Source: Sulfurovum sp.
GTDB lineage: Bacteria; Campylobacterota; Campylobacteria; Campylobacterales; Sulfurovaceae
NCBI GenBank assembly: GCA_027062365.1
Contig: JAMOTK010000006.1
Coordinates: forward strand, 1-57,631
Length of the DNA stretch: 57,631 bases
Direction of reading: 5' to 3'
Below the pieces are notes generated by a model, which was not told where the DNA came from, did not search any database, and saw nothing but the letters and a program-made list of their open reading frames with translations. This document shows positions 1-57,631 of this stretch, one piece after another. Both the position numbers and the translations under genes were made by a program. How positions within the stretch are numbered: the first letter of the stretch is position 1; every line of letters starts with the position of its first letter.

Positions 1-39
1 TTTGTACTCTGCACTATATACTTTTCTTTTCTTGCTCAT
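1..39 (-). CDS. N-terminus of IS3-type OrfA transposase (partial)
   Basis: Thirteen codons are visible, reading MSKKRKVYSAEYK. The basic start followed by Y-S-x-E-Y/F-K is typical of the helix-turn-helix OrfA protein of IS3-family elements, which binds the terminal repeats. The start is the ATG at 39, preceded by a purine-rich stretch (GGGGTATAAG). The rest of the gene lies outside the window, so the family call rests on a short motif and the position next to a TG-type element end. Confidence 0.45.
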   Translation of the reverse strand, partial: MSKKRKVYSAEYK

Positions 40-119
40 CTTATACCCCTTATATTATGTTCTTATTTTACACTTTTATAATTAAATTATTTTTTTGTTG
101 GTTCTTTTTATGGGGTACA
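1..119 (-). mobile_element. End of an IS3-like insertion sequence (partial)
   Basis: Read on the minus strand, the sequence starting at 119 begins TGTACCCCA, the TG-start expected of an IS3-type terminal repeat. About 80 bases inside lies the start of a transposase-like reading frame that runs off the window. Only one end is visible, so neither the partner repeat nor a target duplication can be checked. Confidence 0.45.
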
Positions 120-188
120 TTATAGATACGTGAAGTGCTGTTGCCTAAAATCAAAAAAACATTCAATTAAATTACAAAAGGAATAAAA

Positions 189-458
189 ATGAACAAAGAT
201 GTATTTAAAACAAACAATGGGGTAAAAATCTCTTTTACAGGTGAAGTCCAAAAACAAAACATTGTAAAAATGGTAGAAAACTGTGCTACAGGCTCTTGTG
301 ACTGTATGAGTGATGAAACCAAAGCCAAGATTAGCAATATGGAAGTCTCTGGTCAAGATGGAGAAGTAAGCTTAAATCTCACTGGAAATATTAGCAAAGA
401 AGAGATAGAAAGTGCTTTAGCAAAGTCTAGCGTGATTAACGATAGTCCATGCTGTTAG
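189..458 (+). CDS. Small cysteine-containing protein, unknown function
   Basis: An 89-residue protein with a clear ribosome binding site (AAAAGGAATAAAA before ATG). It has no signal peptide or membrane segment, so it should be cytoplasmic. A cysteine cluster, C-A-T-G-S-C-D-C, sits near residues 32-39, and the protein ends in Cys-Cys. Such clusters can bind metal or form redox pairs, but I do not recognise the family. The rest alternates charged and beta-prone residues, with a helical KEEIESALAK near the C-terminus. It stands alone, transcribed toward the tamB 3' end, between an insertion sequence and an envelope operon. It is probably real given the RBS and composition. Confidence 0.7.
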   Translation: MNKDVFKTNNGVKISFTGEVQKQNIVKMVENCATGSCDCMSDETKAKISNMEVSGQDGEVSLNLTGNISKEEIESALAKSSVINDSPCC

Positions 459-489
459 TATAGAGTATCATAAAATATTTAGCAAATAA

Positions 490-3400
490 TTATCTGCCAA
501 ATATCGTAATATCATCTGTACTATAATCTCTTTTGTAGACAATATCATAAGACTCTGACTCTTCATCAGCACTTATTACACTCTCCCATCTTGATGTATG
601 TTGATACTTTACACTTACTTTAGGGATAACATCATTGAGATAAATAAACATAATTTTATCTGTAAGTTTTTTACCTATTTCAACACTACCATCTGAACCA
701 ATCAGAAGATGGTCAAGTTTGATACCCATGTCAGAAAGAGCAGATTTTGCCATAGCCCCACCCATCATCTTCATCATATCATCAGCACTGTTTGTACCTG
801 CTCCTCCTTCTGAATCAAAAAGAATTACCGATAATATTTCTTCTCGACTCAAACTAGGTACAGAAGAAAACATAATATTTGGGGTAGCAGGTGTACCTGA
901 AACTGTAATCGTTATCATATAATTTAAAGATTTATATTTGATGCGAATATCAAGAATTGGTTTATTTGGATTACCTGTAAAATATATCTTACTTCTATCT
1001 AATACAAATTTTTTATCTTCAAAAGTATAAGACCCACCCTTATGTATCTTTACTTCCCCCAAAATCATAGGTTGGGAATATTCTAATTTGTGTATATCTA
1101 AATTGACACTTGCCTGAATATTGATAGGTCCTTTTTTATATTTAAGTGGCTTTTTTGTTGTTACATTGATAAGCATACTAAGGTTTTCCATAAATGGACT
1201 AGATTCTTCTTTTTTCTTATCTTGAACAATAATAATGTCATTATCAGAAGGATATGTTTTGCTACTTAAGTCATAATGAATATCTCCTCCAAGTAATACA
1301 ACCTTACCTTTTAGAGATGTTTTTCCTGTATCAAGTAGTGTATTGATATGTATAGCAGTATCAAGGTCTATTAGTTTATGGGCTAGATGAAATGTTTGTG
1401 CATCAGCAGAGATGTCTCCTTTTGCTGTTTCTAGGTTATAGTTACCTACTACTTTAAGTTGATCATTTAACCAAAGTTCTGAAATTTCAATATTATTTTC
1501 TTGCATCTTAATAAGAGAAGGTTTGGTAGAAAATATTTTCATTTCATTATAGGTTACAGCGTATGATTTGAGTTGTACTTTTGATTTGTCTGCACTGATT
1601 ACTAATTTTACATCATTTATGAGATGTTCTGTTTCACGGTCTGCATGATAGATGATTTTAGGTGAAGATAGAGAAAGATTTACCTGATTTAATTTGAGTA
1701 TATCTACAGATACATTCAATGCCCCTTCTACAGGTGGTACGTCTTCAATGGTATAAACATATTTTATAGATTTTATCAATGATTCGATAGAGTTCACATT
1801 AGCATTGAGGCTAATCTTCTCTTGGGCTAGACCTTTTATATCAGCATGAAGACCTGCGAGTGCTATCTTACCATCTACATATCCATTCTCTAACGTATAG
1901 TGAACCGTAGAAGAGAGTGCCTTAGATTTTAATATAAGCATCGCCTCTTTTTCCCCTAAATCAGCCTCTATTAGCAATGGACTTATGGCATTCCACTTCA
2001 CATTTTTATCAAAGTTTTGTAACAAAGAATCTTTAGTAATAGTCGAGATTATTTTGACTTTTAATGCTTTATCATAGCTAATATTGGCATCTATATTTGA
2101 GATATTAGAATGAATCTTTACTTTTACCGTCATATGGGTAATCTTGGCAAAATCCAAAGGTACATCCACCATCACATTTACTTTTGTAGTATTTAATTCA
2201 GCAGGAAGAACAAGCATTTTATCTAATTCAATCGCTTTTGTGGTTTCTAAATGAAAAATACCTTTTTTAAAGTCCGATGAGACAAAAGTCCCTTTGAGTC
2301 CATCCGAAGAGATATTGGTTTTGATACTACTCAAATCACCGTTATAATTAACTTTTAAATGATGTAAAGGCTTTAGAAATTTCTTATCAATACCTATTAT
2401 TTTTTTGGCTTTTATTTCTCCAAAATAACTCATATTCTTATCCATTAAAAATGTATTTGTAAGAGAGACATCTTTTGCATAAGGGGTACTTAGCATTACT
2501 TTGCTATCAGCAACTAGGCTATTGTCTGCTACCGTATACACAACATGGCTAAGAAGACTATCAATATCAAAATTAAATGCTTTACTTGTATTATCATCAC
2601 TGTTATTGGCTTCTGCTGTTTCTACAATGAGTATCTGTTTGGCTTTTGCTTTTATATCTAGGGCTACCTCTTCTTTTGTAGCATTTATATCAATAACTAT
2701 ATCCCCTATCGCCTCTCTTCGTAAAGGTAAGGTGTAGAGTGTAAAAAGTGTGTCATGAGGATGCACGACAACAGAACCTAAGATTTGATTGTCTTTTATT
2801 GTTCCATCGTAGCTAATATTAGAAAGGTTTGTTGTTCCATTTATATCAATAGAACCATTTTCTATCATGCCTTCTTGTGTATTAAATGTCATATCTTTTG
2901 CATATAATAGAAGACTCTTTATGGTAACAGGAGCATAAGATGTAGGTAGTATCTCTGTTTTAAAAGAATTAATTAGTATATACTTAGGGATTAAATGATT
3001 AATTTCTTCTTCATCTTGATTTTTATTTTTATTTTTTATTGTAGTCGTATTTGTCTCTGTCATAAAAAGAGATTGTACTGCACCTGTATTTAACGCTTCT
3101 ATATTGATATTTTCAAAGGTCAAGGTTTCTGCTTTAAGATTACCTAAAAGGGTTAAATGTGTCACATTAGAATCAAGAAAAAGTGAAAAACTATCAATGT
3201 TGATACTGTTCATATCATTTGAGGTAATTTTTTCTACATTAAGTAAAAGAGTATTGACGTTTACTTTCACTTCTTTGATATGTACAGATTGGTAATCTCG
3301 TGGCTTGATAGAAAGTAGAAAATTATCTAATTGTACTTCTTTAGGTATCAAAGGATTGAATGTTTCTTCTTTTTCATGCGTTGTAATTTTCTTCTTTTTC

Positions 3401-4065
3401 TCTTTTGTACTATTATTTTCCTTTGTCAAAATAATTTTCTCTAAAGCAACCGTATCTACATCATCAAGCAAAAGCGTATGTATCTCTAATTTGGCATTAT
3501 CTAGTGAGGCTTCAAGTGAAATTTTTGTTATATTTGTATCTATATTTAACCTAAGATACTCAATACCTATTGTATCACTACTATAGTATATATTTTCTAC
3601 ATTTAAAGAGGTTTTAGAGAGGTAAACACCTTGTTCTTCAAATGGATTAAGACTAATATCTACGTTGTCTACAAGTACAACAAGAGAAAAAGGCTCATTA
3701 GAGGTATTGTTCGTATCATTTGTAGGAAAAGAAGCAATCAATGCTTTAACCACATCCACATCTAATGCCTCTATACTAAGCTCATTAATCACTACTGTTT
3801 TATATAAAATTTTAGAAGGATTCCATGAAAATGTTATCTTTTTACTAAGTACTTTATCCTCAAATTTTAGATTATTTATCTTCACGCCTGTAAAGATATT
3901 ACCCGTAATAGTATCATACGATATTTTATAATCAGGTGCAAATTTATCGGCTACTTTTTTGATAACCCACGAAGAATTTGCTATAACAATGATTGTTATT
4001 ATCAGAACTAACAACACTATCAAAAGCCTATCAAAGATTTTATAAAAAATTTTTAAAAAATTCAA
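490..4065 (-). CDS. tamB: TamB-like translocation and assembly module protein
   Basis: A 1191-residue protein with one N-terminal membrane anchor (about residues 11-33) followed by a very long, beta-rich, low-cysteine region. The C-terminal roughly 350 residues have the DUF490/TamB signature, including GGDIHYD-, ILDIRIKYKSLNYMITITVSGTPATPNI- and a terminal beta-signal-like stretch ending IFGR. TamB proteins span the periplasm as a grooved beta-taco and work with an Omp85 partner in outer-membrane protein assembly or lipid transport. The gene overlaps the upstream Omp85 gene by four bases (ATGA), which supports coupled translation of a TamA/TamB pair. Length matches the family. Substrates cannot be read from sequence. 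Confidence 0.88.
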   Translation of the reverse strand: MNFLKIFYKIFDRLLIVLLVLIITIIVIANSSWVIKKVADKFAPDYKISYDTITGNIFTGVKINNLKFEDKVLSKKITFSWNPSKILYKTVVINELSIEALDVDVVKALIASFPTNDTNNTSNEPFSLVVLVDNVDISLNPFEEQGVYLSKTSLNVENIYYSSDTIGIEYLRLNIDTNITKISLEASLDNAKLEIHTLLLDDVDTVALEKIILTKENNSTKEKKKKITTHEKEETFNPLIPKEVQLDNFLLSIKPRDYQSVHIKEVKVNVNTLLLNVEKITSNDMNSINIDSFSLFLDSNVTHLTLLGNLKAETLTFENINIEALNTGAVQSLFMTETNTTTIKNKNKNQDEEEINHLIPKYILINSFKTEILPTSYAPVTIKSLLLYAKDMTFNTQEGMIENGSIDINGTTNLSNISYDGTIKDNQILGSVVVHPHDTLFTLYTLPLRREAIGDIVIDINATKEEVALDIKAKAKQILIVETAEANNSDDNTSKAFNFDIDSLLSHVVYTVADNSLVADSKVMLSTPYAKDVSLTNTFLMDKNMSYFGEIKAKKIIGIDKKFLKPLHHLKVNYNGDLSSIKTNISSDGLKGTFVSSDFKKGIFHLETTKAIELDKMLVLPAELNTTKVNVMVDVPLDFAKITHMTVKVKIHSNISNIDANISYDKALKVKIISTITKDSLLQNFDKNVKWNAISPLLIEADLGEKEAMLILKSKALSSTVHYTLENGYVDGKIALAGLHADIKGLAQEKISLNANVNSIESLIKSIKYVYTIEDVPPVEGALNVSVDILKLNQVNLSLSSPKIIYHADRETEHLINDVKLVISADKSKVQLKSYAVTYNEMKIFSTKPSLIKMQENNIEISELWLNDQLKVVGNYNLETAKGDISADAQTFHLAHKLIDLDTAIHINTLLDTGKTSLKGKVVLLGGDIHYDLSSKTYPSDNDIIIVQDKKKEESSPFMENLSMLINVTTKKPLKYKKGPINIQASVNLDIHKLEYSQPMILGEVKIHKGGSYTFEDKKFVLDRSKIYFTGNPNKPILDIRIKYKSLNYMITITVSGTPATPNIMFSSVPSLSREEILSVILFDSEGGAGTNSADDMMKMMGGAMAKSALSDMGIKLDHLLIGSDGSVEIGKKLTDKIMFIYLNDVIPKVSVKYQHTSRWESVISADEESESYDIVYKRDYSTDDITIFGR

Positions 4066-5837
4066 AATGATTGTCCTATTTGGAATGATATACCATACTG
4101 AGAAGAGTCCTGTACATTCATACCAATATCTAATTTGATAGGACCTATAGGAGAGATATACCGTACGCCTACACCTACTGAAGTAATAATTTCACCTGAA
4201 AAATCATACGCTTTTGTACTCAATAAAGTATTGTCTGAAAAGACTGCTCCATACACATCACCCCAGATAGGGTAATCAGCTTCCACAGTAATATTTGCCC
4301 AAGTTGATGCACCATATATGCTATCCTCTGTAGGAGATAAAATCACACCCATTTCTCTAAACCCATACGCACGGTTTGAAAACGAACCACCAGCAAAAAA
4401 ATATTTGGATTCAGGAAGACTGTTTTCTCTCTCTTCATCTACTATCCCTACTATACCTACTGTAGCTAGTGTAAGATTAGCAAATGTATGAATAAACCTA
4501 GCTTCTAATAATGCTTTATAGTATACACTAGATTCCTCATCAGAAAGCCCCGTTTCAAGATACGCAGAGAGATAATATCCATATTTAGGATTGAGTTTTG
4601 AATCTCTTGCATCATAACTAAAATCTATATAGGGGTAGGTAAGTAAAAATGTTCCTTCATTGACAGCTTGTGTCAATTCTTCTTCTACAGGAATATTATT
4701 TAAAGCAGTAATTGTTATGTTTTCAAGGGCAAACCCTACTCGTAATTTTACTTTTTTTGTCTTATGGTCTAAAAATACTCTTAAAAATTCTTTTTCTTCT
4801 TGAAATCCATCATATTCTAAGTTTGAATATCCACCTTCACCCCCTACCCCTACATAATAATCAAAAATATTAATAAAAACTGGTTTATAAAAACTAAAAA
4901 TAGCCAATTGTTCTAACTCTGACCAAGCCAATTGAAGTTTTAATTCTAATGCATTACCAAAAAGATTATATCTAGTGATTGAAGAGTGTACACGTGGACC
5001 AACATAGCTATCATAGCCTACACCTACTTCAAAATGGTAGGGATTTTTCTTTTCTTGGACGATAATATCAACAGGAATAACATTATAAATTTTTCTATCT
5101 ACTCCAATGATTACAGAATCAAAAGAATGCAATCCATAGAGTGCCTTAGAAGTGTCTTTTATATGTTCGATATTAAATCGTTCACCCTCTTCAGCCCGTA
5201 CTTGTGACTTCACAACTTCTTCATTCATTGTAGTTAGCCCCTTTACTGTCACTTTTCCAAAGGTACATACCCCACCTTTTTTTAGAATATAACGAAGATT
5301 AACACTATGTGTATCCAAATCAACATAGGCTTTAGTATCAAATTCAGAAGAACAGTATCCATCTTGTAGTAAGGTAGTGGTGATTTTATTTTTTATCGAT
5401 ATAAACTTTTTAGCTAGAAAAATTTCATTTTTTTCAAATGATACAAATGATGAAATATTATAATCACTAGAGATATTAATATCTTTTATTCTTATCGGTT
5501 GATTTTCTATGATATTTACCTGAACCGTTGTATTGCTCTCTTCAATAGTAAAGTTCGCATCATAAAAACCTTCAGAATCATAAAAAGACCTTAGTGAAGC
5601 ATGTAAAGTAGGGAGTAATTTATCTTTAATATAACTAGTATCATCCTTCCAAAATTCAAAAATACTTTTTTGCTCAATACCTAAAGCATTATAGATTTTA
5701 GACTCATCAAATATTTTAGCAGAAATTTCAATGATATGTGTAGGAAGAAGTATCTCTTTTTGTTCATCTTCTCCAAAGATTGATGCCCAAAGGAAAGTAG
5801 AACCTAGTAAAACTAAAATAAATAGTATTTTTTTCAT
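4062..5837 (-). CDS. tamA: TamA/BamA-family outer-membrane protein (Omp85)
   Basis: A 591-residue Omp85 protein. A signal peptide (MKKILFILVLLGSTFLWAS) is followed by POTRA-like repeats over about residues 30-265, then a 16-strand-type barrel. The surface-antigen hallmark is present: FFAGGSFSNRAYGFREMG- (about residues 475-492, with the R-x-Y-G-F motif), and the protein ends in the aromatic beta-signal -QIGQSF. It would sit in the outer membrane and partner the TamB encoded just downstream. The size and three POTRA-like units fit TamA better than BamA, which is larger with five. The AT-rich stretch upstream toward tRNA-Ser probably carries the promoter. Confidence 0.85.
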   Translation of the reverse strand: MKKILFILVLLGSTFLWASIFGEDEQKEILLPTHIIEISAKIFDESKIYNALGIEQKSIFEFWKDDTSYIKDKLLPTLHASLRSFYDSEGFYDANFTIEESNTTVQVNIIENQPIRIKDINISSDYNISSFVSFEKNEIFLAKKFISIKNKITTTLLQDGYCSSEFDTKAYVDLDTHSVNLRYILKKGGVCTFGKVTVKGLTTMNEEVVKSQVRAEEGERFNIEHIKDTSKALYGLHSFDSVIIGVDRKIYNVIPVDIIVQEKKNPYHFEVGVGYDSYVGPRVHSSITRYNLFGNALELKLQLAWSELEQLAIFSFYKPVFINIFDYYVGVGGEGGYSNLEYDGFQEEKEFLRVFLDHKTKKVKLRVGFALENITITALNNIPVEEELTQAVNEGTFLLTYPYIDFSYDARDSKLNPKYGYYLSAYLETGLSDEESSVYYKALLEARFIHTFANLTLATVGIVGIVDEERENSLPESKYFFAGGSFSNRAYGFREMGVILSPTEDSIYGASTWANITVEADYPIWGDVYGAVFSDNTLLSTKAYDFSGEIITSVGVGVRYISPIGPIKLDIGMNVQDSSQYGISFQIGQSF

Positions 5838-5958
5838 CTATTAAAAACTAAAGTGAATGAGTGTTGATTTGGACATGTTTTTCCTTTGCTTCATAGTTAA
5901 TTCTATTGTGATTTTTTTATTAAATAATAACAATAATTCTATTTAGGAGGGATTAAAG

Positions 5959-6049
5959 TGGCGGAGAGTGAGGGATTCGAACCCTCGGTACCCGTGAAGG
6001 TACACACCCTTAGCAGGGGCGCGGATTAAACCAACTCTCCCAACTCTCC
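5959..6049 (-). tRNA. tRNA-Ser (GCT)
   Basis: On the minus strand the 91-nt sequence folds into a class II tRNA. The acceptor GGAGAGT pairs with ACTCTCC, followed by discriminator G and encoded CCA. The anticodon loop is CTGCTAA with anticodon GCT. A long variable arm (GTACCTTCACGGGTAC) and a normal T arm (GGTTCGAATCC) follow. It reads AGC/AGU serine codons. Confidence 0.96.
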
Positions 6050-6124
6050 AAATGTTTTGTGGATGAGATTATAGTAGATTACTCTTAAATAAAAGCTTAA
6101 AAAATATTATTTTTAAATATATTT

Positions 6125-7285
6125 TTATTTTCTAAAAACTACTTTATTTTTTCCAATTTTTTTGGCTTCATACAGTGCTTGGTCTGCTTTTTGAAGTAAT
6201 GTATGTATATCATCATTATCTTCTCTAGATGCAACACCTAAACTTACCGTCAGACCTTTAATATGTGCAAAAGTGTGATTTTCAATAATATCTCTTAAAT
6301 CTTCTATTTGTTGCATGACATCTTCTATATTTTGATATTTTAATAACAATAAAAACTCTTCTCCACCCCATCTTGCAAAAATATCTTGCTTTCTGATATT
6401 ATCGTTTACCACTACAGAAAATTCTTGTAAAACAATATCTCCTACTTGGTGTCCATACGTATCATTAATCACTTTAAAATCATCAAAATCAAGTACGACT
6501 AACACAAAATTATCTTTTTGTTTTATTTTCTTGATTACCATACTATCAAAATACGTTTTTTTGTATGCACCTGTGAGCAAGTCTCTTTGTATTTCATTGC
6601 TAAGTTTGGTGACTTTAGTAAGCGTAAAAAGGTTATGACTACAGTTAAGAGAAGTGGCTTGTACGATAAACATATCATTATTAATACGTAGGTACTCTTC
6701 TTTTTTGTTTACATATTCAAACAATGTATCATAATCATGACAAGGTTCATCCATATATTGATAAATTTTCAAGTTTTCTACATCTTTATCAATCATGTTT
6801 TCTATACAAAAATAATTAATAAATTGAGCATTACTATAGAGTATTTTATTCTCATAGGTACAAAATAAAAGTGCATTTTGATTGTTTAATATTTTTTCTA
6901 ATGTATTATTAATTAAAATAGATTCATTACTATATTGCAAAAGTTTTTGGCTTGTTATAGTTATATTAGTAATGTCATGGAGTAATATAAGAAGGTTATT
7001 TTCGTCATAATAGTCAATGCTAATATTAACGTAGTATTCTTCTTTACATATGGATTCTAAAAAATATGTTTCCTCTTTATGGGTAAAAATATTTTCCATC
7101 TCTTCTTCTAACCCTACCAACTCAGGTAAATAATCAAATATTTCTACACCCATTTGAGGTATTTCTTTTGAATATTTGTTGATATTTGAAGAAGTATTGA
7201 CTATTTTGAAGTATTTATCTATAAGGATATATTCAAATATATCTTTTTTTAACACTATGTTGAGGATGGCTTGTATATTTTTCAT
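6125..7285 (-). CDS. PAS-like sensor diguanylate cyclase (GGDEF)
   Basis: A 386-residue soluble protein. Residues about 1-215 contain two PAS-like sensor segments without membrane spans. Residues about 225-386 are a GGDEF domain that makes c-di-GMP from two GTP. The active-site variant GGEEF is intact within RWGGEEFLLLL, and an inhibitory-site RxxD (RKQD) lies five residues upstream, so product inhibition is likely. The gene overlaps the upstream small GTPase gene by four bases (ATGA). It is therefore the last gene of a coiled-coil, OmpA, GTPase and GGDEF unit, which suggests c-di-GMP output linked to GTPase signalling at the envelope. That link is inference from gene order. Confidence 0.9.
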   Translation of the reverse strand: MKNIQAILNIVLKKDIFEYILIDKYFKIVNTSSNINKYSKEIPQMGVEIFDYLPELVGLEEEMENIFTHKEETYFLESICKEEYYVNISIDYYDENNLLILLHDITNITITSQKLLQYSNESILINNTLEKILNNQNALLFCTYENKILYSNAQFINYFCIENMIDKDVENLKIYQYMDEPCHDYDTLFEYVNKKEEYLRINNDMFIVQATSLNCSHNLFTLTKVTKLSNEIQRDLLTGAYKKTYFDSMVIKKIKQKDNFVLVVLDFDDFKVINDTYGHQVGDIVLQEFSVVVNDNIRKQDIFARWGGEEFLLLLKYQNIEDVMQQIEDLRDIIENHTFAHIKGLTVSLGVASREDNDDIHTLLQKADQALYEAKKIGKNKVVFRK

Positions 7286-7758
7286 ACTATCATTTGTCTC
7301 ATGAGTCGTAAAAATACTTCTTCTACCCCACTATCATCTTTGGCAGAAGTAAAAAAAGTATTGCTATCTAAACTTATTTTAGATTTTTCTGCTTCACTTA
7401 AGAGGTCTGATTTATTATAGGCTATGACCACCTTTCCTTTAGGATTTTCATTCAAAAATATTTTTTGATGTTCTTTTAATCCTTCTAATGTCTCTTTTCT
7501 TGTAATATCTGCTACACAGATAGCACCAGAAGCACCTTTATAATACCCTAATGCTATCTTTTTGCTAGGTGTTGAACCTTCTATATCCCAAATAATAAGT
7601 TCATAATCTACACCTTCTATATCAAAGTACTTCTTAGCAATTTTAACACCTATTGTAGTGAGATATTTATCATCAAATGCCCCATCTATATATCTTCTTA
7701 CTAAGCTTGTTTTACCTACGGAGAAATCACCTAATAGCAGTATTTTTTTTCTAATCAT
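7282..7758 (-). CDS. Rab/Ras-like small GTPase
   Basis: A 158-residue protein with all five G motifs: GDFSVGKTSL (G1), the threonine of YLTTIG (G2), WDIEG (G3, DxxG), YNKSD (G4, NKxD) and SAKD (G5). This is the eukaryote-like Ras/Rab fold found in bacterial MglA- and Rab-like GTPases. No C-terminal lipidation cysteines are present. It should switch between GTP and GDP states in the cytoplasm. It overlaps the downstream GGDEF gene and follows an OmpA-domain protein whose N-terminal part looks longin/roadblock-like, the usual partner fold for such GTPases. The regulated process is unknown, with surface polarity or attachment as possibilities. Confidence 0.9.
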   Translation of the reverse strand: MIRKKILLLGDFSVGKTSLVRRYIDGAFDDKYLTTIGVKIAKKYFDIEGVDYELIIWDIEGSTPSKKIALGYYKGASGAICVADITRKETLEGLKEHQKIFLNENPKGKVVIAYNKSDLLSEAEKSKISLDSNTFFTSAKDDSGVEEVFLRLMRQMIV

Positions 7759-7832
7759 TTATTCTATTTATCCTTATGATACGTTTATATATTATAGATT
7801 TTAGCTAACAAAACTTAATTTTAGGTATTTTA

Positions 7833-9608
7833 TTATTTTATTATTTTATTAAGTTTTTCTAATACTTCATTATTTTTAAGTTCAAAACGAATTTCTATAC
7901 GCCTAGAAGCATTAGGGTTTTCTACCCCATTTTCTTTAATAATATCTTGACTCCCAAAGACTTCTATCTCTAACAATGACTGCATATTATACATTTTAAT
8001 TATTTTGGTTTGTAGTAAAGCAGATCTTACTTTTAAGGCTCTTTTTTTAGAAAGTATAATATTTTCAGCTTCTTCTCCACGACTATCGGAATGTCCTTCG
8101 ATAACAATTCTTTCAATATAGGGACTATATGCTTCTAATACTTCCATATATTTTTCAAAATTGTTTTGTAATACTTTCATTGCTTTCATATTATATTTAC
8201 TATGACCTGCTAAAAAAAGATTTAAGTCTTGAAATCCTAATGATTGGTAGGTCACTTTATAAAAAGGACTTTCTTCAAATACTTTTTCTAAACTAGAAGC
8301 AATTTTCATTTTTATTTTATCTCTTTTTTGTTCAAAAGAGTATGTTTCTAGTAATAAATTATTTTTTATTTTATTTATTATATTATTTGTATCTTCTAAA
8401 CGTGTACTCAAAATTTTATTTTGAGCGATGAGTTCTTTATCTTTGATTTTTGAAGCTTTTGAAAGTAACCTAAGTTTTGTGTGGAGTCTTTTAATCTCTG
8501 TATCTATCAAATATTTTTGAGATACAGATAAATAATTATAAATAGGATATTTTTCTTCTTGTGCTGTGATAGCTTCTATTTGATTTAATTGTGATATAGT
8601 TGAAACATGACCTTCTAATATAATATGATTATTTTCATAATGTACACTTACTTGTTGTCCTGTTTGTTCCATAACTTTACTCTCTAAGCTTGATTCTTTA
8701 TAAAAAATAATCCCTCTATAGCCTAGATATATAAGATATAAACAAAGAAGCCCATATCCAAAATATTTAGCATAATTTTGTTTTTTATGTGGTTTTATTT
8801 TGCACTGCTGAAGGGCTAAATATTTTTGCATTTTAGCTGATATTTTTTCTATCTCTTTAGCAGAATCATCCCCCTCAAAGGTACGAAAAAAAGGTGCATA
8901 TTCACTTACAATAGATGCAAAAAAGGCATTAATTTTACTACGAAGTTCATACTCAGGGTCTTTGTCCAAAAATGCGACAATATAAACCGAACCAGCACTT
9001 TCTATATACAATGTTGATGCCCCATAGCTTAGTATTTGTACTTCATCTTGGGTTTCATGTTGATTGACCCAATCATTGATAAAGTCTTTAATAGCACTTG
9101 CCATAGAAGCTACCATGTGAGGGTCTTGGACTTCTTTGTCTTGTAATTGTGCTTCTGCTATGAGTAAACCACTCTCTTTTTGTATGACAAATAAAGAAGA
9201 TATAATAGCCTTACCACCTTCTTTGATAAGTAATTCCATCTCACTCACACCCGTCATTTTAGACTTTATTTTACGCTTATAGGTATCTATTGAAAGACCA
9301 TCATCTATCTTAGTATTGATATTTTGCATCAGCTCTGTAATCGCTTGACTGACATATTTAGAGACCATACTACCCATGATAGGATACAATGAATCTACCA
9401 TTGTATCTTTATTATTTTCTATCTCTAATGCGATGGATTGGGCGATGGTTTCTTTGAGTACAAAACTTAACTCTTTTGGAGAGTCTTTGTATGATTGGGC
9501 TATCATTTTAGTAATATGTTTAGAAAATATTTTAACCGTTTCCTCGCCCTCATGTTCAAAACGTTTGTCAAGTACTTCATTAAATAAAAGCACTACTTTT
9601 TCGACCAC
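7833..9608 (-). CDS. OmpA-domain protein with cytoplasmic longin/roadblock-like region
   Basis: A 591-residue protein read from a GTG. Residues about 1-120 are helical. Residues 128-240 (IISSLFVIQKESGLLIAEAQ and following) resemble a longin/roadblock-type sensor. One membrane span lies at about 283-303, then a BON-like segment (315-365), a coiled coil, and a C-terminal OmpA peptidoglycan-binding domain (about 450-591, EGHSDSRG motif). It would link peptidoglycan to the cytoplasmic GTPase encoded next. The frame stays open upstream to 9737 and encodes a convincing helical sequence. A CTG at 9734 has AAGGGA six bases upstream, overlapping the preceding stop, so the real protein may be 42 residues longer. 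Confidence 0.82.
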   Translation of the reverse strand: MVEKVVLLFNEVLDKRFEHEGEETVKIFSKHITKMIAQSYKDSPKELSFVLKETIAQSIALEIENNKDTMVDSLYPIMGSMVSKYVSQAITELMQNINTKIDDGLSIDTYKRKIKSKMTGVSEMELLIKEGGKAIISSLFVIQKESGLLIAEAQLQDKEVQDPHMVASMASAIKDFINDWVNQHETQDEVQILSYGASTLYIESAGSVYIVAFLDKDPEYELRSKINAFFASIVSEYAPFFRTFEGDDSAKEIEKISAKMQKYLALQQCKIKPHKKQNYAKYFGYGLLCLYLIYLGYRGIIFYKESSLESKVMEQTGQQVSVHYENNHIILEGHVSTISQLNQIEAITAQEEKYPIYNYLSVSQKYLIDTEIKRLHTKLRLLSKASKIKDKELIAQNKILSTRLEDTNNIINKIKNNLLLETYSFEQKRDKIKMKIASSLEKVFEESPFYKVTYQSLGFQDLNLFLAGHSKYNMKAMKVLQNNFEKYMEVLEAYSPYIERIVIEGHSDSRGEEAENIILSKKRALKVRSALLQTKIIKMYNMQSLLEIEVFGSQDIIKENGVENPNASRRIEIRFELKNNEVLEKLNKIIK

Positions 9609-9723
9609 ATTCTCTTGGCTATAGGCTGACTGCTTAAGTATTTCATATTTTGATTCTAGGGCTTTGAGTTGTTTGAGTTCAGAATTTAAAAGAAGGTCTT
9701 TTAACTGATCTAACTCTGAATAT

Positions 9724-10305
9724 TTATTTTCCAGTTTTTATCCCTTCTTCTAAAATCTTACTCGGACTCTCATTTTGTAAACGCATAGCAATATCCAAAA
9801 ACATTTCTGACATCTTATTTCGAGAAAGTTTATTCTCAGAGACATGTTTAAATTCAAGTTCAAGGGTTTTTTGTATTTCATCTTTTACACGATAAAGATT
9901 ATCATGGTTGATACGTTTTTCTTCATCAAGTAAATGTTTAAGATTGTTTAATTTACGCACAAGTAATTCATTGTGTGTAACCATTTGATTTTGTAAATTG
10001 ACATCTCGTAAATTAATCTGTTCTTTTGTCGCGATACGGTCTTTGACTATCGTAGTACGTATATCTTCTAGCGTCTTTTCCATCGTAGCAAAAGAGCGTT
10101 CACTTTCTGTACGTAGTTTAATATGAGAATCATAAATCATTTTAGTAAGCTTTTTTTCCATATCTTGTAGATTGTCACTAAGTTGTGTAATACGTGTATC
10201 AAACTCTTTGGTTTGTGTCCCAAAAATAATATTTCTAATCTGTTCTACATTTTCAGCTGTATTAATACTCTCTTGTACTTTTAGATTATTTTCATTCATA
10301 CCCAC
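9724..10305 (-). CDS. Coiled-coil protein, first gene of GTPase cassette
   Basis: A 193-residue protein that is almost entirely alpha-helical, rich in Glu, Lys, Asn and Leu, with heptad-like spacing from about residue 10 to 165. No signal peptide or membrane span is visible, so it is likely a cytoplasmic rod or oligomerising scaffold. I do not recognise a named family. It heads a tight operon: its stop overlaps the probable CTG start of the OmpA-domain gene, followed by the small GTPase and the GGDEF protein. Co-transcription suggests it acts in the same envelope-associated signalling complex. Function is not inferred beyond that. Confidence 0.75.
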   Translation of the reverse strand: MGMNENNLKVQESINTAENVEQIRNIIFGTQTKEFDTRITQLSDNLQDMEKKLTKMIYDSHIKLRTESERSFATMEKTLEDIRTTIVKDRIATKEQINLRDVNLQNQMVTHNELLVRKLNNLKHLLDEEKRINHDNLYRVKDEIQKTLELEFKHVSENKLSRNKMSEMFLDIAMRLQNESPSKILEEGIKTGK

Positions 10306-10396
10306 ATCCTCTAATTAATAAAATTCTTTTTTATACTATAAAAAGTATTCTATCTAAAATTAGTGATATAATAGTAAAACTTTAAAGGAAATACGT

Positions 10397-10516
10397 ATGA
10401 AAAAACTTACACCACTCTTTATCTTAGCACTTTTTGCAACAGGCATGTACTTTATGATGCAAGGTATGGACAATGCTGTAAACATGACCAAGACCAAACA
10501 TGAGATTAAAAAGTAG
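10397..10516 (+). CDS. 39-residue single-span membrane peptide
   Basis: A short ORF not long enough for ordinary gene calls: ATG at 10397, stop at 10516. AAAGGAAATACGT lies just upstream as a ribosome binding site. The product starts MKKLTPLFILALFATGMYFM, a positively charged start followed by one hydrophobic span, then a polar tail ending KHEIKK. It could be an inner-membrane small protein or an uncleaved signal anchor. Its 3' end overlaps the convergent pyrF stop by 11 bases. The methionine-rich tail (MMQGMDNAVNM) is notable. Function is unknown; existence is supported by the RBS and composition only. Confidence 0.6.
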   Translation: MKKLTPLFILALFATGMYFMMQGMDNAVNMTKTKHEIKK

Positions 10517-11198
10517 CGATGACCTTTAGTATCTCTTCTACTTTTTGTTGAGGATTTTTATCTTGATAGATAGGACGACCTATCACAGGATAGTCAACCC
10601 CTTCTTGATGTGCCAAGGCTAAAGTAGCCACACGTTTTTGGTCTCCTGATGCTTCTCCAAAAGGACGAATAGCAGGACAAAGTGTCAGAAATGTCTCAGA
10701 AGTAGCCTCTTTGATAGCCCGACTCTCAAAGGTAGAACATACCACACCATCTAAGCCATTGTCATAAGACATCTTGGCAAATTGTTCTGCTTTAGTATCA
10801 ATATTTTTTTCATATACTTCTTGAAAATGTTCTTCATCAAAAGAAGTCAATGCCGTCACAGCCAACACCAAAGGACGAGGTTCATACGTAGAGAGTCTAT
10901 CCATCACTGTTTTCATAGCCACAGACCCTGCACTGGCATGAATATTGAACATATCCACCCCTAGTTTTGCTATCTCTTCAGATGCATCTGCCATAGTATT
11001 GGGTATATCATAAAGCTTCAAATCCAAAAATATTTTAAAATGAGGATTTATCTCTTTAATCGCTTGGATAAAATCTTTACCATCACGAATATAGGCACGA
11101 AAGCCGATTTTTATCCAAATATCATACGCTTTAAGCGACCTAGCCAATACCAAATTTTCTTCTCTTGATGGTAAATCAAGTGCGACACATACTTCCAT
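10506..11198 (-). CDS. pyrF: Orotidine 5'-phosphate decarboxylase
   Basis: This enzyme converts OMP to UMP, the last step of de novo pyrimidine synthesis. The barrel motifs are present: VALDLPSREENL near the start, the catalytic charged network FLDLKLYDIPNT (K-x-x-D), the phosphate loop residues near CPAIRPFG, and VIGRPIYQD at the C-terminus. I start it at the ATG at 11198 (MEVCVALDL, 230 residues) because GAGGGAG lies seven bases upstream of that codon. The ATG 18 bases further upstream would place the ribosome binding site inside the gene. It is apparently transcribed alone. Confidence 0.95.
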   Translation of the reverse strand: MEVCVALDLPSREENLVLARSLKAYDIWIKIGFRAYIRDGKDFIQAIKEINPHFKIFLDLKLYDIPNTMADASEEIAKLGVDMFNIHASAGSVAMKTVMDRLSTYEPRPLVLAVTALTSFDEEHFQEVYEKNIDTKAEQFAKMSYDNGLDGVVCSTFESRAIKEATSETFLTLCPAIRPFGEASGDQKRVATLALAHQEGVDYPVIGRPIYQDKNPQQKVEEILKVIATF

Positions 11199-11286
11199 TT
11201 TATACTCCCTCGTCATAAAAATCCAAAATTTAAATCTACTAAAATCTATTTAAGACAAATTTTATCTTATTTAGCTATACTACAAA

Positions 11287-11390
11287 TATCTTAGGTATAA
11301 GAAGTGTTTTATTCTTCCTCCTTTTAAAAAACTTTATTTCCTCATTTACCATGAAGAAACATTATTTTTCAGCTTTCTGTACCTAAGATA
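11287..11390. repeat. 11-bp inverted repeat in the pyrF upstream intergenic region
   Basis: TATCTTAGGTA (11287-11297) and its exact complement TACCTAAGATA (11380-11390) enclose 82 bases between pyrF and the Tyr/Asn-rich lipoprotein gene. On the minus strand the enclosed stretch carries a perfect Shine-Dalgarno run (AAAAGGAGGAAGA) with no ordinary start codon after it. It could be the closing stem of an RNA or a transcriptional element. No function is assigned. Confidence 0.4.
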
Positions 11391-11413
11391 AATTCCCTTT
11401 TATTCCACTCTTT

Positions 11414-11923
11414 TTAACGATAAGTTCTTTGTCTATTATAACTACGGTTGTTATTATAATTTCTATTATTATTATAATTACGGTTGTTGTTATAACGATT
11501 TTTATTATACGTATTAGATGAATAATTTCTATTGTTATTATAGTTTTTATTGTTGTTATAATTTTTACGATTTTGATATTGGTTTTTATTTGTATAGTAT
11601 CCGTAATTTCCTACTGTAGCATTATATCTACGTCCATTATGGTACCTATTACCATTGCTATAATAATGACCATTTCTATATCTATGCCCATTATAATGAT
11701 AATATCCACTTGAATAATACCCACCATAATAGTATCTACCATTATTATAGTAATAAGGTTGATTATAGTAATAAGGATAACTATATACAGAAGCAACAGC
11801 TACAGCACCTACTGCCATACCTGTAGCTAAAGCTTGTTCTTCTGGGGTACAAGCAGAAAATATAAATGCCGAAGAGAGCAATCCAATCATACTTAAACGT
11901 TTTATTTTTTTATATATCATCAC
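11414..11923 (-). CDS. Tyr/Asn/Arg-rich repetitive lipoprotein
   Basis: A 169-residue predicted lipoprotein. The basic start and hydrophobic stretch end in a lipobox-like FIFSAC with Cys25. A short Ala/Val helix (GMAVGAVAVASVYS) is followed by a low-complexity tail dominated by Tyr, Asn, Gly and Arg. First come YYYN/YYYGG blocks, then near-perfect NNRNY units (about residues 120-165) ending SYNRQRTYR. Such tails are usually disordered, adhesive or polymer-binding. The TTATTATAATT-type codon repeats make the gene prone to slippage and length variation. It lies alone downstream of truD. The family is not recognised beyond a lipoprotein with a low-complexity passenger. Confidence 0.72.
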   Translation of the reverse strand: MMIYKKIKRLSMIGLLSSAFIFSACTPEEQALATGMAVGAVAVASVYSYPYYYNQPYYYNNGRYYYGGYYSSGYYHYNGHRYRNGHYYSNGNRYHNGRRYNATVGNYGYYTNKNQYQNRKNYNNNKNYNNNRNYSSNTYNKNRYNNNRNYNNNRNYNNNRSYNRQRTYR

Positions 11924-11968
11924 TTTTTATCCTTTTTAAATAAAGTTTTGTACCTATAGTATAGCAAT

Positions 11969-13036
11969 TTAAATCTGTTTACCTCTTAAAATATCTAGTA
12001 CATTGGTAGCATAACATCCTTTAGGAAGGACAAAAGAGAGTTCATAATGTGCTTTTTCTTCTACATAGGTCTTGCTAATTTCAGTCACTTGTATCCATGC
12101 GTAACGTCTGCTACCATTGAGGGGTATATCTTCTAAAAAAGGAGCTTCAATCAACCCTGCTGTAGCTTTGGCAGGGTCTGCCTTTTTACCTGTAAGTAAC
12201 CCTGCTGGGGCAATGTCTTTTTCTCTAAATCGTAGGGCTTCTTCTTCTAAGTTTTCAGCATTAAAGAGCCTACCATAAGGATAGTGCATCATCACATCCC
12301 CCTCCAAAATCTTAAAGAAATTCTCTTGTGCTTTTGTGCCTTTGAGTGAATCCTTTGGCAATTTCATCACTTGCTCTGTCTCTCTTTCTGTAAACTTTTC
12401 TAAGAGTAAATTAATCTCCATGCGTTTAGAGAGCCAGTGATTAAACAGATAAGATTGGTAAGACCCCATCAAAAACTCTTTGGTCTTACGGTCACGCATT
12501 TTGAGTGTGCCTTCTATGAGCTTTTTACCATCAACCCAATTATCCCCATCATTACCAAAACGCTGATTACCAAAATAATTGGGTACACCATTGTTTTTTA
12601 TCCATTTGAGTACAGAGTCTAGTTTGTCTTTTTGTACACCTAGTACCTTTTTGAGACGGATATTAAAACGGTTTCCTTTTAGGTGTCCTACACGTATTTT
12701 ATTACTATGGCGTACCATAGAGAGTATCTTTATCTTCTCATGGCTAAAAGCTTTTAGTTTCTCTTCATGTATAGCCATGACAGATACGTATTGCAAAGTC
12801 ATCGCATGTTTGTCTTTGAGTCCTGCATAACCCATATCACGACGACGAATACCTACATGATTAGAAATCACATCTAACATTTCCCATGTAGTCATCTCTT
12901 TTTTACGTACATGAAGAACAAGATGTTCCCCCTCTCCTGAAAATTCATACAGTGGTATCTCTTCTACAGTAAAATCTCTAGCAGAAGAGTTAAAGACAAA
13001 TTCATTGGTCATATTAAGTGGATAGATTAGTTTCAT
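11969..13036 (-). CDS. truD: tRNA pseudouridine(13) synthase TruD
   Basis: This enzyme isomerises U13 of tRNA-Glu to pseudouridine. Signature elements are present: NEFVFNSSARDFTVEEIPLYEFSGEGEH at the N-terminus, the catalytic-aspartate motif GYAGLKDKHAMTLQ, and the TRUD insert motif PNYFGNQRFG followed by DGDNW. I begin at the ATG at 13036 (MKLIYPLN, 355 residues). The 25 codons upstream encode an atypical FWLKYFIINLKNH extension and would reach toward the TRAP transporter gene. The protein is full length for the short epsilonproteobacterial TruD type. It ends close to the lipoprotein gene but shares no obvious pathway with it. Confidence 0.95.
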   Translation of the reverse strand: MKLIYPLNMTNEFVFNSSARDFTVEEIPLYEFSGEGEHLVLHVRKKEMTTWEMLDVISNHVGIRRRDMGYAGLKDKHAMTLQYVSVMAIHEEKLKAFSHEKIKILSMVRHSNKIRVGHLKGNRFNIRLKKVLGVQKDKLDSVLKWIKNNGVPNYFGNQRFGNDGDNWVDGKKLIEGTLKMRDRKTKEFLMGSYQSYLFNHWLSKRMEINLLLEKFTERETEQVMKLPKDSLKGTKAQENFFKILEGDVMMHYPYGRLFNAENLEEEALRFREKDIAPAGLLTGKKADPAKATAGLIEAPFLEDIPLNGSRRYAWIQVTEISKTYVEEKAHYELSFVLPKGCYATNVLDILRGKQI

Positions 13037-13134
13037 AAGGTTTCTTTCATAGGTTTTTTTGCATAAGTGGTTTTTCAAGTTTATAATGAAGTATTTTAGC
13101 CAAAAGGTCATTAAAAGACATTATCATCATACCT

Positions 13135-15012
13135 TTACTTCCCAAACATATAAATCAAATCGGGAAATAAGAGTATGATAAGTAGGGCTAAAAGTTGTAG
13201 GGAGATAAAGGGTATTACGCCTTTATAGATGGCTTTTGTATTGATTTTGTCTCCTGCTGCACCTTTGAGATAGAATAAGGCAAAGCCAAAAGGTGGGGTG
13301 AGAAATGAGGCTTGTAGATTCATGGCGATGAGTATGGCAAACCAAATAGGGTCTATACCAAAACTGGCTACGATAGGTACCAATATGGGTACAACGACAA
13401 AGGCTATCTCTATAAAGTCTATAAAAAATCCTAAGAGAAAGATAACAAGCATCGCAATAAGGATAAATGTCCATTGGCTTTGTATATCTCCTGTGAAGAA
13501 TGCCAATGCCATATCGCCCCCACCTAGCTCGTTGAAGACCAAAGAAAATGCTGTAGCACCTATCAGTATCATAAATATCATCGCTGTAAGTTTTACCGTT
13601 TCGATACTAGCATATCGAAGCATGGCATAGGAGAAAGTCCTTTTGCCTAAAGCCAATGCGATGGCACCTAAGACCCCAATCGCTGCCGACTCTGAGGGAG
13701 AGGCAATCCCTGCAAAGATAGACCCCAATACTACACCAATGAGCAGTAACGGAGGGATAATCTCTTTGATGGCTTCTTTGATGACATCACTATACGCTTC
13801 TTCTACCACAATAGCAGGGGCGACCTCTTTGTTTAGATACGCATAGATTAAGATGTAAATGATGTAGAGTATAATGAGTAGAAGTCCAGGGACAACGGCT
13901 GCACGAAATAAGTCACCTACAGAAAGGTGCATTTGGTCACCTAGAATGATAAGCACAATAGAAGGAGGGATAAGCTGACCCAACGTCCCAGAAGCTGCGA
14001 TACTACCACTAGCCAAAGACGCAGAGTAGCCATGTTTTAGCATCAAAGGTAAGGCAATGAGTGACATCATCACGACCGATGCCCCTACGATACCTGTACT
14101 TGCAGCCAATATCGCCCCAACAAGTACCACAGAGATAGCCAATCCTCCACGCACAGAGCCAAAAAGTTTGCCCATCGAGAGTAAGAGTCCTTCTGCCATT
14201 TTGGACTTTTCTAGTATCAAGCCCATGAAGATGAACAAAGGGACTGCCATGAGTGTAACATTGCCCATGATACCATAGGTTCGGTACGGGAGCATCTCTA
14301 AGACATGTAAGCCTACTTCATCAGAAATCAGAGCAAAAAAGAGTGCTACCCCTGCAAATACAAAGGCGACATGAAAACCTATCATAAGTAAAACAAGTGC
14401 CATTAAAAACATCAAAAACACAGGGTCAATCCAAAATTCAACCCTATTGTACCATGCCACATAGACCAGTGTACCAAGCAGGAGCATCACACGAAGTATT
14501 CTAAATAATATTCTTTTATTCTCTATTTTTGCATACGATTTGAGTATCTCACTAAAGGCTTGGACGATGAGTAAAGTAAATGAAAGTACCAACATGGATT
14601 TAATAATCCAACGATGGCTCAACCCTCCGGGGTCAGAAGAAATTTCTTGTTGCATATAGCTTTGCATCGTCATATCAAAAGCATCAAGTAATAAAACAAA
14701 AGAAAATGGTATCACAAGAAAGAGCATAGAAAAGATATGTACTATTGCTTTGTTTTGTGTAGAATAACGCTCAAAGAATATATCTACTTTTACATGTTTA
14801 TCTTGTGCTAAAGCATAAGAGAGTCCTAGTAAAAATACCATATCAAAAAGATGCCACTCTATCTCTTGCAACGCGATAGACCCTTCTGAAAATAGATAAC
14901 GCATCCCTGCATCATAGGAGACAAGTAAAGCTAGAAGTACCACAAGTAAGGCGGAGAATAGCCCTGCATACTTACTGATTTGGTCTAAAAAAGAAGAGAG
15001 TTTTAAGTACAT
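13135..15012 (-). CDS. TRAP transporter fused small and large permease (DctQM)
   Basis: A 625-residue inner-membrane protein that joins both permease parts of a tripartite ATP-independent periplasmic transporter. Residues about 1-170 are the four-helix DctQ subunit (EWHLFDMVFLLGLSYALAQDKHVKVD). Residues about 185-625 are the DctM subunit with repeated hairpins, including GASVVMMSLIALPLMLKHGY and PSESAAIGVLGAIAL, and the conserved PPSIVLIILG and LTPPFGFALF motifs. Such systems import organic acids, taurine and similar solutes with a sodium gradient. No DctP binding protein is seen nearby, so the substrate is unknown and the partner must be encoded elsewhere. Confidence 0.92.
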   Translation of the reverse strand: MYLKLSSFLDQISKYAGLFSALLVVLLALLVSYDAGMRYLFSEGSIALQEIEWHLFDMVFLLGLSYALAQDKHVKVDIFFERYSTQNKAIVHIFSMLFLVIPFSFVLLLDAFDMTMQSYMQQEISSDPGGLSHRWIIKSMLVLSFTLLIVQAFSEILKSYAKIENKRILFRILRVMLLLGTLVYVAWYNRVEFWIDPVFLMFLMALVLLMIGFHVAFVFAGVALFFALISDEVGLHVLEMLPYRTYGIMGNVTLMAVPLFIFMGLILEKSKMAEGLLLSMGKLFGSVRGGLAISVVLVGAILAASTGIVGASVVMMSLIALPLMLKHGYSASLASGSIAASGTLGQLIPPSIVLIILGDQMHLSVGDLFRAAVVPGLLLIILYIIYILIYAYLNKEVAPAIVVEEAYSDVIKEAIKEIIPPLLLIGVVLGSIFAGIASPSESAAIGVLGAIALALGKRTFSYAMLRYASIETVKLTAMIFMILIGATAFSLVFNELGGGDMALAFFTGDIQSQWTFILIAMLVIFLLGFFIDFIEIAFVVVPILVPIVASFGIDPIWFAILIAMNLQASFLTPPFGFALFYLKGAAGDKINTKAIYKGVIPFISLQLLALLIILLFPDLIYMFGK

Positions 15013-15067
15013 AGTGATTCTTTACATTTATTTTTAAGATTTTATCTTTTTTGTCATGAGAAGATAC

Positions 15068-15874
15068 TTATTGCCAATAGGTATCTAGTCTTATATTCCA
15101 CCCTTTTCTCCAACGCTCCTCACCTCGTGCTTTGGGAGAGTTTTTGATACGTCTGCTTAGTATGGCTTTGGCTGAAGTAGCAAAGGCTTTTTGTTTGTTA
15201 CTTTCAGCATCATCTATATGCCACAAAACTTGAAGTAAACCCCACCCCTTCCCATGATAGCGTTCGCTTTTGAGTGTGCCTTCACCTTTAAAATTGGTAT
15301 AGTCTAGTAAAATATAAAGTCCTCTTTCATTGATACTTCCATCTCGATGGTGCATCACTTCATAAAAGCGTCTTTTAATGATACGGGCTTTGTTTGCATC
15401 GTCTATACTCTCTAGCATTTGAGGCAAGGCTTGGCTAAGACGTATCGCCATAAAAGAGGATTGATAGGCAAAAGTACGTTTGAGAAAAGAAAAAAGTTCT
15501 TTATATTGTTTCGTCTGTGCTTTTTTTGCAGATAAAAATGCTCTTTTGCTTTGCCATGGGAAATCTGTATGTTCATTAAGCCAGGAGGGCATCTTGACCC
15601 CTTGGCTTTTCATAAAAGTAATCACCATAGGAAATACTTCTCGAAAACGCTCCGTATGGTTTTTGGGAAACCAAATAAAATGTCCTATCCCCAAAGAAGC
15701 AAAATCTTCTCCTTTGTTCCACCAAATAAGATATTTATCAAGCCCCGCTCCCTCATTTTGCCATACTTTTTTTGCAATATAGTTTGCTTGTTTCTCACTT
15801 AGTCTAATCTCTGTACTAAATACACTTGTCCCTAGTAGAAAAACAGTAAAAAACATCTTTAAAATACTTGTCAT
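15068..15874 (-). CDS. Secreted lysozyme-like protein
   Basis: A 268-residue protein with a signal peptide (MTSILKMFFTVFLLGTSVFS) directing it to the periplasm. The mature part has a lysozyme-like arrangement: a glutamate in WQNEGAG (about residue 42), GIGHFIWFP shortly after, and a helix-rich C-terminal half with GKGWGLLQVLW. A cell-wall muramidase or transglycosylase-like role fits, especially as two L,D-transpeptidase genes lie a few kilobases downstream. I do not recognise a named family with certainty, and catalytic activity is inferred. The gene is divergent from the META-domain gene, sharing a short AT-rich promoter region at 15875-15933. Confidence 0.7.
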   Translation of the reverse strand: MTSILKMFFTVFLLGTSVFSTEIRLSEKQANYIAKKVWQNEGAGLDKYLIWWNKGEDFASLGIGHFIWFPKNHTERFREVFPMVITFMKSQGVKMPSWLNEHTDFPWQSKRAFLSAKKAQTKQYKELFSFLKRTFAYQSSFMAIRLSQALPQMLESIDDANKARIIKRRFYEVMHHRDGSINERGLYILLDYTNFKGEGTLKSERYHGKGWGLLQVLWHIDDAESNKQKAFATSAKAILSRRIKNSPKARGEERWRKGWNIRLDTYWQ

Positions 15875-15933
15875 TCATACTCCCTTCAATAATATAGAGT
15901 ATACTAGCCAAAATAAATAATAAGGAAGTTGTT

Positions 15934-16398
15934 ATGCTTAAAAAATATATTTTATCTTTAGGAGTTTTACTCATCTACTTTACTTTACCACTTTTAGCTA
16001 AACCCATAGATATGCATACCCTTCAAGGGAGTTGGCACTTACGTGCTATGGATGGTATGGAAGTACGCAAAGCTAGAGCCATACTAGACTTCAAACCTAA
16101 ACAAATGATGGTACATGGCTTTGATGGATGTAATCGTATCAACGGTAAACTAACAAAAAATGATGACAATACATTTAAGGCTATGCTTATCAGTACAAGA
16201 ATGGCATGTAGACAAAAAGTACACTCATGGGTAAGCCAAAGACTACATCAAACAATGAGTGAAGGATTTACCATAACAAAAGAACATCAATATAATATCG
16301 ATGGCATTACCTTAAAAAGTGCAACACATACTTTGTTTTTTAAAAAAATGGGTAAAGAGAGTAAAAACAATACGGTCACAGAGATAGAATCGTATTAG
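15934..16398 (+). CDS. META (HslJ-like) domain secreted protein
   Basis: A 154-residue protein with an N-terminal signal sequence (about residues 1-22). The META/DUF306 domain follows: LQGSWHLRAMDG, then GFDGCNRINGKL, and STRMACR. The two cysteines of CNR and ACR are the conserved pair of the HslJ family. Family members are periplasmic or outer-membrane proteins associated with stress or antibiotic tolerance, with no firm biochemical role. AAGGAAGTTGTT before the ATG is the ribosome binding site. The gene ends two bases from the convergent transpeptidase gene, so transcripts collide there. It is one of few plus-strand genes here. Confidence 0.85.
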   Translation: MLKKYILSLGVLLIYFTLPLLAKPIDMHTLQGSWHLRAMDGMEVRKARAILDFKPKQMMVHGFDGCNRINGKLTKNDDNTFKAMLISTRMACRQKVHSWVSQRLHQTMSEGFTITKEHQYNIDGITLKSATHTLFFKKMGKESKNNTVTEIESY

Positions 16399-16399
16399 A

Positions 16400-17221
16400 T
16401 TACTCATATATCTCATAACGTTTGTTCTCTATCTTTATAGTAGGTGGGATTTTTTGGGATTCAAAGTAGTCATATCCTTCTTTGAGATTCACCCAAAAAT
16501 CGTACCACTCATTGCCCTCATAAAATGACATATTTTTTTCACTCATACGAAAAGGATAGGCATGTACGTGTACGCTCTTTTGTCCTTTTTGTAATGCTTT
16601 TTCCACAAGTTTATAAATCTCTTCTATCTTTTCATCAGTCATGGCAAAACATCCTATAGAGACACAATTTCCATGTACCATAAGTGCCGAACCTGTACGT
16701 TTATGGGCTTTGTCATAGCGATTTGGATAGCCTAGATTGAAAGATAAATGAAATTTACTATTGGGATTGAGTTGATACTTTTTGACGGTATAAAATCCCT
16801 CTGGGGCTTGTTCATCACCCTCTTTAAGCTTAGGACCCAAATCTCCTGAAAATGCACAAATGATATAATCTTTTAAGTGTACATATTCACTGCCTGTATC
16901 TATCCATATTTCTAAGAGTGCTTCTTCTTTGAAGATACGTATAAAAATGGGCTGACCTATCTTTGCTGAAAGTAGTGTGAGTCGTTCTTTCAAGCTTACA
17001 TTGACAAAGTCATAGGGTTTATCGGTGATAATCATTTCAAAACTTGGTTTTTTATTTTTTATTTTTTTGTCTACTAGTTTATTATTTACTAATTTTTTGA
17101 CGATAGGTATCTGTTTCATCGTTTGCTTTAAATGGGTATAAGAAGGTGGATTAAGCCAAAATAGCCCAAGGGAAATCCATAATAAAGCATGAATTATCCC
17201 ATCAATTATCCTCAATTTCAT
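16400..17221 (-). CDS. YafK-type L,D-transpeptidase family protein
   Basis: A 273-residue protein with an N-terminal membrane anchor (about residues 10-25). The YkuD-type catalytic signature is present as MVHGNCVSIGCFAMTD (about residues 185-200), with His and the nucleophilic Cys of HG-x3-S-x-GC. This HGNCVSIGC form is typical of the DpaA/YafK group, some of which cleave rather than form the lipoprotein-peptidoglycan link. It therefore acts on peptidoglycan in the periplasm, either crosslinking or hydrolysing. It is downstream of a YcbB-like L,D-transpeptidase with a five-base gap, so both are probably co-expressed. The direction of activity cannot be told from sequence. Confidence 0.87.
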   Translation of the reverse strand: MKLRIIDGIIHALLWISLGLFWLNPPSYTHLKQTMKQIPIVKKLVNNKLVDKKIKNKKPSFEMIITDKPYDFVNVSLKERLTLLSAKIGQPIFIRIFKEEALLEIWIDTGSEYVHLKDYIICAFSGDLGPKLKEGDEQAPEGFYTVKKYQLNPNSKFHLSFNLGYPNRYDKAHKRTGSALMVHGNCVSIGCFAMTDEKIEEIYKLVEKALQKGQKSVHVHAYPFRMSEKNMSFYEGNEWYDFWVNLKEGYDYFESQKIPPTIKIENKRYEIYE

Positions 17222-17226
17222 ATCCT

Positions 17227-18474
17227 CTAAAATGTTAATCTTTGGTATTTATCAAAGAGATAAATATCATCAAAGAAACGAAGTTTGTTATCTTCTGCAA
17301 TATACGCTGTCATATATGCTGTATGTACCATCACATCTTTGATAATCTTAAGATAATGTGTTTTCATACTTTTATACTTGGTATTGACCTCTTCTAGGGT
17401 ACTTTCTGTATAGTGTGTCGTCACATAGCTCAAAAGGTCTCTCGGCTTTTCTAACCTTACACAACCATGACTAAAGCATCGCACAGGACGATTAAAGAGC
17501 TTTTTCATCTGCGTATCATGCATATATACAGAGTGTTTATTTGGGAAGATAAATTTTACACGTCCTAAGGCATTGCTATTGGAGGGTACTTCAATAAATT
17601 TAAATGGTACAACACCCTTGCCTCCTTTATACAACTTTAGCTCTTCTCGTGAGGGGTTCATCACAGGAGAGTTCAAATCATAGGTCTTACGTGCTACCAT
17701 ACGGTGTCGTTTGAGATAATTACTATTTTTAAGTAAGCCAGGGATTACTTCATTTCTAGCGATACTATCTGGGACTGACCATTGGGGATTGAGTGTGATG
17801 TATTTTAGTTTTTCAGCAAACACAGGGGTCTGTAAATGTTGTCGTCCTACCACTACCTTAAATTTGAGACTGGTTCTCTTTTCATTTTTGACACGTACCA
17901 CATATTCTGGGATATTTACCAATATATAATCTTGACCCAAATTATCATTCATTAACTTAACTCTTTCTATATTGACACGTAAGGTATGAAGCTTGTTCTC
18001 TGTCAAGGTATTGAAAGAAGCAAATGAATGATAGGCATTTACCAGTTTCATAAACTGTTCATTTTTAGGAACATACGGTGCAAGTATCGCTTCGATGCTT
18101 AGCCCTGCACGTAGTTTTCGTTGTATATCAGCTGTATTGACTTCTTGTAAATAGCGTCCATAATAGGTCTCTACTTTGTTGCCTTTACGTTGTCTTTGTA
18201 CCGAGTCAAACATTTTTAAGTCTATACAACTATTGGCAAGATTATTGGTATAAGAGACTAACATTTTTGTTAGTTGCTGTGTATTTTTTGAGGAGATTAT
18301 CTCTTGAGCTAGTACTTTGTTTTCACAAATAGATAGATATTTATCTGTCTTTAATATCTGTATAAATTCATTCTTTTGAGAAAATGACCACCCGTTGCTA
18401 TCCATAAGACCTACACAACCACTCAATACCAAAGAGACTACGATGATACTTATTAACTGAAATTTATTTTTCAT
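17227..18474 (-). CDS. YcbB/LdtD-like L,D-transpeptidase lipoprotein
   Basis: A 415-residue protein with a lipobox ending SLVLSGC (Cys20), so probably membrane-anchored in the periplasm. The catalytic YkuD domain occupies about residues 175-370: TPVFAEKLKYITLNPQWSVP, then SVYMHDTQMKKLF and the active site CFSHGCVRLEKPRDL with His and Cys. This is the larger YcbB-like class that makes 3-3 peptidoglycan crosslinks. An N-terminal helical region precedes it, but the classical PG_binding repeat is not evident. The start abuts the stop of the upstream flavoprotein gene, so the two are translated from one message with the YafK-type gene. Confidence 0.9.
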   Translation of the reverse strand: MKNKFQLISIIVVSLVLSGCVGLMDSNGWSFSQKNEFIQILKTDKYLSICENKVLAQEIISSKNTQQLTKMLVSYTNNLANSCIDLKMFDSVQRQRKGNKVETYYGRYLQEVNTADIQRKLRAGLSIEAILAPYVPKNEQFMKLVNAYHSFASFNTLTENKLHTLRVNIERVKLMNDNLGQDYILVNIPEYVVRVKNEKRTSLKFKVVVGRQHLQTPVFAEKLKYITLNPQWSVPDSIARNEVIPGLLKNSNYLKRHRMVARKTYDLNSPVMNPSREELKLYKGGKGVVPFKFIEVPSNSNALGRVKFIFPNKHSVYMHDTQMKKLFNRPVRCFSHGCVRLEKPRDLLSYVTTHYTESTLEEVNTKYKSMKTHYLKIIKDVMVHTAYMTAYIAEDNKLRFFDDIYLFDKYQRLTF

Positions 18475-19617
18475 TTATATTTTTCCTTTTATATATTTGG
18501 CACAACTATACGCAGACGAAAAAGCCCATTGAAAGTTGTACCCCCCTAATCTACCTGTGACATCCAATACCTCACCCAAAAAGTAAAGCCCCTCTTCTTT
18601 TTTACTCATCATACTTCTATTATCAACTTCATCGCTACAGACACCACCTTTGGTTACTTCTGCTTTACTATAGCCAAATGTACCTGCTGGAGCAAAGCTA
18701 TAGTGACTTAAAGTATGTAACTTTTCTAACTCTACAGGGGTAAATGTATGATAAGGTTTGTCTTCTAGTCCCATCTGTAACAAAAAAGCTTTACTCACAC
18801 GCTTTGGCATAGAAAGCAGTGACGATATTTGTTTTTTACTTCCTTGTACAGATTTCCATGAGAAATGGGGTAAAAAGTTGATACTTATTTTACCTTTTTC
18901 CCAATACAGTGACGCATCTAGCACAGCAGGACCACTCATACCTTTGTGAGCAAAGAGTAATGCCCCAGAACATATATGACCTTGTATATCGATGCTCACT
19001 TGCGTAGAAACACCTGAAAGCTCTTTGAAAAAGAACTGCTCTTTTTGTACGGTAAACCCTACAAGTGCTGGAGCAGTTTTGGCAATACTATGCCCAAAAT
19101 GTGTAGCAATATCATAGCCTATACTACTCGCACCCAAAGCAGGAAAACTCAATCCTCCTGAGGCAATGACCACACTCTTTGAAGTATAGCTATTTTTAGT
19201 TGTTTTGATATGAAATAGACCCTCTACTTTGTCTACAGAGATAACTTTTTCATTGAGTATGATAGTCTGTTTTTTAGATTCTTTAGTCAAAATATTGAGT
19301 AATTCTTTGGATGAATCTTGACAAAAGTATTGGGTTTCTTTACGTAAGGTTGGCTCTAATCCTTGTCTCTCTAGCCATTTTAGTAGGGATTTTTCATTAA
19401 ATGCTTTCAGAGAAGGGGCGATAAAATCTTTATCCCCTAGATAATATTCTGTACCCATTTTAGTATTGGTAATATTACACTTACCTCCACCAGAGACGAG
19501 TATTTTTGCACCTAGTTTTGCATTGTTTTCTATGACTAACACAGTTTGATTAGGTAGCAATGAAGCCAACATCAATGCACTAGCTCCACCCCCGATGATA
19601 ATAATAGGATAATTCAT
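18475..19617 (-). CDS. HI0933/YhiN-family FAD-dependent oxidoreductase
   Basis: A 380-residue flavoprotein. The dinucleotide-binding motif IIIGGGASALMLASLL is at the N-terminus, the family motif KILVSGGGKCNITNTKM follows at about residues 37-53, and a C-terminal GEVLDVTGRLGGYNFQWAFSSAY motif closes the FAD site. Members of this BaiN/HI0933 family are oxidoreductases of largely unknown substrate. A few act on bile-acid intermediates, so no physiological reaction is claimed. It lies between a 53-residue gene and the transpeptidase pair and is likely part of the same transcript. Length is normal for the family. Confidence 0.88.
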   Translation of the reverse strand: MNYPIIIIGGGASALMLASLLPNQTVLVIENNAKLGAKILVSGGGKCNITNTKMGTEYYLGDKDFIAPSLKAFNEKSLLKWLERQGLEPTLRKETQYFCQDSSKELLNILTKESKKQTIILNEKVISVDKVEGLFHIKTTKNSYTSKSVVIASGGLSFPALGASSIGYDIATHFGHSIAKTAPALVGFTVQKEQFFFKELSGVSTQVSIDIQGHICSGALLFAHKGMSGPAVLDASLYWEKGKISINFLPHFSWKSVQGSKKQISSLLSMPKRVSKAFLLQMGLEDKPYHTFTPVELEKLHTLSHYSFAPAGTFGYSKAEVTKGGVCSDEVDNRSMMSKKEEGLYFLGEVLDVTGRLGGYNFQWAFSSAYSCAKYIKGKI

Positions 19618-19621
19618 ATAT

Positions 19622-19783
19622 TTATCTTTTAAATAATTCTACAAATTTAGTCCATAAAGATTCTTTAAAGACACCTCGTTTATACTCATCATTCGCCTCT
19701 TTATGAGCATGTGCTGACAAGACATGTTTATCTAGCTTTTTATTGGCTTTTTTTAGTTGTATGGGTTCAAAATTAATCTGCAT
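19622..19783 (-). CDS. 53-residue protein overlapping the motor-associated OmpA gene
   Basis: An ORF of 53 codons that begins with the ATG at 19783, inside the last codons of the OmpA-domain gene (11-base overlap), and ends just before the flavoprotein start. The protein starts MQINFEPIQLKKANKKLDKH and ends WTKFVELFKR: charged, probably helical, no membrane span. Overlap with the upstream stop implies translational coupling. The tight packing leaves no other explanation for the gap, which supports a real gene. No family is recognised. It may be a small accessory of the MotA/MotB-like pair upstream. Confidence 0.6.
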   Translation of the reverse strand: MQINFEPIQLKKANKKLDKHVLSAHAHKEANDEYKRGVFKESLWTKFVELFKR

Positions 19784-21095
19784 CTAATACTTTCTCTATC
19801 TCATTCATTGCTTGTTCATTTTTGAGTCTAAATTTAATCTCTATACGCCTTGATGCTTCTTTGTCTTCTTTACCATCTTTAGTAATAATATCAAGATAGG
19901 CTCTACCTGATGCTGTCATCATTGGTCTAATGTTATGCCTTTTGGTAAAATCTAAAGTCAATAGATACTCCATGACGGATAAAGCACGTTTTTGAGAAAG
20001 ATTTAAATTGTAAATGTATGTACCATCACTATCGGTATGCCCTTCAATGATAATTTTATCAAGGTGTGGCTTAATCTCTTTGTTTTCAACCAATGTACCA
20101 ATATAGTCTTCAAATGCTCGTTTTAATGACATTTTTGCTTCTGATTTTAAAGCAGATGTCCCTGAATCAAATAATATATTCGAAGCCAAACGCAAAGAAC
20201 CTGTCTTCTTATCTATATCAATATTATCCCCTAAAGCACTCTTAAGTGCTGCAACTACTTTGAGCTTGATACCAGTAAGTGATTTTATCTTTGCTTTTTG
20301 GGCTTGTAGATTGACTAAAAGTGTGTCATACTTTGTCTTTTTTTCATCTACAGCATTGAGTATTTCTAAAAGTTTTTCATCTTTTAATTGAGCTGTCTTT
20401 TTTGCATTGGTGAGCTGATTTGAAAGTATAATCACTTTACCCTCATAATCACTAAGTATTTTTTTCTCTTTGTCTAATGCTTTTTTGCTATGTTGTAAAT
20501 CTTCTTTATTTTTAGAAAGTACTCTTTGGACAATGACTATTTTATTGTTCAGTTCTGATTCTCTGTTTTTAGATTCAAGAAGCATTTTATTGAGCTTGTC
20601 TATCTCACCAATTTTGAGCTTTAACATACGTTCATTGTGTGATAAAGAGGTATCTTTGGCTAATATCATGCGTTCTTTTTTCTCTAATTGAGACTCTTTT
20701 TGAGAAAGGAGATTTTTGTTTTTAGAGATTTCTAACTCTTTTTTGAATATTTCAGACTCTTTTTTAGAAAGCAAATCTTTACTTTGAGAAATTTCCATAT
20801 CTTTTTTAGAAAGTAATGCTTTATTTTCTGTGATATAAGAGTTCTTTTCATCAATGAGTACTTTACTCTTAGCCAAAGTATCACGTACTTCATTGAGTCT
20901 TATTTCTTTCTCTTTAAGTTCTGTGGAAAGTGTACTTAAGGTATCTTCTTTGTTATGTAAGTCAGATTTTAAGATGATAGACTTAGAGATAATAGCACCT
21001 ATCAATAAAATAAAAACAAAAAGTAATCCTGCCATTAAATCGGCATAAGAAATCCAAAAGTTACTCTCTTCCTGTGCAGTGTCTTTTCTAAACAT
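19773..21095 (-). CDS. MotB/ZorB-like OmpA-domain protein with long coiled coil
   Basis: A 440-residue protein. Residues 13-38 form one membrane span with the motor-type motif FWISYADLMAGLLFVFILL, where Asp19 corresponds to the proton-carrying aspartate of MotB/ZorB proteins. Residues about 40-285 are a very regular coiled coil with LSKKESEI- and LSQKESQLE-type repeats. Residues about 300-430 are an OmpA peptidoglycan-binding domain (IIEGHTDSDG). It should anchor an ion-driven stator to the cell wall, with the MotA/ExbB-like partner encoded five bases upstream. The W-I-S-Y-A-D-L-M signature matches Zorya-type ZorB, but ZorC, ZorD or ZorE neighbours are absent, so a defence role is not supported. 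Confidence 0.85.
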   Translation of the reverse strand: MFRKDTAQEESNFWISYADLMAGLLFVFILLIGAIISKSIILKSDLHNKEDTLSTLSTELKEKEIRLNEVRDTLAKSKVLIDEKNSYITENKALLSKKDMEISQSKDLLSKKESEIFKKELEISKNKNLLSQKESQLEKKERMILAKDTSLSHNERMLKLKIGEIDKLNKMLLESKNRESELNNKIVIVQRVLSKNKEDLQHSKKALDKEKKILSDYEGKVIILSNQLTNAKKTAQLKDEKLLEILNAVDEKKTKYDTLLVNLQAQKAKIKSLTGIKLKVVAALKSALGDNIDIDKKTGSLRLASNILFDSGTSALKSEAKMSLKRAFEDYIGTLVENKEIKPHLDKIIIEGHTDSDGTYIYNLNLSQKRALSVMEYLLTLDFTKRHNIRPMMTASGRAYLDIITKDGKEDKEASRRIEIKFRLKNEQAMNEIEKVLDAD

Positions 21096-21100
21096 CTATG

Positions 21101-22207
21101 TTACTTTTCTTGCTGTTTGAGTGTTGCCATATTTCTCAAAATCAATTGATTTTGTTCTGAGACGATACGTGCAAAGGTAGCTAGTTTTTCTACTGCTTGT
21201 CCTAGCTCTCCATCTATCTTATCAAAGGTTCTATCTACCGAATCATCAAAATAACTCATAGACTTTTGAAGACTTTTGGCATTTTCATTAAATCCTGCAA
21301 TATTTTTTTCCATGGATTGTACGGCAAATACACTCTCTTTTCGTGTTTCTACTTTATCGAGTGTTTGACGCAATTCAGAAGATGCTTCTTGCATGTGTAC
21401 AGTCAGTTTAGTAAAGCTATTGGTCGTATCATTGATGATGGTTGTAAAGTTTTTAAGATACTGTTCATTGAGTTCTTTAATGAAGTCAAGGTTAAATGTT
21501 TCTTTAAGCGTTTGTACAATCTGCTGGTCTTTTAGCTCTGATTGCATGTGTTGGTGCTTGATAAGTTCAGAACTTTTCCAAACACGCTTACCATACGTTT
21601 TTTCTAAGTCATAGATTTGTCTATCTACCTTAGCCACACCTCTTTTTTCAAAATACGTCCATATAAGAGAAAGCATAATACCATAAATAGAAGCATAAAA
21701 AGCTGTACCTATCCCTGAGAGTAAAAGAGAAATTTCACGGTCTAATGACCCTAAGTCTTGTACAGAAAAATCAGGCATAGAAAGTGCGATAGCGATAAAT
21801 GTACCCAAAATACCCAACATAGGAAAGACAGAAGAAGCCACACGTGCAAAATTGTCATTACGTATATCTTGATAATATTCTGATATAAAATCTTTGACAT
21901 TCAAAGTAGATTTGGTTTTACCCATGATAGTAAGGGCATTTGCACGAAGTGCGACTTGTAAGTCTGATTCCATCTCAACAAAAGAACCTTTCATCTGACA
22001 GACAGAATAATTGGCATTGTGTTTGACAAAAAATGCAAAGACAACAAAGATAAAAGCGACAATCCCTAAAGTATGCAATTCAACATTTAAAGAAAAAATA
22101 TCAAAATAAGCCAATACCAAACCAAGTAAAAATAAAAAAGGTATCAATAAGATAGCCAAAGAGTGAGATATACATGAAGTGCTATTTTGTTTATCAAATT
22201 GTTGCAT
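21101..22207 (-). CDS. MotA/TolQ/ExbB-like channel protein
   Basis: A 368-residue inner-membrane protein. Four hydrophobic segments lie near residues 14-37, 43-62, 125-150 and 162-186. The third and fourth carry the channel-type sequences VASSVFPMLGILGTFIAIALSM and LLSGIGTAFYASIYGIMLSL. A long C-terminal cytoplasmic helix (about 230-368) is predicted to form a coiled-coil tail, as in ZorA-type stators. It pairs with the downstream MotB/ZorB-like protein. The pair should couple ion flow to mechanical work across the envelope. It is not flagellar MotA, which is shorter and lacks this tail. Promoter probably lies in the AT-rich 22208-22324 gap. Confidence 0.85.
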   Translation of the reverse strand: MQQFDKQNSTSCISHSLAILLIPFLFLLGLVLAYFDIFSLNVELHTLGIVAFIFVVFAFFVKHNANYSVCQMKGSFVEMESDLQVALRANALTIMGKTKSTLNVKDFISEYYQDIRNDNFARVASSVFPMLGILGTFIAIALSMPDFSVQDLGSLDREISLLLSGIGTAFYASIYGIMLSLIWTYFEKRGVAKVDRQIYDLEKTYGKRVWKSSELIKHQHMQSELKDQQIVQTLKETFNLDFIKELNEQYLKNFTTIINDTTNSFTKLTVHMQEASSELRQTLDKVETRKESVFAVQSMEKNIAGFNENAKSLQKSMSYFDDSVDRTFDKIDGELGQAVEKLATFARIVSEQNQLILRNMATLKQQEK

Positions 22208-22324
22208 TTAGTGTCCTAAAAGTGATTTTTGTATAATTTTTATCATAGTAAAACCATTATATCTAAAATCTATAAATGAAACATAAAAATAATTATATTT
22301 ACAGATAAACATCTAAAATCTCGT

Positions 22325-22918
22325 TTAAGCCCTCTTACCCAACCACCTCATCAAATCAGCCATTAATTTTTGGATGGCTTTATTGGTAGCATAGGCATAT
22401 CCTTTGGCATCGGTGCTAGGTGTAGGTTCTTGATAAGAGAATTTTTGTTGTTTGATTAATCCTCCTGTATCTGCGTCTATGAGGGTAAATTGTATCAAGA
22501 CGATAGCATGGGATTGTTCTCCTCGTACTCTATGTTCAAAGGCAAATACTTGACTCTCTAATCTATAATTTTCTCGTAGTGTACTCGTATCTGATAAGAC
22601 AGCTTTAAAAAATTTACTTCGTTCAAGACTCTCTATCAAGGTAACTTGTAAAAGTTTGCTCATTTCATTTGACCACTCTGAATTGAGATAGGTTCCCCTA
22701 TCATTGATACTATAAGAAAAATTCATCTTATGTGACATCTCTTCTCTAAGACTTTGAGGGTAAGAGACTTTGACAATCTTATGACGATACTGCTTGGCAT
22801 TTGTAGCCCTCGTCTCTATGATGTCTATGCTATCTATCGTATAGGTTTGAAGCATTGGTGCTTTGGTACATGCTGTGACACTGAGCCATAGCAGTATAAC
22901 TATTATTATTTTTTTCAT
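22325..22918 (-). CDS. ABC-type transport auxiliary lipoprotein (PqiC-like)
   Basis: A 197-residue lipoprotein: the signal stretch ends in LWLSVTAC (Cys17). The mature region matches the ABC_trans_aux pattern, beginning LQTYTIDSIDI and carrying VKVSYPQSLREE, then LEGYR-like LRENYRLESQVFAFEH. Such proteins sit in the outer membrane or periplasm as accessory partners of MCE-domain lipid transporters. The gene overlaps the MCE gene by four bases and is the last gene of the Mla-type operon. It replaces the soluble MlaC and MlaA, neither of which is seen nearby. Confidence 0.82.
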   Translation of the reverse strand: MKKIIIVILLWLSVTACTKAPMLQTYTIDSIDIIETRATNAKQYRHKIVKVSYPQSLREEMSHKMNFSYSINDRGTYLNSEWSNEMSKLLQVTLIESLERSKFFKAVLSDTSTLRENYRLESQVFAFEHRVRGEQSHAIVLIQFTLIDADTGGLIKQQKFSYQEPTPSTDAKGYAYATNKAIQKLMADLMRWLGKRA

Positions 22919-23868
22919 TCTCCTGGTCCCCTTCTGGATTTTCTTGATTTGAAAAAGAGATTACTTGGGTTGTCTCCTAGATCTTTGCTCATGCTGTTGA
23001 GTTGTGTGAGTAAAATTTCTATATCGATAAGCATCGGTTCAAGTATCTTTTTGAGATTATAGTCTCCTCTGTCTAGGCTTCGCTCTACCTTACGTGTCAT
23101 ACGGTTAAAGTTTTTACTCGTTTGCATAATCTTTTCAATGGTAGGCACAGTCACTTCTTTTATCTCTAAAAAGTTTTTTTGCATTTGGCTAAAGTCTTGT
23201 GTGGCTTCTATAAACTTTTCATTGATACTTCGCATCGATACCCTAAACGCATCTAAAGTGACATTGGTTTCATTCATAACCATAATAGCTTTATTCTCTA
23301 CCTCTTCACTCTTTTTGGTTACAGTTTCTACATTACTAAGTATCATCTCAATGCTTTTTATATTTTTATCAGAGAGTAGTTTCTGACTTTGAGAGAGAAT
23401 CCTATCCAATTTTTCACTCATACTTTCAAGATTGGTTTTGAGTGTACCAAGCAAAGAAATCTTTGTTTGGATTAAAGGGATATAAGTAGCAGTAGGTTCT
23501 AATAAATGGGCTTCATTCGTACCCCCATCTATCTCTATAGACAAAAGTCCTGTGACACCTAGCATCTGTGTCGATGCCCTCATGTCTTCTTTGATAGGTA
23601 TCTCTTTTTGAATATCCAATAATATCTCAATCATCTCTATATTTTTAGGATTGATACGGATTTGCTTCACACGTCCTATATCCACCCCTCTAAATTTAAC
23701 ACTAGAGTCTTTAGACAACCCTGCGATAGACTCTTTCATCTCTATCCTATAGGTATTATAGTCCTCTTCTAATCCATATTTTGCCAACCAAAAAGCAAAC
23801 CATACCATGCCTACCCCAAAGAGTACTACAAATAGACCTACGATAGTATAATTGACTTTGCTATACAT
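22915..23868 (-). CDS. mlaD: MlaD-family MCE substrate-binding protein
   Basis: A 317-residue protein anchored by one N-terminal span (about residues 8-28). The MCE/MlaD domain follows at about 36-115, with SIAGLSKDSSVKFRGVDIGRV and the GVTGLLSIEIDGG strand. A long helical C-terminal part ends with a polar tail. MCE proteins form hexameric rings or tubes that carry phospholipids between the membranes. The gene overlaps the ATPase gene upstream by eight bases and the lipoprotein gene downstream by four, so permease, ATPase, MCE protein and lipoprotein are one transcriptional unit. Confidence 0.92.
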   Translation of the reverse strand: MYSKVNYTIVGLFVVLFGVGMVWFAFWLAKYGLEEDYNTYRIEMKESIAGLSKDSSVKFRGVDIGRVKQIRINPKNIEMIEILLDIQKEIPIKEDMRASTQMLGVTGLLSIEIDGGTNEAHLLEPTATYIPLIQTKISLLGTLKTNLESMSEKLDRILSQSQKLLSDKNIKSIEMILSNVETVTKKSEEVENKAIMVMNETNVTLDAFRVSMRSINEKFIEATQDFSQMQKNFLEIKEVTVPTIEKIMQTSKNFNRMTRKVERSLDRGDYNLKKILEPMLIDIEILLTQLNSMSKDLGDNPSNLFFKSRKSRRGPGE

Positions 23869-24634
23869 CTTTTACCTTGTCTTTAAATCTCTCTTTGGTA
23901 TATTCATTTTTAAAAAATGCTTCTACAAAAGGATGTTTAGATTGTAGCACATTTTCCAAAGTTCCTTCTGCTACCACCTTTTTGTCTGCCAAAATTGCCA
24001 TACGGTCAACGATAGAAAAGATACTCTCCAAATCATGTGTAATCATGACCACAGTAATCCCCAATAAATCACGTAAGTCTTTAATCAATGTATCAAAATT
24101 CCTAGCCCCAATAGGGTCAAGTCCTGAAGTAGGCTCATCCAAAAACAGAAGCTTAGGCTCTATAGCCAATGCCCTAGCCAATGCAGCCCGTTTTACCATG
24201 CCTCCAGAAAGCTCAGAGGGGTACAATGCCCCTACATGTGGGTCTAGTCCTACCAATGCTAGTTTAGAGTATACCAGTTTACGTCTCATTTTGGGTGAGA
24301 TATTGGTATATTCTTTAAGCTGTACTTCGATATTTTCAGCGATAGTCAAAGAAGAAAACAATGCCCCAAACTGAAACAACACCCCCCAATCTGTACGCAA
24401 AGACTGTGCATCTTTAAAACTAATATGGTTTAAAGTCTTACCCAATACCACGACTTTTCCTGCATGAGGCTCTAAAAGCATAATCATCTCTTTCATCAAG
24501 ACCGATTTACCTGACCCACTCTCTCCTAAGATACTATAGATTTCATGTGTATTGATATGCAAACTAAGCCCATCATGGATAGTACGCTCTCCAAATTTGG
24601 TCACGATATTTTCTACCTCTATGATAGGACTCAT
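23861..24634 (-). CDS. mlaF: MlaF-like ABC transporter ATPase
   Basis: A 257-residue ATPase. Walker A is GESGSGKSVLMKE, the ABC signature is LSGGMVKRAALARALA (the MlaF-type variant with GGM), and Walker B is LLFLDEPTSGLDP, followed by a switch histidine in ITHDLES. It drives lipid movement through the MlaE permease encoded upstream. The start overlaps the permease stop by four bases. The C-terminal extension (KNEYTKERFKDKVKDV) is short. Nothing is missing from the catalytic set. Direction of transport cannot be deduced. Confidence 0.94.
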   Translation of the reverse strand: MSPIIEVENIVTKFGERTIHDGLSLHINTHEIYSILGESGSGKSVLMKEMIMLLEPHAGKVVVLGKTLNHISFKDAQSLRTDWGVLFQFGALFSSLTIAENIEVQLKEYTNISPKMRRKLVYSKLALVGLDPHVGALYPSELSGGMVKRAALARALAIEPKLLFLDEPTSGLDPIGARNFDTLIKDLRDLLGITVVMITHDLESIFSIVDRMAILADKKVVAEGTLENVLQSKHPFVEAFFKNEYTKERFKDKVKDV

Positions 24635-25734
24635 AATCCTAACTCCGTATAGAGTACAGAAAAGAGTGCATCACAAGCAATGACCAAGAAAATAGAATTT
24701 ACCACCGAAGCAGTCGTTTGTAGTCCGATGCTCTCGGTATTGTTTGAGACTTTAAAGCCCCTAAAACATCCTATAGTAGCGATAATAAAGGCAAATACAG
24801 GGGCTTTTATCATCCCTAAAAGATAATGTTTTACTTCTAGTACTTCATACAGTCTTTCTAAAAATTGTGTCATAGAGATACCCAACTGTAACTGCGAAGC
24901 TACCATACCCCCAAAGATACCTAGTATATCAGAGAAAAACACCAACAAAGGTAAGGCTATCATCAAAGCAAATACACGAGGTAAAACCAAAAAGGCATAA
25001 GGATCAAAGCCCATCGTACGCATAGCAGCAATCTCTTCGGTAATCTTCATCGCCCCAATCTCAGCAGTATACGCAGACCCACTACGCCCTGCGATGACAA
25101 TAGCCGTTATCATAGGACCCAACTCTCTTGTGATGGAGATTCCTACCGTATCCACGATAAACATATCAGCCCCAAACTTAGCCAACTGTACCGAACCTTG
25201 ATAGGAGATAACCATCCCTACCAAAAAAGAAGTAAGCCCAATAATCATCAAAGCATTAAAGCCAGATTGATGGATATGATAGATTATTTCTTTAAATCTA
25301 AAGTCTTTAGGTCGGATAAAGATATTGAAAAAAGACATCAAAAGATGCCCTAAAAAGTTAATAAAATCACGTATATCAGACAAGGTATCAAATATCTTTT
25401 TGCCAATATTTTCAAAAAAATTAACCTTTTTAGGATGTATCACATCTGTGGTATCTTTTTTGAGTAAACGATACATCTCTTTTTGCTGTGAAGTATAGCC
25501 CAACACCTCCACCTCTGTATACTTCTTAAAATGTTCAAAGTACTCTATAAAAAGCAATATCCCAGCCGAATCAAAGGCTTTTATATCAGACATATCCCAT
25601 ATAATCTTTTGTTTACAAGATGTTTTAGACAATTTTTTTTCAATCTGACGCACACTCTGCAAAGTCCAATCTCCTTGAGAGATAAGCTTAAGATGTTGCT
25701 GATGTACCTCATATTTTAAATAAATCTTTTTCAT
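24631..25734 (-). CDS. mlaE: MlaE-family permease with N-terminal STAS (MlaB-like) domain
   Basis: A 367-residue protein. Residues about 1-95 form a STAS domain (IIWDMSDIKAFDSAGILLFIEYF), which in other bacteria is the separate MlaB regulator. Residues about 120-367 are the MlaE permease with ITRELGPMITAIVIAGRSGSAYTAEIGAMKITEEI, the diagnostic loop of the family. It sits in the inner membrane and pairs with MlaF. It is the first gene of the operon. The fused STAS-permease layout is common in campylobacterotal and other non-enteric Mla systems. Confidence 0.93.
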   Translation of the reverse strand: MKKIYLKYEVHQQHLKLISQGDWTLQSVRQIEKKLSKTSCKQKIIWDMSDIKAFDSAGILLFIEYFEHFKKYTEVEVLGYTSQQKEMYRLLKKDTTDVIHPKKVNFFENIGKKIFDTLSDIRDFINFLGHLLMSFFNIFIRPKDFRFKEIIYHIHQSGFNALMIIGLTSFLVGMVISYQGSVQLAKFGADMFIVDTVGISITRELGPMITAIVIAGRSGSAYTAEIGAMKITEEIAAMRTMGFDPYAFLVLPRVFALMIALPLLVFFSDILGIFGGMVASQLQLGISMTQFLERLYEVLEVKHYLLGMIKAPVFAFIIATIGCFRGFKVSNNTESIGLQTTASVVNSIFLVIACDALFSVLYTELGL

Positions 25735-25916
25735 TTTAGTATTACTTTCCCTTCAAGCCTTACCCTTATTCTACTATAAGCTTATCCAATCTCTCTTTAA
25801 GTTCTCCTACTGCAAAGGTTTTACACCATGAGAACTACAAAATATCTCTCTGACTTTATATTGAGTTATATCATCACTTCTAACAAGATGTAAGCAATTA
25901 TAATATATAAAATTAA

Positions 25917-27507
25917 TTTCTAAACCACCTACACGGCAGTCAACTGGTGCTATCATCGGGCAGAGGACAATCTTCATTTCTAAACCACCTACACGGTAGT
26001 CAACACGAAGTTAAAAAGAGGTATTTTGAGTTAAATTTTCTAAACCACCTACACGGTAGTCAACAACTACTGTTCTTCATACTCTAGCTAAGGGTATTTC
26101 TAAACCACCTACACGGTAGTCAACTGCATGGTGCCTATTATTTAACCACCTGGTATTTTCTAAACCACCTACACGGTAGTCAACTGCCACTTCAGCGATA
26201 CAACACTTTCCCACTTTTTCTAAACCACCTACACGGTAGTCAACATACAAAAATGCTCAAAGACTGCCAAGAATTTTTTCTAAACCACCTACACGGTAGT
26301 CAACGTTAAAGTGTCTATGAATAGTGAGCCAATTAATTTCTAAACCACCTACACGGTAGTCAACGCTATTTCCAAATTCTTCTATCGCTCTTTAATTTTC
26401 TAAACCACCTACACGGTAGTCAACATATTCGCATCTTTTGCATTGTTTTCTCATAATTTCTAAACCACCTACACGGTAGTCAACATAGAGAGTGATGAAA
26501 TACGCTATACCTTGGCATTTCTAAACCACCTACACGGTAGTCAACATGATGATAGTATTATTGCTGATGTTTATGATTTTCTAAACCACCTACACGGTAG
26601 TCAACAGTATATGAAAGTGTGGTACGCCGTCCTTGTGGTTTCTAAACCACCTACACGGTAGTCAACGTAGATACGTTTGTAAGTACTTCACTCTCAATTT
26701 TCTAAACCACCTACACGGTAGTCAACCTGTGATGTTCTCTAATACAGCCTTATACTTTTTTCTAAACCACCTACACGGTAGTCAACGGTAGTATGATGAA
26801 AAAAATTTACTACGAAGTTTTCTAAACCACCTACACGGTAGTCAACCAATACTAATAATAGCAATAAAACAAACAAAATTTCTAAACCACCTACACGGTA
26901 GTCAACAATGCAAAAGACGAAAGCCAAAGAGAGGTTAATTTCTAAACCACCTACACGGTAGTCAACATTAATCCCCATTTTCATGTTTTTTTGTAGCCTT
27001 TTCTAAACCACCTACACGGTAGTCAACCAAACAATGTCTACAAAGCTAAAGCCATACTATTTCTAAACCACCTACACGGTAGTCAACGAAATACAGTTTT
27101 AGTAGATGATGAAGATTTCTTTCTAAACCACCTACACGGTAGTCAACCTCTGGCAATAAAGCCATCAAAACCCCCAATATTTCTAAACCACCTACACGGT
27201 AGTCAACTGCGTCAGGATAGATGTTAATTATCCTTTGTGTTTCTAAACCACCTACACGGTAGTCAACCGTTGGAACTTCTACTGTTGCCACTTGCGTCAT
27301 TTCTAAACCACCTACACGGTAGTCAACATAATGCTTTCAGTGGTATACATTTGCATAGTTTTCTAAACCACCTACACGGTAGTCAACAATAGTTTGATAG
27401 ATAGAGGTTTACTACGTGATTTCTAAACCACCTACACGGTAGTCAACCTGGTGGTGGAGTTGTTTCATTATTCTCTGGTTTTCTAAACCACCTACACGGT
27501 AGTCAAC
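25917..27507 (-). CRISPR. Type I-F CRISPR array, 27 repeats and 26 spacers
   Basis: Twenty-seven 28-bp repeats are spaced by 32-bp spacers, with three spacers of 33. In transcript sense (minus strand) the repeat begins GTTGACTACC and ends GGTTTAGAAA, close to known I-F repeats, and forms the I-F stem ACUACC/GGUGGU. The copy at 25917 has one substitution (CAGTCAAC for TAGTCAAC on the plus strand), as expected at the old, leader-distal end. The leader is therefore at the 27507 side, next to cas6f. Several spacers resemble the inovirus prophage in this window (see findings). The ORFs that run through the array are artefacts of the regular repeat. Confidence 0.99.
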
Positions 27508-27585
27508 TGTAACTTTTTACTCTGAAATCACGGTATAGCTTACTCTGTGGGTATTTTACCCTATTTTACCAATGTTTTATATTAA
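27508..27585 (-). promoter_or_regulatory. CRISPR leader
   Basis: An AT-rich stretch between the cas6f-side hairpin and the first (newest) repeat. On the minus strand it contains ATATAAAAC and two TAAAATA(G/C) elements that could serve as -10 boxes for array transcription toward lower coordinates. Its leader role follows from array polarity: the degenerate repeat is at the opposite end. An integration-host-factor site was not identified. Confidence 0.65.
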
Positions 27586-27620
27586 TCTCACAAAGCCCCA
27601 ATACAAGGGGCTTTGTGAGA
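27586..27620. terminator. Strong hairpin terminator between cas6f and the array
   Basis: A perfect 14-bp stem (TCTCACAAAGCCCC and its complement) with a seven-base loop. Read on the plus strand it is followed by GTTTTTG. On the minus strand it is followed by TTAATAT, a weaker tail. It lies just after the cas6f stop and before the leader, so it most likely ends the csy operon transcript and keeps array transcription independent. Confidence 0.75.
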
Positions 27621-27656
27621 GTTTTTGAAAATAAAGGTATTTTTTTATAAAGAGCG

Positions 27657-28259
27657 TTAAAACATGGGTAGGGTTGAGGTGTTGCTTAGTCCGTAGGTGT
27701 TGAAATTTCCTTTGTGTTCTTTTGGGCTTTCTTTTTTGACGATAAATATTTTCATTGGATGACCATTGGATAGGCTTTTGATGTTGAGGAAAGGTAGTTT
27801 GTTTTTTTCTTTTAACTTCTTGTACTTTTCTTCGGTGTTTGCATAAAGGCTTAGGGCTTCTTCTTCTGAAATATTGTTGCGTTTGGCGTGGCGTTTGGCT
27901 AGTCTTCGTATTTCTGCGTTGGATTTGAATTGTTTTCTTCCAAAAGAGGCAAAGGTTTTTATCTCTTTGGGGACTTCTTGGATTTTGGATATTTCTATAT
28001 AGTCCAATAGTCTAGCCAACCAATGATTGATATTTAATTTTTCTAATTCTTCTTTTGTTTCTGCAAAAATTCTTAGCACAGACCCAAGAGGAAAAGCCTC
28101 CTTTTGATACTGTGGGAATGCTAGACCTATAGAAAGCTTATTGTCTGCGTCTCTTCTCTCAACCAAAGCTAAGTGTATTTGAAGATACACTTTTTGCCAA
28201 ATGAAGCCAAGCGTTATCTCTGTGTCTGTGATAAGTTTTATGTCTGTGTAATAGTGCAT
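27657..28259 (-). CDS. cas6f: Cas6f (Csy4) crRNA endoribonuclease
   Basis: A 200-residue type I-F processing nuclease. It cuts each pre-crRNA repeat at the base of its hairpin and stays bound to the 3' end. The N-terminus MHYYTDIKLI and the catalytic histidine at residue 29 (VYLQIHLALV) align with the Pseudomonas Csy4 arrangement (His29). An arginine-rich helix, FKSNAEIRRLAKRHAKRN, should bind the repeat stem, and the C-terminus YGLSNTSTLPMF matches the family end. It is the last gene of the csy operon, six bases after csy3, and abuts the array leader. Confidence 0.96.
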   Translation of the reverse strand: MHYYTDIKLITDTEITLGFIWQKVYLQIHLALVERRDADNKLSIGLAFPQYQKEAFPLGSVLRIFAETKEELEKLNINHWLARLLDYIEISKIQEVPKEIKTFASFGRKQFKSNAEIRRLAKRHAKRNNISEEEALSLYANTEEKYKKLKEKNKLPFLNIKSLSNGHPMKIFIVKKESPKEHKGNFNTYGLSNTSTLPMF

Positions 28260-28265
28260 AATGGA

Positions 28266-29285
28266 CTACTTATCACTCTGACCAAAGACACCACCACGCA
28301 CAAGTACTGCCATTACATAGTGTTCTTCTTCTTTACTCTCTAGCGTTGTTCCTGTGGCAAAGTTATCAAAAAGCGTATAAAAGTCTTGCTTGTCTTTTGG
28401 GGTTCTAAAGGCTTTTCCCATATTGGTAACTGCCCCATAAGGCTCTATGGCGATTGCCCCATTTCCTGCTTCTGTAGCAAATTCTTTATACCAAGTATCA
28501 ATACTTCGCAAGGCATTGCCTATCTTTTGGGAGTGCATAGAGGCGATGCCATCTACTTCATAAAGAACTTTACCTTTTTTGCCTTGACCTTTGTCCAATA
28601 CAAGCTCTTCACTAGGATAAACCTCTTGGGCTTTGCCTACTTTGGCATAAGTCGTGACTTCTAACATCAAAAAATCGTCATCAGAGGCTAGGGCATCGGC
28701 TATTTTTTTTCCTAAGTCTATGACTTCTTTATTTTGACTTTGCATAGAACGCACAGAAAAGCTTTTGGCATCAAATGTCCAACTCTTCTGTGAGATTAAA
28801 TCTTTGATTTTCACTTCTATAGACTCTGTACCGACTCTGTTTCTCCACAAAAATCGTCCATTGGCCAAATTGAGAGCATAACGCAATCCAAGTTCTTTAA
28901 ATCCTTCTTTTTCTATATATCCTGTAACTGCTTCTTCATAAGTTCTTAAAAACTCTGTATTGTTACACGCAGAGGGGTCTTTGATGCCACCTAAGACTTT
29001 GAGCGTAAAGTTCAAAACCAAAGTATCTTGTTCGGGTGCTAAGGCACAAGAATCTACCGTTTGTAAGTTGGCTTTTTCTACTTCTGCATTGAGTTTGGCA
29101 GGGTCATTTTTAATCGCAGGTTTTAGACGATTTGCAATCGTACCTCTCACAGATTTTTCTACCAATTTCAACGCTGTTTTATCCGTTTTGTTCTCCCAAG
29201 TTGTGCCGTACATCATGCCATCTGAAGGTACTAATTTTTTCTCAAATGCTAAAACCGATGCTATTTTACTTTTTACTTTTGCCAT
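28266..29285 (-). CDS. csy3: Csy3 (Cas7f) backbone protein
   Basis: The type I-F Cas7-family protein, six copies of which normally coat the spacer part of the crRNA and set the six-nucleotide periodicity with every sixth guide base flipped out. I start at the ATG at 29285 (MAKVKSKIASVLAFEKKL, 339 residues) because AAAGGA lies seven bases upstream. The upstream ATG at 29324 would overlap csy2 and adds a non-conserved NKIITINSKEN stretch. Typical motifs include LVPSDGMMYGTTWE and FLWRNRVGTE. Located between csy2 and cas6f. Confidence 0.95.
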   Translation of the reverse strand: MAKVKSKIASVLAFEKKLVPSDGMMYGTTWENKTDKTALKLVEKSVRGTIANRLKPAIKNDPAKLNAEVEKANLQTVDSCALAPEQDTLVLNFTLKVLGGIKDPSACNNTEFLRTYEEAVTGYIEKEGFKELGLRYALNLANGRFLWRNRVGTESIEVKIKDLISQKSWTFDAKSFSVRSMQSQNKEVIDLGKKIADALASDDDFLMLEVTTYAKVGKAQEVYPSEELVLDKGQGKKGKVLYEVDGIASMHSQKIGNALRSIDTWYKEFATEAGNGAIAIEPYGAVTNMGKAFRTPKDKQDFYTLFDNFATGTTLESKEEEHYVMAVLVRGGVFGQSDK

Positions 29286-29301
29286 GTTATTTTCCTTTGA
29301 A

Positions 29302-30198
29302 TTAATTGTTATTATTTTGTTCACAGAGATAGAGACCGTGTTCTTTATCTACTGAATATTGCCATAAAATCTCATCTAAAGACTCAATTTTGTAGGGCAT
29401 TTTAAACTCTCCTAATGTCACAAGAGCTTCAGCGAAACAGTGAAGTTTCTCTGCGTCTCGTTGGTTCTTGGCTTTTCCTAGTTCAGAAATACCTTGAAAG
29501 CCTACGGCTATAGGTACTATCCATCCTGATGCTTTTCTCTTTTTTGTCCATAGTGTTTTTTCGTTTTTTTGTTCACAACTGTTATGAATAACAAGATAAT
29601 CCAAAAGTGCATCTATGCCATCTAGTCCTCTCTCCATAGCCTCTATCATCAAATCTTTTCTCTCTACAAGTACATAGCCTGGCATAAGTTTACGACGCAC
29701 ACGAGCCAACTGCTCATCATCTCTACTTTTGACTTTCAAAGTCTCTATGTTTTTAAAGTTGAGTATATCTCCACCTGCTAGTTTCATTCTGGAGTGTAGA
29801 TGATGGGCTACTCTAGCTTCAAATTTTTCTTTATCCTCTCTACTTATCCCCTCATATTCAATAAGCAACGAAACATCAAGATGTATTCTAGCCTCTTCTA
29901 TAAAAGCAGGTCGTTTACCCTCTTTATCTAAGGGATTACTTGTACCAATAATAGAATGAACATAATCGCCTACGCCTTTATGGGTCTGTAAATTGGCATG
30001 ATGGCTCACAACAGCTATAGCATTAAATCTCAAATCTTTAAATCCATCGGCGTTTAATTTGCGTTGAAGTGCATGAGTAGCACCAAGCCAAGCCGTCATC
30101 GCAGGAAATCCGATAGTAAAAGGGCTAGACAGAGCATTGGCATTTTGTACTTTGATATGAGAAAGAAGTAGTATATTTTTGATTTTTGATTTTTTCAT
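29302..30198 (-). CDS. csy2: Csy2 (Cas5f)
   Basis: A 298-residue Cas5-family protein that caps the 5' handle of the crRNA with Csy1. It begins with the usual ILLLSHIKVQNANALSSPFTIGFPAMTAWLGA, the Csy2 N-terminal signature, and has the basic segment LARVRRKLMPGYVLVERKDLM in the middle. The gene overlaps csy1 by four bases (ATGA). Length is typical of the family. The C-terminal part (YSVDKEHGLYLCEQNNNN) extends to just before the csy3 start. Confidence 0.95.
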   Translation of the reverse strand: MKKSKIKNILLLSHIKVQNANALSSPFTIGFPAMTAWLGATHALQRKLNADGFKDLRFNAIAVVSHHANLQTHKGVGDYVHSIIGTSNPLDKEGKRPAFIEEARIHLDVSLLIEYEGISREDKEKFEARVAHHLHSRMKLAGGDILNFKNIETLKVKSRDDEQLARVRRKLMPGYVLVERKDLMIEAMERGLDGIDALLDYLVIHNSCEQKNEKTLWTKKRKASGWIVPIAVGFQGISELGKAKNQRDAEKLHCFAEALVTLGEFKMPYKIESLDEILWQYSVDKEHGLYLCEQNNNN

Positions 30199-31472
30199 CT
30201 TAACGCCTCTCGCTGTTGTTCAACAGTATCTTTAATATTTTCAAACTCCCATTTTCCATTAATTTCTATGGCATTTTTATTTAAAACTTTTTTGTAACTT
30301 TGCAATATCCACGAGCTTATATCTTTTATGATTTCATCAAGCCAAAGCTCTTCTTCTCTTTCTTCTTCTTTTGATGAAAGTAACCAAATCTTTTGATAAC
30401 TTTTGAGTGTAGAGGTTTTTTCGTAATAGAGTGCATTACTCACAGCTCTTACAGCCCACATCTGCTCTATGATTTTATCTATTAGACTTTCATAATGATA
30501 GTTCTTTGCATTACGAATATCTATATTTGTATAGTCTTTTATTTGATAAATAGCATGTAAATCCATAAAAATATATTTGTATTTCCAAGGGTTCATAGAC
30601 TCTCTAAAAAAATCAGACTTTGGAAAAGGGGTATCTCTTTTTTCTATATTTGGAGGCATGGTATTGAGTAACTGTGCTTTACCTCCATTTTGAGAATTGA
30701 GTACAGATATATTTTGAGGCTTAGTCCCTCCATAGCCTATGGTAGTGAGATTATATATCTCAGCAAATCCATCTTCAGAAAATTGACTATTTTTTCTTGC
30801 TTCTCTTAAGGCTTTAAGATGCTTTTTCCCCTCTTCACCAGCTCCAAAACGGATAGTATCAAGCCTTTTTCGTAAATGGAATATCATAGCAGAGTTACTT
30901 AGAATTGAGAGTAGATGATAATCCTCATCTACAGGGAAATAGACCTGTTTTATCTTAGAACTTGTCAAAGACTCACTTGAACTCTCTATCATCTTCAAAA
31001 ACTCTTCTTTGAGTACATCATAACTTTTTGATTTAATGTTCAAAAGAGCTTTTGCCAAAGGAGTATCTTTTTGTATATGTTCTATAAGCACTATTCCATC
31101 AGGCATCATAAGATTTAAAAACTTATGCACATCCAACGCGGCTGCATTCCCCAAAGCATCTTTTTGTACCTCTACATTTCCACTGCGTAATAATCCATCA
31201 ACCCTATACTCTTTTGAGGCGATAATAGATGTCACATAGCCATTTTTATTTTTCCTAGCACTAGGATGTGAAAAGGTGCAAGGGTGTGTAGCCATAGATA
31301 TTTGTCCTGCTCTTTTGGAGGCATTGGGTAACCAAACTTCCAAAGAAAATTCCATGGCACTCTTTTCATAGAGTTCTAAAACCTCATCTTCTTCCATAGA
31401 AGCTTTGAGCTTTTTTTTCAACCAAGCTTCTTTTCGTTCATCAAAAAACTTAGTAATCACTTCATTTATCAT
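30195..31472 (-). CDS. csy1: Csy1 (Cas8f) large subunit
   Basis: A 425-residue Cas8f protein that, with Csy2, recognises the CC PAM and starts DNA unwinding. Recognisable segments are LPNASKRAGQISMATHPCTFSHPSARKN (about residues 48-75), VDGLLRSGNVEVQKDALGNAAALDVHKFL, and the conserved TIGYGGTKPQNISVLNSQNGGKAQLLNTMPP. A good ribosome binding site (AAGAAAGGAAAAATT) precedes the ATG. It heads the csy1-csy2-csy3-cas6f operon. The upstream 446 bases hold its promoter, a mini-CRISPR and a toxin-antitoxin candidate. Confidence 0.96.
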   Translation of the reverse strand: MINEVITKFFDERKEAWLKKKLKASMEEDEVLELYEKSAMEFSLEVWLPNASKRAGQISMATHPCTFSHPSARKNKNGYVTSIIASKEYRVDGLLRSGNVEVQKDALGNAAALDVHKFLNLMMPDGIVLIEHIQKDTPLAKALLNIKSKSYDVLKEEFLKMIESSSESLTSSKIKQVYFPVDEDYHLLSILSNSAMIFHLRKRLDTIRFGAGEEGKKHLKALREARKNSQFSEDGFAEIYNLTTIGYGGTKPQNISVLNSQNGGKAQLLNTMPPNIEKRDTPFPKSDFFRESMNPWKYKYIFMDLHAIYQIKDYTNIDIRNAKNYHYESLIDKIIEQMWAVRAVSNALYYEKTSTLKSYQKIWLLSSKEEEREEELWLDEIIKDISSWILQSYKKVLNKNAIEINGKWEFENIKDTVEQQREALR

Positions 31473-31507
31473 AATTTTTCCTTTCTTGAATTTATTTGCT
31501 ATACTTA

Positions 31508-31536
31508 TTCAGTATCTTATTACTGAAATGATAGCA
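31508..31536 (-). promoter_or_regulatory. csy operon promoter core with an operator-like palindrome
   Basis: On the minus strand TGCTATCAT (31536-31528) is an extended -10 element about 55 bases before the csy1 ATG. It is followed by a perfect 7-bp dyad, TTCAGTA-6-TACTGAA (31508-31527), at the probable transcription start. An alternative -10, TATAAT, is at 31566-31561. The dyad could be a repressor site. Neither start point is proven. Confidence 0.5.
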
Positions 31537-31557
31537 TAGATATTCTTAAATTATCAA

Positions 31558-31586
31558 AAAATTATAAATAATAAATAGTAGTATGG
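31558..31586 (-). promoter_or_regulatory. Probable self-target of the mini-CRISPR guide in the csy1 promoter
   Basis: On the minus strand a CC dinucleotide at 31586-31585, the type I-F PAM, is followed by ATACTACTATTTATTAT and then TTATAA. This matches the pseudo-spacer at 31622-31648 at 20 of the first 23 positions: 1-5, 7, 9-17 and 19-23. The site covers one candidate -10 and lies at about -37 to -63 of the other promoter, so bound Csy complex would block csy transcription. Confidence 0.72.
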
Positions 31587-31593
31587 TTTAACT

Positions 31594-31676
31594 ATATAAA
31601 TCTACCTACACGGTAGTAAACGCTTTTATAGATAATAAATCGAAGTATTTTCTAAGCTACCTATACGGTAGTTTAA
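31594..31676 (-). CRISPR. Degenerate two-repeat mini-CRISPR (CreR-like guide RNA gene)
   Basis: Two decayed copies of the array repeat flank a 27-nt pseudo-spacer (31622-31648). The first copy (31676-31649) matches 22 of 28 bases and keeps the hairpin CTACC/GGTAG plus the 5'-handle CTTAGAAA, while its unused 5' end has decayed. The second (31621-31594) matches 21 of 28 and keeps the 5' part with the hairpin, while its unused handle has decayed. Both changed G to A at repeat position 19, turning a U-G stem pair into U-A. This is the pattern expected if Cas6f still excises one guide from it. TATAAA at 31696-31691 or TATAAT at 31681-31676 may drive it. Confidence 0.78.
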
Positions 31677-31705
31677 TTATAAATAATTGCTTTATAATTA
31701 GTTTA

Positions 31706-31714
31706 TGATATAAT
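31706..31714 (+). promoter_or_regulatory. Extended -10 promoter for the antisense RNA
   Basis: TGATATAAT is an exact TGnTATAAT extended -10. TTGCTT at 31687-31692, 16 bases upstream, is a weak -35. The expected start at about 31721 coincides with the base of the closing stem of the structured RNA. Confidence 0.7.
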
Positions 31715-31720
31715 TTTATT

Positions 31721-31857
31721 AGTTGGGGCAGGTAGAGAGGTGTAACTCTCTACAAGCTTTTAATACGCTTTTGTTGCTAGAATTAACAGCAAAAGTATAA
31801 CAATTATAATGTTGTGCAACATTGTTATATCCTTTTTCAAGGGCTGACCCTGTCCCA
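31721..31857 (+). ncRNA. Structured antisense RNA, Sib-like antitoxin candidate
   Basis: Starting seven bases after TGnTATAAT, the plus-strand RNA can fold with a closing stem GGGGCAGG (31725-31732) with CCTGTCCC (31849-31856). Three hairpins lie inside: GTAGAGAG/CTCTCTAC, CTTTTGTT/AGCAAAAG and TATAAC plus AATGTT/AACATT plus GTTATA. Two pairs are G-U only if the plus strand is the RNA (they would be A-C on the other strand), which supports this sense. It covers the whole 20-codon toxin-like ORF and its ribosome binding site on the minus strand. Size, structure and overlap resemble Sib antitoxins. No clear U-tract terminator is seen, so the 3' end is approximate. Confidence 0.65.
31760..31822 (-). 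CDS. Ibs-like 20-residue hydrophobic toxin candidate
   Basis: The ORF ATG-TTG-CAC... encodes M-L-H-N followed by the hydrophobic core IIIVILLLLIL and the tail ATKAY. Length, uninterrupted Ile/Leu/Val core and C-terminal tyrosine resemble the Ibs toxins of Escherichia coli, which insert in the inner membrane and depolarise it. AAGGA lies seven bases before the ATG, a well-placed ribosome binding site. The ORF is co-directional with, and 97 bases downstream of, cas2-3, so it can be read from the cas1-cas2-3 message or from an AT-rich -10 (31878-31871). It is fully overlapped by a structured opposite-strand RNA. Toxicity is inferred. Confidence 0.6.
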   Translation of the reverse strand: MLHNIIIVILLLLILATKAY

Positions 31858-31870
31858 CCTTCTCCTTCAC

Positions 31871-31878
31871 AATATATA
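31871..31878 (-). promoter_or_regulatory. Possible promoter of the toxin-like ORF
   Basis: On the minus strand TGTATATATT offers a -10-like TATATA/TATATT preceded by TG. A start near 31864 would give a leader with GGAGAAGGTGGGACAGG complementary to the antisense RNA. The AT-rich context makes this a weak prediction. Confidence 0.35.
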
Positions 31879-31918
31879 CAAATGATAATCGCCCAACTAG
31901 AACTAGAAGTATATCTAA

Positions 31919-34900
31919 TTAGACTTTTACCAATCCAAATATATCACTATACTCATACTTTTCACTTTTTTCCCAAATAAAACTTAACTCTCCATATCGT
32001 AGAGAAATCTCTTTTTTACTTTTCTCTTTTAGCATTGCCTTTTCTTTAATACTCGTATTATAATCTCTAAGAAACCAACTATTATGCTCCAAACGCTTAT
32101 CCTCTTCAATTCGTGTTATCCTAAGTCCAAATTCACGATTGATAGGATTGTCAAATATATCTACAATTATCTTAGCAAATTTATCATATTGTGTAAAAAA
32201 ATACGCCTCACTCTTCTCATCATAAGTCAAAAAAACTTTTATAGAGGGTGAACTCTTTCTAAAGGGATGGAAATAATAGGGGTGAGCTGTAAGAAACCAA
32301 CTCTCGTCCAAGTATCCTTGTAGCGTATCAGCTCCCTCATCATCATAAGAGGTCAAATACTCTTCTGTTTGATAGTGTTCCAAGTCACTTAGAGACTCTT
32401 TTTCTCTTAATTTAAGAGGTTTTTGTATCCTTTCTGTGGCATCTAATCGTTTTCCAAGGGCTTTTGTATCAATAAGATGAGAGAGTTTATGTGTTTTGAG
32501 TGTTAGACCCTCTTCATACCCAGGCTTTTGAAACGAGCGTTTAGTATCATCATTGTATTGAAAAGATTTTAGATTATATTCCATCAGTCCAATATTTGGC
32601 TCATTTATAGTCTGCCCCCTATGCCTAGATACGCGTCCTGCAAGTTGTATGATAGAACGATAAGAAGATGGTTCTATTATCGCCCAGTCAAAATCATGGT
32701 CTCGTCCTACCTCTTCTACAGGTGTGGCTACGACTATAAAAAGCATATTATCTGCTTTTGCATTATCAAGATGAGAGCGAATAATCGTATTCTTAAAAGC
32801 TTCTGCTTCTTCACCCTCTTTCTCTTTTCTTTTTAATACACTATCCAAATGTCTCTCTTGTTCATGCCGTAGAAGTAGCACTTGATTGGAATGGTATGCC
32901 ATCACTCTCACTTCTATTTCATCAGGATACTCTTCAGCCATGAGATATTTTGCCAAGGCAACACAAGGCTTTATATTTGCGACTCGAAGCACTCCAAAAG
33001 AGACAGAAATATCTGTTTTTATATCTTTTGTATTGTGTTGATAATGTTTGTCTATCATCGCATTTTTGATTTTTTCAAAATAGCTCTCTTCTTCTCCTCC
33101 TATCTCATCGTGGCACTCTATTATTTCTAATTTTCGTTTAGCGACTCCTTTGGCTAAATTCTTTACCCGTTTATCTACAAAGGCTTTATGTTTGCTATTA
33201 TACGCTTCTATCGTCGTGATAGATTCTGCCTTTGTCCCAAACTCATCTATCCATGCACAGATTATAGGGCTTTTGGCTTCACGCGTTTTGGCAAAGAGTT
33301 CCCAACCTTTTTGATAGGCATTAAAATATCCCTCTGCCAAATCAGGAGGTATGGTAGCAGATGAAATCATCACTTTTCTGCCCAACAACCCTGCAAGATG
33401 TACCAGTCTTGCAATAGCCACAAGGTCAGAACCAGAGAAATCATCTATCTCATCTATGACCAAATCTGAACTCATCAAACGAAGAGAGGGCAAGATATAT
33501 TTTCCTCCTCTTTTGCTAGTTACAGCACCCATTAAGTGGTCTATAGTACATACAAGCACAGGAGCATACAAAAATTGTCTATCTCTCTCTCTTCTTAAAA
33601 TAGTATTTAAGCCCTCTTCAGGAATAGCACAATCAAAATCTATATACTCATCTAAAAGGCTTTCTATAGATTCCGAACCACTATCTACAGACTCTTGTGC
33701 TTCTGCTATTTTAGTCTCTTTATGTAATTCCAATACAGCTTTAGAACCGATAAGTACAGCCAACTCATCATCTTCTAAGCGTATTTTATCTCTATACTCA
33801 TCACCTGTTTGTAGTGTCAAAGTCCGAAGACCCAAAGCCAATATATATCTTAGGCTTTTATTATCATTAGATACGGCTCTCATTATCTTTGCATTAGCAA
33901 AAGTTTTACCACATCCCGTACTAGCCATATTGACAGCAAAAAACCCTTCTTTTTCTTTGCTATCAAGTTGAGGTTTTATCATCTGTACAGCCTTGTCTTG
34001 CCAAGAGTAGGCTTTGGGACTGGCTTTTTTTAATGCTCTATTATCCACCACTATCGGTGGCTCTTTCTCAAAAGCAGGAAGTAGATGCACTGTTTTTAAA
34101 GCACTTGCCATTACACCAAATAGATGTTCATCTAGTTTCTGTTTCATCTGCTTTGTTTTGGAGTCTGTATTGGCAAAAAGTCCGATATTATCACGCCAAG
34201 AGTTATCATTATCTTGTGAAGAATAATGGTGGTCACCGAGCATCAGACAAAGCCTAGAGTGATGAAGAACCACTCTATAGCTACCATCATCTATAGACTC
34301 ACTTAGTAAATCAGAGTTTATTATCATCCTACTAGACCATTTTTTGACACTCTGTAACCATTTACTAGCATTATTTAAAAGTCCATTAGGAAACTCAAAA
34401 CATCTCTCCACAAGTGCTTGATACTCCTTTTCTTCTCTTCTATTTTCATATCCCCAAGATTGCCTTATCTTTTTGAGTATATCTTCTATACTATATGCCT
34501 CTATTCCTTGCCATTTATCTTCAATCTCAGCTAAAGAAGTAGAATAACTAGGCAGACGATGATGAGAAACTATAAGCCAAAGTATGAGTTTCGCAGAAGA
34601 TGGTAAATCTTTTAATACACTCTCTTTCTTACGCAACTCTTTGAGTGATAAGAGTAGAGATTTTTCATCTATCTCACCTCTACTCAAGCGTTCTAGCCAA
34701 GTTGTAGGATTTTGTGAGATAAAAGCAGAAAGGAGCATACAAGATATCCACTCATGACGGATAGGGTCGCCTTTGATTTTGCTATTTGGTTTGAGTTTTG
34801 ATTGAAAAAGAGCCGTAGCTTTGCCCCAATCATGAAACAAAGCAGAAAGAGCAGTCAGAGACTTAATCAGCTCCAAATATTTCCAATCACTCTCTTTATA

Positions 34901-35200
34901 CTTATCCAAAATGGTCTTTTTTGTTCTATTGACAGGCACAATCCCCTCATCATTAAACTTATCTCTATTCCCCACTATCCATACAAGTTCAGTTCTGCTA
35001 CGGCTTCGTATCCAATGGCAACTTATAGCAGAACTTTTTGATGCTGTTTGTCTAAGTAGTTTTTTTACAGCCTTTAACCCCTCCATAGTCATAATCGTCT
35101 GCCAAGTATTAGAGCCTATTCTATCGGCAAAAGAGTCCAATACTCTGCGTGTCTTTTTGAGTGCGTTTTTCTCACACTCGGAGATGAAAGTAACTATCAT
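31919..35200 (-). CDS. cas3: Cas2-3 fusion nuclease-helicase (type I-F)
   Basis: A 1093-residue protein with Cas2 fused to the N-terminus of Cas3, the hallmark of type I-F. Residues about 1-95 are the Cas2 part (MIVTFISECEKNALKKTRRV). The HD nuclease motif is ALFHDWGKATALFQ near residue 117. The helicase has Walker A MASTGCGKTFANAK, a DEAD-box variant VIDEIDDFSGSDLV, motif III SSATIP and motif VI QLAGRVSRHRGQ. It shreds target DNA and, with Cas1, acquires spacers. The start overlaps the cas1 stop (ATGA). All catalytic motifs are intact, so the system looks functional. Confidence 0.97.
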   Translation of the reverse strand: MIVTFISECEKNALKKTRRVLDSFADRIGSNTWQTIMTMEGLKAVKKLLRQTASKSSAISCHWIRSRSRTELVWIVGNRDKFNDEGIVPVNRTKKTILDKYKESDWKYLELIKSLTALSALFHDWGKATALFQSKLKPNSKIKGDPIRHEWISCMLLSAFISQNPTTWLERLSRGEIDEKSLLLSLKELRKKESVLKDLPSSAKLILWLIVSHHRLPSYSTSLAEIEDKWQGIEAYSIEDILKKIRQSWGYENRREEKEYQALVERCFEFPNGLLNNASKWLQSVKKWSSRMIINSDLLSESIDDGSYRVVLHHSRLCLMLGDHHYSSQDNDNSWRDNIGLFANTDSKTKQMKQKLDEHLFGVMASALKTVHLLPAFEKEPPIVVDNRALKKASPKAYSWQDKAVQMIKPQLDSKEKEGFFAVNMASTGCGKTFANAKIMRAVSNDNKSLRYILALGLRTLTLQTGDEYRDKIRLEDDELAVLIGSKAVLELHKETKIAEAQESVDSGSESIESLLDEYIDFDCAIPEEGLNTILRRERDRQFLYAPVLVCTIDHLMGAVTSKRGGKYILPSLRLMSSDLVIDEIDDFSGSDLVAIARLVHLAGLLGRKVMISSATIPPDLAEGYFNAYQKGWELFAKTREAKSPIICAWIDEFGTKAESITTIEAYNSKHKAFVDKRVKNLAKGVAKRKLEIIECHDEIGGEEESYFEKIKNAMIDKHYQHNTKDIKTDISVSFGVLRVANIKPCVALAKYLMAEEYPDEIEVRVMAYHSNQVLLLRHEQERHLDSVLKRKEKEGEEAEAFKNTIIRSHLDNAKADNMLFIVVATPVEEVGRDHDFDWAIIEPSSYRSIIQLAGRVSRHRGQTINEPNIGLMEYNLKSFQYNDDTKRSFQKPGYEEGLTLKTHKLSHLIDTKALGKRLDATERIQKPLKLREKESLSDLEHYQTEEYLTSYDDEGADTLQGYLDESWFLTAHPYYFHPFRKSSPSIKVFLTYDEKSEAYFFTQYDKFAKIIVDIFDNPINREFGLRITRIEEDKRLEHNSWFLRDYNTSIKEKAMLKEKSKKEISLRYGELSFIWEKSEKYEYSDIFGLVKV

Positions 35201-36153
35201 AAGAGTTTGACTTTCCCATAATACATAGAAGCCTTTTTCACCTCAGCAAACATAAAATCCAAGGCTTTATGTTCTATAAATTTTTGTAAAACATAATATC
35301 TAAACTCTTTTTCATTCATGCCTTCTTTGGCACAGATAAAAGCCGAAGGTAAGACAATGGCATCTTTGATGAGGTCTGCTACATCAAAAACCAATGCCCC
35401 TCGTCGTGTCTTGCCATGCATCAAAGCAAAACCATGAGAGATACCCAAAACCCATAGTGTCGTAGCTCCTAATCCATAAGCCAAATAATTGCCATGATTT
35501 AAAAAGCTATTCGTCTCATCAGGATTATCATGGTCTCGTTTAAAGTTTTTCAGGTTTGTCTTTTGAGCAGAATAGGCATAAAGTTTTTTTGTTAGCTCTG
35601 CTTCAAGGGTGAGTAGTTTATTTACATTATACGCACCTTCTATATCTAACAATGCTTTTTCTAATAGGCGTTTGAGTCTATCATCATCTACATCAAATCC
35701 TGCAAATTTGAGTTCTTTGTCTTTTGCCCATATTTTTTGTATAAAGCCTATTCGTGCCATTTGAATTCTTTTAGCACTTGCAAGTCTTTTGTCCTCTTCA
35801 AACCAAAAATTCATCCACCCTTGAATATAATCCGTCGGACGGTATTCACTTTGAGGAGTAAGCCATTCTATCTCTGTTCCCATAATTAGAGGCGTAGCAC
35901 CACTCCCCGAAAAGCCAACAAGCACACCTGCACTTGCCAACATACGCATAGCAGCTTGTGTGATAGATGTACCTGTACCTAATAATAAACAAGTGGTATT
36001 GGCAATAGGGATATTCCAATATTGATATTCTTCTTTTGCTTCGGTGAGATAAAGCACTCTTCCATCTTTTTGCATCACACGACACTTTTCAAGATAATAG
36101 ATATTGGCTCGTTTGGAGTGAAGTATGGCTTTGAGGTCTGTGAGTTGTTCCAT
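35197..36153 (-). CDS. cas1: Cas1 integrase (type I-F)
   Basis: A 318-residue I-F Cas1, the integrase that inserts new spacers. Recognisable parts: LKAILHSKRANIYYLEKCRV at the start, LLGTGTSITQAAMRMLASAGVLVGFSGSGATPL, NHGNYLAYGLGATTLWVLGISHGFALMHGKTRRGALVFDVADLIKDAIVLPSAF with the catalytic Glu-free/His/Asp region, and a helical C-terminus. The glutamate of the active site should be in ELTKKLYAYSAQ or nearby. It is first in the cas1 and cas2-3 unit. The upstream gap to ribBA is only 55 bases, so its promoter must be compact. Confidence 0.96.
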   Translation of the reverse strand: MEQLTDLKAILHSKRANIYYLEKCRVMQKDGRVLYLTEAKEEYQYWNIPIANTTCLLLGTGTSITQAAMRMLASAGVLVGFSGSGATPLIMGTEIEWLTPQSEYRPTDYIQGWMNFWFEEDKRLASAKRIQMARIGFIQKIWAKDKELKFAGFDVDDDRLKRLLEKALLDIEGAYNVNKLLTLEAELTKKLYAYSAQKTNLKNFKRDHDNPDETNSFLNHGNYLAYGLGATTLWVLGISHGFALMHGKTRRGALVFDVADLIKDAIVLPSAFICAKEGMNEKEFRYYVLQKFIEHKALDFMFAEVKKASMYYGKVKLL

Positions 36154-36208
36154 AATGGTACCTTTATAAAAGATACCTATAGTCTAGCATAAAAAGCAAA
36201 GAAGTATT

Positions 36209-37243
36209 TTAAACAACTTCTACTTTAGAAATGACATCCAATCCAAATCCAGCAAGACCTACAAACTCTGTATCTATGTTGGTGGTGAGAAGATTGATAT
36301 TTTTAATACCTAAGTCTTTGAGTATTTGAGCCCCTACCCCAAATTCTTTGGCTTGTTCGTGAGAAATAACTTTGGTATCTAAGAATATCAGTATCCCTCC
36401 ATTGGTTTTGAGATAGTCTATCGAATTATTGAGTGATGAGAAACGTTTATCATCCAATATAAGTCCAATATCTGTACCAATATTATGAAATTTCACATTG
36501 GCAGTTTCATGTGATTTGTAAAATTGTATCACCGTATGCGTACGGTCAAGGTGGTCACTATAGGTAATCTTTTCTACTTTGATACCTCTAAGTTCAGATT
36601 CTTCTTCTTTGATGCGTTTAATGAGCTGTTCATTGGCAAGTCTATACTCTACGATGTCAGAGATATAAACGATACATAAGCCATGTTTTTGAGAAAATAT
36701 TTCAAGGTCATCCATACGAGCCATTGTACCATCGTCTTTGATAATTTCACAAATCACTGCAGCAGGTGCTAACCCTGCTAGTTTACAAAGGTCTACAGAC
36801 CCCTCTGTATGTCCTGTACGCACCAATACCCCACCATCTTTGGCGATAAGAGGAAAGATATGCCCAGGACGGACAAAATCAGAAGCCACCGTCTGAGGAG
36901 AAGAGAGCTTAGAGATACAGTCATCTCGTTCTGCTGAGGAGATACCTGTTTCAGCATTGGTCGAATCAATAGAAACTGTAAATGCCGTCTCATGATTGGA
37001 AACATTATTACTAACCATAGGCAAAAGGTCTAATTTTGTGGCTATCTCTTTGGTCACTGGTGTACAGATAAGCCCACGTGCCTCTTTTGCCATGAAGTTT
37101 ACCATATCAGGGGTAGAAAATGTCGCAGCATATACCAAGTCACCCTCATTTTCTCTATCTTCATCATCCATCATGATGACCATACGCCCTCTTTTTGTCT
37201 CTTCTATTGCTTTTTCCACTCTTTTGATTGCTTCTACTGACAT
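36209..37243 (-). CDS. ribBA: 3,4-dihydroxy-2-butanone 4-phosphate synthase with decayed GTP cyclohydrolase II domain
   Basis: A 344-residue RibBA-type protein. The N-terminal about 200 residues are an intact RibB enzyme, which makes the four-carbon riboflavin precursor from ribulose 5-phosphate: MIMMDDEDRENEGDLVYAA, RGLICTPV, ISSAERDDCI, RPGHIFPL and RTGHTEGSVDLC. The C-terminal about 140 residues are homologous in position to RibA but lack the zinc-binding and catalytic RCDCG segment (the region reads TVIQFYKSHETANVKFHNIG), so GTP cyclohydrolase activity is unlikely. This matches the RibBX type known from related bacteria. It stands between cas1 and tRNA-Gln. Confidence 0.9.
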   Translation of the reverse strand: MSVEAIKRVEKAIEETKRGRMVIMMDDEDRENEGDLVYAATFSTPDMVNFMAKEARGLICTPVTKEIATKLDLLPMVSNNVSNHETAFTVSIDSTNAETGISSAERDDCISKLSSPQTVASDFVRPGHIFPLIAKDGGVLVRTGHTEGSVDLCKLAGLAPAAVICEIIKDDGTMARMDDLEIFSQKHGLCIVYISDIVEYRLANEQLIKRIKEEESELRGIKVEKITYSDHLDRTHTVIQFYKSHETANVKFHNIGTDIGLILDDKRFSSLNNSIDYLKTNGGILIFLDTKVISHEQAKEFGVGAQILKDLGIKNINLLTTNIDTEFVGLAGFGLDVISKVEVV

Positions 37244-37337
37244 ACACGCTCCATTTACTAATAATTTCTAAATTTAAGACATTATACCTATAGAGACTTT
37301 AGTAAAAGAAAGATTTTTTATAAATTTCCAAATATCC

Positions 37338-37366
37338 TTGACATCTTATAATTATGGTGCTATAAT
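37338..37366 (+). promoter_or_regulatory. Consensus sigma-70 promoter of tRNA-Gln
   Basis: TTGACA (37338-37343) and TATAAT (37361-37366) are separated by exactly 17 bases, with TGC before the -10. Transcription should begin near 37373, 27 bases before tRNA-Gln. tRNA-fMet downstream may be co-transcribed. Confidence 0.85.
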
Positions 37367-37399
37367 GCCGTCCACATAAGCATAATAACTTATGAGTGA

Positions 37400-37474
37400 T
37401 GGGGTATCGCCAAGCGGTAAGGCATCAGCTTTTGGTGCTGACATTCGGGGGTTCGAATCCCTCTACCCCATCCA
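37400..37474 (+). tRNA. tRNA-Gln (TTG)
   Basis: A 75-nt cloverleaf: acceptor TGGGGTA/TACCCCA, discriminator T, encoded CCA. The anticodon arm is CAGC-TTTTGGT-GCTG with anticodon TTG, and the T arm is GGGGGTTCGAATCCCTC. It reads CAA and CAG. Confidence 0.96.
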
Positions 37475-37576
37475 TTTAAAAAAAGATTTATTTCTTTTGA
37501 AACTTAAGTTTAATTTAAGTTTAATCAGTTATAATTCCCATACCAATTAAGTTGAGAGACTTAATAACTTTCCTGT

Positions 37577-37661
<85 letters not shown>

Positions 37662-37822
37662 TAATCACTTTTTTTATAGAACCTATATTCCTTCATTCGG
37701 TGCAGTCACTGATTTTATCTCATTTCAATACATATTCATAAAAAATATTCATGTACAAGCTAAAATAAACACTTTTAATTTTTAATCCATACCTAAGCAT
37801 AAACAAAAATCTTTATATTTTT

Positions 37823-38065
37823 TTATTTTTTTAAAATATCTTTTATGCAAAGAAAAATATCTTCTTCAATAATAGTATATGATTTTCCTATATCTATATC
37901 ATATTCTTTTCTAATATTTCTTCCTAACGATCTTTTTAAATAGCGTTTAAATCCACCACTCTTTCCAAATTTATATCCGTCTATTAGAATAGAATTTATT
38001 TTTTCAAAAATGATTTGGATTTCGTTATCTGTAAATTCTAATTCTAATAAGTCTTTGGTTTTCAT
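37823..38065 (-). CDS. Phage hypothetical protein, 80 residues
   Basis: A small, charged, Ile/Lys-rich protein (MKTKDLLELEFTDNEIQII...) without membrane span. It is the last minus-strand gene of the prophage, one base after the upstream small gene, so co-translated. The basic middle (KSGGFKRYLKRSLGRNIRK) could bind nucleic acid. No family recognised. In inoviruses this position next to the replication gene often holds regulators or host-takeover proteins; in a prophage beside an active CRISPR locus an anti-CRISPR is also conceivable, but nothing in the sequence shows it. Confidence 0.65.
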   Translation of the reverse strand: MKTKDLLELEFTDNEIQIIFEKINSILIDGYKFGKSGGFKRYLKRSLGRNIRKEYDIDIGKSYTIIEEDIFLCIKDILKK

Positions 38066-38066
38066 C

Positions 38067-38309
38067 TTAAACCCTTTTCATTTTATCAAATATCTTAACT
38101 ATCTCAGACTTTTCTATAACATCATATATATCAAGCTCTTTAACATAGTTTGAGATAGTTTTAACTTCAGGTTCCAAAGGTAAATCCCAATATCCATCCT
38201 CTACATTAGTGCTATCCATGGTTAGTATAAATTGATTACCTCTCTTCATAATTCTTAAAGTTACAGTTCGACCCATTTTAGTTTTAATATCTACTTTTTT
38301 TATTGTTCT
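38067..38309 (-). CDS. Phage hypothetical protein, 80 residues
   Basis: I begin this gene at the ATG at 38309 (MRTIKKVDIKTKMGRTV) because AAAGGA lies five bases upstream. The longer frame starting at 38354 runs into the terminal repeat of an inserted MITE and its first residues (LYAEWL) are encoded by that repeat. The product is small and beta-prone, with VTLRIMKRGNQFILTMDS suggesting a compact binding domain. It has no membrane span. It lies between the MITE and the 80-residue terminal gene. Function unknown. Confidence 0.65.
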   Translation of the reverse strand, partial: RTIKKVDIKTKMGRTVTLRIMKRGNQFILTMDSTNVEDGYWDLPLEPEVKTISNYVKELDIYDVIEKSEIVKIFDKMKRV

Positions 38310-38332
38310 CATAGTGTTTCCTTTCATTTTTC

Positions 38333-38484
38333 GTAACCATTCAGCATACAACAATTTTTTCTTAAACTAATATCTATTTTAAATAAAAAGTCACTATTAA
38401 TATAGAAAAAGCTTATTGTTTAAGCTAAAAAGTACATAAATATACTCTAATTAGAGGTTTTTTGGAGTGATGCTGAATGGTTAC
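38333..38484. mobile_element. 152-bp MITE with 15-bp terminal inverted repeats
   Basis: GTAACCATTCAGCAT at 38333-38347 is inverted exactly at 38470-38484. The same eight bases, CATTTTTC, flank both ends (38325-38332 and 38485-38492), a clean target duplication. No transposase is inside, so it is a non-autonomous element. The same terminal repeat occurs at 57449-57463 beside a transposase fragment. GTAA ends with an 8-bp duplication fit IS66-type mobilisation, though the family is not proven. The insertion reshaped the 3' end of the replication gene. Confidence 0.82.
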
Positions 38485-40021
38485 CATTTTTCATATTCAA
38501 ATCAATCTCACTAAAATCACATCTAAAATCATCTCTAAACTCTTCTATATCTAAATAATCCCCATGTTTTAAACTCCTATCGATTAATGTATTATACGCA
38601 AGTGCATAACGTTCTGGAGCATACTTATCAAAATCAAAATAATTACAAAAGTCTAAAAGTTCTAAATCAGACATTTGTTTTACAGGCTTAATAAATTGTT
38701 CTTTCTCTAAATAAAGAATATTTCCATCTATATCAAAAAAATCAATAGTATCAGGTGCAGAAATTAAAGAAAAATTATCTATATTTTTAAAAACAAAAAG
38801 TGAACCATCATCTAAAGATTTAAAAATAGAATACACCGTAGGTAATTTAGGAAAAACAATTTCATATCTATCTAAAATACTAAAAGTAGGAGGTCTAAGG
38901 TCTCCAAACATAATAAAGTCTAAAGATTTTAAAAGTAACTTTTTAACACTATTCTTACTTTTACCCATGGATGCTACTATCTTATTATTATTAAAAATAA
39001 TGACTCGACCATCTTTTCCCAAAATAATACGACCATAACCATCATCAATCTTAAAATAATTATTTTCTAAATTTCTCTCATAAAGACCATTTTTCTTTAA
39101 TTGTGAGAGCATAAACCAATCATCTTCTAAAACAGCTATTTTCCCATAGACATCTTGAGCCAATAAAGTATGTGTAGTAATCACTCTAGGGATTCTATTA
39201 TGCACATACCAAGCTTGAAGGTAATCTAATTTTTTTTCCTCAAGTAAATTAATAAACGATTTGAAAAGATATTTCAGAATATAAGAAACAGCTGAATAAA
39301 CTTCTGTTTGAAAACCATGAGTTTCATAAATGCCCTCTGCTATCTTTGAAGCATTACGACTATGTTTACCCTTAGTATTCTTTTTTGTAAGCTTTAGAGT
39401 ATTTCTAGGAGCAGGAAAGCATTTAGCAAAATCAATATAAATAGATGCTATAGAGTGTTCTGGTACATACATTAAAATATGAAAATGTGGTACACCATCT
39501 TTATGTGGTTCTGTGACCCTTATACTCATGTAATCAAAACCCTCTTTTCTTATATTTCTAAGAGAAGAAGACATATTAAAATTATGAAGTTGATGAGATA
39601 AAATCTTATACAAATCTTTAGGAGTCAATGAATTTACACGTGAAGTCATATAATCCCTATAAAAACCATTTCTATCGCTATTAGGTATATGTCTCTTATA
39701 ACTTTCTTCTAGCTCTAGAGTGTATCTTGTATAATTACCTTTAAGCAAATCTCTAAAAAATCCATCCAAAGTAACTGTAAGAAAAATAGGAACAAGATTT
39801 TTAGAAATACCAAGGCTTACAAAAGTATTAACTTTATTGTAAATCCTAGCATAATAGCGTTCTGAAATGTTAGCAGCATAAGAAACATCTAAAAACGTTT
39901 TCTCTTCACCTGTAGTATCTGATACAAAAGTATTTGATTCTAAGAAATTCTTTTGTTTTTTTATTTTTTCCCTAGATTTAAATAAATCTCTTTGAGTTAA
40001 TCCATAAGTAACAGATGACAT
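38447..40021 (-). CDS. Inovirus replication initiation protein (pII-like HUH nickase)
   Basis: A 524-residue rolling-circle initiator. The metal-binding HUH motif is GVPHFHILMYVPE (about residues 175-187), and the tyrosine motif VSYILKYLFKSF (about 245-256) has the Y-x3-Y-x2-K layout of phage GPA-type endonucleases. It nicks the plus origin so that single-stranded genomes are displaced. The start (ATG at 40021) overlaps the secretin stop by one base. The last 13 or so codons (GNHSASLQKTSN) come from the MITE terminal repeat, so the native C-terminus has been replaced. A CRISPR spacer (26606-26638) resembles the HUH region. Confidence 0.88.
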   Translation of the reverse strand: MSSVTYGLTQRDLFKSREKIKKQKNFLESNTFVSDTTGEEKTFLDVSYAANISERYYARIYNKVNTFVSLGISKNLVPIFLTVTLDGFFRDLLKGNYTRYTLELEESYKRHIPNSDRNGFYRDYMTSRVNSLTPKDLYKILSHQLHNFNMSSSLRNIRKEGFDYMSIRVTEPHKDGVPHFHILMYVPEHSIASIYIDFAKCFPAPRNTLKLTKKNTKGKHSRNASKIAEGIYETHGFQTEVYSAVSYILKYLFKSFINLLEEKKLDYLQAWYVHNRIPRVITTHTLLAQDVYGKIAVLEDDWFMLSQLKKNGLYERNLENNYFKIDDGYGRIILGKDGRVIIFNNNKIVASMGKSKNSVKKLLLKSLDFIMFGDLRPPTFSILDRYEIVFPKLPTVYSIFKSLDDGSLFVFKNIDNFSLISAPDTIDFFDIDGNILYLEKEQFIKPVKQMSDLELLDFCNYFDFDKYAPERYALAYNTLIDRSLKHGDYLDIEEFRDDFRCDFSEIDLNMKNGNHSASLQKTSN

Positions 40022-41193
40022 TATAGAACCTCAATTAAGATGTTTATATTTTGTTCTTCAACTTCTTTACTCTTATTTTTAAATAATTCTCCAATGAGTG
40101 GAATATGAGAGATTAAAGGAATAGCTCTATTATTTTCTTTTTTAAACATCTTTTGAATGCCAGTCAATAAAATAGGTGTTCCTTCTTCTACTTTGATAGT
40201 GTTTTTATAGGATATTTTTTGCGTAATAGGACGGTTGTCAGTATTTGAAATAAGCTCTTCCAGGACTAAATCTAAATCAAGAAAAACCCAATTATCTTTT
40301 ATCTTTGGTAAAATGTTTACCTGTAAGCCAATATCTTTATAATCATATTGTTCTGTAACTGAATTGGTTTGACTGTCTACTGTGGCACTAAGTTTAAGAT
40401 AAGGCAAATTAATTACAGAATTTGTAGAAGATTTTTTACCATTGGTAAGCTTAATAATAGGCTCTTGAAATATATCTGAATATCCCCACTCATTCATCAT
40501 CTTTAATGTCAAATCAAAATCAAAAAAAGAGTTAATCTTTATAGTTGCAGGATTATCCGTAAGCAAAGAATCAAAGGCTTTACCTATCGTACCATCAAGA
40601 GAAAGAGAAAAGTCTTTAATATCTGTACCTGACTCTTTTAAATCTTTTTTTCTTACAGCAAATATTGTTATTTTTATAGTTTTAGAAAGTACTTTGTTAT
40701 CTGTTTCTAATAAAATACGTTCAATCGCTTCATGTGTTTCTACATTGGAAGAATAGGCTATCATATCAGATTGTTTCAAATATTTATAATTTACACCAGT
40801 AAATACAGACATAGCCTCAACTACATCTTCATTATTAGTATTCTCAATCTTATACGTATAGTAATGTAATTTATCAACTGGAGAAACAAGAGCAGAAGCA
40901 GGAAGAACTTCACGCTTTTTATCTTTGTAGACAACCTTATAATATGGTGGTTTAGCATTGTAATCTAAACGCATATCATGCTCATCAAGTACATCTGAAA
41001 AAAAAGAATAAATTTCTGTTTTAGATTGATGATTAGCGATATTAAACTCTACAGAATAATCTTTTATATTTTTATCCATGTAAATATTAATTTGTATATC
41101 TTCACTAGCTAAACTAGCTAAGTCCCTAAAAGTAATAGTATTACTTATTAGTATTTGTGTGAGTAGTCCTATCATAACGATTGTCTTTTTCAT
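40021..41193 (-). CDS. Inovirus secretin (pIV-like)
   Basis: A 390-residue protein with a signal peptide (MKKTIVMIGLLTQILIS). An N-terminal N0/N1-like region (about 22-165) precedes the secretin domain (about 195-390), which has FQEPIIKLTNGKKSS, a VNILPKIKDNWVFLDLDLV beta segment and the conserved VEEGTPILLTGIQKM ... IPLISHIPLIGELFKN motif of type II/III secretins. It should form the outer-membrane channel for virion exit. Its start lies 53 bases inside the Zot gene. The leader carries AGGAGCTAACA just before ATG, an initiation sequence repeated before three other phage genes. Confidence 0.93.
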   Translation of the reverse strand: MKKTIVMIGLLTQILISNTITFRDLASLASEDIQINIYMDKNIKDYSVEFNIANHQSKTEIYSFFSDVLDEHDMRLDYNAKPPYYKVVYKDKKREVLPASALVSPVDKLHYYTYKIENTNNEDVVEAMSVFTGVNYKYLKQSDMIAYSSNVETHEAIERILLETDNKVLSKTIKITIFAVRKKDLKESGTDIKDFSLSLDGTIGKAFDSLLTDNPATIKINSFFDFDLTLKMMNEWGYSDIFQEPIIKLTNGKKSSTNSVINLPYLKLSATVDSQTNSVTEQYDYKDIGLQVNILPKIKDNWVFLDLDLVLEELISNTDNRPITQKISYKNTIKVEEGTPILLTGIQKMFKKENNRAIPLISHIPLIGELFKNKSKEVEEQNINILIEVL

Positions 41194-42175
41194 TGTTAGC
41201 TCCTTGAAATAGATGTATAAATTCTGTAGTAGCCATCACTGTGACCACTGCATAATTTTCTGAATAACTTTTAAATGTTAAAAACTTTGAATTTGTTTGG
41301 GTAACCGTAGCATTTAAATCATCTACCAATATATTAATATGATGCTCATTATTTTTACAAGAAAGACTTGAGCAATTCAACTTTATGTATGTAGTGGATT
41401 TTAAAAACGTATTTTTAGATTTATCCTTTAATTCGATTTTTGAAACTTCATCAGGTTCTTCTATATTTAAATCTTTATCAGGTTTAGAAAACAAAGAGAC
41501 AAATCCATTAAGAGTAAAAAGAAAGATAATAAAAAGCCCAATCAAATAGTATTTCAATTTGGCACGAAAGCCACCATCACCCAAATTTGACTCGCCTGAA
41601 GTGTAATAATCAAATACTTCTTTCTTTGGCTTCACTGATTCAGTTTTAAATGCATTCTTACCTATCTTAATATCATCAACATGAGAAAAGTACCTGTACT
41701 CAAGAACCTTAGCTCTTAGACGTTCGGTAGGAGACATCGCAGTAATAACCACATCGCCCAGGTCATGAAATAGAGTGTTTAACTGTTTGCGTGTTTGGGT
41801 AATTAAAAAGATATTTAGATTCACGTGTCTTTGTAATGCAAGGAAAAACATTAAGAAATCTTTTTTCTTTGTATTATTAAATCCATAGATATGGGCTTCA
41901 TCAATAAATATAGCACAGTCAGCGATTCCCTTATCTCTTAATGAAATATAAATCTCTTCTTCACTGGTTAAATTCTCTTGGGATAAGTTATATAAATCTT
42001 CTATAAAACTAAGCCAATCCCCCATCTTATCTCTATCTAAAAAAGTATACCCAGCCACAAACTTTGTAAATTCAATATTAGAAAATACAGGACGAGTCTT
42101 TAGCTCTTCTAGTATCAATGTCACAGCCTTATAAGATTTACCTGAACCTGTCTTGCCAAATACATACGTAATCAT
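41141..42175 (-). CDS. Zot-like assembly ATPase (pI)
   Basis: A 344-residue inner-membrane ATPase. Walker A is VFGKTGSGKSYKAV at the N-terminus and Walker B is CAIFIDEAHIYGF (about residues 90-102), as in the zonular occludens toxin/pI family. A single membrane span (YLIGLFIIFLFTLNGFVSL) near residue 215 separates the cytoplasmic ATPase from a periplasmic tail rich in Lys, Asn and Thr. It drives extrusion of the filament through the secretin. The start overlaps the pVI-like gene by four bases and the C-terminal codons overlap the secretin gene. Confidence 0.93.
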   Translation of the reverse strand: MITYVFGKTGSGKSYKAVTLILEELKTRPVFSNIEFTKFVAGYTFLDRDKMGDWLSFIEDLYNLSQENLTSEEEIYISLRDKGIADCAIFIDEAHIYGFNNTKKKDFLMFFLALQRHVNLNIFLITQTRKQLNTLFHDLGDVVITAMSPTERLRAKVLEYRYFSHVDDIKIGKNAFKTESVKPKKEVFDYYTSGESNLGDGGFRAKLKYYLIGLFIIFLFTLNGFVSLFSKPDKDLNIEEPDEVSKIELKDKSKNTFLKSTTYIKLNCSSLSCKNNEHHINILVDDLNATVTQTNSKFLTFKSYSENYAVVTVMATTEFIHLFQGANNEKDNRYDRTTHTNTNK

Positions 42176-42477
42176 ACAGAATCCTTAAAATAAGAAAGTG
42201 CAAATTTAGCCCAAAAACCCAAAGCAACAATTTGGAAGAAAATACCCAAAGCAGGAAAAACACCAATCACATTTATAGCGTAAGCATTGCAACCGTCTAA
42301 CCCTGCAAAAGAATAATTTCTAATATAAGACAAAAAGTAATCTACAAAATAAATAATCAACGAAGAAAAGAAAAAGAAGAAAGCCAAACGAGCAGCTATC
42401 TTAATACTCTTTTCTAATCCACTACCAAATATCTTTTTAACTGCTTCTATTAAAGCCGATACAATCAATCCCCACAT
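42172..42477 (-). CDS. Minor virion protein, pVI-like
   Basis: A 101-residue membrane protein with three hydrophobic segments (about 23-45, 60-75 with NAYAINVIGVFPALG, and 76-95). The size and place between the pIII-like adsorption gene and the Zot gene are those of filamentous-phage gene VI. It overlaps both neighbours, by one base upstream and four downstream. It would cap the end of the filament together with pIII. Sequence identity to known pVI is not claimed. Confidence 0.8.
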   Translation of the reverse strand: MWGLIVSALIEAVKKIFGSGLEKSIKIAARLAFFFFFSSLIIYFVDYFLSYIRNYSFAGLDGCNAYAINVIGVFPALGIFFQIVALGFWAKFALSYFKDSV

Positions 42478-43844
42478 TACATACCACCTCCACTAAGTAC
42501 CAAAGCCACAGCACCAACAACAGCAATAAAATATAAGATAGGAGAAACTACAGATAAATTTGAAACATGTTTAGAAACAGGTATAGGAACATGTACCCCT
42601 AATTTTGGAATAGAGATTATAGGATCTACACACGTGCCAGTAGGTGCATTGAAAGTTACAGCTGGAGAGTAATTAGAAAATTGTTGCTTAATAGTAGAAG
42701 AAAGTTCACCTGATGTCTGCTCTACTTGCTCACTAAAATCTTCATCATCATTGGCTTCAGCAGGAATATCATCTAAATCATCTAAAGAATCCTTTATGTC
42801 TGTCAATAACTCTTCATTTTTTACAGAAGCATCATCAATATGTTGAGATACATTAGCTAAGTCATTAGTATTTTGTGCTGTAGAATCTGATATTAAAGTA
42901 GCCAAATTACTTAATGAGCTATTAATTGAATCCCTGGAGTCATGAATGCTAGATACTATAGCACCTTCCCCTGACAAAGACTCTTTTAAATCATTTAATA
43001 TACTGTTTGTCTCTGTATCTGTACCATTGTTTTCGGTTGGGTCTATTGGCTCTGTGGTGTTGGTGTCAGGGTTTTCTGTCTCATTGTTTTCAATAGTAGC
43101 ATCTGTTGGGTCTGTCGTATCAGGGTCTATTGGGTCTGTGCCGTCTGGGTCTGTCTCATTGTTTTCAGTTGAATTATTTTCAGTTGAAGTAGTAGAACCA
43201 TCAGGGTCGGTTGGGTCGGTGTCAGGGTCTGTTGGGTCTGTAGTGTTGGTATCAGGGTTTTCTGTCTCATTGTTTTCTATTGGTGGTGGGATTGTTTCGT
43301 TACCATCATCTCCATCAGGCAAACACTTCCAAATACTAAAAGGATTATTAGTAGGATAAGGAAGATCTCCATCAGAACAATAACACATCGGCTGAGTATT
43401 CCTAATAATAGCATCAATATTAGGGCAAGGTTCAAGACATCCATTATTACCCACAACGGCAAGGTCACCTTCACAACCGTCATCAACACAAGTACCTGTA
43501 TCATCCCTGATATAACCTATATCACATTCAGTATCATCTACACAAACCCCATTTTCATCCATACTAGAACCATCGGAACAAGTTCCACTAACGTATCTAT
43601 AAACTTTTATAACATAATCTCTTTGACAACCTCCATGATCATTAGCATCACCTACACATGTTTCAATCGTATCTTGATAACCATTCCCGTCACAATCTAG
43701 AGAGTGCACAGGTGGATAATATTGAGAAGAAAATCCAAAAACTTCTTTAATTAAAACCGTGGTGCTATTTTTAGGCAAAGGACAATCCTCAGGATAACCT
43801 GCAAATGCAAAAAAAGAAAAGACAAAAAATAGTAAAAATCTCAT
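42477..43844 (-). CDS. Adsorption protein, pIII-like
   Basis: A 455-residue protein with a signal peptide (MRFLLFFVFSFFAFA). Residues about 18-180 are cysteine-rich, with EGF-like CDGNGYQDTIETC and CVDDTECDIG runs. Then comes a low-complexity Asn/Asp/Thr/Pro/Glu linker (about 185-275, NNETENPD and TDPTDPD repeats), a coiled region, and a C-terminal membrane anchor (ILYFIAVVGAVALVLSGGGM). This is the layout of the receptor-binding tip protein of inoviruses. AGGAGCTAACT precedes its ATG. Three CRISPR spacers resemble this gene. The repeats in the linker suggest rapid receptor-linker evolution. Confidence 0.87.
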   Translation of the reverse strand: MRFLLFFVFSFFAFAGYPEDCPLPKNSTTVLIKEVFGFSSQYYPPVHSLDCDGNGYQDTIETCVGDANDHGGCQRDYVIKVYRYVSGTCSDGSSMDENGVCVDDTECDIGYIRDDTGTCVDDGCEGDLAVVGNNGCLEPCPNIDAIIRNTQPMCYCSDGDLPYPTNNPFSIWKCLPDGDDGNETIPPPIENNETENPDTNTTDPTDPDTDPTDPDGSTTSTENNSTENNETDPDGTDPIDPDTTDPTDATIENNETENPDTNTTEPIDPTENNGTDTETNSILNDLKESLSGEGAIVSSIHDSRDSINSSLSNLATLISDSTAQNTNDLANVSQHIDDASVKNEELLTDIKDSLDDLDDIPAEANDDEDFSEQVEQTSGELSSTIKQQFSNYSPAVTFNAPTGTCVDPIISIPKLGVHVPIPVSKHVSNLSVVSPILYFIAVVGAVALVLSGGGM

Positions 43845-43871
43845 AGTTAGCTCCTATAAAAATAAATTAAA

Positions 43872-44051
43872 TTAACGCGTAATCAAAAATGAAAAGATAG
43901 AACCACACATCAACCCTGCAAGAGCCGACATAAATGCATAATCTTCTTTTGTCATTTTTAATTGATGTGGTGTAGGTAAATCACCCAACCAACCAGCTTT
44001 GGCATAAACAACCACCGAAAGAACCATAATTACAAATATAAACTTCTTCAT
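43872..44051 (-). CDS. 59-residue small membrane virion protein
   Basis: A short gene, ATG at 44051, with GGAG six to nine bases upstream (AATAGGAGATATTA). The product has a signal-like start (MKKFIFVIMVLSVVVYAKA), a polar middle (WLGDLPTPHQLKMTKED) and one membrane span (FMSALAGLMCGSIFSFLI). It lies 27 bases upstream of pIII, where filamentous phages encode small coat proteins (pVII/pIX-like). Assignment is by size, topology and position. It may be a minor coat protein or an assembly helper. Confidence 0.72.
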   Translation of the reverse strand: MKKFIFVIMVLSVVVYAKAGWLGDLPTPHQLKMTKEDYAFMSALAGLMCGSIFSFLITR

Positions 44052-44177
44052 TAATATCTCCTATTAAAAATAACATTTATGACAACACGAATAGACCAGC
44101 CACTTAAAGTAAAGAAAAAAACCAAATTAAAGAAAAAGTCAAAAGGCTTATTTCCTGTCCAAACTATGTTTACATAT

Positions 44178-44909
44178 TCAATCATCATCAAACCCTTCAT
44201 ATACTATTTCAAAATCATATTTATTTTCTTCTGCTTCATAAATATAACTACCATCATAATCATAAAGATTAAGCTCTTCATATTCTTCATAGACAACATC
44301 AAACAATTGTCCTGCTCTAATTTCATGCTCTTGCTCAATTTCAATCTTTTTTTCTTTATCTTTCCAATACGCTTCATTTGGTCGTTTTTTATTGGTTTCG
44401 TATTCAGATGACCACTTCTCGTAATCTTCATCAGAGATTGGATTTAATATCATGTAAATATCTGTTAATTTTTCTTCATGTGCGTCATAGAATATTTCAG
44501 ACTTTTCAGAAGGTTTAAAATCATCTTTGCGAACTTTAATAGCATCATAGTATTTTTTGTAATCATCAATCGTAAGGGTTTTTTTAGCAGCACTTCCATG
44601 TCTGATGTAAGTATTGGGTGCAGACAAGATTTTTTTATTAGCTTTATATAGACGAGTATTAGAAGTTGGACTCTCTACTTTTGTGTTTTTCCTAAATTCA
44701 GTTAAAAAAGCAGGTTTAAGTTCTTCTGCTTCAAGTTCTTCTTTGCGTCTTTCACTATTTTTATTATCAATAAACTTAGAAAATTTACCTTTTTTCATTA
44801 ATAATAAAAATATTATTTTTGCCGTAAAGAGCAACACAACCACTATAACAATAGAACTATTTACAGAAAATATATCAGTAAGTACAGAACTTAAATCTAG
44901 TGGTTGCAT
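44178..44909 (-). CDS. Phage membrane protein with charged cytoplasmic domain
   Basis: A 243-residue protein with one membrane span near the start (SSIVIVVVLLFTAKIIFLLLM, about 18-38), then a basic stretch (KKGKFSKFIDNKNSERRKEEL) and a highly charged, acidic tail ending FDDD. It lies directly downstream of the major coat gene, where Ff phages encode pIII and tip proteins. It does not resemble pIII. It could be an anchor or morphogenesis protein. I do not recognise its family. The 126 bases after it hold no supported gene. Confidence 0.72.
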   Translation of the reverse strand: MQPLDLSSVLTDIFSVNSSIVIVVVLLFTAKIIFLLLMKKGKFSKFIDNKNSERRKEELEAEELKPAFLTEFRKNTKVESPTSNTRLYKANKKILSAPNTYIRHGSAAKKTLTIDDYKKYYDAIKVRKDDFKPSEKSEIFYDAHEEKLTDIYMILNPISDEDYEKWSSEYETNKKRPNEAYWKDKEKKIEIEQEHEIRAGQLFDVVYEEYEELNLYDYDGSYIYEAEENKYDFEIVYEGFDDD

Positions 44910-44917
44910 ACTATCCC

Positions 44918-45109
44918 CTATCTTTTCAAGAGGTAAATAACCAAACCAATTCCGAAGATAAGAGCCGCAACACCAATCATAGCTGTACCTGCATTGGTTA
45001 CACTTGTACTGGCATCAGCCAAATCAATAGCAATCGGTGCAGCAGAAGCAGTAGCAGTAGCTAAAGCAAACAAAGAAGCTAATTTAGCTTTGGTAGATAA
45101 ATTTCTCAT
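44918..45109 (-). CDS. Major coat protein, pVIII-like
   Basis: I begin at the ATG at 45109 (MRNLSTKAKL), with AAAAGG six bases upstream; the longer frame from 45190 would add an atypical basic extension. The 63-residue precursor has a signal peptide cut at about AATASAA|P (after residue 23-24) and a mature domain of about 40 residues: acidic start (APIAIDLADAS), a hydrophobic helix (GTAMIGVAALIFGIGLVIYLL) and the basic end KR that contacts DNA. This is the classic inovirus coat design. The 27-residue upstream codons include sequence matched by CRISPR spacer 27148-27179. Confidence 0.9.
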   Translation of the reverse strand: MRNLSTKAKLASLFALATATASAAPIAIDLADASTSVTNAGTAMIGVAALIFGIGLVIYLLKR

Positions 45110-45223
45110 AACAAACCTTTTTAGCGATTTTAAAATTTTGAGACGACCCACGCTAATAAACGAGTCTATCTTTGGCAATAAAGCCATCAAAGCACAATGT
45201 TTAAATGTGCTTCAATAGGTTTA

Positions 45224-45538
45224 CTATCTAAAAAAACTTTTGAATATTTTAAAAAAAGAAAATTTATCTCTAATAGAAAGATAAACATTCCCTTCAAAAA
45301 GTGCTAAAAACTCATCAACATTCACATACTCTACATCTTCAATAAATCCAACAACATCTAAAGCATTTATTTTGACTTCACAACCTTTTTCAAAAGTATT
45401 TATCCAATACTTAATCGCTTGAGATATTTCTATTTTTGTATTACCTATCCCCTCTAACGTGGTTACAAATTCATTGGTATAAGGCATATCTTTTCTTTTA
45501 TACGTTGCATTAATCATCAATGTTATTGTATTGCTCAT
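45224..45538 (-). CDS. Phage hypothetical protein, 104 residues
   Basis: A small soluble protein, mixed alpha/beta, with AIKYWINTFEKGCEVKI and VNVDEFLALFEG segments and a basic aromatic C-terminus (FSFFKIFKSFFR). It overlaps the upstream pV-like paralog by four bases, so it is translated with it. Located between the DNA-binding paralogs and the coat gene, where Ff phages carry small replication or packaging genes. Function unknown. Confidence 0.7.
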   Translation of the reverse strand: MSNTITLMINATYKRKDMPYTNEFVTTLEGIGNTKIEISQAIKYWINTFEKGCEVKINALDVVGFIEDVEYVNVDEFLALFEGNVYLSIRDKFSFFKIFKSFFR

Positions 45539-45915
45539 GATTGGTTCTTATTTTTAGTCTTTGCATTCTCTAGTATCTCTGTAGCTGTCTGATGACTCAA
45601 AACGACAAGCATAGTCTTGGAACTTCCTGATATAGGAAAAGTACCCTTGATAGTCAAAGTATTGCCTTTACCCATGTAATGTCTAAGCCATACATTAAAC
45701 TGTTTCAAGTCTTCATGAGGACAAGGGATAATGAACTCTACATGCACTTCTCTTTCTACTTGACCTAACTCTTCATCATCTCTGGTCTCAAAGAGTGAGG
45801 ATCTAAACTTTACCGAAGAGGGATATAAAATCCCATCTTTTTCGATAGAAGAAATAGGACGGATACTCGTAATATTTGTAATAGTATAAGAGATTAAAAA
45901 TCCTGATGTTTTCAT
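45535..45915 (-). CDS. pV-like protein, second paralog
   Basis: A 126-residue protein clearly paralogous to the next upstream gene: both share GF-x-SYT-x-ITSI-P, DG-x-x-YP-S-VK-RSS, LGQVE-E and the SS/GSKT/A C-terminal strand. The all-beta look and the place next to the coat gene fit an OB-fold ssDNA-binding protein (pV analogue), which coats phage single strands before assembly. Identity with known pV is not shown. It starts with ATG at 45915, two bases after its paralog's stop. Confidence 0.7.
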   Translation of the reverse strand: MKTSGFLISYTITNITSIRPISSIEKDGILYPSSVKFRSSLFETRDDEELGQVEREVHVEFIIPCPHEDLKQFNVWLRHYMGKGNTLTIKGTFPISGSSKTMLVVLSHQTATEILENAKTKNKNQS

Positions 45916-45917
45916 GA

Positions 45918-46289
45918 TTAAGCCTTTTTAATTTTTGTTGACATCATCTCTTCGCCAGTAAGAAGACTTTTTACAGTAAAGATTGCTTTAGAGCCTGATG
46001 AATAAGGAAGAGTACCGTTAATAATAAGTGGATTATTGTCTTTTTGTTGTACTCTTAACCAAGTATTCAAATCTCTTAATCTTTCATCTTCACATGGAAT
46101 TGAAAATTCAATATTTGTTTCTTTTTCAACTTGACCAAAATCGCCTTCTTCTATTAGTATCATGGAAGAACGAAGTTTTACAGATGCAGGATAGTTATTA
46201 CCATCTACTTTACCTGATGGTGTTGGTTTGATACTCGTGATTATATTCACGGTATAACTTACTTCAAATCCTAATTTATTGTTTGCCAT
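45918..46289 (-). CDS. pV-like protein, first paralog
   Basis: A 123-residue beta-rich protein, paralog of the following gene with a conserved core (VEKETNIEFSIPC, DLNTWLRVQQ and INGTLPYSSGSKAIFTV). It is a candidate ssDNA-binding protein. The gene is preceded by AAGGAGCTAACA before ATG and by an inverted GTTAGCTC/GAGCTAAC pair in the leader, matching the initiation sites of three other phage genes. As Ff pV represses translation of other phage genes, this protein could recognise these leaders. That is inference. Confidence 0.7.
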   Translation of the reverse strand: MANNKLGFEVSYTVNIITSIKPTPSGKVDGNNYPASVKLRSSMILIEEGDFGQVEKETNIEFSIPCEDERLRDLNTWLRVQQKDNNPLIINGTLPYSSGSKAIFTVKSLLTGEEMMSTKIKKA

Positions 46290-46319
46290 TGTTAGCTCCT
46301 TAGCTCTTATATATTTGTT

Positions 46320-46362
46320 GTTAGCTCATCAAACCCCTACACAGACACATACAGGAGCTAAC
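46320..46362. promoter_or_regulatory. Inverted repeat containing the recurrent phage leader motif
   Basis: GTTAGCTC (46320-46327) and GAGCTAAC (46355-46362) are exact complements separated by 27 bases, upstream of the first pV-like gene. GGAGCTAAC or a one-base variant also occurs right before the starts of the secretin, pIII, first pV-like paralog and integrase genes. On the plus strand the right arm is followed by ATG and a 20-codon ORF with a plausible ribosome binding site. Confidence 0.5.
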
Positions 46363-46398
46363 TATATATGCCTACAAATATGCAGGGGCGTTATCGTT

Positions 46399-47307
46399 CT
46401 AAAGGTGTGCTATATCTACATCATCTTTAATAGAAGAAAAAATACTATCCATAGCTTTACGAGCATTGGAAGGTTTTTGATTTACATATCGCTGGGTTAC
46501 TTGCACTGATGAGTGACCCAATAAATGTGATACATGCTCTATGGGTGTGTTTAGTTCGTTGACTAGGTAAGTGCCTAAAAGATGACGTATATCATGGATA
46601 CGAATTTTAGGTAAAGTATTTCTATCTAAAAGACGTTCAAAAGCTTTGCGTACATCTTTGTATCTTGTACCTGTACTAGGGTTAATGAAAACATAGCCTT
46701 TAAGATATGCATTTCCTTGTTTTTTATATGCTTCTGATTTATATGATTTCAATATTTTAATTTGTCTGTTTGTAAGTTCAAAGACAAGGTTTTTACGAGA
46801 TTTGTTTTTTTGTGCAGGAAGATACATAAGCCCCTGTTCTAAGTCTAAAAATTCCCATTCCAAACAAAGTACCTCACCCAATCTTCTACCATGGAGAAGA
46901 AAAAAGAAAATATCTTTATAGACTGGTTCATTAAAAGTCATCAAGGCACGAATGTAACGCTTTTGAAATGCCACAGAAAGGGTAAAATATTGTTTATTGT
47001 CATAGCTAGGAAGCTCTACAAATTGCACATAGTCTTTGCCCAGGTATATATCTGTTTTGATAGCAAACTTCACTATACCTGTAACAATAATGAAAATATT
47101 ACCGACCGTCTTTGGTGACAGTGGACGTTCTAACAGTTTATTAGCTAACTTCTGATAATCTATGAAATTAAGAGTATCTATATCACTTTGACCTATATTT
47201 GGGTAAATGTGATTATTGTATGAGGATAGATTTGATTTTAATGTATGTTTTGCCCACTTTGACTTTTTAAGTTCAAAATATTGTTGAAAAATATCATCTA
47301 TCGTCAT
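46399..47307 (-). CDS. int: Tyrosine recombinase integrase
   Basis: A 302-residue phage integrase. The N-terminal SAM-like DNA-binding domain (about 1-95) precedes the catalytic domain with Arg in LLHGRRLGEVLCLEWE, the HxxR box IRIHDIRHLLGTYL, His in LLGHSSVQVTQRYV and the nucleophile Tyr in TQRYV (about residue 280). It should catalyse integration into and excision from tRNA-fMet. It faces away from the repressor-like gene, with a shared control region at 47308-47413. AGGAGCTAAAA precedes its ATG. Confidence 0.94.
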   Translation of the reverse strand: MTIDDIFQQYFELKKSKWAKHTLKSNLSSYNNHIYPNIGQSDIDTLNFIDYQKLANKLLERPLSPKTVGNIFIIVTGIVKFAIKTDIYLGKDYVQFVELPSYDNKQYFTLSVAFQKRYIRALMTFNEPVYKDIFFFLLHGRRLGEVLCLEWEFLDLEQGLMYLPAQKNKSRKNLVFELTNRQIKILKSYKSEAYKKQGNAYLKGYVFINPSTGTRYKDVRKAFERLLDRNTLPKIRIHDIRHLLGTYLVNELNTPIEHVSHLLGHSSVQVTQRYVNQKPSNARKAMDSIFSSIKDDVDIAHL

Positions 47308-47365
47308 TTTTAGCTCCTAGTCTTAATATTTATGATTTGTTAATCTTAATTATTTTGATATTATG

Positions 47366-47380
47366 AATACTATCAGTATT
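47366..47380. promoter_or_regulatory. Operator-like palindrome between integrase and repressor
   Basis: AATACTATCAGTATT is a perfect palindrome of 5-bp arms around TATCA, in the divergent region between the integrase and HTH genes. The position suits a lysogeny operator bound by the HTH protein. Confidence 0.55.
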
Positions 47381-47413
47381 ATTGTGAATTAATACTTAAA
47401 AATGGAGATTATT

Positions 47414-47665
47414 GTGATTACTAAGAAAGAAATGTCTAAAATATTGGGAATTGACCAAAATACTATTAAGAATTGGGAAAATAGCAGACCTGTACTACAT
47501 AAAATAGTAATGGAACATTTTGAAGATGATAATAAAAAACCCGATTTAAATAATCCTACATATTTAAAAAATGAAATACTCAAAGCTATTGATAAATTAC
47601 CAGAAGTAAAAACTAAAAAATTTTATCATCTAATGATGGCAGAACTAGCCGAAATGGGACATTAA
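47414..47665 (+). CDS. HTH transcriptional regulator, phage repressor candidate
   Basis: An 83-residue protein. I use the GTG at 47414 (MITKKEMSKILGIDQNTIKNWE), as GGAG sits eight bases upstream; an ATG at 47402 has no ribosome binding site. The first 25 residues form a helix-turn-helix of the Cro/MerR-like kind (EMSKILGIDQNTIKNWENSR). The remainder is helical and may dimerise. It diverges from the integrase, with a palindrome in between, and so is the best candidate for lysogeny control. The DNA-binding role is well supported by sequence; its target is inferred. Confidence 0.78.
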   Translation: MITKKEMSKILGIDQNTIKNWENSRPVLHKIVMEHFEDDNKKPDLNNPTYLKNEILKAIDKLPEVKTKKFYHLMMAELAEMGH

Positions 47666-47692
47666 AAAAATTAGAATAGTAAAAGGGAAGAA

Positions 47693-48031
47693 ATGAGAGG
47701 AATTATATTTTATATATTAGTTACATGTATTTTAAATGCAGATGCTTATACAGACATGGAGAAAAAGATTTATGGGAAAAAAACATATGAACTTTTATCA
47801 ATGAAAGATTACGCAGAGATAAATAAATTAAATAAAGAAATTTCAATAAGAAAAAGAATATTAGAAGAAAGAAAAATTAACTATAAGATTGCACTTGAGA
47901 GATTGAAATATAAAGAAAAATTGGAAAGAGTCATAAATCTATTTCTCATAAAAGGGAAAGAAAGATTAAGAACGACCATTTCAATAAACAAAGAATTAAA
48001 AAGACTTATGAAAGTGAATGGTATAAAATGA
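47693..48031 (+). CDS. Secreted coiled-coil accessory protein
   Basis: A 112-residue protein with a signal peptide (MRGIIFYILVTCILNADA) and a mature region that is a single long basic helix (SIRKRILEERKINYKIALERLKYKEKL). GGAAGAA before the ATG is the ribosome binding site. It lies in the plus-strand accessory block of the prophage, 27 bases after the HTH gene. It could alter the periplasm or exclude other phages, but no family is recognised and its function is unknown. Confidence 0.6.
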   Translation: MRGIIFYILVTCILNADAYTDMEKKIYGKKTYELLSMKDYAEINKLNKEISIRKRILEERKINYKIALERLKYKEKLERVINLFLIKGKERLRTTISINKELKRLMKVNGIK

Positions 48032-48129
48032 GTAGAGTTGTAAAAAGAAATCAAAAAACTTAATATTATAAATACTGCAATCAAACAATTAGCCAAAAGT
48101 AATAATATCAATAAGGATGAATACTATCA

Positions 48130-48453
48130 ATGAAAAAAACTAGAATAGTAAATAGAAAACCCAATAGAAAGAATATGACAGAATGTAAAACCTGCGATAA
48201 TGATATAGCACTCAATGCCGAAGTATGCCCACATTGTGGAGATAGTTCACCCTTAAAAATCAAACCTTTTTTAGAAAGACAATTAACAAAGGTTATTATT
48301 TTAGTTATTGTTATGACCATAGCTTTTAAACTAATCACTAGCCAATTAACAACCATGACAAAAGACATTCAAGATAATTTTAAAAAAATGGGAGAGAAAA
48401 CTATTCAGACTCAAAAAGAAAGAAATGAAAAGATAATGAAAGAAGCTAAATAA
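48130..48453 (+). CDS. Zinc-ribbon membrane protein
   Basis: A 107-residue protein. Residues 19-38 form a zinc ribbon with two Cys pairs (C-K-T-C and C-P-H-C), followed by a basic linker, a membrane span (VIILVIVMTIAFKLITSQL) and a charged helical tail. Such zinc-ribbon plus membrane proteins are common in prophages and integrative elements but have no single function. It is last in the plus-strand accessory block. AAGGATGAATACTATCA precedes the ATG. Confidence 0.65.
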   Translation: MKKTRIVNRKPNRKNMTECKTCDNDIALNAEVCPHCGDSSPLKIKPFLERQLTKVIILVIVMTIAFKLITSQLTTMTKDIQDNFKKMGEKTIQTQKERNEKIMKEAK

Positions 48454-48825
48454 AACTCTCTATTTTAATCCCAACAACTTTTATTAAATGGACAAGGGGA
48501 GTTCGCTTTGCTCCTCCGTCTCCGAAGAAACTTCATCGTCGGAGCAAAGCTTCTCCTTTAGCAAAACCTTTCCCTGGCCCCAATTTTTAGACATTATAAT
48601 TTTCTGAAGAGGAAAAGCAACTAATTCTGAATGAATAACTCAGCTAAACGCGAGTTATGCACACAGCCTGTCAAACAATCGCCGTTCTAAGTTAGATTCT
48701 AGAGATAAAATCCTCTTTTAAGAGCAAGAGCCAAAGCAACAATGAAAAATAAGGGGGAGTAAGTGGTTAGTTTTAAAAATTAATAACATAAATATTCTAT
48801 ATAATGTATACAAACAAAGTGGTAC
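48454..48825. other. Phage intergenic region, origin or packaging candidate
   Basis: A 372-bp stretch with no supported gene between the zinc-ribbon gene and attR. It holds a large imperfect hairpin (48498-48556): a 10-bp perfect arm GCTTTGCTCC/GGAGCAAAGC flanked by GGAG/CTCC and by an inner GAAG/CTTC. Filamentous phages keep replication origins and the packaging hairpin in such a noncoding region. The pyrimidine-rich and purine-rich flanks (CTTTCCCTGGCCCC) are unlike the surrounding AT-rich DNA. The exact role is not proven. Confidence 0.5.
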
Positions 48826-48880
<55 letters not shown>

Positions 48881-49036
48881 CAATCACTTTTTTATCAAAC
48901 TAATTTTTATATCTATTCCTTTTATCACTTCACAAAGTTATTCTCTTAATATTATCAGATTTTATTATCTTAATTAAATACAATAATAAGTAAATAGGTT
49001 AAATTTATCAAAGAGCATACATGAACTTAAAATAAA

Positions 49037-51385
49037 CTACACTATCTCTCTATTACCCTTAGCATTGGGGGGTGAGAGTATGCCTTTGGCTTCTAGTTGT
49101 TCTATGATGTTGGCTGAACGGTTGTAGCCTATTTGTAATTTACGTTGTAGGTAAGAGATAGAGGTTTTTTTGTCTGTGAGGACAACTGATTTGGCATCTT
49201 CGTAGAGAGCATCTAGGACTATTTCGCTCTCTTCTTTGTTGCTACTGTTTCCTCCTGATACTAGGTAGCTTTCGTCATACTCAGGGAGACGTTGTTCTTT
49301 GAGAAATTCTACTACCTTGTCTATCTCATCTTCTGTGTTCCATGGGGCATGGATACGCACGAGTCCTGTAGTCCCAGGAGGGGTAAAGAGTCCATCTCCT
49401 CGACCTAGTAGAGAGTCTGCACCTAAGGCATCTAAAATCACTTTAGAATCTATGCGTGAGCCTACTCTGTAGCTTAGCCTAGAAGGGAGATTGGCTTTGA
49501 TGAGTCCTGTGACGACATCGACACTTGGTCTTTGGGTAGCTACTACGAGGTGTATACCACAAGCACGAGACTTTTGAGCCAAACGAGCGATAGAGAGTTC
49601 TACATCTTTTCCCCCATTCATCATAAGGTCAGCCAATTCATCAATGATGATAACGATAAAAGGAAAAGGCTCATTTGAGGACTCTTTTTTGACTTTTTCA
49701 TTGTAGTTTTCTATGTTTTTAGTACGTGCATCTGCCATAAGTTTGTAGCGTCTCTCCATCTCTCCTACCATGTTGGCTAAGGCTGATATAGCTTTGACAG
49801 GCTCGGTAATCACTGGTGTGATGAGATGTGGGATGTCATTATACATCGAAAATTCTAGCATTTTAGGGTCTATGAGCATAAGTTTAAGCTGGTCTGGGTC
49901 ATTACGATAGAGTAATGAAAGTATCATTGCATTAATACCCACAGATTTACCAGAGCCTGTCGTTCCTGCGATGAGTAGATGTGGTAGCTTTTTTAAATCT
50001 GTAATAAATGGATTCCCTACGATGTCTTTACCTAAAGCCACCGTCAAAGGAGAAGAAGAGTTTTTAAACACATCACTCTCTAAGATTTCACGTAAATAAA
50101 TGGTGTCTATACTCTCATTGGGTATCTCTATCCCTACTACATCACGCCCTGGTATGGGTGCTTGTATGCGTATGGTTTCAGCACGGAGTGCCATAGCAAG
50201 GTCATCTTGAAGTCCTAGTATTTTAGAGACTTTTACATTGGCTGCAGGTTTAAATTCAAAAGTTGTGACCAAAGGACCAGAATAAGTACGTACCACATCT
50301 CCATCAATCTTAAACTGCTCTAGTTTGGTCAATAATTTTTTTATCTTTCTGTCTATCTCTGCTTCATTTACCTTTTTTGCTAGGCGTGGTGCTTTTTGTA
50401 AAAAGTCTATTTTAGGCAATTTAAAGTTTTGGGGTTTAGCGATGACACCTTTGTCTATCTGCTCCATAAGTTTAGAGTTTTCTTCTAATTCACTTACGAT
50501 TTGTACCTGTGGGTTATGTGATGCTATTTCATCAATCATTTCATTTTCTAATTCTAAAATCTCATTGATAACAGCATCATCCATCTCTGCCATAGAGACA
50601 GAAGGAGGTATCTCTGATTTGGCTATCTTTTTCTTAGCAGGGGCTTTTCTTTTTTTATTGCTAGGGGTAGCTGTGTTTTGATTGTATTTATTGAGTAAGG
50701 CTTCTTCTTCGAGGTGCTTGGTTATCACATGTTCTTTGGGTATCTTTGGGGAGGGTCTTTTTTGAGAGGGTCTTTTTTGAGCCACATTTGTTTGATATCT
50801 AGGTGTCTCTTCTAGCTCTATATTTTTTAAGACAGGTAACATATCTGCTTCCATAGACGAAGAAAAAGGATGCGTAGATATAGTTTGCGATATTTTATGA
50901 AAAAAGGAAGTTATTTTTGCTTTCATCTGTAGTTCTTTAGGGGATTTAAAAAAATGAATAGGTATATCAGCAAAGGTCAAATCATCTCCAAAAAGTAACA
51001 CCACAGAGAGGGCTACCATCATAAACCAAAAGAACCATAATCCTGCTAGTCCAATAAATGGTTGTAAAAACACTACCAATTCTGAGCCTATATATCCAGC
51101 ACTTTGAAGATCAAAAACCAAAGCTTCAAACATCACTAGTCCGATAATAGCCAATAGCCAACCCAAATAAAAGTCAAGATTTCTTCTCATATCTTGATTG
51201 ATATAAAGTATATATAGAGGATAAAGTAAAAAAGGGATATTGATATACGCCAAATATCCAAAGATATAAATATTGGTCTCTCCTATAGATTGTCCAATAT
51301 AGCCTACCATAGTAGCATCATGAAAAAAAGTAGAAAATGCTCCATATATAAATAAAATGCCTATGATAATAATCGTAATTTTCAA
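49037..51385 (-). CDS. ftsK: FtsK DNA translocase
   Basis: A full-length septal DNA pump of about 780 residues. Four to five membrane spans (about residues 5-155) anchor it. A variable Lys/Pro/Ser linker follows. The motor (about 335-650) has Walker A IAGTTGSGKSVGINAMI and Walker B IIIDELADLMM, with RLAQKSRACGIHLVVATQRPSVDVVTG. A gamma domain (about 700 to end) has TSISYLQRKLQIGYNRSANIIEQLEAKGI for KOPS reading. I use a TTG at 51385 with AGGA upstream, since the ATG at 51481 adds only an AT-driven YILKIYLISIRIL extension. It lies beside attR. Confidence 0.9.
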   Translation of the reverse strand: MKITIIIIGILFIYGAFSTFFHDATMVGYIGQSIGETNIYIFGYLAYINIPFLLYPLYILYINQDMRRNLDFYLGWLLAIIGLVMFEALVFDLQSAGYIGSELVVFLQPFIGLAGLWFFWFMMVALSVVLLFGDDLTFADIPIHFFKSPKELQMKAKITSFFHKISQTISTHPFSSSMEADMLPVLKNIELEETPRYQTNVAQKRPSQKRPSPKIPKEHVITKHLEEEALLNKYNQNTATPSNKKRKAPAKKKIAKSEIPPSVSMAEMDDAVINEILELENEMIDEIASHNPQVQIVSELEENSKLMEQIDKGVIAKPQNFKLPKIDFLQKAPRLAKKVNEAEIDRKIKKLLTKLEQFKIDGDVVRTYSGPLVTTFEFKPAANVKVSKILGLQDDLAMALRAETIRIQAPIPGRDVVGIEIPNESIDTIYLREILESDVFKNSSSPLTVALGKDIVGNPFITDLKKLPHLLIAGTTGSGKSVGINAMILSLLYRNDPDQLKLMLIDPKMLEFSMYNDIPHLITPVITEPVKAISALANMVGEMERRYKLMADARTKNIENYNEKVKKESSNEPFPFIVIIIDELADLMMNGGKDVELSIARLAQKSRACGIHLVVATQRPSVDVVTGLIKANLPSRLSYRVGSRIDSKVILDALGADSLLGRGDGLFTPPGTTGLVRIHAPWNTEDEIDKVVEFLKEQRLPEYDESYLVSGGNSSNKEESEIVLDALYEDAKSVVLTDKKTSISYLQRKLQIGYNRSANIIEQLEAKGILSPPNAKGNREIV

Positions 51386-51513
51386 GTCTGTTCCTAGTTT
51401 GATATTAATGAATGTGATAGTATAACAGATTAATTTAAATAGAATTCTTATAGAGATTAAATAAATTTTAAGGATATACAATGTAGAATGCTATTTACGT
51501 TTTAAACGTATGT

Positions 51514-51598
51514 GCCGCAGTGATGGAACTGGTAGACTTGGTAGACTCAAAATCTTCTGCTTTAGGGCGTGTCGGTTCGAATCCGACCTGCGGTACCA
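51514..51598 (+). tRNA. tRNA-Leu (CAA)
   Basis: An 85-nt class II tRNA. The acceptor GCCGCAG pairs with CTGCGGT, followed by A and encoded CCA. The anticodon loop CTCAAAA gives anticodon CAA. A long variable arm (TGCTTTAGGGCGT) precedes the T arm GTCGGTTCGAATCCGAC. The anticodon stem has a T-T mismatch at its second pair. Confidence 0.93.
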
Positions 51599-51620
51599 CC
51601 TCCTTTTTATACACATCAAT

Positions 51621-52805
51621 CTAACCTTCTAAACTCACAACTTCCCCAAAAGGTACAGCAACGGTAGTGGGCATAATCCACAAGACATCATAACTAGGTT
51701 CATTTTTAGGAAATGTACCTTGCCCATCGGTAAAGTAGAGCAATAGGGTAGGATAGTCAATTGTTTGGTCTATATAGCTAAAGACAGGACGAAAATCTGT
51801 CCCCCCTCCTCCTGAAATCTCATACTCCAAAGGCTGTGCAGGTAAAAAAGTCTTATGAGATTGTACTTTAGCATCTGCTGTAATCATATCTATCTCATAG
51901 TTGGGGTACTGTTGCATCATCGAACTTACTTCTCCCAAAAAGGTAGACAAGAGTGTCTCATCTACAGACCCAGAAGTATCGATAGCCACCACTATACGTA
52001 ACAAATCAGAACTCAAAGAAGGTAGATAGATACCTCGATAAAGATACTTCATATTGGGTGGGGTAAAACGATAGGTCGTTTTAGCATGAGAAGCGATATA
52101 GCCATACAAAAACTCACGCCAATCTACTTTGTGAGAAAAGTATTGGGGTACGACAAGGTGTATCTCTTTGGGCAGAGTACCTTGGCGTTTTAGTTTTTGA
52201 AATATCTGTTCAAACTGCTCTTTCATCTCTGTTTTGGTTTGGGTAGACTCTTCTTCTTTGTCTTGGGCATTTTCTTCTTCTAGTGTCTCTAATGCATTTT
52301 TGTCAGGGGTATGTTCTTTTTGCATGTGTAGAGTATCTACCCCTACCTCATCACTAGGCGTGATTTGTTCACTCTCTTGTTGCATACTATGGTCTGTGTT
52401 GTCCATCATTTCAGCACGAAGATGCTCATACACTTCTTCCGCATACATACCGACAAACTTTTTTTCATAATTGGCATATTCGGGGAGGTGCATACCATTT
52501 TTGACAAGCATAGCATTGACCACATAATCTGTAGCCGTCTGCCAAAGCCACTTGGTACGTGATGCCACACGGTCTGTGTGTTGTAAAACACTATGCATCG
52601 CACCATTTGCCATGACAAACTCTACCTCATCAAGAGAAAGCCTATCAAGATACTCAGAATTATAACGCATCTTCTCCCCATCACTCGTAAAGGTAAGGAT
52701 GTCATTGTTTTTTTCTAAAACAAGTGCAGATGCTATCGTACCAAAATAAGGATGCTCTAGCATCAATCTTGCTTTGGCTTTGGTTATTTTATCTAAGTAG
52801 GTCAT
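51621..52805 (-). CDS. VWA-like domain protein (DUF2201 type)
   Basis: A 394-residue protein. The N-terminal half (about 1-130) matches the putative metallopeptidase-like DUF2201_N region, with LDEVEFVMANGAMHSVLQHTDR and WLWQTATDYVVNAMLV. A Glu/Gln-rich linker (about 135-210) follows. The C-terminal VWA domain has a MIDAS motif VVAIDTSGSVDETLL and GGGTDFRPVFSYI. Such proteins usually partner MoxR AAA ATPases in assembling metalloenzymes, but no MoxR gene is next to it. It probably acts in the cytoplasm. The gene follows phnA with a 12-base gap. Confidence 0.85.
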   Translation of the reverse strand: MTYLDKITKAKARLMLEHPYFGTIASALVLEKNNDILTFTSDGEKMRYNSEYLDRLSLDEVEFVMANGAMHSVLQHTDRVASRTKWLWQTATDYVVNAMLVKNGMHLPEYANYEKKFVGMYAEEVYEHLRAEMMDNTDHSMQQESEQITPSDEVGVDTLHMQKEHTPDKNALETLEEENAQDKEEESTQTKTEMKEQFEQIFQKLKRQGTLPKEIHLVVPQYFSHKVDWREFLYGYIASHAKTTYRFTPPNMKYLYRGIYLPSLSSDLLRIVVAIDTSGSVDETLLSTFLGEVSSMMQQYPNYEIDMITADAKVQSHKTFLPAQPLEYEISGGGGTDFRPVFSYIDQTIDYPTLLLYFTDGQGTFPKNEPSYDVLWIMPTTVAVPFGEVVSLEG

Positions 52806-52817
52806 ATTCAGATAGTT

Positions 52818-53321
52818 TTAAAGTTTTTTTAGAAACTCAGTTTTCAAAAATATCATCGTACCATTGACACGCCCTTGGATATGGGTAGGGTCATCAAGAG
52901 CCATACGGATATTTTTGACCGTAGTACCTTGCTTGGCTGTAAATCCTGCCCCTTTTACAACAAGGTCTTTAATCACACTCACAGCATCCCCTTCTACAAG
53001 GATATTACCATTACTATCACGTGTAGGCACAACCTTTTGTGTAGCAATATCTTCTTTTGCCCATGCTAAGACATCTTCTTCTAAATACATCATATCTAGT
53101 TGGTCTTGTGCAGATAGTTTGGTTAAGAGTCTATATGCCATCACTTGTACAGCAGGAGTAGTACTCCACATACTATCATGCAAACAATTCCAATGCTTTT
53201 CATTTTCACTAGGCTCATCTATCGTAGCTAGACACGTACTACAAATCGTTATTGTCTCTTCTTTGGGTGCTACTATATATGCCGTTAAGCTTTCTTCATT
53301 TCCACATAAATCACATGCCAT
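52818..53321 (-). CDS. phnA: PhnA-family zinc-ribbon protein
   Basis: A 167-residue protein with an N-terminal zinc ribbon (CDLCGNEESLTAY ... ICSTC) and the PhnA domain (about 95-167) with RDSNGNILVEGDAVSVIKDLVVKGAGFTAKQGTTVKNIRM. The family name comes from phosphonate loci, but most members have no shown phosphonoacetate hydrolase role, so the metabolic function is not inferred. It is intact. It is co-directional with, and just upstream of, the VWA gene, so they may share a promoter at 53322-53388. Confidence 0.88.
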   Translation of the reverse strand: MACDLCGNEESLTAYIVAPKEETITICSTCLATIDEPSENEKHWNCLHDSMWSTTPAVQVMAYRLLTKLSAQDQLDMMYLEEDVLAWAKEDIATQKVVPTRDSNGNILVEGDAVSVIKDLVVKGAGFTAKQGTTVKNIRMALDDPTHIQGRVNGTMIFLKTEFLKKL

Positions 53322-53388
53322 ATTGTATCCTTAAATATTTATTAAACATATTTTACCTTATTAAAGTATAAACATACGTGTCAAAGCC

Positions 53389-54393
53389 CTAACATACACG
53401 ATTTTGCTTTTTTATCATTCTATCTAATTGTAGATATACAAGTGTCATGAGTATAAAAAAGAGTGTTAAGGGATAGATACTTTCTATATCTTTACCCAAT
53501 TGTAAACCTATTAAAGAAAAAACAAGTTGGATAAAACCTAAAATTACAACTGTTTTTTGTGTATTGTTTTCAAAGTATTCGTGAAGTATATGGTGGATAT
53601 GACATCTGTCTGCTTGACACATACCTCTACCATGTAATTTACGACGAATAAGTACTATGAGTGTATCAATGATAGGAATGGCTGAGAGATATAAGATACT
53701 CAAAGCAGGCACATATACTAAAGATTTGATAGCCAATATAGAAATAACAAACCCTAAAGTCAAAGAACCACTATCTCCCATAAAGATAGTCGCAGGATAC
53801 CAATTAAATATCAAAAAAGGAAGGAGTGTTGCGATAAAAGCCAAAGAGATGAATTGTATAAGAAAGTCATTATAGGTGTACCCTATAGCAAAAAACATAC
53901 TCAATATAACGATACTAATCACAGAAGACAAGCCATCAAGCCCATCTATCAAGTTGAGTCCATTGCTAAAGCCTACCACAGCAAAAATAGTAAAAGGAAT
54001 ACTCAACCATCCCAAGCTTACAGAGCTACCAAAGAATATACCAACGTTATCAATAATAACCATATCTAGTGAGAGCAACAGTGTGCTAATAATTAATATA
54101 GAAAACTTCAAAAGAGGAGATATGGCACTATAATCATCAAGAATCCCTATCACAAATACAAAAGTAATGGCTATAAATGTATACATATTATCCCATAAAA
54201 AGGCTAGATGAAAAAAAGATAAAACCATCATAATAGACAAATAAAACCCTATACCTGCACCACTGACGATACTATCATGATGCGTACTACGTGCATTAGG
54301 AGTATCTATCAAGCCTATCTTAGGGGCATAGTGTTTTAGGATATAAATACCCACAAAAGAAAGAAGAGCAATCCATAACATATCTACATACAT
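53389..54393 (-). CDS. Undecaprenyl-phosphate sugar-1-phosphate transferase (WecA/MraY family)
   Basis: A 334-residue inner-membrane protein with about ten hydrophobic spans. Family motifs are present: the DDYSA aspartates, NGLNLIDGLDGLSS, a Mg-binding loop MGDSGSLTLGF and the histidine box CHIHHILHE near residue 270. It moves a sugar-1-phosphate onto undecaprenyl phosphate, the first step of a lipid-linked glycan, likely exopolysaccharide or O-antigen as the next gene encodes a polysaccharide export lipoprotein. The sugar is unknown. It overlaps no neighbour; nine bases separate it from the export gene. Confidence 0.92.
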   Translation of the reverse strand: MYVDMLWIALLSFVGIYILKHYAPKIGLIDTPNARSTHHDSIVSGAGIGFYLSIMMVLSFFHLAFLWDNMYTFIAITFVFVIGILDDYSAISPLLKFSILIISTLLLSLDMVIIDNVGIFFGSSVSLGWLSIPFTIFAVVGFSNGLNLIDGLDGLSSVISIVILSMFFAIGYTYNDFLIQFISLAFIATLLPFLIFNWYPATIFMGDSGSLTLGFVISILAIKSLVYVPALSILYLSAIPIIDTLIVLIRRKLHGRGMCQADRCHIHHILHEYFENNTQKTVVILGFIQLVFSLIGLQLGKDIESIYPLTLFFILMTLVYLQLDRMIKKQNRVC

Positions 54394-54402
54394 CGGTGTT
54401 TC

Positions 54403-55149
54403 TTAGTCGCTTAAATATTTAATCGTCACAAATGGTGAAGCAATCTTAGCAATCGTTTCAAATGGTGAAGTGAAATTATCTGATGCTACTTTAAATTCTT
54501 TCCATCCATCAGGTTGTACATAGACAATATCATTAGGACGTAACAGTAAATTATTATAATTCATCGTGTCAAAGTTAGTAAGATCCACTTTTCGTATCTT
54601 CATCCCTTTTGGGGTATTAGACATGATGATGATATCTGTTCTTACTGCACTATCTTTAATGTCTCCAACAAATGCTAAGGCTTCAAAAATAGTCATTTTT
54701 TCTCTATCTATAGGCACAACACCTGGTTTATTCACTTCACCCAAGACAAAAAGACGTTTATTCATCACTTCCACATACACAGAAGGTGTCTTCAAATATT
54801 TCTTATAGGCTTGTGTAATCCGTCTTGCCGCTTCTGTTTGGGTCAAGTTTATCACTTTCACATTCCCAATTAAAGGTAAGTTAATATATCCTGAAGTATT
54901 TACAAGTATGCCTTCTTCTTTCATCTCTTGACTTAACTCATGGTTATTTGCTCTAATAATCCCTTTTGTTGGGTCTTTATACAAAGAAATATCTAGCCTA
55001 TCTTGTACCAAGATACGATATTCTATATTTGTATCTTTTATCAACGTTTCTTTCGCTGTAGATGTTTGCAAAAGTGCATAGTCTGATTTATTGGTACATG
55101 CAGTAAAAAACAATAACAATGTCAAGCTTATCATATATTTTTTTATCAT
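54403..55149 (-). CDS. Wza-like polysaccharide export lipoprotein
   Basis: A 248-residue outer-membrane lipoprotein. The lipobox ends LLFFTAC (Cys18). The Poly_export domain has YRILVQDRLDISLYKDP and GYINLPLIGNVKVINLTQTEAARRI, followed by an SLBB-like segment (RLFVLGEVNKPGVVPIDREKMTIFEALAFVGD). It should form the periplasm-spanning channel for a capsule or exopolysaccharide. The Wzc tyrosine kinase and Wzx/Wzy genes are not in the window, so export genes probably lie elsewhere. Co-transcribed with the glycosyltransferase downstream. Confidence 0.88.
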   Translation of the reverse strand: MIKKYMISLTLLLFFTACTNKSDYALLQTSTAKETLIKDTNIEYRILVQDRLDISLYKDPTKGIIRANNHELSQEMKEEGILVNTSGYINLPLIGNVKVINLTQTEAARRITQAYKKYLKTPSVYVEVMNKRLFVLGEVNKPGVVPIDREKMTIFEALAFVGDIKDSAVRTDIIIMSNTPKGMKIRKVDLTNFDTMNYNNLLLRPNDIVYVQPDGWKEFKVASDNFTSPFETIAKIASPFVTIKYLSD

Positions 55150-55230
55150 ATTTTTTATCCTTTTACTATGAAGAAAATATTTACGCTAAGTGTAGCATAA
55201 GAAAAAGAAAGAGTCTATTAGAGAAAGAAA

Positions 55231-55905
55231 TTATAGGACTAAAGTATAACGAACGGCTCTAACTTTCTCAAATACATCATCTTTTACCCCATCTTTAATC
55301 ACTTTACCTTGGTCTAAGATAATGATTCTATCTGCCAAGAGATAGGAAGATTCATTGTCATGGCTTACCATAAGAGTGGTTGTTCCAAATGCCTTATGAA
55401 GTTTGATAATCTCTTCTTGAAGTTTGATTTTCATTTTAGTATCAAGTGCTGAAAGAGGTTCATCCATAAGTAAAAGCTGAGGTTTATTCATCATTGCTCT
55501 ACAGAGACTCACACGTTGTTTTTGTCCACCACTAAGCATCTTTACATTACGAGACGAAAGAGATGTCAGTTCAGTTAGTGCTAGTAGCTCATCGGCTAAA
55601 GTATGGTTTTTTTGGACATACAGAAGATTTTCTTTGACACTCATATTTTCAAACAAAGCATAGTCTTGAAAAACAAAACCTATACTTCTTTTTTGAGGCG
55701 ATAATCCTTGCCATGATTTGCCCTCTATCCATATATTTCCTTCAGATTTTTCCAATCCTGCTAGTATCCTAAGGAGTGTCGTTTTACCTGAACCACTCTC
55801 ACCCATTATGACCACAAACTCCCCTTTAAAAATCTCTAGTTCAATATCTAAAAGCATAGTGCCTTTGCTTCCATGTAAGGATTTTTGTATCTCTATTTTA
55901 ATCAC
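55231..55905 (-). CDS. modC: Molybdate ABC transporter ATPase
   Basis: A 224-residue ATPase with Walker A GESGSGKTTLLRIL, the signature LSGGQKQRVSLCRAMM and Walker B LLLMDEPLSALD. The C-terminal MOP domain of the long ModC form is absent, so this is the short type. It energises uptake of molybdate or tungstate through ModB. The start overlaps the modB stop by one base. No ModE regulator gene is near. Confidence 0.9.
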   Translation of the reverse strand: MIKIEIQKSLHGSKGTMLLDIELEIFKGEFVVIMGESGSGKTTLLRILAGLEKSEGNIWIEGKSWQGLSPQKRSIGFVFQDYALFENMSVKENLLYVQKNHTLADELLALTELTSLSSRNVKMLSGGQKQRVSLCRAMMNKPQLLLMDEPLSALDTKMKIKLQEEIIKLHKAFGTTTLMVSHDNESSYLLADRIIILDQGKVIKDGVKDDVFEKVRAVRYTLVL

Positions 55906-56579
55906 TAGATAATCCCTATCTTTTTTTGTTTATGGTTAAAGATATACACCGATAGAAGTACCACAAAACTCATAGCCACCATTATGGCACTATAGATATG
56001 AGCCTTATCATATTCCATCATCTCTACCATCTCATAGATAGCCACAGAAGCAACTCTTGTCTCATAGGGGATACTTCCTCCTATCATTAGTACCACACCA
56101 AATTCTCCTACAGTATGAGCAAAAGTGATAATAACTGCTGTCATCAGTGCTGGTTTCATATTGGGTAATGCCACGTACCAAATGGTTTGTATGGTAGATT
56201 TTCCTGCTAAGTATGAAGCTTCTAACATATATTTATTAAGAGACTCAAAGCCATTTTGTAAAGGCTGTATCATAAAAGGTAAAGAGTAAAAACAACTAGC
56301 CACAACCAATCCTGTAAAAGAAAATAGTAATTTTATCCCAAATATCTCTTCAAAGAATCCTCCTATAGCACTCTGAGGAGAGAGTAACACTAAGATATAA
56401 AACCCCAATACAGAGGGAGGCAACACAATAGGTAAAGCCGTAATGGCTTCAAAAATAGGTTTAGATTTAGATTCTGTTTGAGACATCCACCAAGCAAAGG
56501 GGACACAGAGACTAAAAAGTAGTACCGTAGTCAATCCTGCTAATTTAAAAGAGAGGATAAAAGGTGACAATTCTATCAT
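55905..56579 (-). CDS. modB: Molybdate ABC transporter permease
   Basis: A 224-residue inner-membrane permease with five spans and the EAA loop ASYLAGKSTIQTIWYVALPNMKPALMTA, which contacts the ATPase. Conserved PPSVLGFYILVLLSP and TVGEFGVVLMIGGSIP are typical ModB motifs. It overlaps modA by four bases upstream and modC by one base downstream. The permease supplies molybdenum, probably for nitrate, formate or sulfur-oxidising enzymes of the host. Confidence 0.92.
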   Translation of the reverse strand: MIELSPFILSFKLAGLTTVLLFSLCVPFAWWMSQTESKSKPIFEAITALPIVLPPSVLGFYILVLLSPQSAIGGFFEEIFGIKLLFSFTGLVVASCFYSLPFMIQPLQNGFESLNKYMLEASYLAGKSTIQTIWYVALPNMKPALMTAVIITFAHTVGEFGVVLMIGGSIPYETRVASVAIYEMVEMMEYDKAHIYSAIMVAMSFVVLLSVYIFNHKQKKIGII

Positions 56580-57331
56580 AAAACACGATAACCAAATGCT
56601 ACTAAAATACGCTTCGCTTCTTTACTTAACATAAAGTCATAAAATGCTTTGACCTCGTTGTTGTCTTTTCCCTCTTTGAGTATAACCATACCTTGGTCTA
56701 TCGCTGTGTATAAATGTTCATCTACTTCTGCCCAATGGATTGCTTCTTTATACTGTAAAAGTTGTGGGGCATACAATGATGACTTCGCAACAATACCAAT
56801 ATCTGTAGCACGTGTGGCATAAATCACTGTTTGAGAGATAGATTCACCATAGACAAACTTATCTTTGAGCTTTTTATAAAGTTTTGCATTTTTAAGTGCT
56901 TCTACCGTAGCGACACCATAAGGTGCTGTTTTAGGATTAGCAATAGCAATTTTTTGGATACTAGGGTCTTTGAGAATAAAGATTTCAGCACAATAATTAC
57001 GCTCTTTGGTAGAGAGTATTGCCAACGCCCCTTGGGCATAGACGATAGGCTTAGTCATAGCTAATTTATCTCTATAGAGTGTATGGGGATAAAGCATATT
57101 TGCAGACATAAAAAGCTGATACGGTGCACCGTGGCTTATCTGAGCCGTAAGCTTACCAGAACTACCCAATATTACGGTGACATTGGTATGAGGATGTCTT
57201 TGATGAAAGGCTTTTTTCAAAGGCTCAATAGCATACGACACATTGGCAGAGACGGCTACGATGATTTCTCCTGCGATTAAAAAAGAGGAAAATATAAAAA
57301 ACCCAAACATAGCTATTATTTTTTTTGTCAT
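56576..57331 (-). CDS. modA: Periplasmic molybdate-binding protein
   Basis: A 251-residue protein with a signal peptide (about residues 1-21). It has the ModA layout: VAVSANVSYAIEPLKKAF with the oxyanion-binding serines, VILGSSGKLTAQI, the MSANMLYPHTLYRDKLA motif and KTAPYGVATVEALK. It delivers molybdate or tungstate to ModB. As first gene of the operon it is preceded by AAGGATTGATACA, a usable ribosome binding site. Its promoter must lie in 57332-57448, where no clear ModE site is evident. Confidence 0.92.
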   Translation of the reverse strand: MTKKIIAMFGFFIFSSFLIAGEIIVAVSANVSYAIEPLKKAFHQRHPHTNVTVILGSSGKLTAQISHGAPYQLFMSANMLYPHTLYRDKLAMTKPIVYAQGALAILSTKERNYCAEIFILKDPSIQKIAIANPKTAPYGVATVEALKNAKLYKKLKDKFVYGESISQTVIYATRATDIGIVAKSSLYAPQLLQYKEAIHWAEVDEHLYTAIDQGMVILKEGKDNNEVKAFYDFMLSKEAKRILVAFGYRVL

Positions 57332-57448
57332 TGTATCAATCCTTAAAAGAGCTAATTGAAGTATACTATTACATACTTTATCTTAAACCATAGAATCAAT
57401 CACTCAAAACTCAACCAATCTATCTCCAAATTCTTAAAATGATAAAGG

Positions 57449-57631
57449 GTAACCATTCAGCATAAAAGAAAAAAGCAAAGGAGAGTAGTTTAAAAGTAAT
57501 TTTTTGATAAGTACCTAACCAAAATTAATGTCATATTCCAAGCCAAAGCCATCTAGCAATTTTTTCACATGTATCCAGAGTGTATCAAAGGAGGAAAAAG
57601 CTTTTAAATCAAACCATCTATATTTCATTTC
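57449..57631 (-). mobile_element. End of an insertion element sharing the MITE terminal repeat
   Basis: GTAACCATTCAGCAT at 57449-57463 is identical to the terminal repeats of the prophage MITE at 38333 and 38470. Inside it, 52 bases further, a transposase-like reading frame ends. Only one end of the element is in the window. It is the likely autonomous source of the MITE. Confidence 0.7.
57515..57631 (-). CDS. C-terminal fragment of a probable transposase (partial)
   Basis: Thirty-eight residues up to the stop at 57515 are visible: RWFDLKAFSSF, a helix with WIHVKKLLDGFG, and EYDINFG at the end. The pattern looks like transposase C-termini, and the end of the frame close to a terminal repeat supports it. 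GTAA termini and an 8-bp duplication at the related MITE point to the IS66 group, while the C-terminus reminds me of IS630-type enzymes. The family is therefore left open. Confidence 0.5.
   Translation of the reverse strand, partial: EMKYRWFDLKAFSSFDTLWIHVKKLLDGFGLEYDINFG

Follow-up and report, generated by a model that had tools for sequence, protein, structure and literature searches.

How can a bacterium carry an integrated virus beside a CRISPR array whose oldest spacer resembles that virus's own adsorption gene? We examined this in a 57,631-nucleotide stretch of DNA from Sulfurovum sp. (contig JAMOTK010000006.1, assembly GCA_027062365.1), hereafter "the window". With a probability of roughly 0.85, we think that the type I-F locus took spacers from several members of a single inovirus group and that the resident prophage is a diverged lineage of that group, tolerated via mismatch and without an anti-CRISPR.

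The type I-F locus and its neighbouring inovirus

The CRISPR array (25917–27507, minus strand) contains 27 repeats of 28 nt and 26 spacers, with the Cas6f-type repeat hairpin and 32-nt spacers which characterise type I-F1. The repeat hairpin reached −8.7 kcal/mol on the minus strand vs −2.4 kcal/mol on the plus strand, so guides appear to be read from the minus strand, placing spacer 26 (25945–25976) farthest from the leader and making it the oldest. This direction is also backed by the end repeat which flanks spacer 26 (25917–25944), the only variant repeat in the array. The cas operon (27657–36153, minus strand) consists of open reading frames throughout: cas6f (27657–28259), cas7f (28266–29324), cas5f (29302–30198), cas8f (30195–31472), cas2/3f (31919–35200) and cas1f (35197–36153). 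PADLOC matched cas1, the fused cas2/3, cas8f, cas5f, cas7f and cas6f with best E-values of 4e−57 to 2e−289, and the proteins cover the I-F models almost end to end. Judged by its gene set, the locus is a type I-F1 CRISPR-Cas system which looks complete. The top PADLOC model for Cas1 was named Cas1fv, despite the standard Cas8f/5f/7f/6f effector set.

Within the family, Cas7f was found in 9 of 175 genomes including our own, indicating that the I-F locus is patchily distributed. The closest Cas7f proteins belong to another genus (86, 85 and 83%, vs 75 and 71% within the same genus), and the locus may have arrived by transfer. As a result, the oldest spacer is possibly older than the arrival of the locus and may have been gained in another host. 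The initial annotation stated that this host had acquired immunity against a close relative of its prophage; as far as the host is concerned, this is likely rather than certain. Among 78 genomes belonging to the genus, the array repeat was found in 1, and a near-identical repeat in another genus (L117) accompanies 79 spacers, none of which are shared with our array.

The inovirus (37607–48880), which begins approximately 1.5 kb from where cas1 starts, is bounded by 55-bp direct repeats at 37607–37661, the 3′ part of tRNA-Met, and at 48826–48880, and carries a tyrosine integrase (46399–47307, minus strand), as expected of an integrated element. The genes expected of an inovirus are present in order on the minus strand: rep, encoding an HUH replication initiator (38447–40021, Pfam Phage_GPA), a secretin (40021–41193, Pfam), a Zot/pI ATPase (41141–42175, Pfam), a pIII-like adsorption gene (42477–43844) and a small major coat protein-like gene (44918–45190, PHROG, E = 1.5e−4). 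The adsorption gene is assigned by architecture only, the label "pIII" reflecting gene order together with a signal peptide, linkers of low complexity and a membrane segment at the C-terminus, all judged by eye; its protein had no Pfam matches and no convincing PHROG matches. A single copy of this type of Rep was found in the genome.

Spacers matching one inovirus group

Outside the array, the best match to spacer 26 in the window was at 43760–43791 (minus strand) within the pIII-like gene, with 26 of 32 bases identical; the runner-up matched at 20/32. The guide is preceded at this site by TCC, giving a CC PAM at 43792–43793 (GG on the plus strand), and the mismatches fall at guide positions 4, 14, 19, 20, 22 and 23. 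Match, PAM and mismatch positions all agree with the initial annotation. Read in the frame of the gene, spacer 26 encodes EDCPLPDDST and the prophage EDCPLPKNST, which agree in 8 of 10 residues; three of the six mismatches (4, 14 and 19) are silent, while those at 20, 22 and 23 turn DD into KN. The site sits directly after the apparent signal peptide. The N-terminal part of the protein (first 189 residues) lacked homologues when 397 further genomes from the order were searched, a search of 120 genomes with the protein returned only itself, and a motif of the EDCPLP type was absent from the matching place in ten relatives' loci, where the upstream genes were inspected. This suggests that the source of spacer 26 was close to the resident at the pIII-like gene. 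Because the frame, the PAM and this otherwise orphan protein segment agree, spacer 26 most likely derives from a virus related to the resident inovirus, and to this extent the earlier claim of a related source stands.

Spacer 26 is accompanied by further inovirus-matching spacers which the initial annotation had missed. Spacer 15 (26606–26638, minus strand) encodes the Rep HUH motif HKDGVPHFHI, identical in all ten residues to the peptide of the prophage Rep, and matches rep at 39474–39506 (minus strand) with 25/33 bases and a CC PAM. Seven of its eight differences are at codon position 3. The eighth opens the next codon, Leu in the prophage, and is therefore probably silent too, the third base of this codon falling outside the spacer. 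CC-flanked matches of at least 24/33 to spacer 15 were found in 14 of the 28 inovirus loci compared (13 relatives and our own prophage), the best being 29/33. As the HUH motif is conserved, spacer 15 points to an inovirus-type Rep and not to a close relative. Spacer 2 (27388–27419, minus strand) reads in antisense as NSLIDRGLLR, which agrees with the consensus of a Rep C-terminal motif, and matches rep at 38562–38593 (plus strand) with 22/32 bases and a CC PAM; in a relative's rep (L073) it matches at 27/32, flanked by GGT and not by CC. The prophage sites of spacers 26, 15 and 2 are their top sites in the window. No spacer had an exact match in the window outside the array, prophage included, and no site with ≤ 3 mismatches to spacers 26, 15 or 2 was found in the genome outside the array; strict self-targeting, at 0–1 mismatch to the own genome, is thus not seen for these three spacers.

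Other spacers are probable or possible members of this set. Spacer 6 (27148–27179, minus strand; probable) shares a run with 21 of 22 bases identical with the start of the coat gene (45170–45191), which lacks a CC PAM. A possible match of spacer 11 (26847–26878, minus strand) at 42509–42540 (22/32, CC PAM) lies in the pIII-like gene, within its AT-rich stretch for the C-terminal membrane segment. Two are probable at the protein level: spacer 14 (26667–26698, minus strand) encodes VDTFVSTSLS, a Rep N-terminal motif agreeing with L056 in 9 of 10 residues (DNA 21/32, PAM CT), and spacer 20 (26305–26336, minus strand) encodes NWLTIHRHFN, a Zot-like motif agreeing with L068 in 7 of 10 residues (top DNA match 23/32 in L063, without CC). 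Spacer 18, which matched L052 at 25/32 with CC, was set aside as being within the null, since 1 of 20 shuffles reached 25, and spacer 1 (pIII linker, or an antisense reading with WWW) was set aside as low complexity despite a protein-level score of 49. No source has been assigned to most of the spacers in the array. Judged by these matches, the array is a log of repeated contact with one Campylobacterota inovirus group, in which spacers 2, 15 and 26 are firm.

We compared these matches to shuffled spacers and to the arrays of relatives. When all 26 spacers were dinucleotide-shuffled 200 times and compared to the window, the maximum was 23 identical bases with CC and 25 without CC; in 400 shuffles against the prophage alone, the CC-flanked maximum was 23, seen once. 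CC-flanked matches of at least 22 bases to the prophage were found for 4 of the 26 spacers, compared to a shuffle mean of 0.04 spacers, and none of the 400 shuffles gave four. A scan of 175 genomes from the family found Rep relatives in 19, our own among them, and Rep searches gave 20 named loci (Sulfurovum, Sulfuricurvum, Sulfurimonas and others) and 6 viral contigs. One named locus, a short Desulfobulbaceae match, was left out; the remaining 25 of 26, together with two further Zot/Rep loci and our own prophage, make up the 28 loci. As a control we used 213 spacers from I-F arrays in six of the eight other genomes with Cas7f, counting matches with ≤ 8 mismatches and CC or with ≤ 6 mismatches in any context. 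The comparison of all 26 spacers to inoviruses which the initial annotation had proposed gave four spacers with a match to any of the 28 loci (spacers 2, 15, 18 and 26) vs 2 of 213 for the relatives' spacers, and 2 of 26 vs 0 of 213 matched our own prophage (CC, ≤ 8 mismatches). Protein-level scores of at least 44 were reached by 4 of our 26 spacers (3 without spacer 1) vs 1 of 213 (P = 0.0005 and 0.004), although it should be noted that the 28 loci were picked via our own prophage's Rep or Zot, which possibly favours our array in these protein-level counts. None of our spacers was shared with the relatives' 213 at ≤ 8 mismatches. The I-F array of one relative (L121) includes spacer 30, whose translation GSGKSYFAVH is a Walker A motif resembling that of inovirus Zot, and spacer 20, which has a 29/32 match in L063 flanked by AC.

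Coexistence of the array and the prophage

From the observed matches, frames, PAMs and open reading frames, we infer acquisition from relatives and tolerance through mismatch. Across the lifetime of the array, the I-F locus would have taken spacers from several inoviruses of one Campylobacterota group, with spacers 2, 15 and 26 as firm samples and spacers 6, 11, 14 and 20 as less certain ones. The resident would belong to another lineage of the same group, differing by 6–10 bases at each CC-flanked site. The crRNAs would have guarded against the source viruses, and Cas2/3 would not be expected to be triggered on the prophage by the crRNAs of this array. The early guide positions are the seed in type I-F, and within positions 1–8 the mismatches are at 4 for spacer 26, at 1, 4 and 7 for spacer 15, at 1, 4, 7 and 8 for spacer 2 and at 2, 4, 5 and 7 for spacer 11. 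Four prophage sites are flanked by CC and all four have at least one mismatch in these positions, so that tolerance requires no anti-CRISPR. In one I-F1 system, PAM-distal mismatches which shorten the R-loop are reported to block Cas2/3 (PMC7296934); combined with the early mismatches, this means that cutting of the prophage is not expected. Exact targeting is a different matter, as I-F guides exactly targeting an integrated Pf1 are described as lethal in PA14 (PMC6813254; see PMC6990116 for a review of self-targeting spacers). What counts against the preferred explanation is the lack of CC at the L073 site of spacer 2 and at the top sites for spacers 6, 14 and 20, along with the many spacers to which no source is assigned.

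The initial annotation suggested that the prophage may have escaped by drift in its adsorption gene. An escape mutant whose own ancestor was the target would fit the single mismatch of spacer 26 (position 4) within the first eight guide positions and the three changes which recode two residues. However, one PAM or seed change can be enough for escape and the PAM is intact; the sites of spacers 26, 15 and 2 differ at 6, 8 and 10 bases in two genes, Rep being equally or more diverged; half of the changes at spacer 26 are silent and those at spacer 15 look so; and the prophage shows no depletion of CC (observed/expected 1.12 vs 1.09–1.11 in the rest of the window). These points make a diverged lineage the more likely identity of the resident, which is not an evident escape mutant; escape by its ancestor is very improbable. 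A coincidental match, or a motif common to an unrelated element, is scarcely credible: viral, genome, phage and plasmid searches gave nothing better for spacer 26, and all that speaks for it is a set of short phage and plasmid matches of 17–22 bases (E 0.3 to 9). Against it speak the shuffles, the reading frame, the PAM and the fact that spacers 15 and 2 independently match the same family of elements. The collections searched, each of which covers part of viral diversity, yielded no exact source for spacer 26, 15 or 2. An exact 30-mer of spacer 26 gave no hits in viral_contigs, and a degenerate pattern spanning the spacer 26 and prophage alleles gave none in genome_contigs or viral_contigs. 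Viral scans with one protein at a time (Rep, pIII or Zot) returned no relatives, although a scan with the Rep alignment did recover them, and neither Zot against phages nor pIII against plasmids gave a match.

Two other explanations assume that the prophage is still recognised. By analogy with PA14 and DMS3, guide 26 might bind it weakly, leading to primed uptake of spacers or to DNA damage at a low level. The CC PAM, with position 4 as the sole mismatch within positions 1–13, would allow this, as would the precedent of PA14 spacer 1, with five mismatches to DMS3 (PMC11406979), and the reports that type I-F primes from imperfect targets and type I-E does so with up to 13 mismatches (PMC4117759). 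We nevertheless consider weak binding unlikely, given the early-guide mismatch and those at 19, 20, 22 and 23, near the start of Cas2/3 action (PMC7296934). Moreover, priming on the prophage would leave exact-match spacers, of which there are none in the window (the rest of the genome having been checked for spacers 26, 15 and 2). A little less likely again is the extended form, in which weak recognition through CC and all but one of the first 13 bases burdens the lysogen with low-level priming or self-damage and the inovirus spacers arose by repeated priming of old imperfect guides on successive relatives. Genuine targeting from which an anti-CRISPR or a silent cas locus shields the prophage is improbable. 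The prophage does hold small genes without family matches, and Roux et al. inferred shielding for near-exactly self-targeted inoviruses (PMC6813254), but here the mismatches by themselves account for tolerance and the cas reading frames are open.

Comparable systems and minor features of the prophage

Tolerance of a diverged resident is, by analogy, a situation of a known kind, comparable to that of P. aeruginosa PA14 and DMS3, where the I-F guide of CRISPR2 spacer 1 is reported to have several mismatches to a prophage in the same cell and to be insufficient for immunity (PMC11406979). An imperfect prophage match with a correct PAM, as in this type of partial self-targeting, is also found here. 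DMS3 is a Mu-like phage for which SOS and biofilm effects are reported, whereas our case concerns an inovirus, with six mismatches at the best site and several group-matching spacers. Inovirus-matching spacers are described as widespread by Roux et al. (1,150 spacers in 42 bacterial families), with self-targeting of a resident inovirus in 45 of 1,429 genomes; that study took 0–1 mismatch, so matches with 6–10 mismatches such as ours would fall out (PMC6813254). In P. atrosepticum, the I-F spacer C2S6 is reported to match the integrated element HAI2 without active interference and to prime uptake from a plasmid, although that match is perfect with a variant PAM, and ours is imperfect with the right PAM (PMC4117759). 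Among titles and abstract openings on inovirus self-targeting, Sulfurovum inovirus spacers and imperfect prophage matches, a body in which subscription papers are mostly not represented, we found no account of this case. The underlying biology is as expected. The locus offers a natural case of a single array with several guides for the same inovirus group and a diverged member of that group beside the cas genes, and it provides defined imperfect targets for gauging I-F mismatch tolerance in a chronic, non-lytic prophage. It also illustrates that codon-aware comparison exposes CRISPR-virus links which are missed by searches at 0–1 mismatch.

Three further features of the prophage were observed. 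The adjacent small genes at 45535–45915 and 45918–46289 are similar and both match one gene in several relatives (e.g. L043 5957–6364), making a tandem duplication likely. The sequence GATGGCTTTATTGCCA at the start of the coat gene (45170–45201) occurs again, minus one base, at L065 4434; it is able to form a small inverted repeat and is maybe a conserved signal. Divergent from the integrase, 47402–47665 encodes a small protein which looks helix-turn-helix-like by eye and is a candidate prophage repressor.

What the first reader, a model, noticed from the sequence alone, without database searches (positions are those of the whole stretch)
26606..26638. Spacer matching the HUH motif of the phage replication gene, CC PAM kept
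This 33-nt spacer matches 39474-39506 at 25 of 33 bases, across the codons for GVPHFHI, and the flanking 39507-39508 GG gives a CC PAM. Most mismatches are third-position-like transitions (A/G, C/T), as expected for a homologous gene of a related phage. The guide's seed has mismatches at 1, 4 and 7, so interference with the resident prophage should be weak.
Basis: seen in the sequence. Interest (0 to 1): 0.7.

Follow-up and report, generated by a model that had tools for sequence, protein, structure and literature searches.

The report
CRISPR spacer from related filamentous phages
A Sulfurovum bacterium keeps in its CRISPR memory a fragment of a filamentous phage's replication gene; its own resident phage carries the same protein motif spelled with different synonymous codons, so the memory should not cut it: a real and tidy case of a well-known kind of arms race.

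Summary
Spacer 15 (26606-26638) of a 26-spacer type I-F array matches the resident inovirus Rep gene (39474-39506) at 25/33 with a CC PAM; 0 of 4000 dinucleotide shuffles match the window as well. CC plus the spacer reads in frame as PHKDGVPHFHI, identical to the resident Rep; seven of 8 mismatches are silent third-position changes, and the eighth, in a cut codon, could be silent too. Prophages of other Sulfurovum genomes match better: 29/33 with guide positions 1-9 perfect, then 28/33 twice. So the spacer was most likely taken from a related inovirus. The resident, integrated in a tRNA-Met gene (68-bp att repeats), differs at seed positions 1, 4, 7 and at 31-32, so cleavage should fail; priming is possible but untested. 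At least three more spacers point to this phage group: 26 (pIII-like gene), 2 (Rep C-terminus), 6 (intergenic element before the coat gene). Inovirus spacers and escape by point changes are known: a new member of a known kind. In passing: a CreR-like mini-CRISPR lies before csy1, guide and target covarying across five genomes; a review in the library names CreR autorepression for I-B, I-E and V-A, not I-F.

The parts
26606..26638 (-). spacer 15 (counted from the leader side), 33 nt, crRNA sense CCACAAGGACGGCGTACCACACTTTCATATACT
39474..39506 (-). degenerate protospacer of spacer 15 in the resident rep gene, 25/33
39507..39508 (-). CC PAM (GG on +); the two bases are also the first two of a Pro codon
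25917..27507 (-). type I-F CRISPR array, 27 repeats of 28 nt, 26 spacers; last (leader-distal) repeat at 25917 is the degenerate one
27657..36153 (-). type I-F cas genes: csy4, csy3, csy2, csy1, cas2-3 fusion, cas1, all open
37607..48893 (-). resident inovirus prophage between 68-bp direct repeats 37607-37674 (3' part of tRNA-Met) and 48826-48893
38447..40021 (-). Rep, rolling-circle initiator of the Phage_GPA kind, HUH = H179-F-H181, tyrosines Y247/Y251
40021..41193 (-). secretin (pIV-like)
41141..42175 (-). Zot / pI-like assembly ATPase
42477..43844 (-). pIII-like attachment protein (by position, signal peptide, acidic repeats, C-terminal membrane segment)
   Evidence: by inference
46399..47307 (-). 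tyrosine integrase
25945..25976 (-). spacer 26 (oldest), matches 43760-43791 (pIII-like gene) 26/32 with CC, 0 of 4000 shuffles
43760..43791 (-). degenerate protospacer of spacer 26; PEDCPLPDDST (spacer) against PEDCPLPKNST (resident); mismatches 4, 14, 19, 20, 22, 23
27388..27419 (-). spacer 2, matches the Rep C-terminal part of inoviruses: L032 27/32 without CC, resident 38562-38593 22/32 with CC, same position in the protein (aa 477)
27148..27179 (-). spacer 6, matches 45170-45201 (24/32, 19 in a row, no CC), an intergenic element before the coat gene, in the same place in L041 and L047

Best explanation
The spacer is an immune memory that a type I-F system took from the rep gene of an inovirus related to, but not the same as, the resident prophage. 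The site encodes the HUH motif of the rolling-circle initiator, which is why it can still be recognised between diverged phages. The CC PAM is the start of a Pro codon, so every wobble base lies at guide position 1, 4, 7, 10 and so on: silent codon drift falls on seed positions and never on the flipped-out sixth bases. The resident prophage, with silent differences at 1, 4, 7, 10, 13, 22, 31 and a further one at 32, is therefore not cut, which lets it live next to the array. Shown: the match, the PAM, the codon pattern, better-matching relatives, the intact cas genes and the prophage with att sites. Inferred: the source phage, that the crRNA is made, that the resident escapes cleavage. Open: whether weak binding primes new spacers.
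For: 25/33 with CC, 0/4000 shuffles. CC+spacer reads PHKDGVPHFHI; full-codon mismatches synonymous 7/7 against the resident, 4/4 in L044, 5/5 in L047, 5/5 in L041. Other Sulfurovum prophages 29/33 (positions 1-9 perfect), 28, 28 with CC; 0/300 shuffles reach 29 (null maximum 24). At least three further spacers point to the same phage group. All I-F cas genes open. Prophage bounded by a 68-bp repeat in tRNA-Met. Rep is the only copy in the genome. Literature: self-targeting of an inovirus is lethal in P. aeruginosa PA14 (I-F) and rare, 45 of 1429 genomes (PMC6813254).
Against: No exact source phage was found; none of the hits is better than 29/33. The best hit lies in a rep gene that is broken further downstream. 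No expression data; the array could be silent. Escape could owe something to an anti-CRISPR or to cas repression as well.
Confidence: 0.9

Rival explanations
1. Chance similarity: a 33-mer in an AT-rich window matching by luck.
For: Scores of 22-24 are common for AT-rich spacers in this window.
Against: 0 of 4000 shuffles; in-frame identical peptide; 28-29/33 in independent prophages with CC.
Confidence: 0.01
2. The spacer was taken from an ancestor of this very prophage, which then drifted under CRISPR pressure after it had entered the cell.
For: Same peptide and same PAM; mismatches in seed positions are what escape would select.
Against: The resident is further from the spacer (25/33) than prophages in at least three other Sulfurovum genomes (28-29/33); mismatches are spread over wobble positions along the guide, like neutral codon drift, and not limited to the seed.
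Confidence: 0.06
3. The target would be cut, and the resident survives because the I-F system is off or blocked by an anti-CRISPR.
For: The prophage has small unknown genes (37823-38065, 38067-38354, 47693-48031) and an HTH gene at 47402-47665.
Against: Not needed: three seed and two PAM-distal mismatches already predict no cleavage; R-loops of 26 bp or less do not fire Cas2/3 in a I-F1 system (PMC7296934). Cas genes are open and a regulatory mini-CRISPR is kept.
Confidence: 0.05

Closest known systems
Inovirus-matching CRISPR spacers and inovirus self-targeting, Roux et al. 2019 (PMC6813254)
   Same: Host spacers against inoviruses across many bacterial families and eight CRISPR subtypes; prophage and array in one genome.
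   Different: They counted only 0-1 mismatch; here the match to the resident has 8 mismatches and would not have been counted. It is a memory of a relative and not true self-targeting.
Primed adaptation in type I-F, Pectobacterium atrosepticum (PMC4117759)
   Same: A I-F system with a GG/CC PAM and a spacer that mismatches its target; that paper cites type I-E priming with up to 13 mismatches over 35 nt, and this target has 8.
   Different: Priming is not shown here: no spacer in the array has a near-perfect match to the resident prophage.
Type I-F CRISPR-Cas with csy1-4, cas2-3, cas1
   Same: Gene set, 28-nt repeat, 32-33-nt spacers, CC PAM.
   Different: No difference seen in the gene set; a mini-CRISPR lies before csy1 (see noticed in passing).

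Membership tests
CRISPR-Cas type I-F array and effector | csy1-csy4, cas2-3 fusion and cas1 present and open | tested here: met
CRISPR-Cas type I-F array and effector | 28-nt repeats with a short hairpin, about 32-nt spacers | tested here: met
   27 repeats, spacers 32 nt (23 of 26) or 33 nt (3 of 26), core CTACC-GTGTA-GGTGG
CRISPR-Cas type I-F array and effector | CC PAM at real targets | tested here: met
   spacer 15 in at least eleven prophage Rep sites, spacer 26 in the resident; the best hits of spacers 2 and 6 lack CC
CRISPR-Cas type I-F array and effector | interference activity | not testable with these tools
   needs an experiment
Inovirus prophage | Zot/pI-like ATPase with rolling-circle Rep, secretin and small coat gene in one module | tested here: met
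   the coat match is weak (phrog_1859, E 1.5e-4)
Inovirus prophage | integration with att repeats and integrase | tested here: met
   68-bp repeats, 99 per cent alike, in tRNA-Met; integrase
HUH endonuclease (Phage_GPA) | HUH histidines and catalytic tyrosines conserved | tested here: met
   H179, H181, Y247, Y251 invariant in 13 relatives; Pfam E 4.6e-13; PDB profile hits weak (E 0.018-0.26) but mostly viral Rep
Self-targeting spacer (0-1 mismatch) | near-perfect match to the own genome | tested here: not met
   best matches to the resident prophage are 25/33 and 26/32; the rest of the genome was searched only for further rep copies (none)

The most novel reading that the evidence does not exclude
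Degenerate crRNAs from this array, above all spacer 26 (one seed mismatch, start of the pIII-like gene) and less so spacer 15, bind the resident prophage without cutting and hold its genes down, in the way the CreR-like guide of the same locus is expected to hold down csy1, so that host and prophage live in a tolerated state.
Probability: 0.04. Interest if true: 0.75.

Novelty: new member of a known kind. Interest (0 to 1): 0.35.

Why it matters
It gives a clean natural example of how silent codon drift alone can undo CRISPR immunity even when the spacer covers a catalytic motif that the phage cannot change: when the CC PAM is in codon phase, the wobble bases land on seed positions 1, 4 and 7. 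It also shows repeated contact between Sulfurovum and inoviruses, recorded in at least four of 26 spacers from the oldest to nearly the newest.

Tried and rejected
An exact source phage was looked for and not found: Rep protein in IMG/VR (no relative by the peptide patterns) and in GenBank phages (no match); a codon-degenerate HUH pattern in IMG/VR (2 contigs, 26/33 at best) and in GTDB contigs (7, up to 29/33); 175 genomes of the family (8 with the pattern). Patterns for spacers 26 and 6 in IMG/VR gave nothing. Spacer 16 (23/32) and spacer 1 (22/32) against the prophage were rejected as chance level. Spacer 18 against L041 (25/32, CC) is borderline and not used. That only conserved sites are recognised is a detection bias: it does not show that the host prefers conserved motifs.

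Full report
Check of the observation. The array at 25917-27507 has 27 repeats and 26 spacers; it lies beside a complete set of type I-F genes (csy4, csy3, csy2, csy1, cas2-3, cas1) and, like them, is read on the minus strand, with the degenerate repeat at the low-coordinate, leader-distal end. The finding's spacer is number 15 from the leader side, 33 nt. Its best place in the window outside the array is 39474-39506, 25/33, next to 5'-CC; the second best place has 20/33. None of 4000 dinucleotide shuffles reached 25 anywhere in the window or next to a CC.

What the site is. 38447-40021 encodes a rolling-circle Rep (Pfam Phage_GPA, E 4.6e-13; PHROG 'nicking at origin of replication'). In an alignment of 13 relatives H179, H181, Y247 and Y251 are invariant, so HFH is the HUH motif. 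The gene lies in an inovirus prophage with secretin, Zot, pIII-like, coat-like and integrase genes, bounded by 68-bp repeats at 37607-37674, the 3' part of a tRNA-Met gene, and 48826-48893. There is no second copy of this Rep in the genome. The host belongs to Sulfurovum: genomes listed as same genus as the window's carry contigs whose lengths and loci equal those titled Sulfurovum sp. in GTDB.

Codon evidence. CC plus the spacer reads in frame as PHKDGVPHFHI, identical to the resident Rep. Seven mismatches are third-position silent changes; the eighth (position 32) lies in a cut codon and fits Leu TTA against CTN. The same holds for the nearest relatives: 4 of 4, 5 of 5 and 5 of 5 mismatches silent in L044, L047 and L041. 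This is the mark of homologous coding DNA under selection for protein sequence, and chance does not produce it.

Source. Relatives of the rep gene were found in 33 of 200 related genomes. The spacer site scores 29/33 in G030 (positions 1-9 of the guide perfect, CC), 28/33 in G039 and G052, 27/33 in G099, 26/33 in several others and 25/33 in the resident; no shuffle of 300 exceeded 24 in the same 380 kb. The spacer therefore most likely came from a relative nearer to the G030 phage than to the resident. No exact source was found.

Other spacers. Spacer 26, the oldest, matches the start of the pIII-like gene (43760-43791), 26/32 with CC, 0 of 4000 shuffles; PEDCPLPDDST against PEDCPLPKNST. Spacer 2 matches the Rep C-terminal part at the same place in the protein (aa 477) in the resident (22/32, CC, 2 of 400 shuffles) and in L032 (27/32, no CC, 0 of 300 shuffles in the prophage set). 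Spacer 6 shares 19 bases in a row with an intergenic element upstream of the coat gene (45170-45201; 0 of 400 shuffles) that lies at the same place in L041 and L047, but without CC. So inoviruses were met several times over the life of the array. Only conserved sites can be recognised at this distance, so the bias to Rep is no evidence of choice by the host.

How it works. Established knowledge for type I-F (not tested here): seed positions 1-5, 7 and 8, every sixth base flipped out. A I-F1 system with the last 6 bp mismatched does not trigger Cas2/3 (PMC7296934). With mismatches at 1, 4, 7 and at 31, 32 the resident should not be cut. Because the PAM lies on a Pro codon, wobble bases fall on positions 1 mod 3, which include three seed positions and never the flipped-out ones (0 mod 6); silent drift in this frame thus gives escape while the HUH motif stays unchanged. 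Priming is possible, since a type I-E system primes with up to 13 mismatches over 35 nt as cited in PMC4117759, but no spacer in the array closely matches the resident, as expected if such cells die: self-targeting of an inovirus is lethal in PA14 and rare, 45 of 1429 genomes (PMC6813254).

Comparison and verdict. Spacers against inoviruses and mismatched spacers are known; this is a well-documented new member. Interest is moderate.

In passing. Between cas2-3 and csy1 lies a mini-CRISPR (31671-31649 repeat, guide from 31648). The first 20 nt of its guide match 17/20 a CC-flanked site at 31584-31557 in front of csy1, with mismatches at 6, 8 and 18, two of them flipped-out positions. In G034, G059, G111 and G103 the guides differ and each fits its own promoter best (16-19/20; 0-1 of 20000 shuffles). 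This covariation points to CreR-type autorepression in type I-F; a review in the library names I-B, I-E and V-A (PMC13131331), and another says type I and V-A (PMC12737573). G059 and G034 were first met through the repeat pattern itself, so they are not unbiased draws; of the csy1 loci found by protein, L094, L097, L098 and L101 showed no such element, and L096 could not be judged. The original CreR paper was not read here, so whether I-F cases were listed there is unknown.

Noticed in passing
window 31557-31671 (minus strand, between cas2-3 and csy1): CreR-like mini-CRISPR: a repeat, a guide ATACTTCGATTTATTATCTATAAAAGC and a degenerate repeat; the guide matches 17/20 a CC-flanked site in the csy1 promoter (mismatches 6, 8, 18). 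Four other Campylobacterales I-F loci (G034/L095, G059/L065, G111/L099, G103/L100) have different guides, each fitting its own promoter best. Likely RNA-guided autorepression in a subtype (I-F) that the library's review does not name among the shown cases.
   Followed up: partly
window 45170-45201; L041 3548-3579; L047 16062-16093: Conserved intergenic element TTTGATGGCTTTAT(T)GCC upstream of the inovirus coat gene, with a possible small hairpin (GGC...GCC); may be a packaging or regulatory signal; spacer 6 covers it.
   Followed up: partly
window about 38334-38350 and 38470-38486: Inverted copies of about GTAACCATTCAGCAT lie on both sides of the region just downstream of rep; a possible origin or resolution site of the phage (read by eye).
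   Followed up: no
window 47402-48453 (plus strand): Between the integrase and attR lie an HTH gene, an unknown 112-aa gene and a zinc-ribbon gene on the opposite strand to the phage genes: accessory cargo, with an anti-CRISPR not excluded.
   Followed up: partly
G030:C8 1097-2642 (L044) and G052:C28 22027-23515 (L047): Two of the rep genes with the best spacer match are interrupted: stops and a frame change in G030, split into two frames near codon 190 in G052; decayed prophages or assembly errors.
   Followed up: no

Follow-up and report, generated by a model that had tools for sequence, protein, structure and literature searches.

The stretch of DNA analysed here (the window) comprises 57,631 nt of Sulfurovum sp. 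(Campylobacterota; GCA_027062365.1, contig JAMOTK010000006.1, positions 1-57,631) and carries a complete type I-F CRISPR-Cas locus on its minus strand. The cas effector genes appear complete as judged by their Pfam matches: cas1 (35197..36153; Cas_Cas1, 9.3e-11) and cas2/3 (31919..35200; Cas3_I-F_Cas2, 3.8e-38, and Cas3_HD) are followed by csy1 (cas8f; 30195..31472; Cas_Csy1, 9.8e-104), csy2 (cas5f; 29302..30198; Cas_Csy2, 3.5e-107), csy3 (cas7f; 28266..29282; Cas_Csy3, 3.8e-146) and csy4 (cas6f; 27657..28259; Cas_Csy4, 3.4e-54), which encodes the expected processing nuclease. Repeat analysis placed the array, also on the minus strand, at 25917..27507, with 27 repeats of 28 nt and spacers of 32 nt. 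The gap of 446 bp between cas2/3 and csy1 contains a mini-CRISPR together with its target, and csy1, which heads csy1-csy2-csy3-csy4, is the gene that we propose to be regulated by it.

All parts of the mini-CRISPR lie on the minus strand. The first degenerate repeat, psi-R1 (TTAAACTACCGTATAGGTAGCTTAGAAA; 31649..31676), is identical to the array repeat GTTGACTACCGTGTAGGTGGTTTAGAAA at 22 of 28 positions and consists of the hairpin CTACC-GTATA-GGTAG and an intact CTTAGAAA handle, the future 5' handle of the putative guide. Sequence comparison delimited a pseudo-spacer of 27 nt, as against 32 in the array spacers (ATACTTCGATTTATTATCTATAAAAGC; 31622..31648), and then a second degenerate repeat, psi-R2 (31594..31621; 21/28), which has the hairpin but carries ATTTATAT in place of the handle. 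A CC PAM on the protospacer strand (31585..31586) adjoins the target (31562..31584), which agrees with the pseudo-spacer at 20 of 23 positions and differs from it at 6, 8 and 18; pairing is lost from position 24, and a 32-nt protospacer would extend to 31553. Our recount gave the same repeat identities, spacer length and matched positions as the original prediction, including its mismatches at 24-27, and confirmed that the PAM it had named adjoins the target. A search with the exact repeat-core pattern found only the two psi-repeats outside the array; with up to two mismatches one more site appeared on another contig, at a stringency at which a reversed control pattern matched too.

Both psi-repeats have an A at repeat position 19, which had been read as a G-to-A change that strengthens both stems. 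The A is indeed present, but most relatives' array repeats have A there, so that it is probably the older state and not a new stabilising change. The psi-R2 hairpin with ATTTATAT (31594-31621) scored as intrinsic-terminator-like in a terminator scan, and the corresponding tail in locus L040 reads TTTTATTTTTTATTTTT; psi-R2 may double as terminator of the guide.

The match between the pseudo-spacer and the csy1 promoter region is not due to chance. None of 100,000 shuffled pseudo-spacers reached 20/23 beside any CC on either strand of the gap, and the best of 27 array-derived sequences put through the same test reached 15/23. A genome-wide pattern search (2.3 Mb, up to three mismatches) returned nothing beyond the target and the pseudo-spacer. 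A guide aimed at cas1 or another gene was ruled out, since the same search gave no further match.

Beyond the target we predicted a csy1 promoter, TTGATA-18-TATCAT with an extended -10 (TGC), at 31528..31557 on the minus strand; it agrees with the consensus at 10 of 12 positions, although AT-rich DNA will contain some sites of this kind by chance. At its distal end the protospacer overlaps the -35 box of this predicted promoter. A consensus-like hexamer (TATAAT; 31676..31681, minus strand), 4 nt before the psi-R1 stem, is a candidate -10 box of the mini-CRISPR itself, and a -10-like hexamer lies upstream of psi-R1 in 9/9 of the loci described below (null mean 5.7, shuffle P ~0.01). Elsewhere the target starts ~6-7 nt past a -10-like hexamer (L033, L034) or covers a -35-like hexamer (L035, L037), all these calls being consensus matches only in an AT-rich region.

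Csy1 searches yielded additional I-F loci, or pieces of them, in Campylobacterota and on plasmids. The mini-CRISPR is found in nine Campylobacterota loci (the window, L009, L010, L014, L033, L034, L035, L037 and L040), always on the csy strand, and all nine Campylobacterota I-F loci with such a cas3-csy1 gap carry psi-R1, spacer and psi-R2. In seven other Campylobacterota loci (L012, L031, L032, L036, L038, L039 and L054), and likewise in the Vibrio plasmid L048, cas3 and csy1 are adjacent and thus leave no room for a mini-CRISPR; a repeat scan of six of these loci found no repeats at the cas3-csy1 junction. Inspection by eye of the Methylomonas plasmid L050 found no repeat pair before csy1, and a scan of viral contigs found no relatives. 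The Methylobacter plasmid L051 has a mini-CRISPR in the opposite orientation in its cas3-csy1 gap (2791-3001), whose guide ATAGTATTTGT... matches a CC-flanked site before csy1 over the first 11 positions. On the Csy1 tree, presence of the mini-CRISPR changes at least six times, and the promoter match holds wherever it is present.

Across loci the stem of 5 bp and the loop of 5 nt are maintained in both psi-repeats, and the stems covary through compensatory changes. The TTAGAAA handle is found in psi-R1 of most loci and in psi-R2 of none, the same asymmetry of hairpin plus handle against hairpin that had been pointed out in the window. In L010, L033, L034 and L035 the starts of psi-R1 and psi-R2 are 48 bp apart, which corresponds to a 20-nt spacer; this is shorter than 32 by two Cas7 steps of 6 and equals the length of the Acinetobacter guide (PMC10097628). 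A repeat-like hairpin directly follows the target, as it follows the spacer, in L009, L010, L033 and L034; the sequences would fit a guide that arose when the promoter end and a repeat were duplicated in tandem.

We then examined whether pseudo-spacer and promoter covary among related I-F loci, a check that the original prediction had proposed. In each of the nine loci the best CC-flanked match in its own gap covers 14-18 of the first 18 positions, and the guides differ. Own pairs averaged 15.9/18 and cross pairs 6.9/18, and 0 of 200,000 permutations equalled the true pairing, figures to be read with the nine loci being related and not fully independent: the guides of L033 and L034 are similar and match each other's target at 15-16/18. 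L010 and L040 are close relatives with unrelated guides, each of which matches its own site.

Summed over the nine loci, pairing is nearly full at positions 1-17 bar 6 and 12, falls at 18 and has reached background by 21, where it stays. Positions 2-5, 7, 9, 11, 13, 15 and 16 match in 9/9 loci, while 6 matches in 6/9, 12 in 5/9 and 18 in 2/9. The bases at 6, 12 and 18 are those flipped out by type I complexes. Congruently with the suggestion that mismatches 6, 18 and 24 of the window lie at bases that type I guides leave unpaired, 14 of the 19 mismatches in positions 1-18 fall at these multiples of six (binomial P 6e-8); the excess persists when position 18 is excluded (7/12, P 1.4e-4) and survives the omission of any one locus (P <=0.0034). 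Mutation of the Acinetobacter I-F CreA defined 2-5, 7-9 and 13-17 as essential positions (PMC10097628). Taking that list, mismatches occupy 3 of 108 cells at CreA-essential positions and 21 of 72 at the other eight of the first 20 (Fisher P 4e-7). One of those three is the mismatch at 8 of the window, and because it falls on a CreA-essential position, repression in the window could be weaker; the window alone among the nine loci pairs at all of 19-23, and we infer that this extra pairing may compensate. Part of the likeness between guide and target could come from recent duplication and not from selection, but the mismatch pattern argues otherwise.

A third repeat-like hairpin, newly seen in this analysis, lies in the csy1 5' leader (ATACT-GAATA-AGTAT; 31501..31515, minus strand) and, like the repeat, has a stem of 5 bp and a loop of 5 nt. 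All loci in which the mini-CRISPR immediately precedes csy1 have such a hairpin (7/7). Against shuffles it gave P 0.0003-0.05 in six loci and P 0.73 in L034, where the hairpin lies partly outside the scored stretch; the combined Fisher P of 4e-8 is only indicative because the score was devised after the hairpins were seen. In the stems 97% of cells pair, and three pairs are changed on both sides, values biased in favour of pairing since the hairpins were partly picked by it. The final base of the stem, which in the repeat is the cleavage-site base, is U and not G in 6/7 loci, as if the leader hairpin were kept for binding and not for cutting. That the csy transcript might be doubly controlled, by a guide-loaded Csy complex at the promoter and by free Csy4 (Cas6f) on this repeat-derived hairpin, is a tentative idea that we regard as rather doubtful.

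Two loci, L009 and L010, depart from this arrangement. Their target is situated just downstream of a TATAAT and upstream of psi-R1, and the guide would therefore control its own unit. Both have an ORF between the mini-CRISPR and csy1 (L009 ~4040-4460; L010 5426-5839, 137 aa). The L010 ORF matches PBECR3, a Barnase/EndoU/RelE-like nuclease family, with E 6.7e-7 and 29.7 bits against a cut-off of 30, and the L009 ORF is similar to it. In these loci the guide appears to control a PBECR3 nuclease-csy unit, an arrangement newly seen in this analysis, and the ORF looks like a CRISPR-controlled toxin. About 90 bp between the PBECR3-like gene and csy1 (ACGGGTGTTTGC...CGTCCGAAACGAACTCCGATGG; L010 5840-5960, L009 4460-4590) are strongly conserved and gave no Rfam match.

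Within the gap of the window, positions 31702-31899 are a copy of a dispersed repeat of ~200 bp with the ends ..AGTTGGGC / GCCCCAACTA..; it has 12 matching places in the genome including the window copy, the others being 76-82% identical. By eye, three copies form a cluster on contig C16, close to ORFs for a reverse transcriptase and a DUF1566-like lectin, and two on C49 lie near similar lectin ORFs; the repeat is possibly linked to a diversity-generating retroelement or cassette array. The 200 bp of additional sequence lying between cas2/3 and psi-R1 are this genomic repeat and probably do not belong to the regulatory device. A toxin gene in the gap was ruled out, as it holds tiny ORFs only, most of them inside the dispersed repeat.

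We consider it highly probable that the mini-CRISPR is a CreR-type autorepressor, in which a guide-loaded Csy complex would sit on the csy promoter without recruiting Cas2/3. We infer that in Sulfurovum sp. the mini-CRISPR would be transcribed in the csy direction and its transcript cleaved by Csy4 (Cas6f). The resulting crRNA-like guide would consist of a CUUAGAAA handle, a short spacer and a hairpin at its 3' end, and would load into the same Csy complex as the array crRNAs. The loaded complex would find the CC-flanked site in the csy1 promoter, pair over ~17-23 nt and block RNA polymerase, leaving incomplete the R-loop that recruits Cas2/3. Type I-F complexes need a complete R-loop for that recruitment, and because pairing ends at ~17-23 nt none should form. 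When free Csy complex is plentiful, transcription of csy1-4 would fall by negative feedback; when the complex is scarce, taken up by crRNAs of the array or disabled by an anti-CRISPR, it would rise. The original idea of a CreR-like guide aimed at its own csy promoter is thus supported by the covariation in nine loci, the type I mismatch pattern and the position of the protospacer over the predicted csy1 -35 box.

The same parts could serve a CreTA-like addiction module, in which a small toxin RNA or gene would be what the guide holds down, any effect on csy1 being incidental. In Acinetobacter I-F loci the toxin RNA creT is repressed by a mini-CRISPR that likewise lies between cas3 and csy1 (PMC10097628), and the ORF between mini-CRISPR and csy1 in L009 and L010, with its PBECR3 match just below the Pfam cut-off in L010 (E 6.7e-7), would suit such a module. 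In the window, however, we found no toxin RNA or divergent unit at the target and no divergent promoter there on the other strand, the csy1 leader alone lying downstream, and in 7/9 loci no gene is inserted and the target is located at the csy1 promoter; we judge this reading improbable.

The degenerate repeats, the shortened spacer and the absence of the mini-CRISPR from many relatives are also what a decayed remnant of an old array or self-targeting spacer, now functionless, would leave. Such a remnant does not agree with a guide and promoter that stay matched while both change, with mismatches at positions that type I complexes ignore, nor with psi-repeat stems held by compensatory changes, and we hold it to be very improbable. 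That psi-R2 scores as a terminator-like hairpin would suit two inverted-repeat elements that serve not as a guide but as operators in the DNA or to terminate transcription downstream of cas2/3; this leaves the spacer-promoter match, the CC PAM and the 6-nt mismatch period unexplained, and we give it scarcely any credence. Autorepression by a CreR-type guide remains our preferred reading.

Self-regulating guides are already known (CreR in types I-B, I-E and V-A, CreA in I-F), and the novelty is modest. The CreR mini-CRISPRs are reportedly attributable to Liu et al. 2023. Shmakov et al. 2023 (NAR 51:8150) are said to have described I-F1 mini-arrays with conserved stand-alone repeats and spacers partly matching cas8 promoters, one of which was reportedly tested as a regulatory guide; they are apparently the same kind of element in the same kind of position. 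Among the papers searched here, none dealt with I-F autoregulation in Campylobacterota. According to two reviews (PMC13131331, PMC12737573), CreR mini-CRISPRs of types I-B, I-E and V-A have limited complementarity to cas promoters, and an autorepression has been proposed for them that crRNAs and Acr proteins would relieve. The element of the window resembles them in its two degenerate CRISPR repeats on either side of a short pseudo-spacer, near cas genes, and in a limited complementarity (20/23) to the predicted csy1 promoter that lies beside a CC and is unique in the genome; it differs in its type I-F context in Campylobacterota, its 5-bp Cas6f-type hairpins, its CC PAM and the third hairpin in the csy1 leader. 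For the Acinetobacter I-F CreA a 20-nt spacer with 17 pairs and positions 6, 11 and 18 unpaired is described (PMC10097628). CreTA shares the cas3-csy1 gap, the psi-R1/psi-R2 design and the CC PAM, but its target controls the divergent toxin RNA creT, whereas that of the window lies at the csy1 promoter and is co-directional. CrePA is a CRISPR-repressed protein toxin with a KilA-N domain (PMC12737573). L009 and L010 are similar to it in having a protein-coding gene (with the PBECR3 nuclease match in L010) in an apparently guide-controlled unit, but with another toxin family, and the window, with no gene between target and csy1, lacks such an arrangement; PBECR3 is not named in the passages on CreTA or CrePA that were consulted.

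These results would extend RNA-guided CRISPR-Cas self-regulation to type I-F of Campylobacterota. In the nine natural guide-promoter pairs, the clear 6-nt period of the mismatches reveals the base pairs that selection keeps when a type I complex has to bind without cutting. The patchy gain and loss, and the differing guides in sister loci, point to a rapid turnover of such regulators. Our reading predicts that Campylobacterota with the element would raise their Csy levels when phages inhibit the complex.
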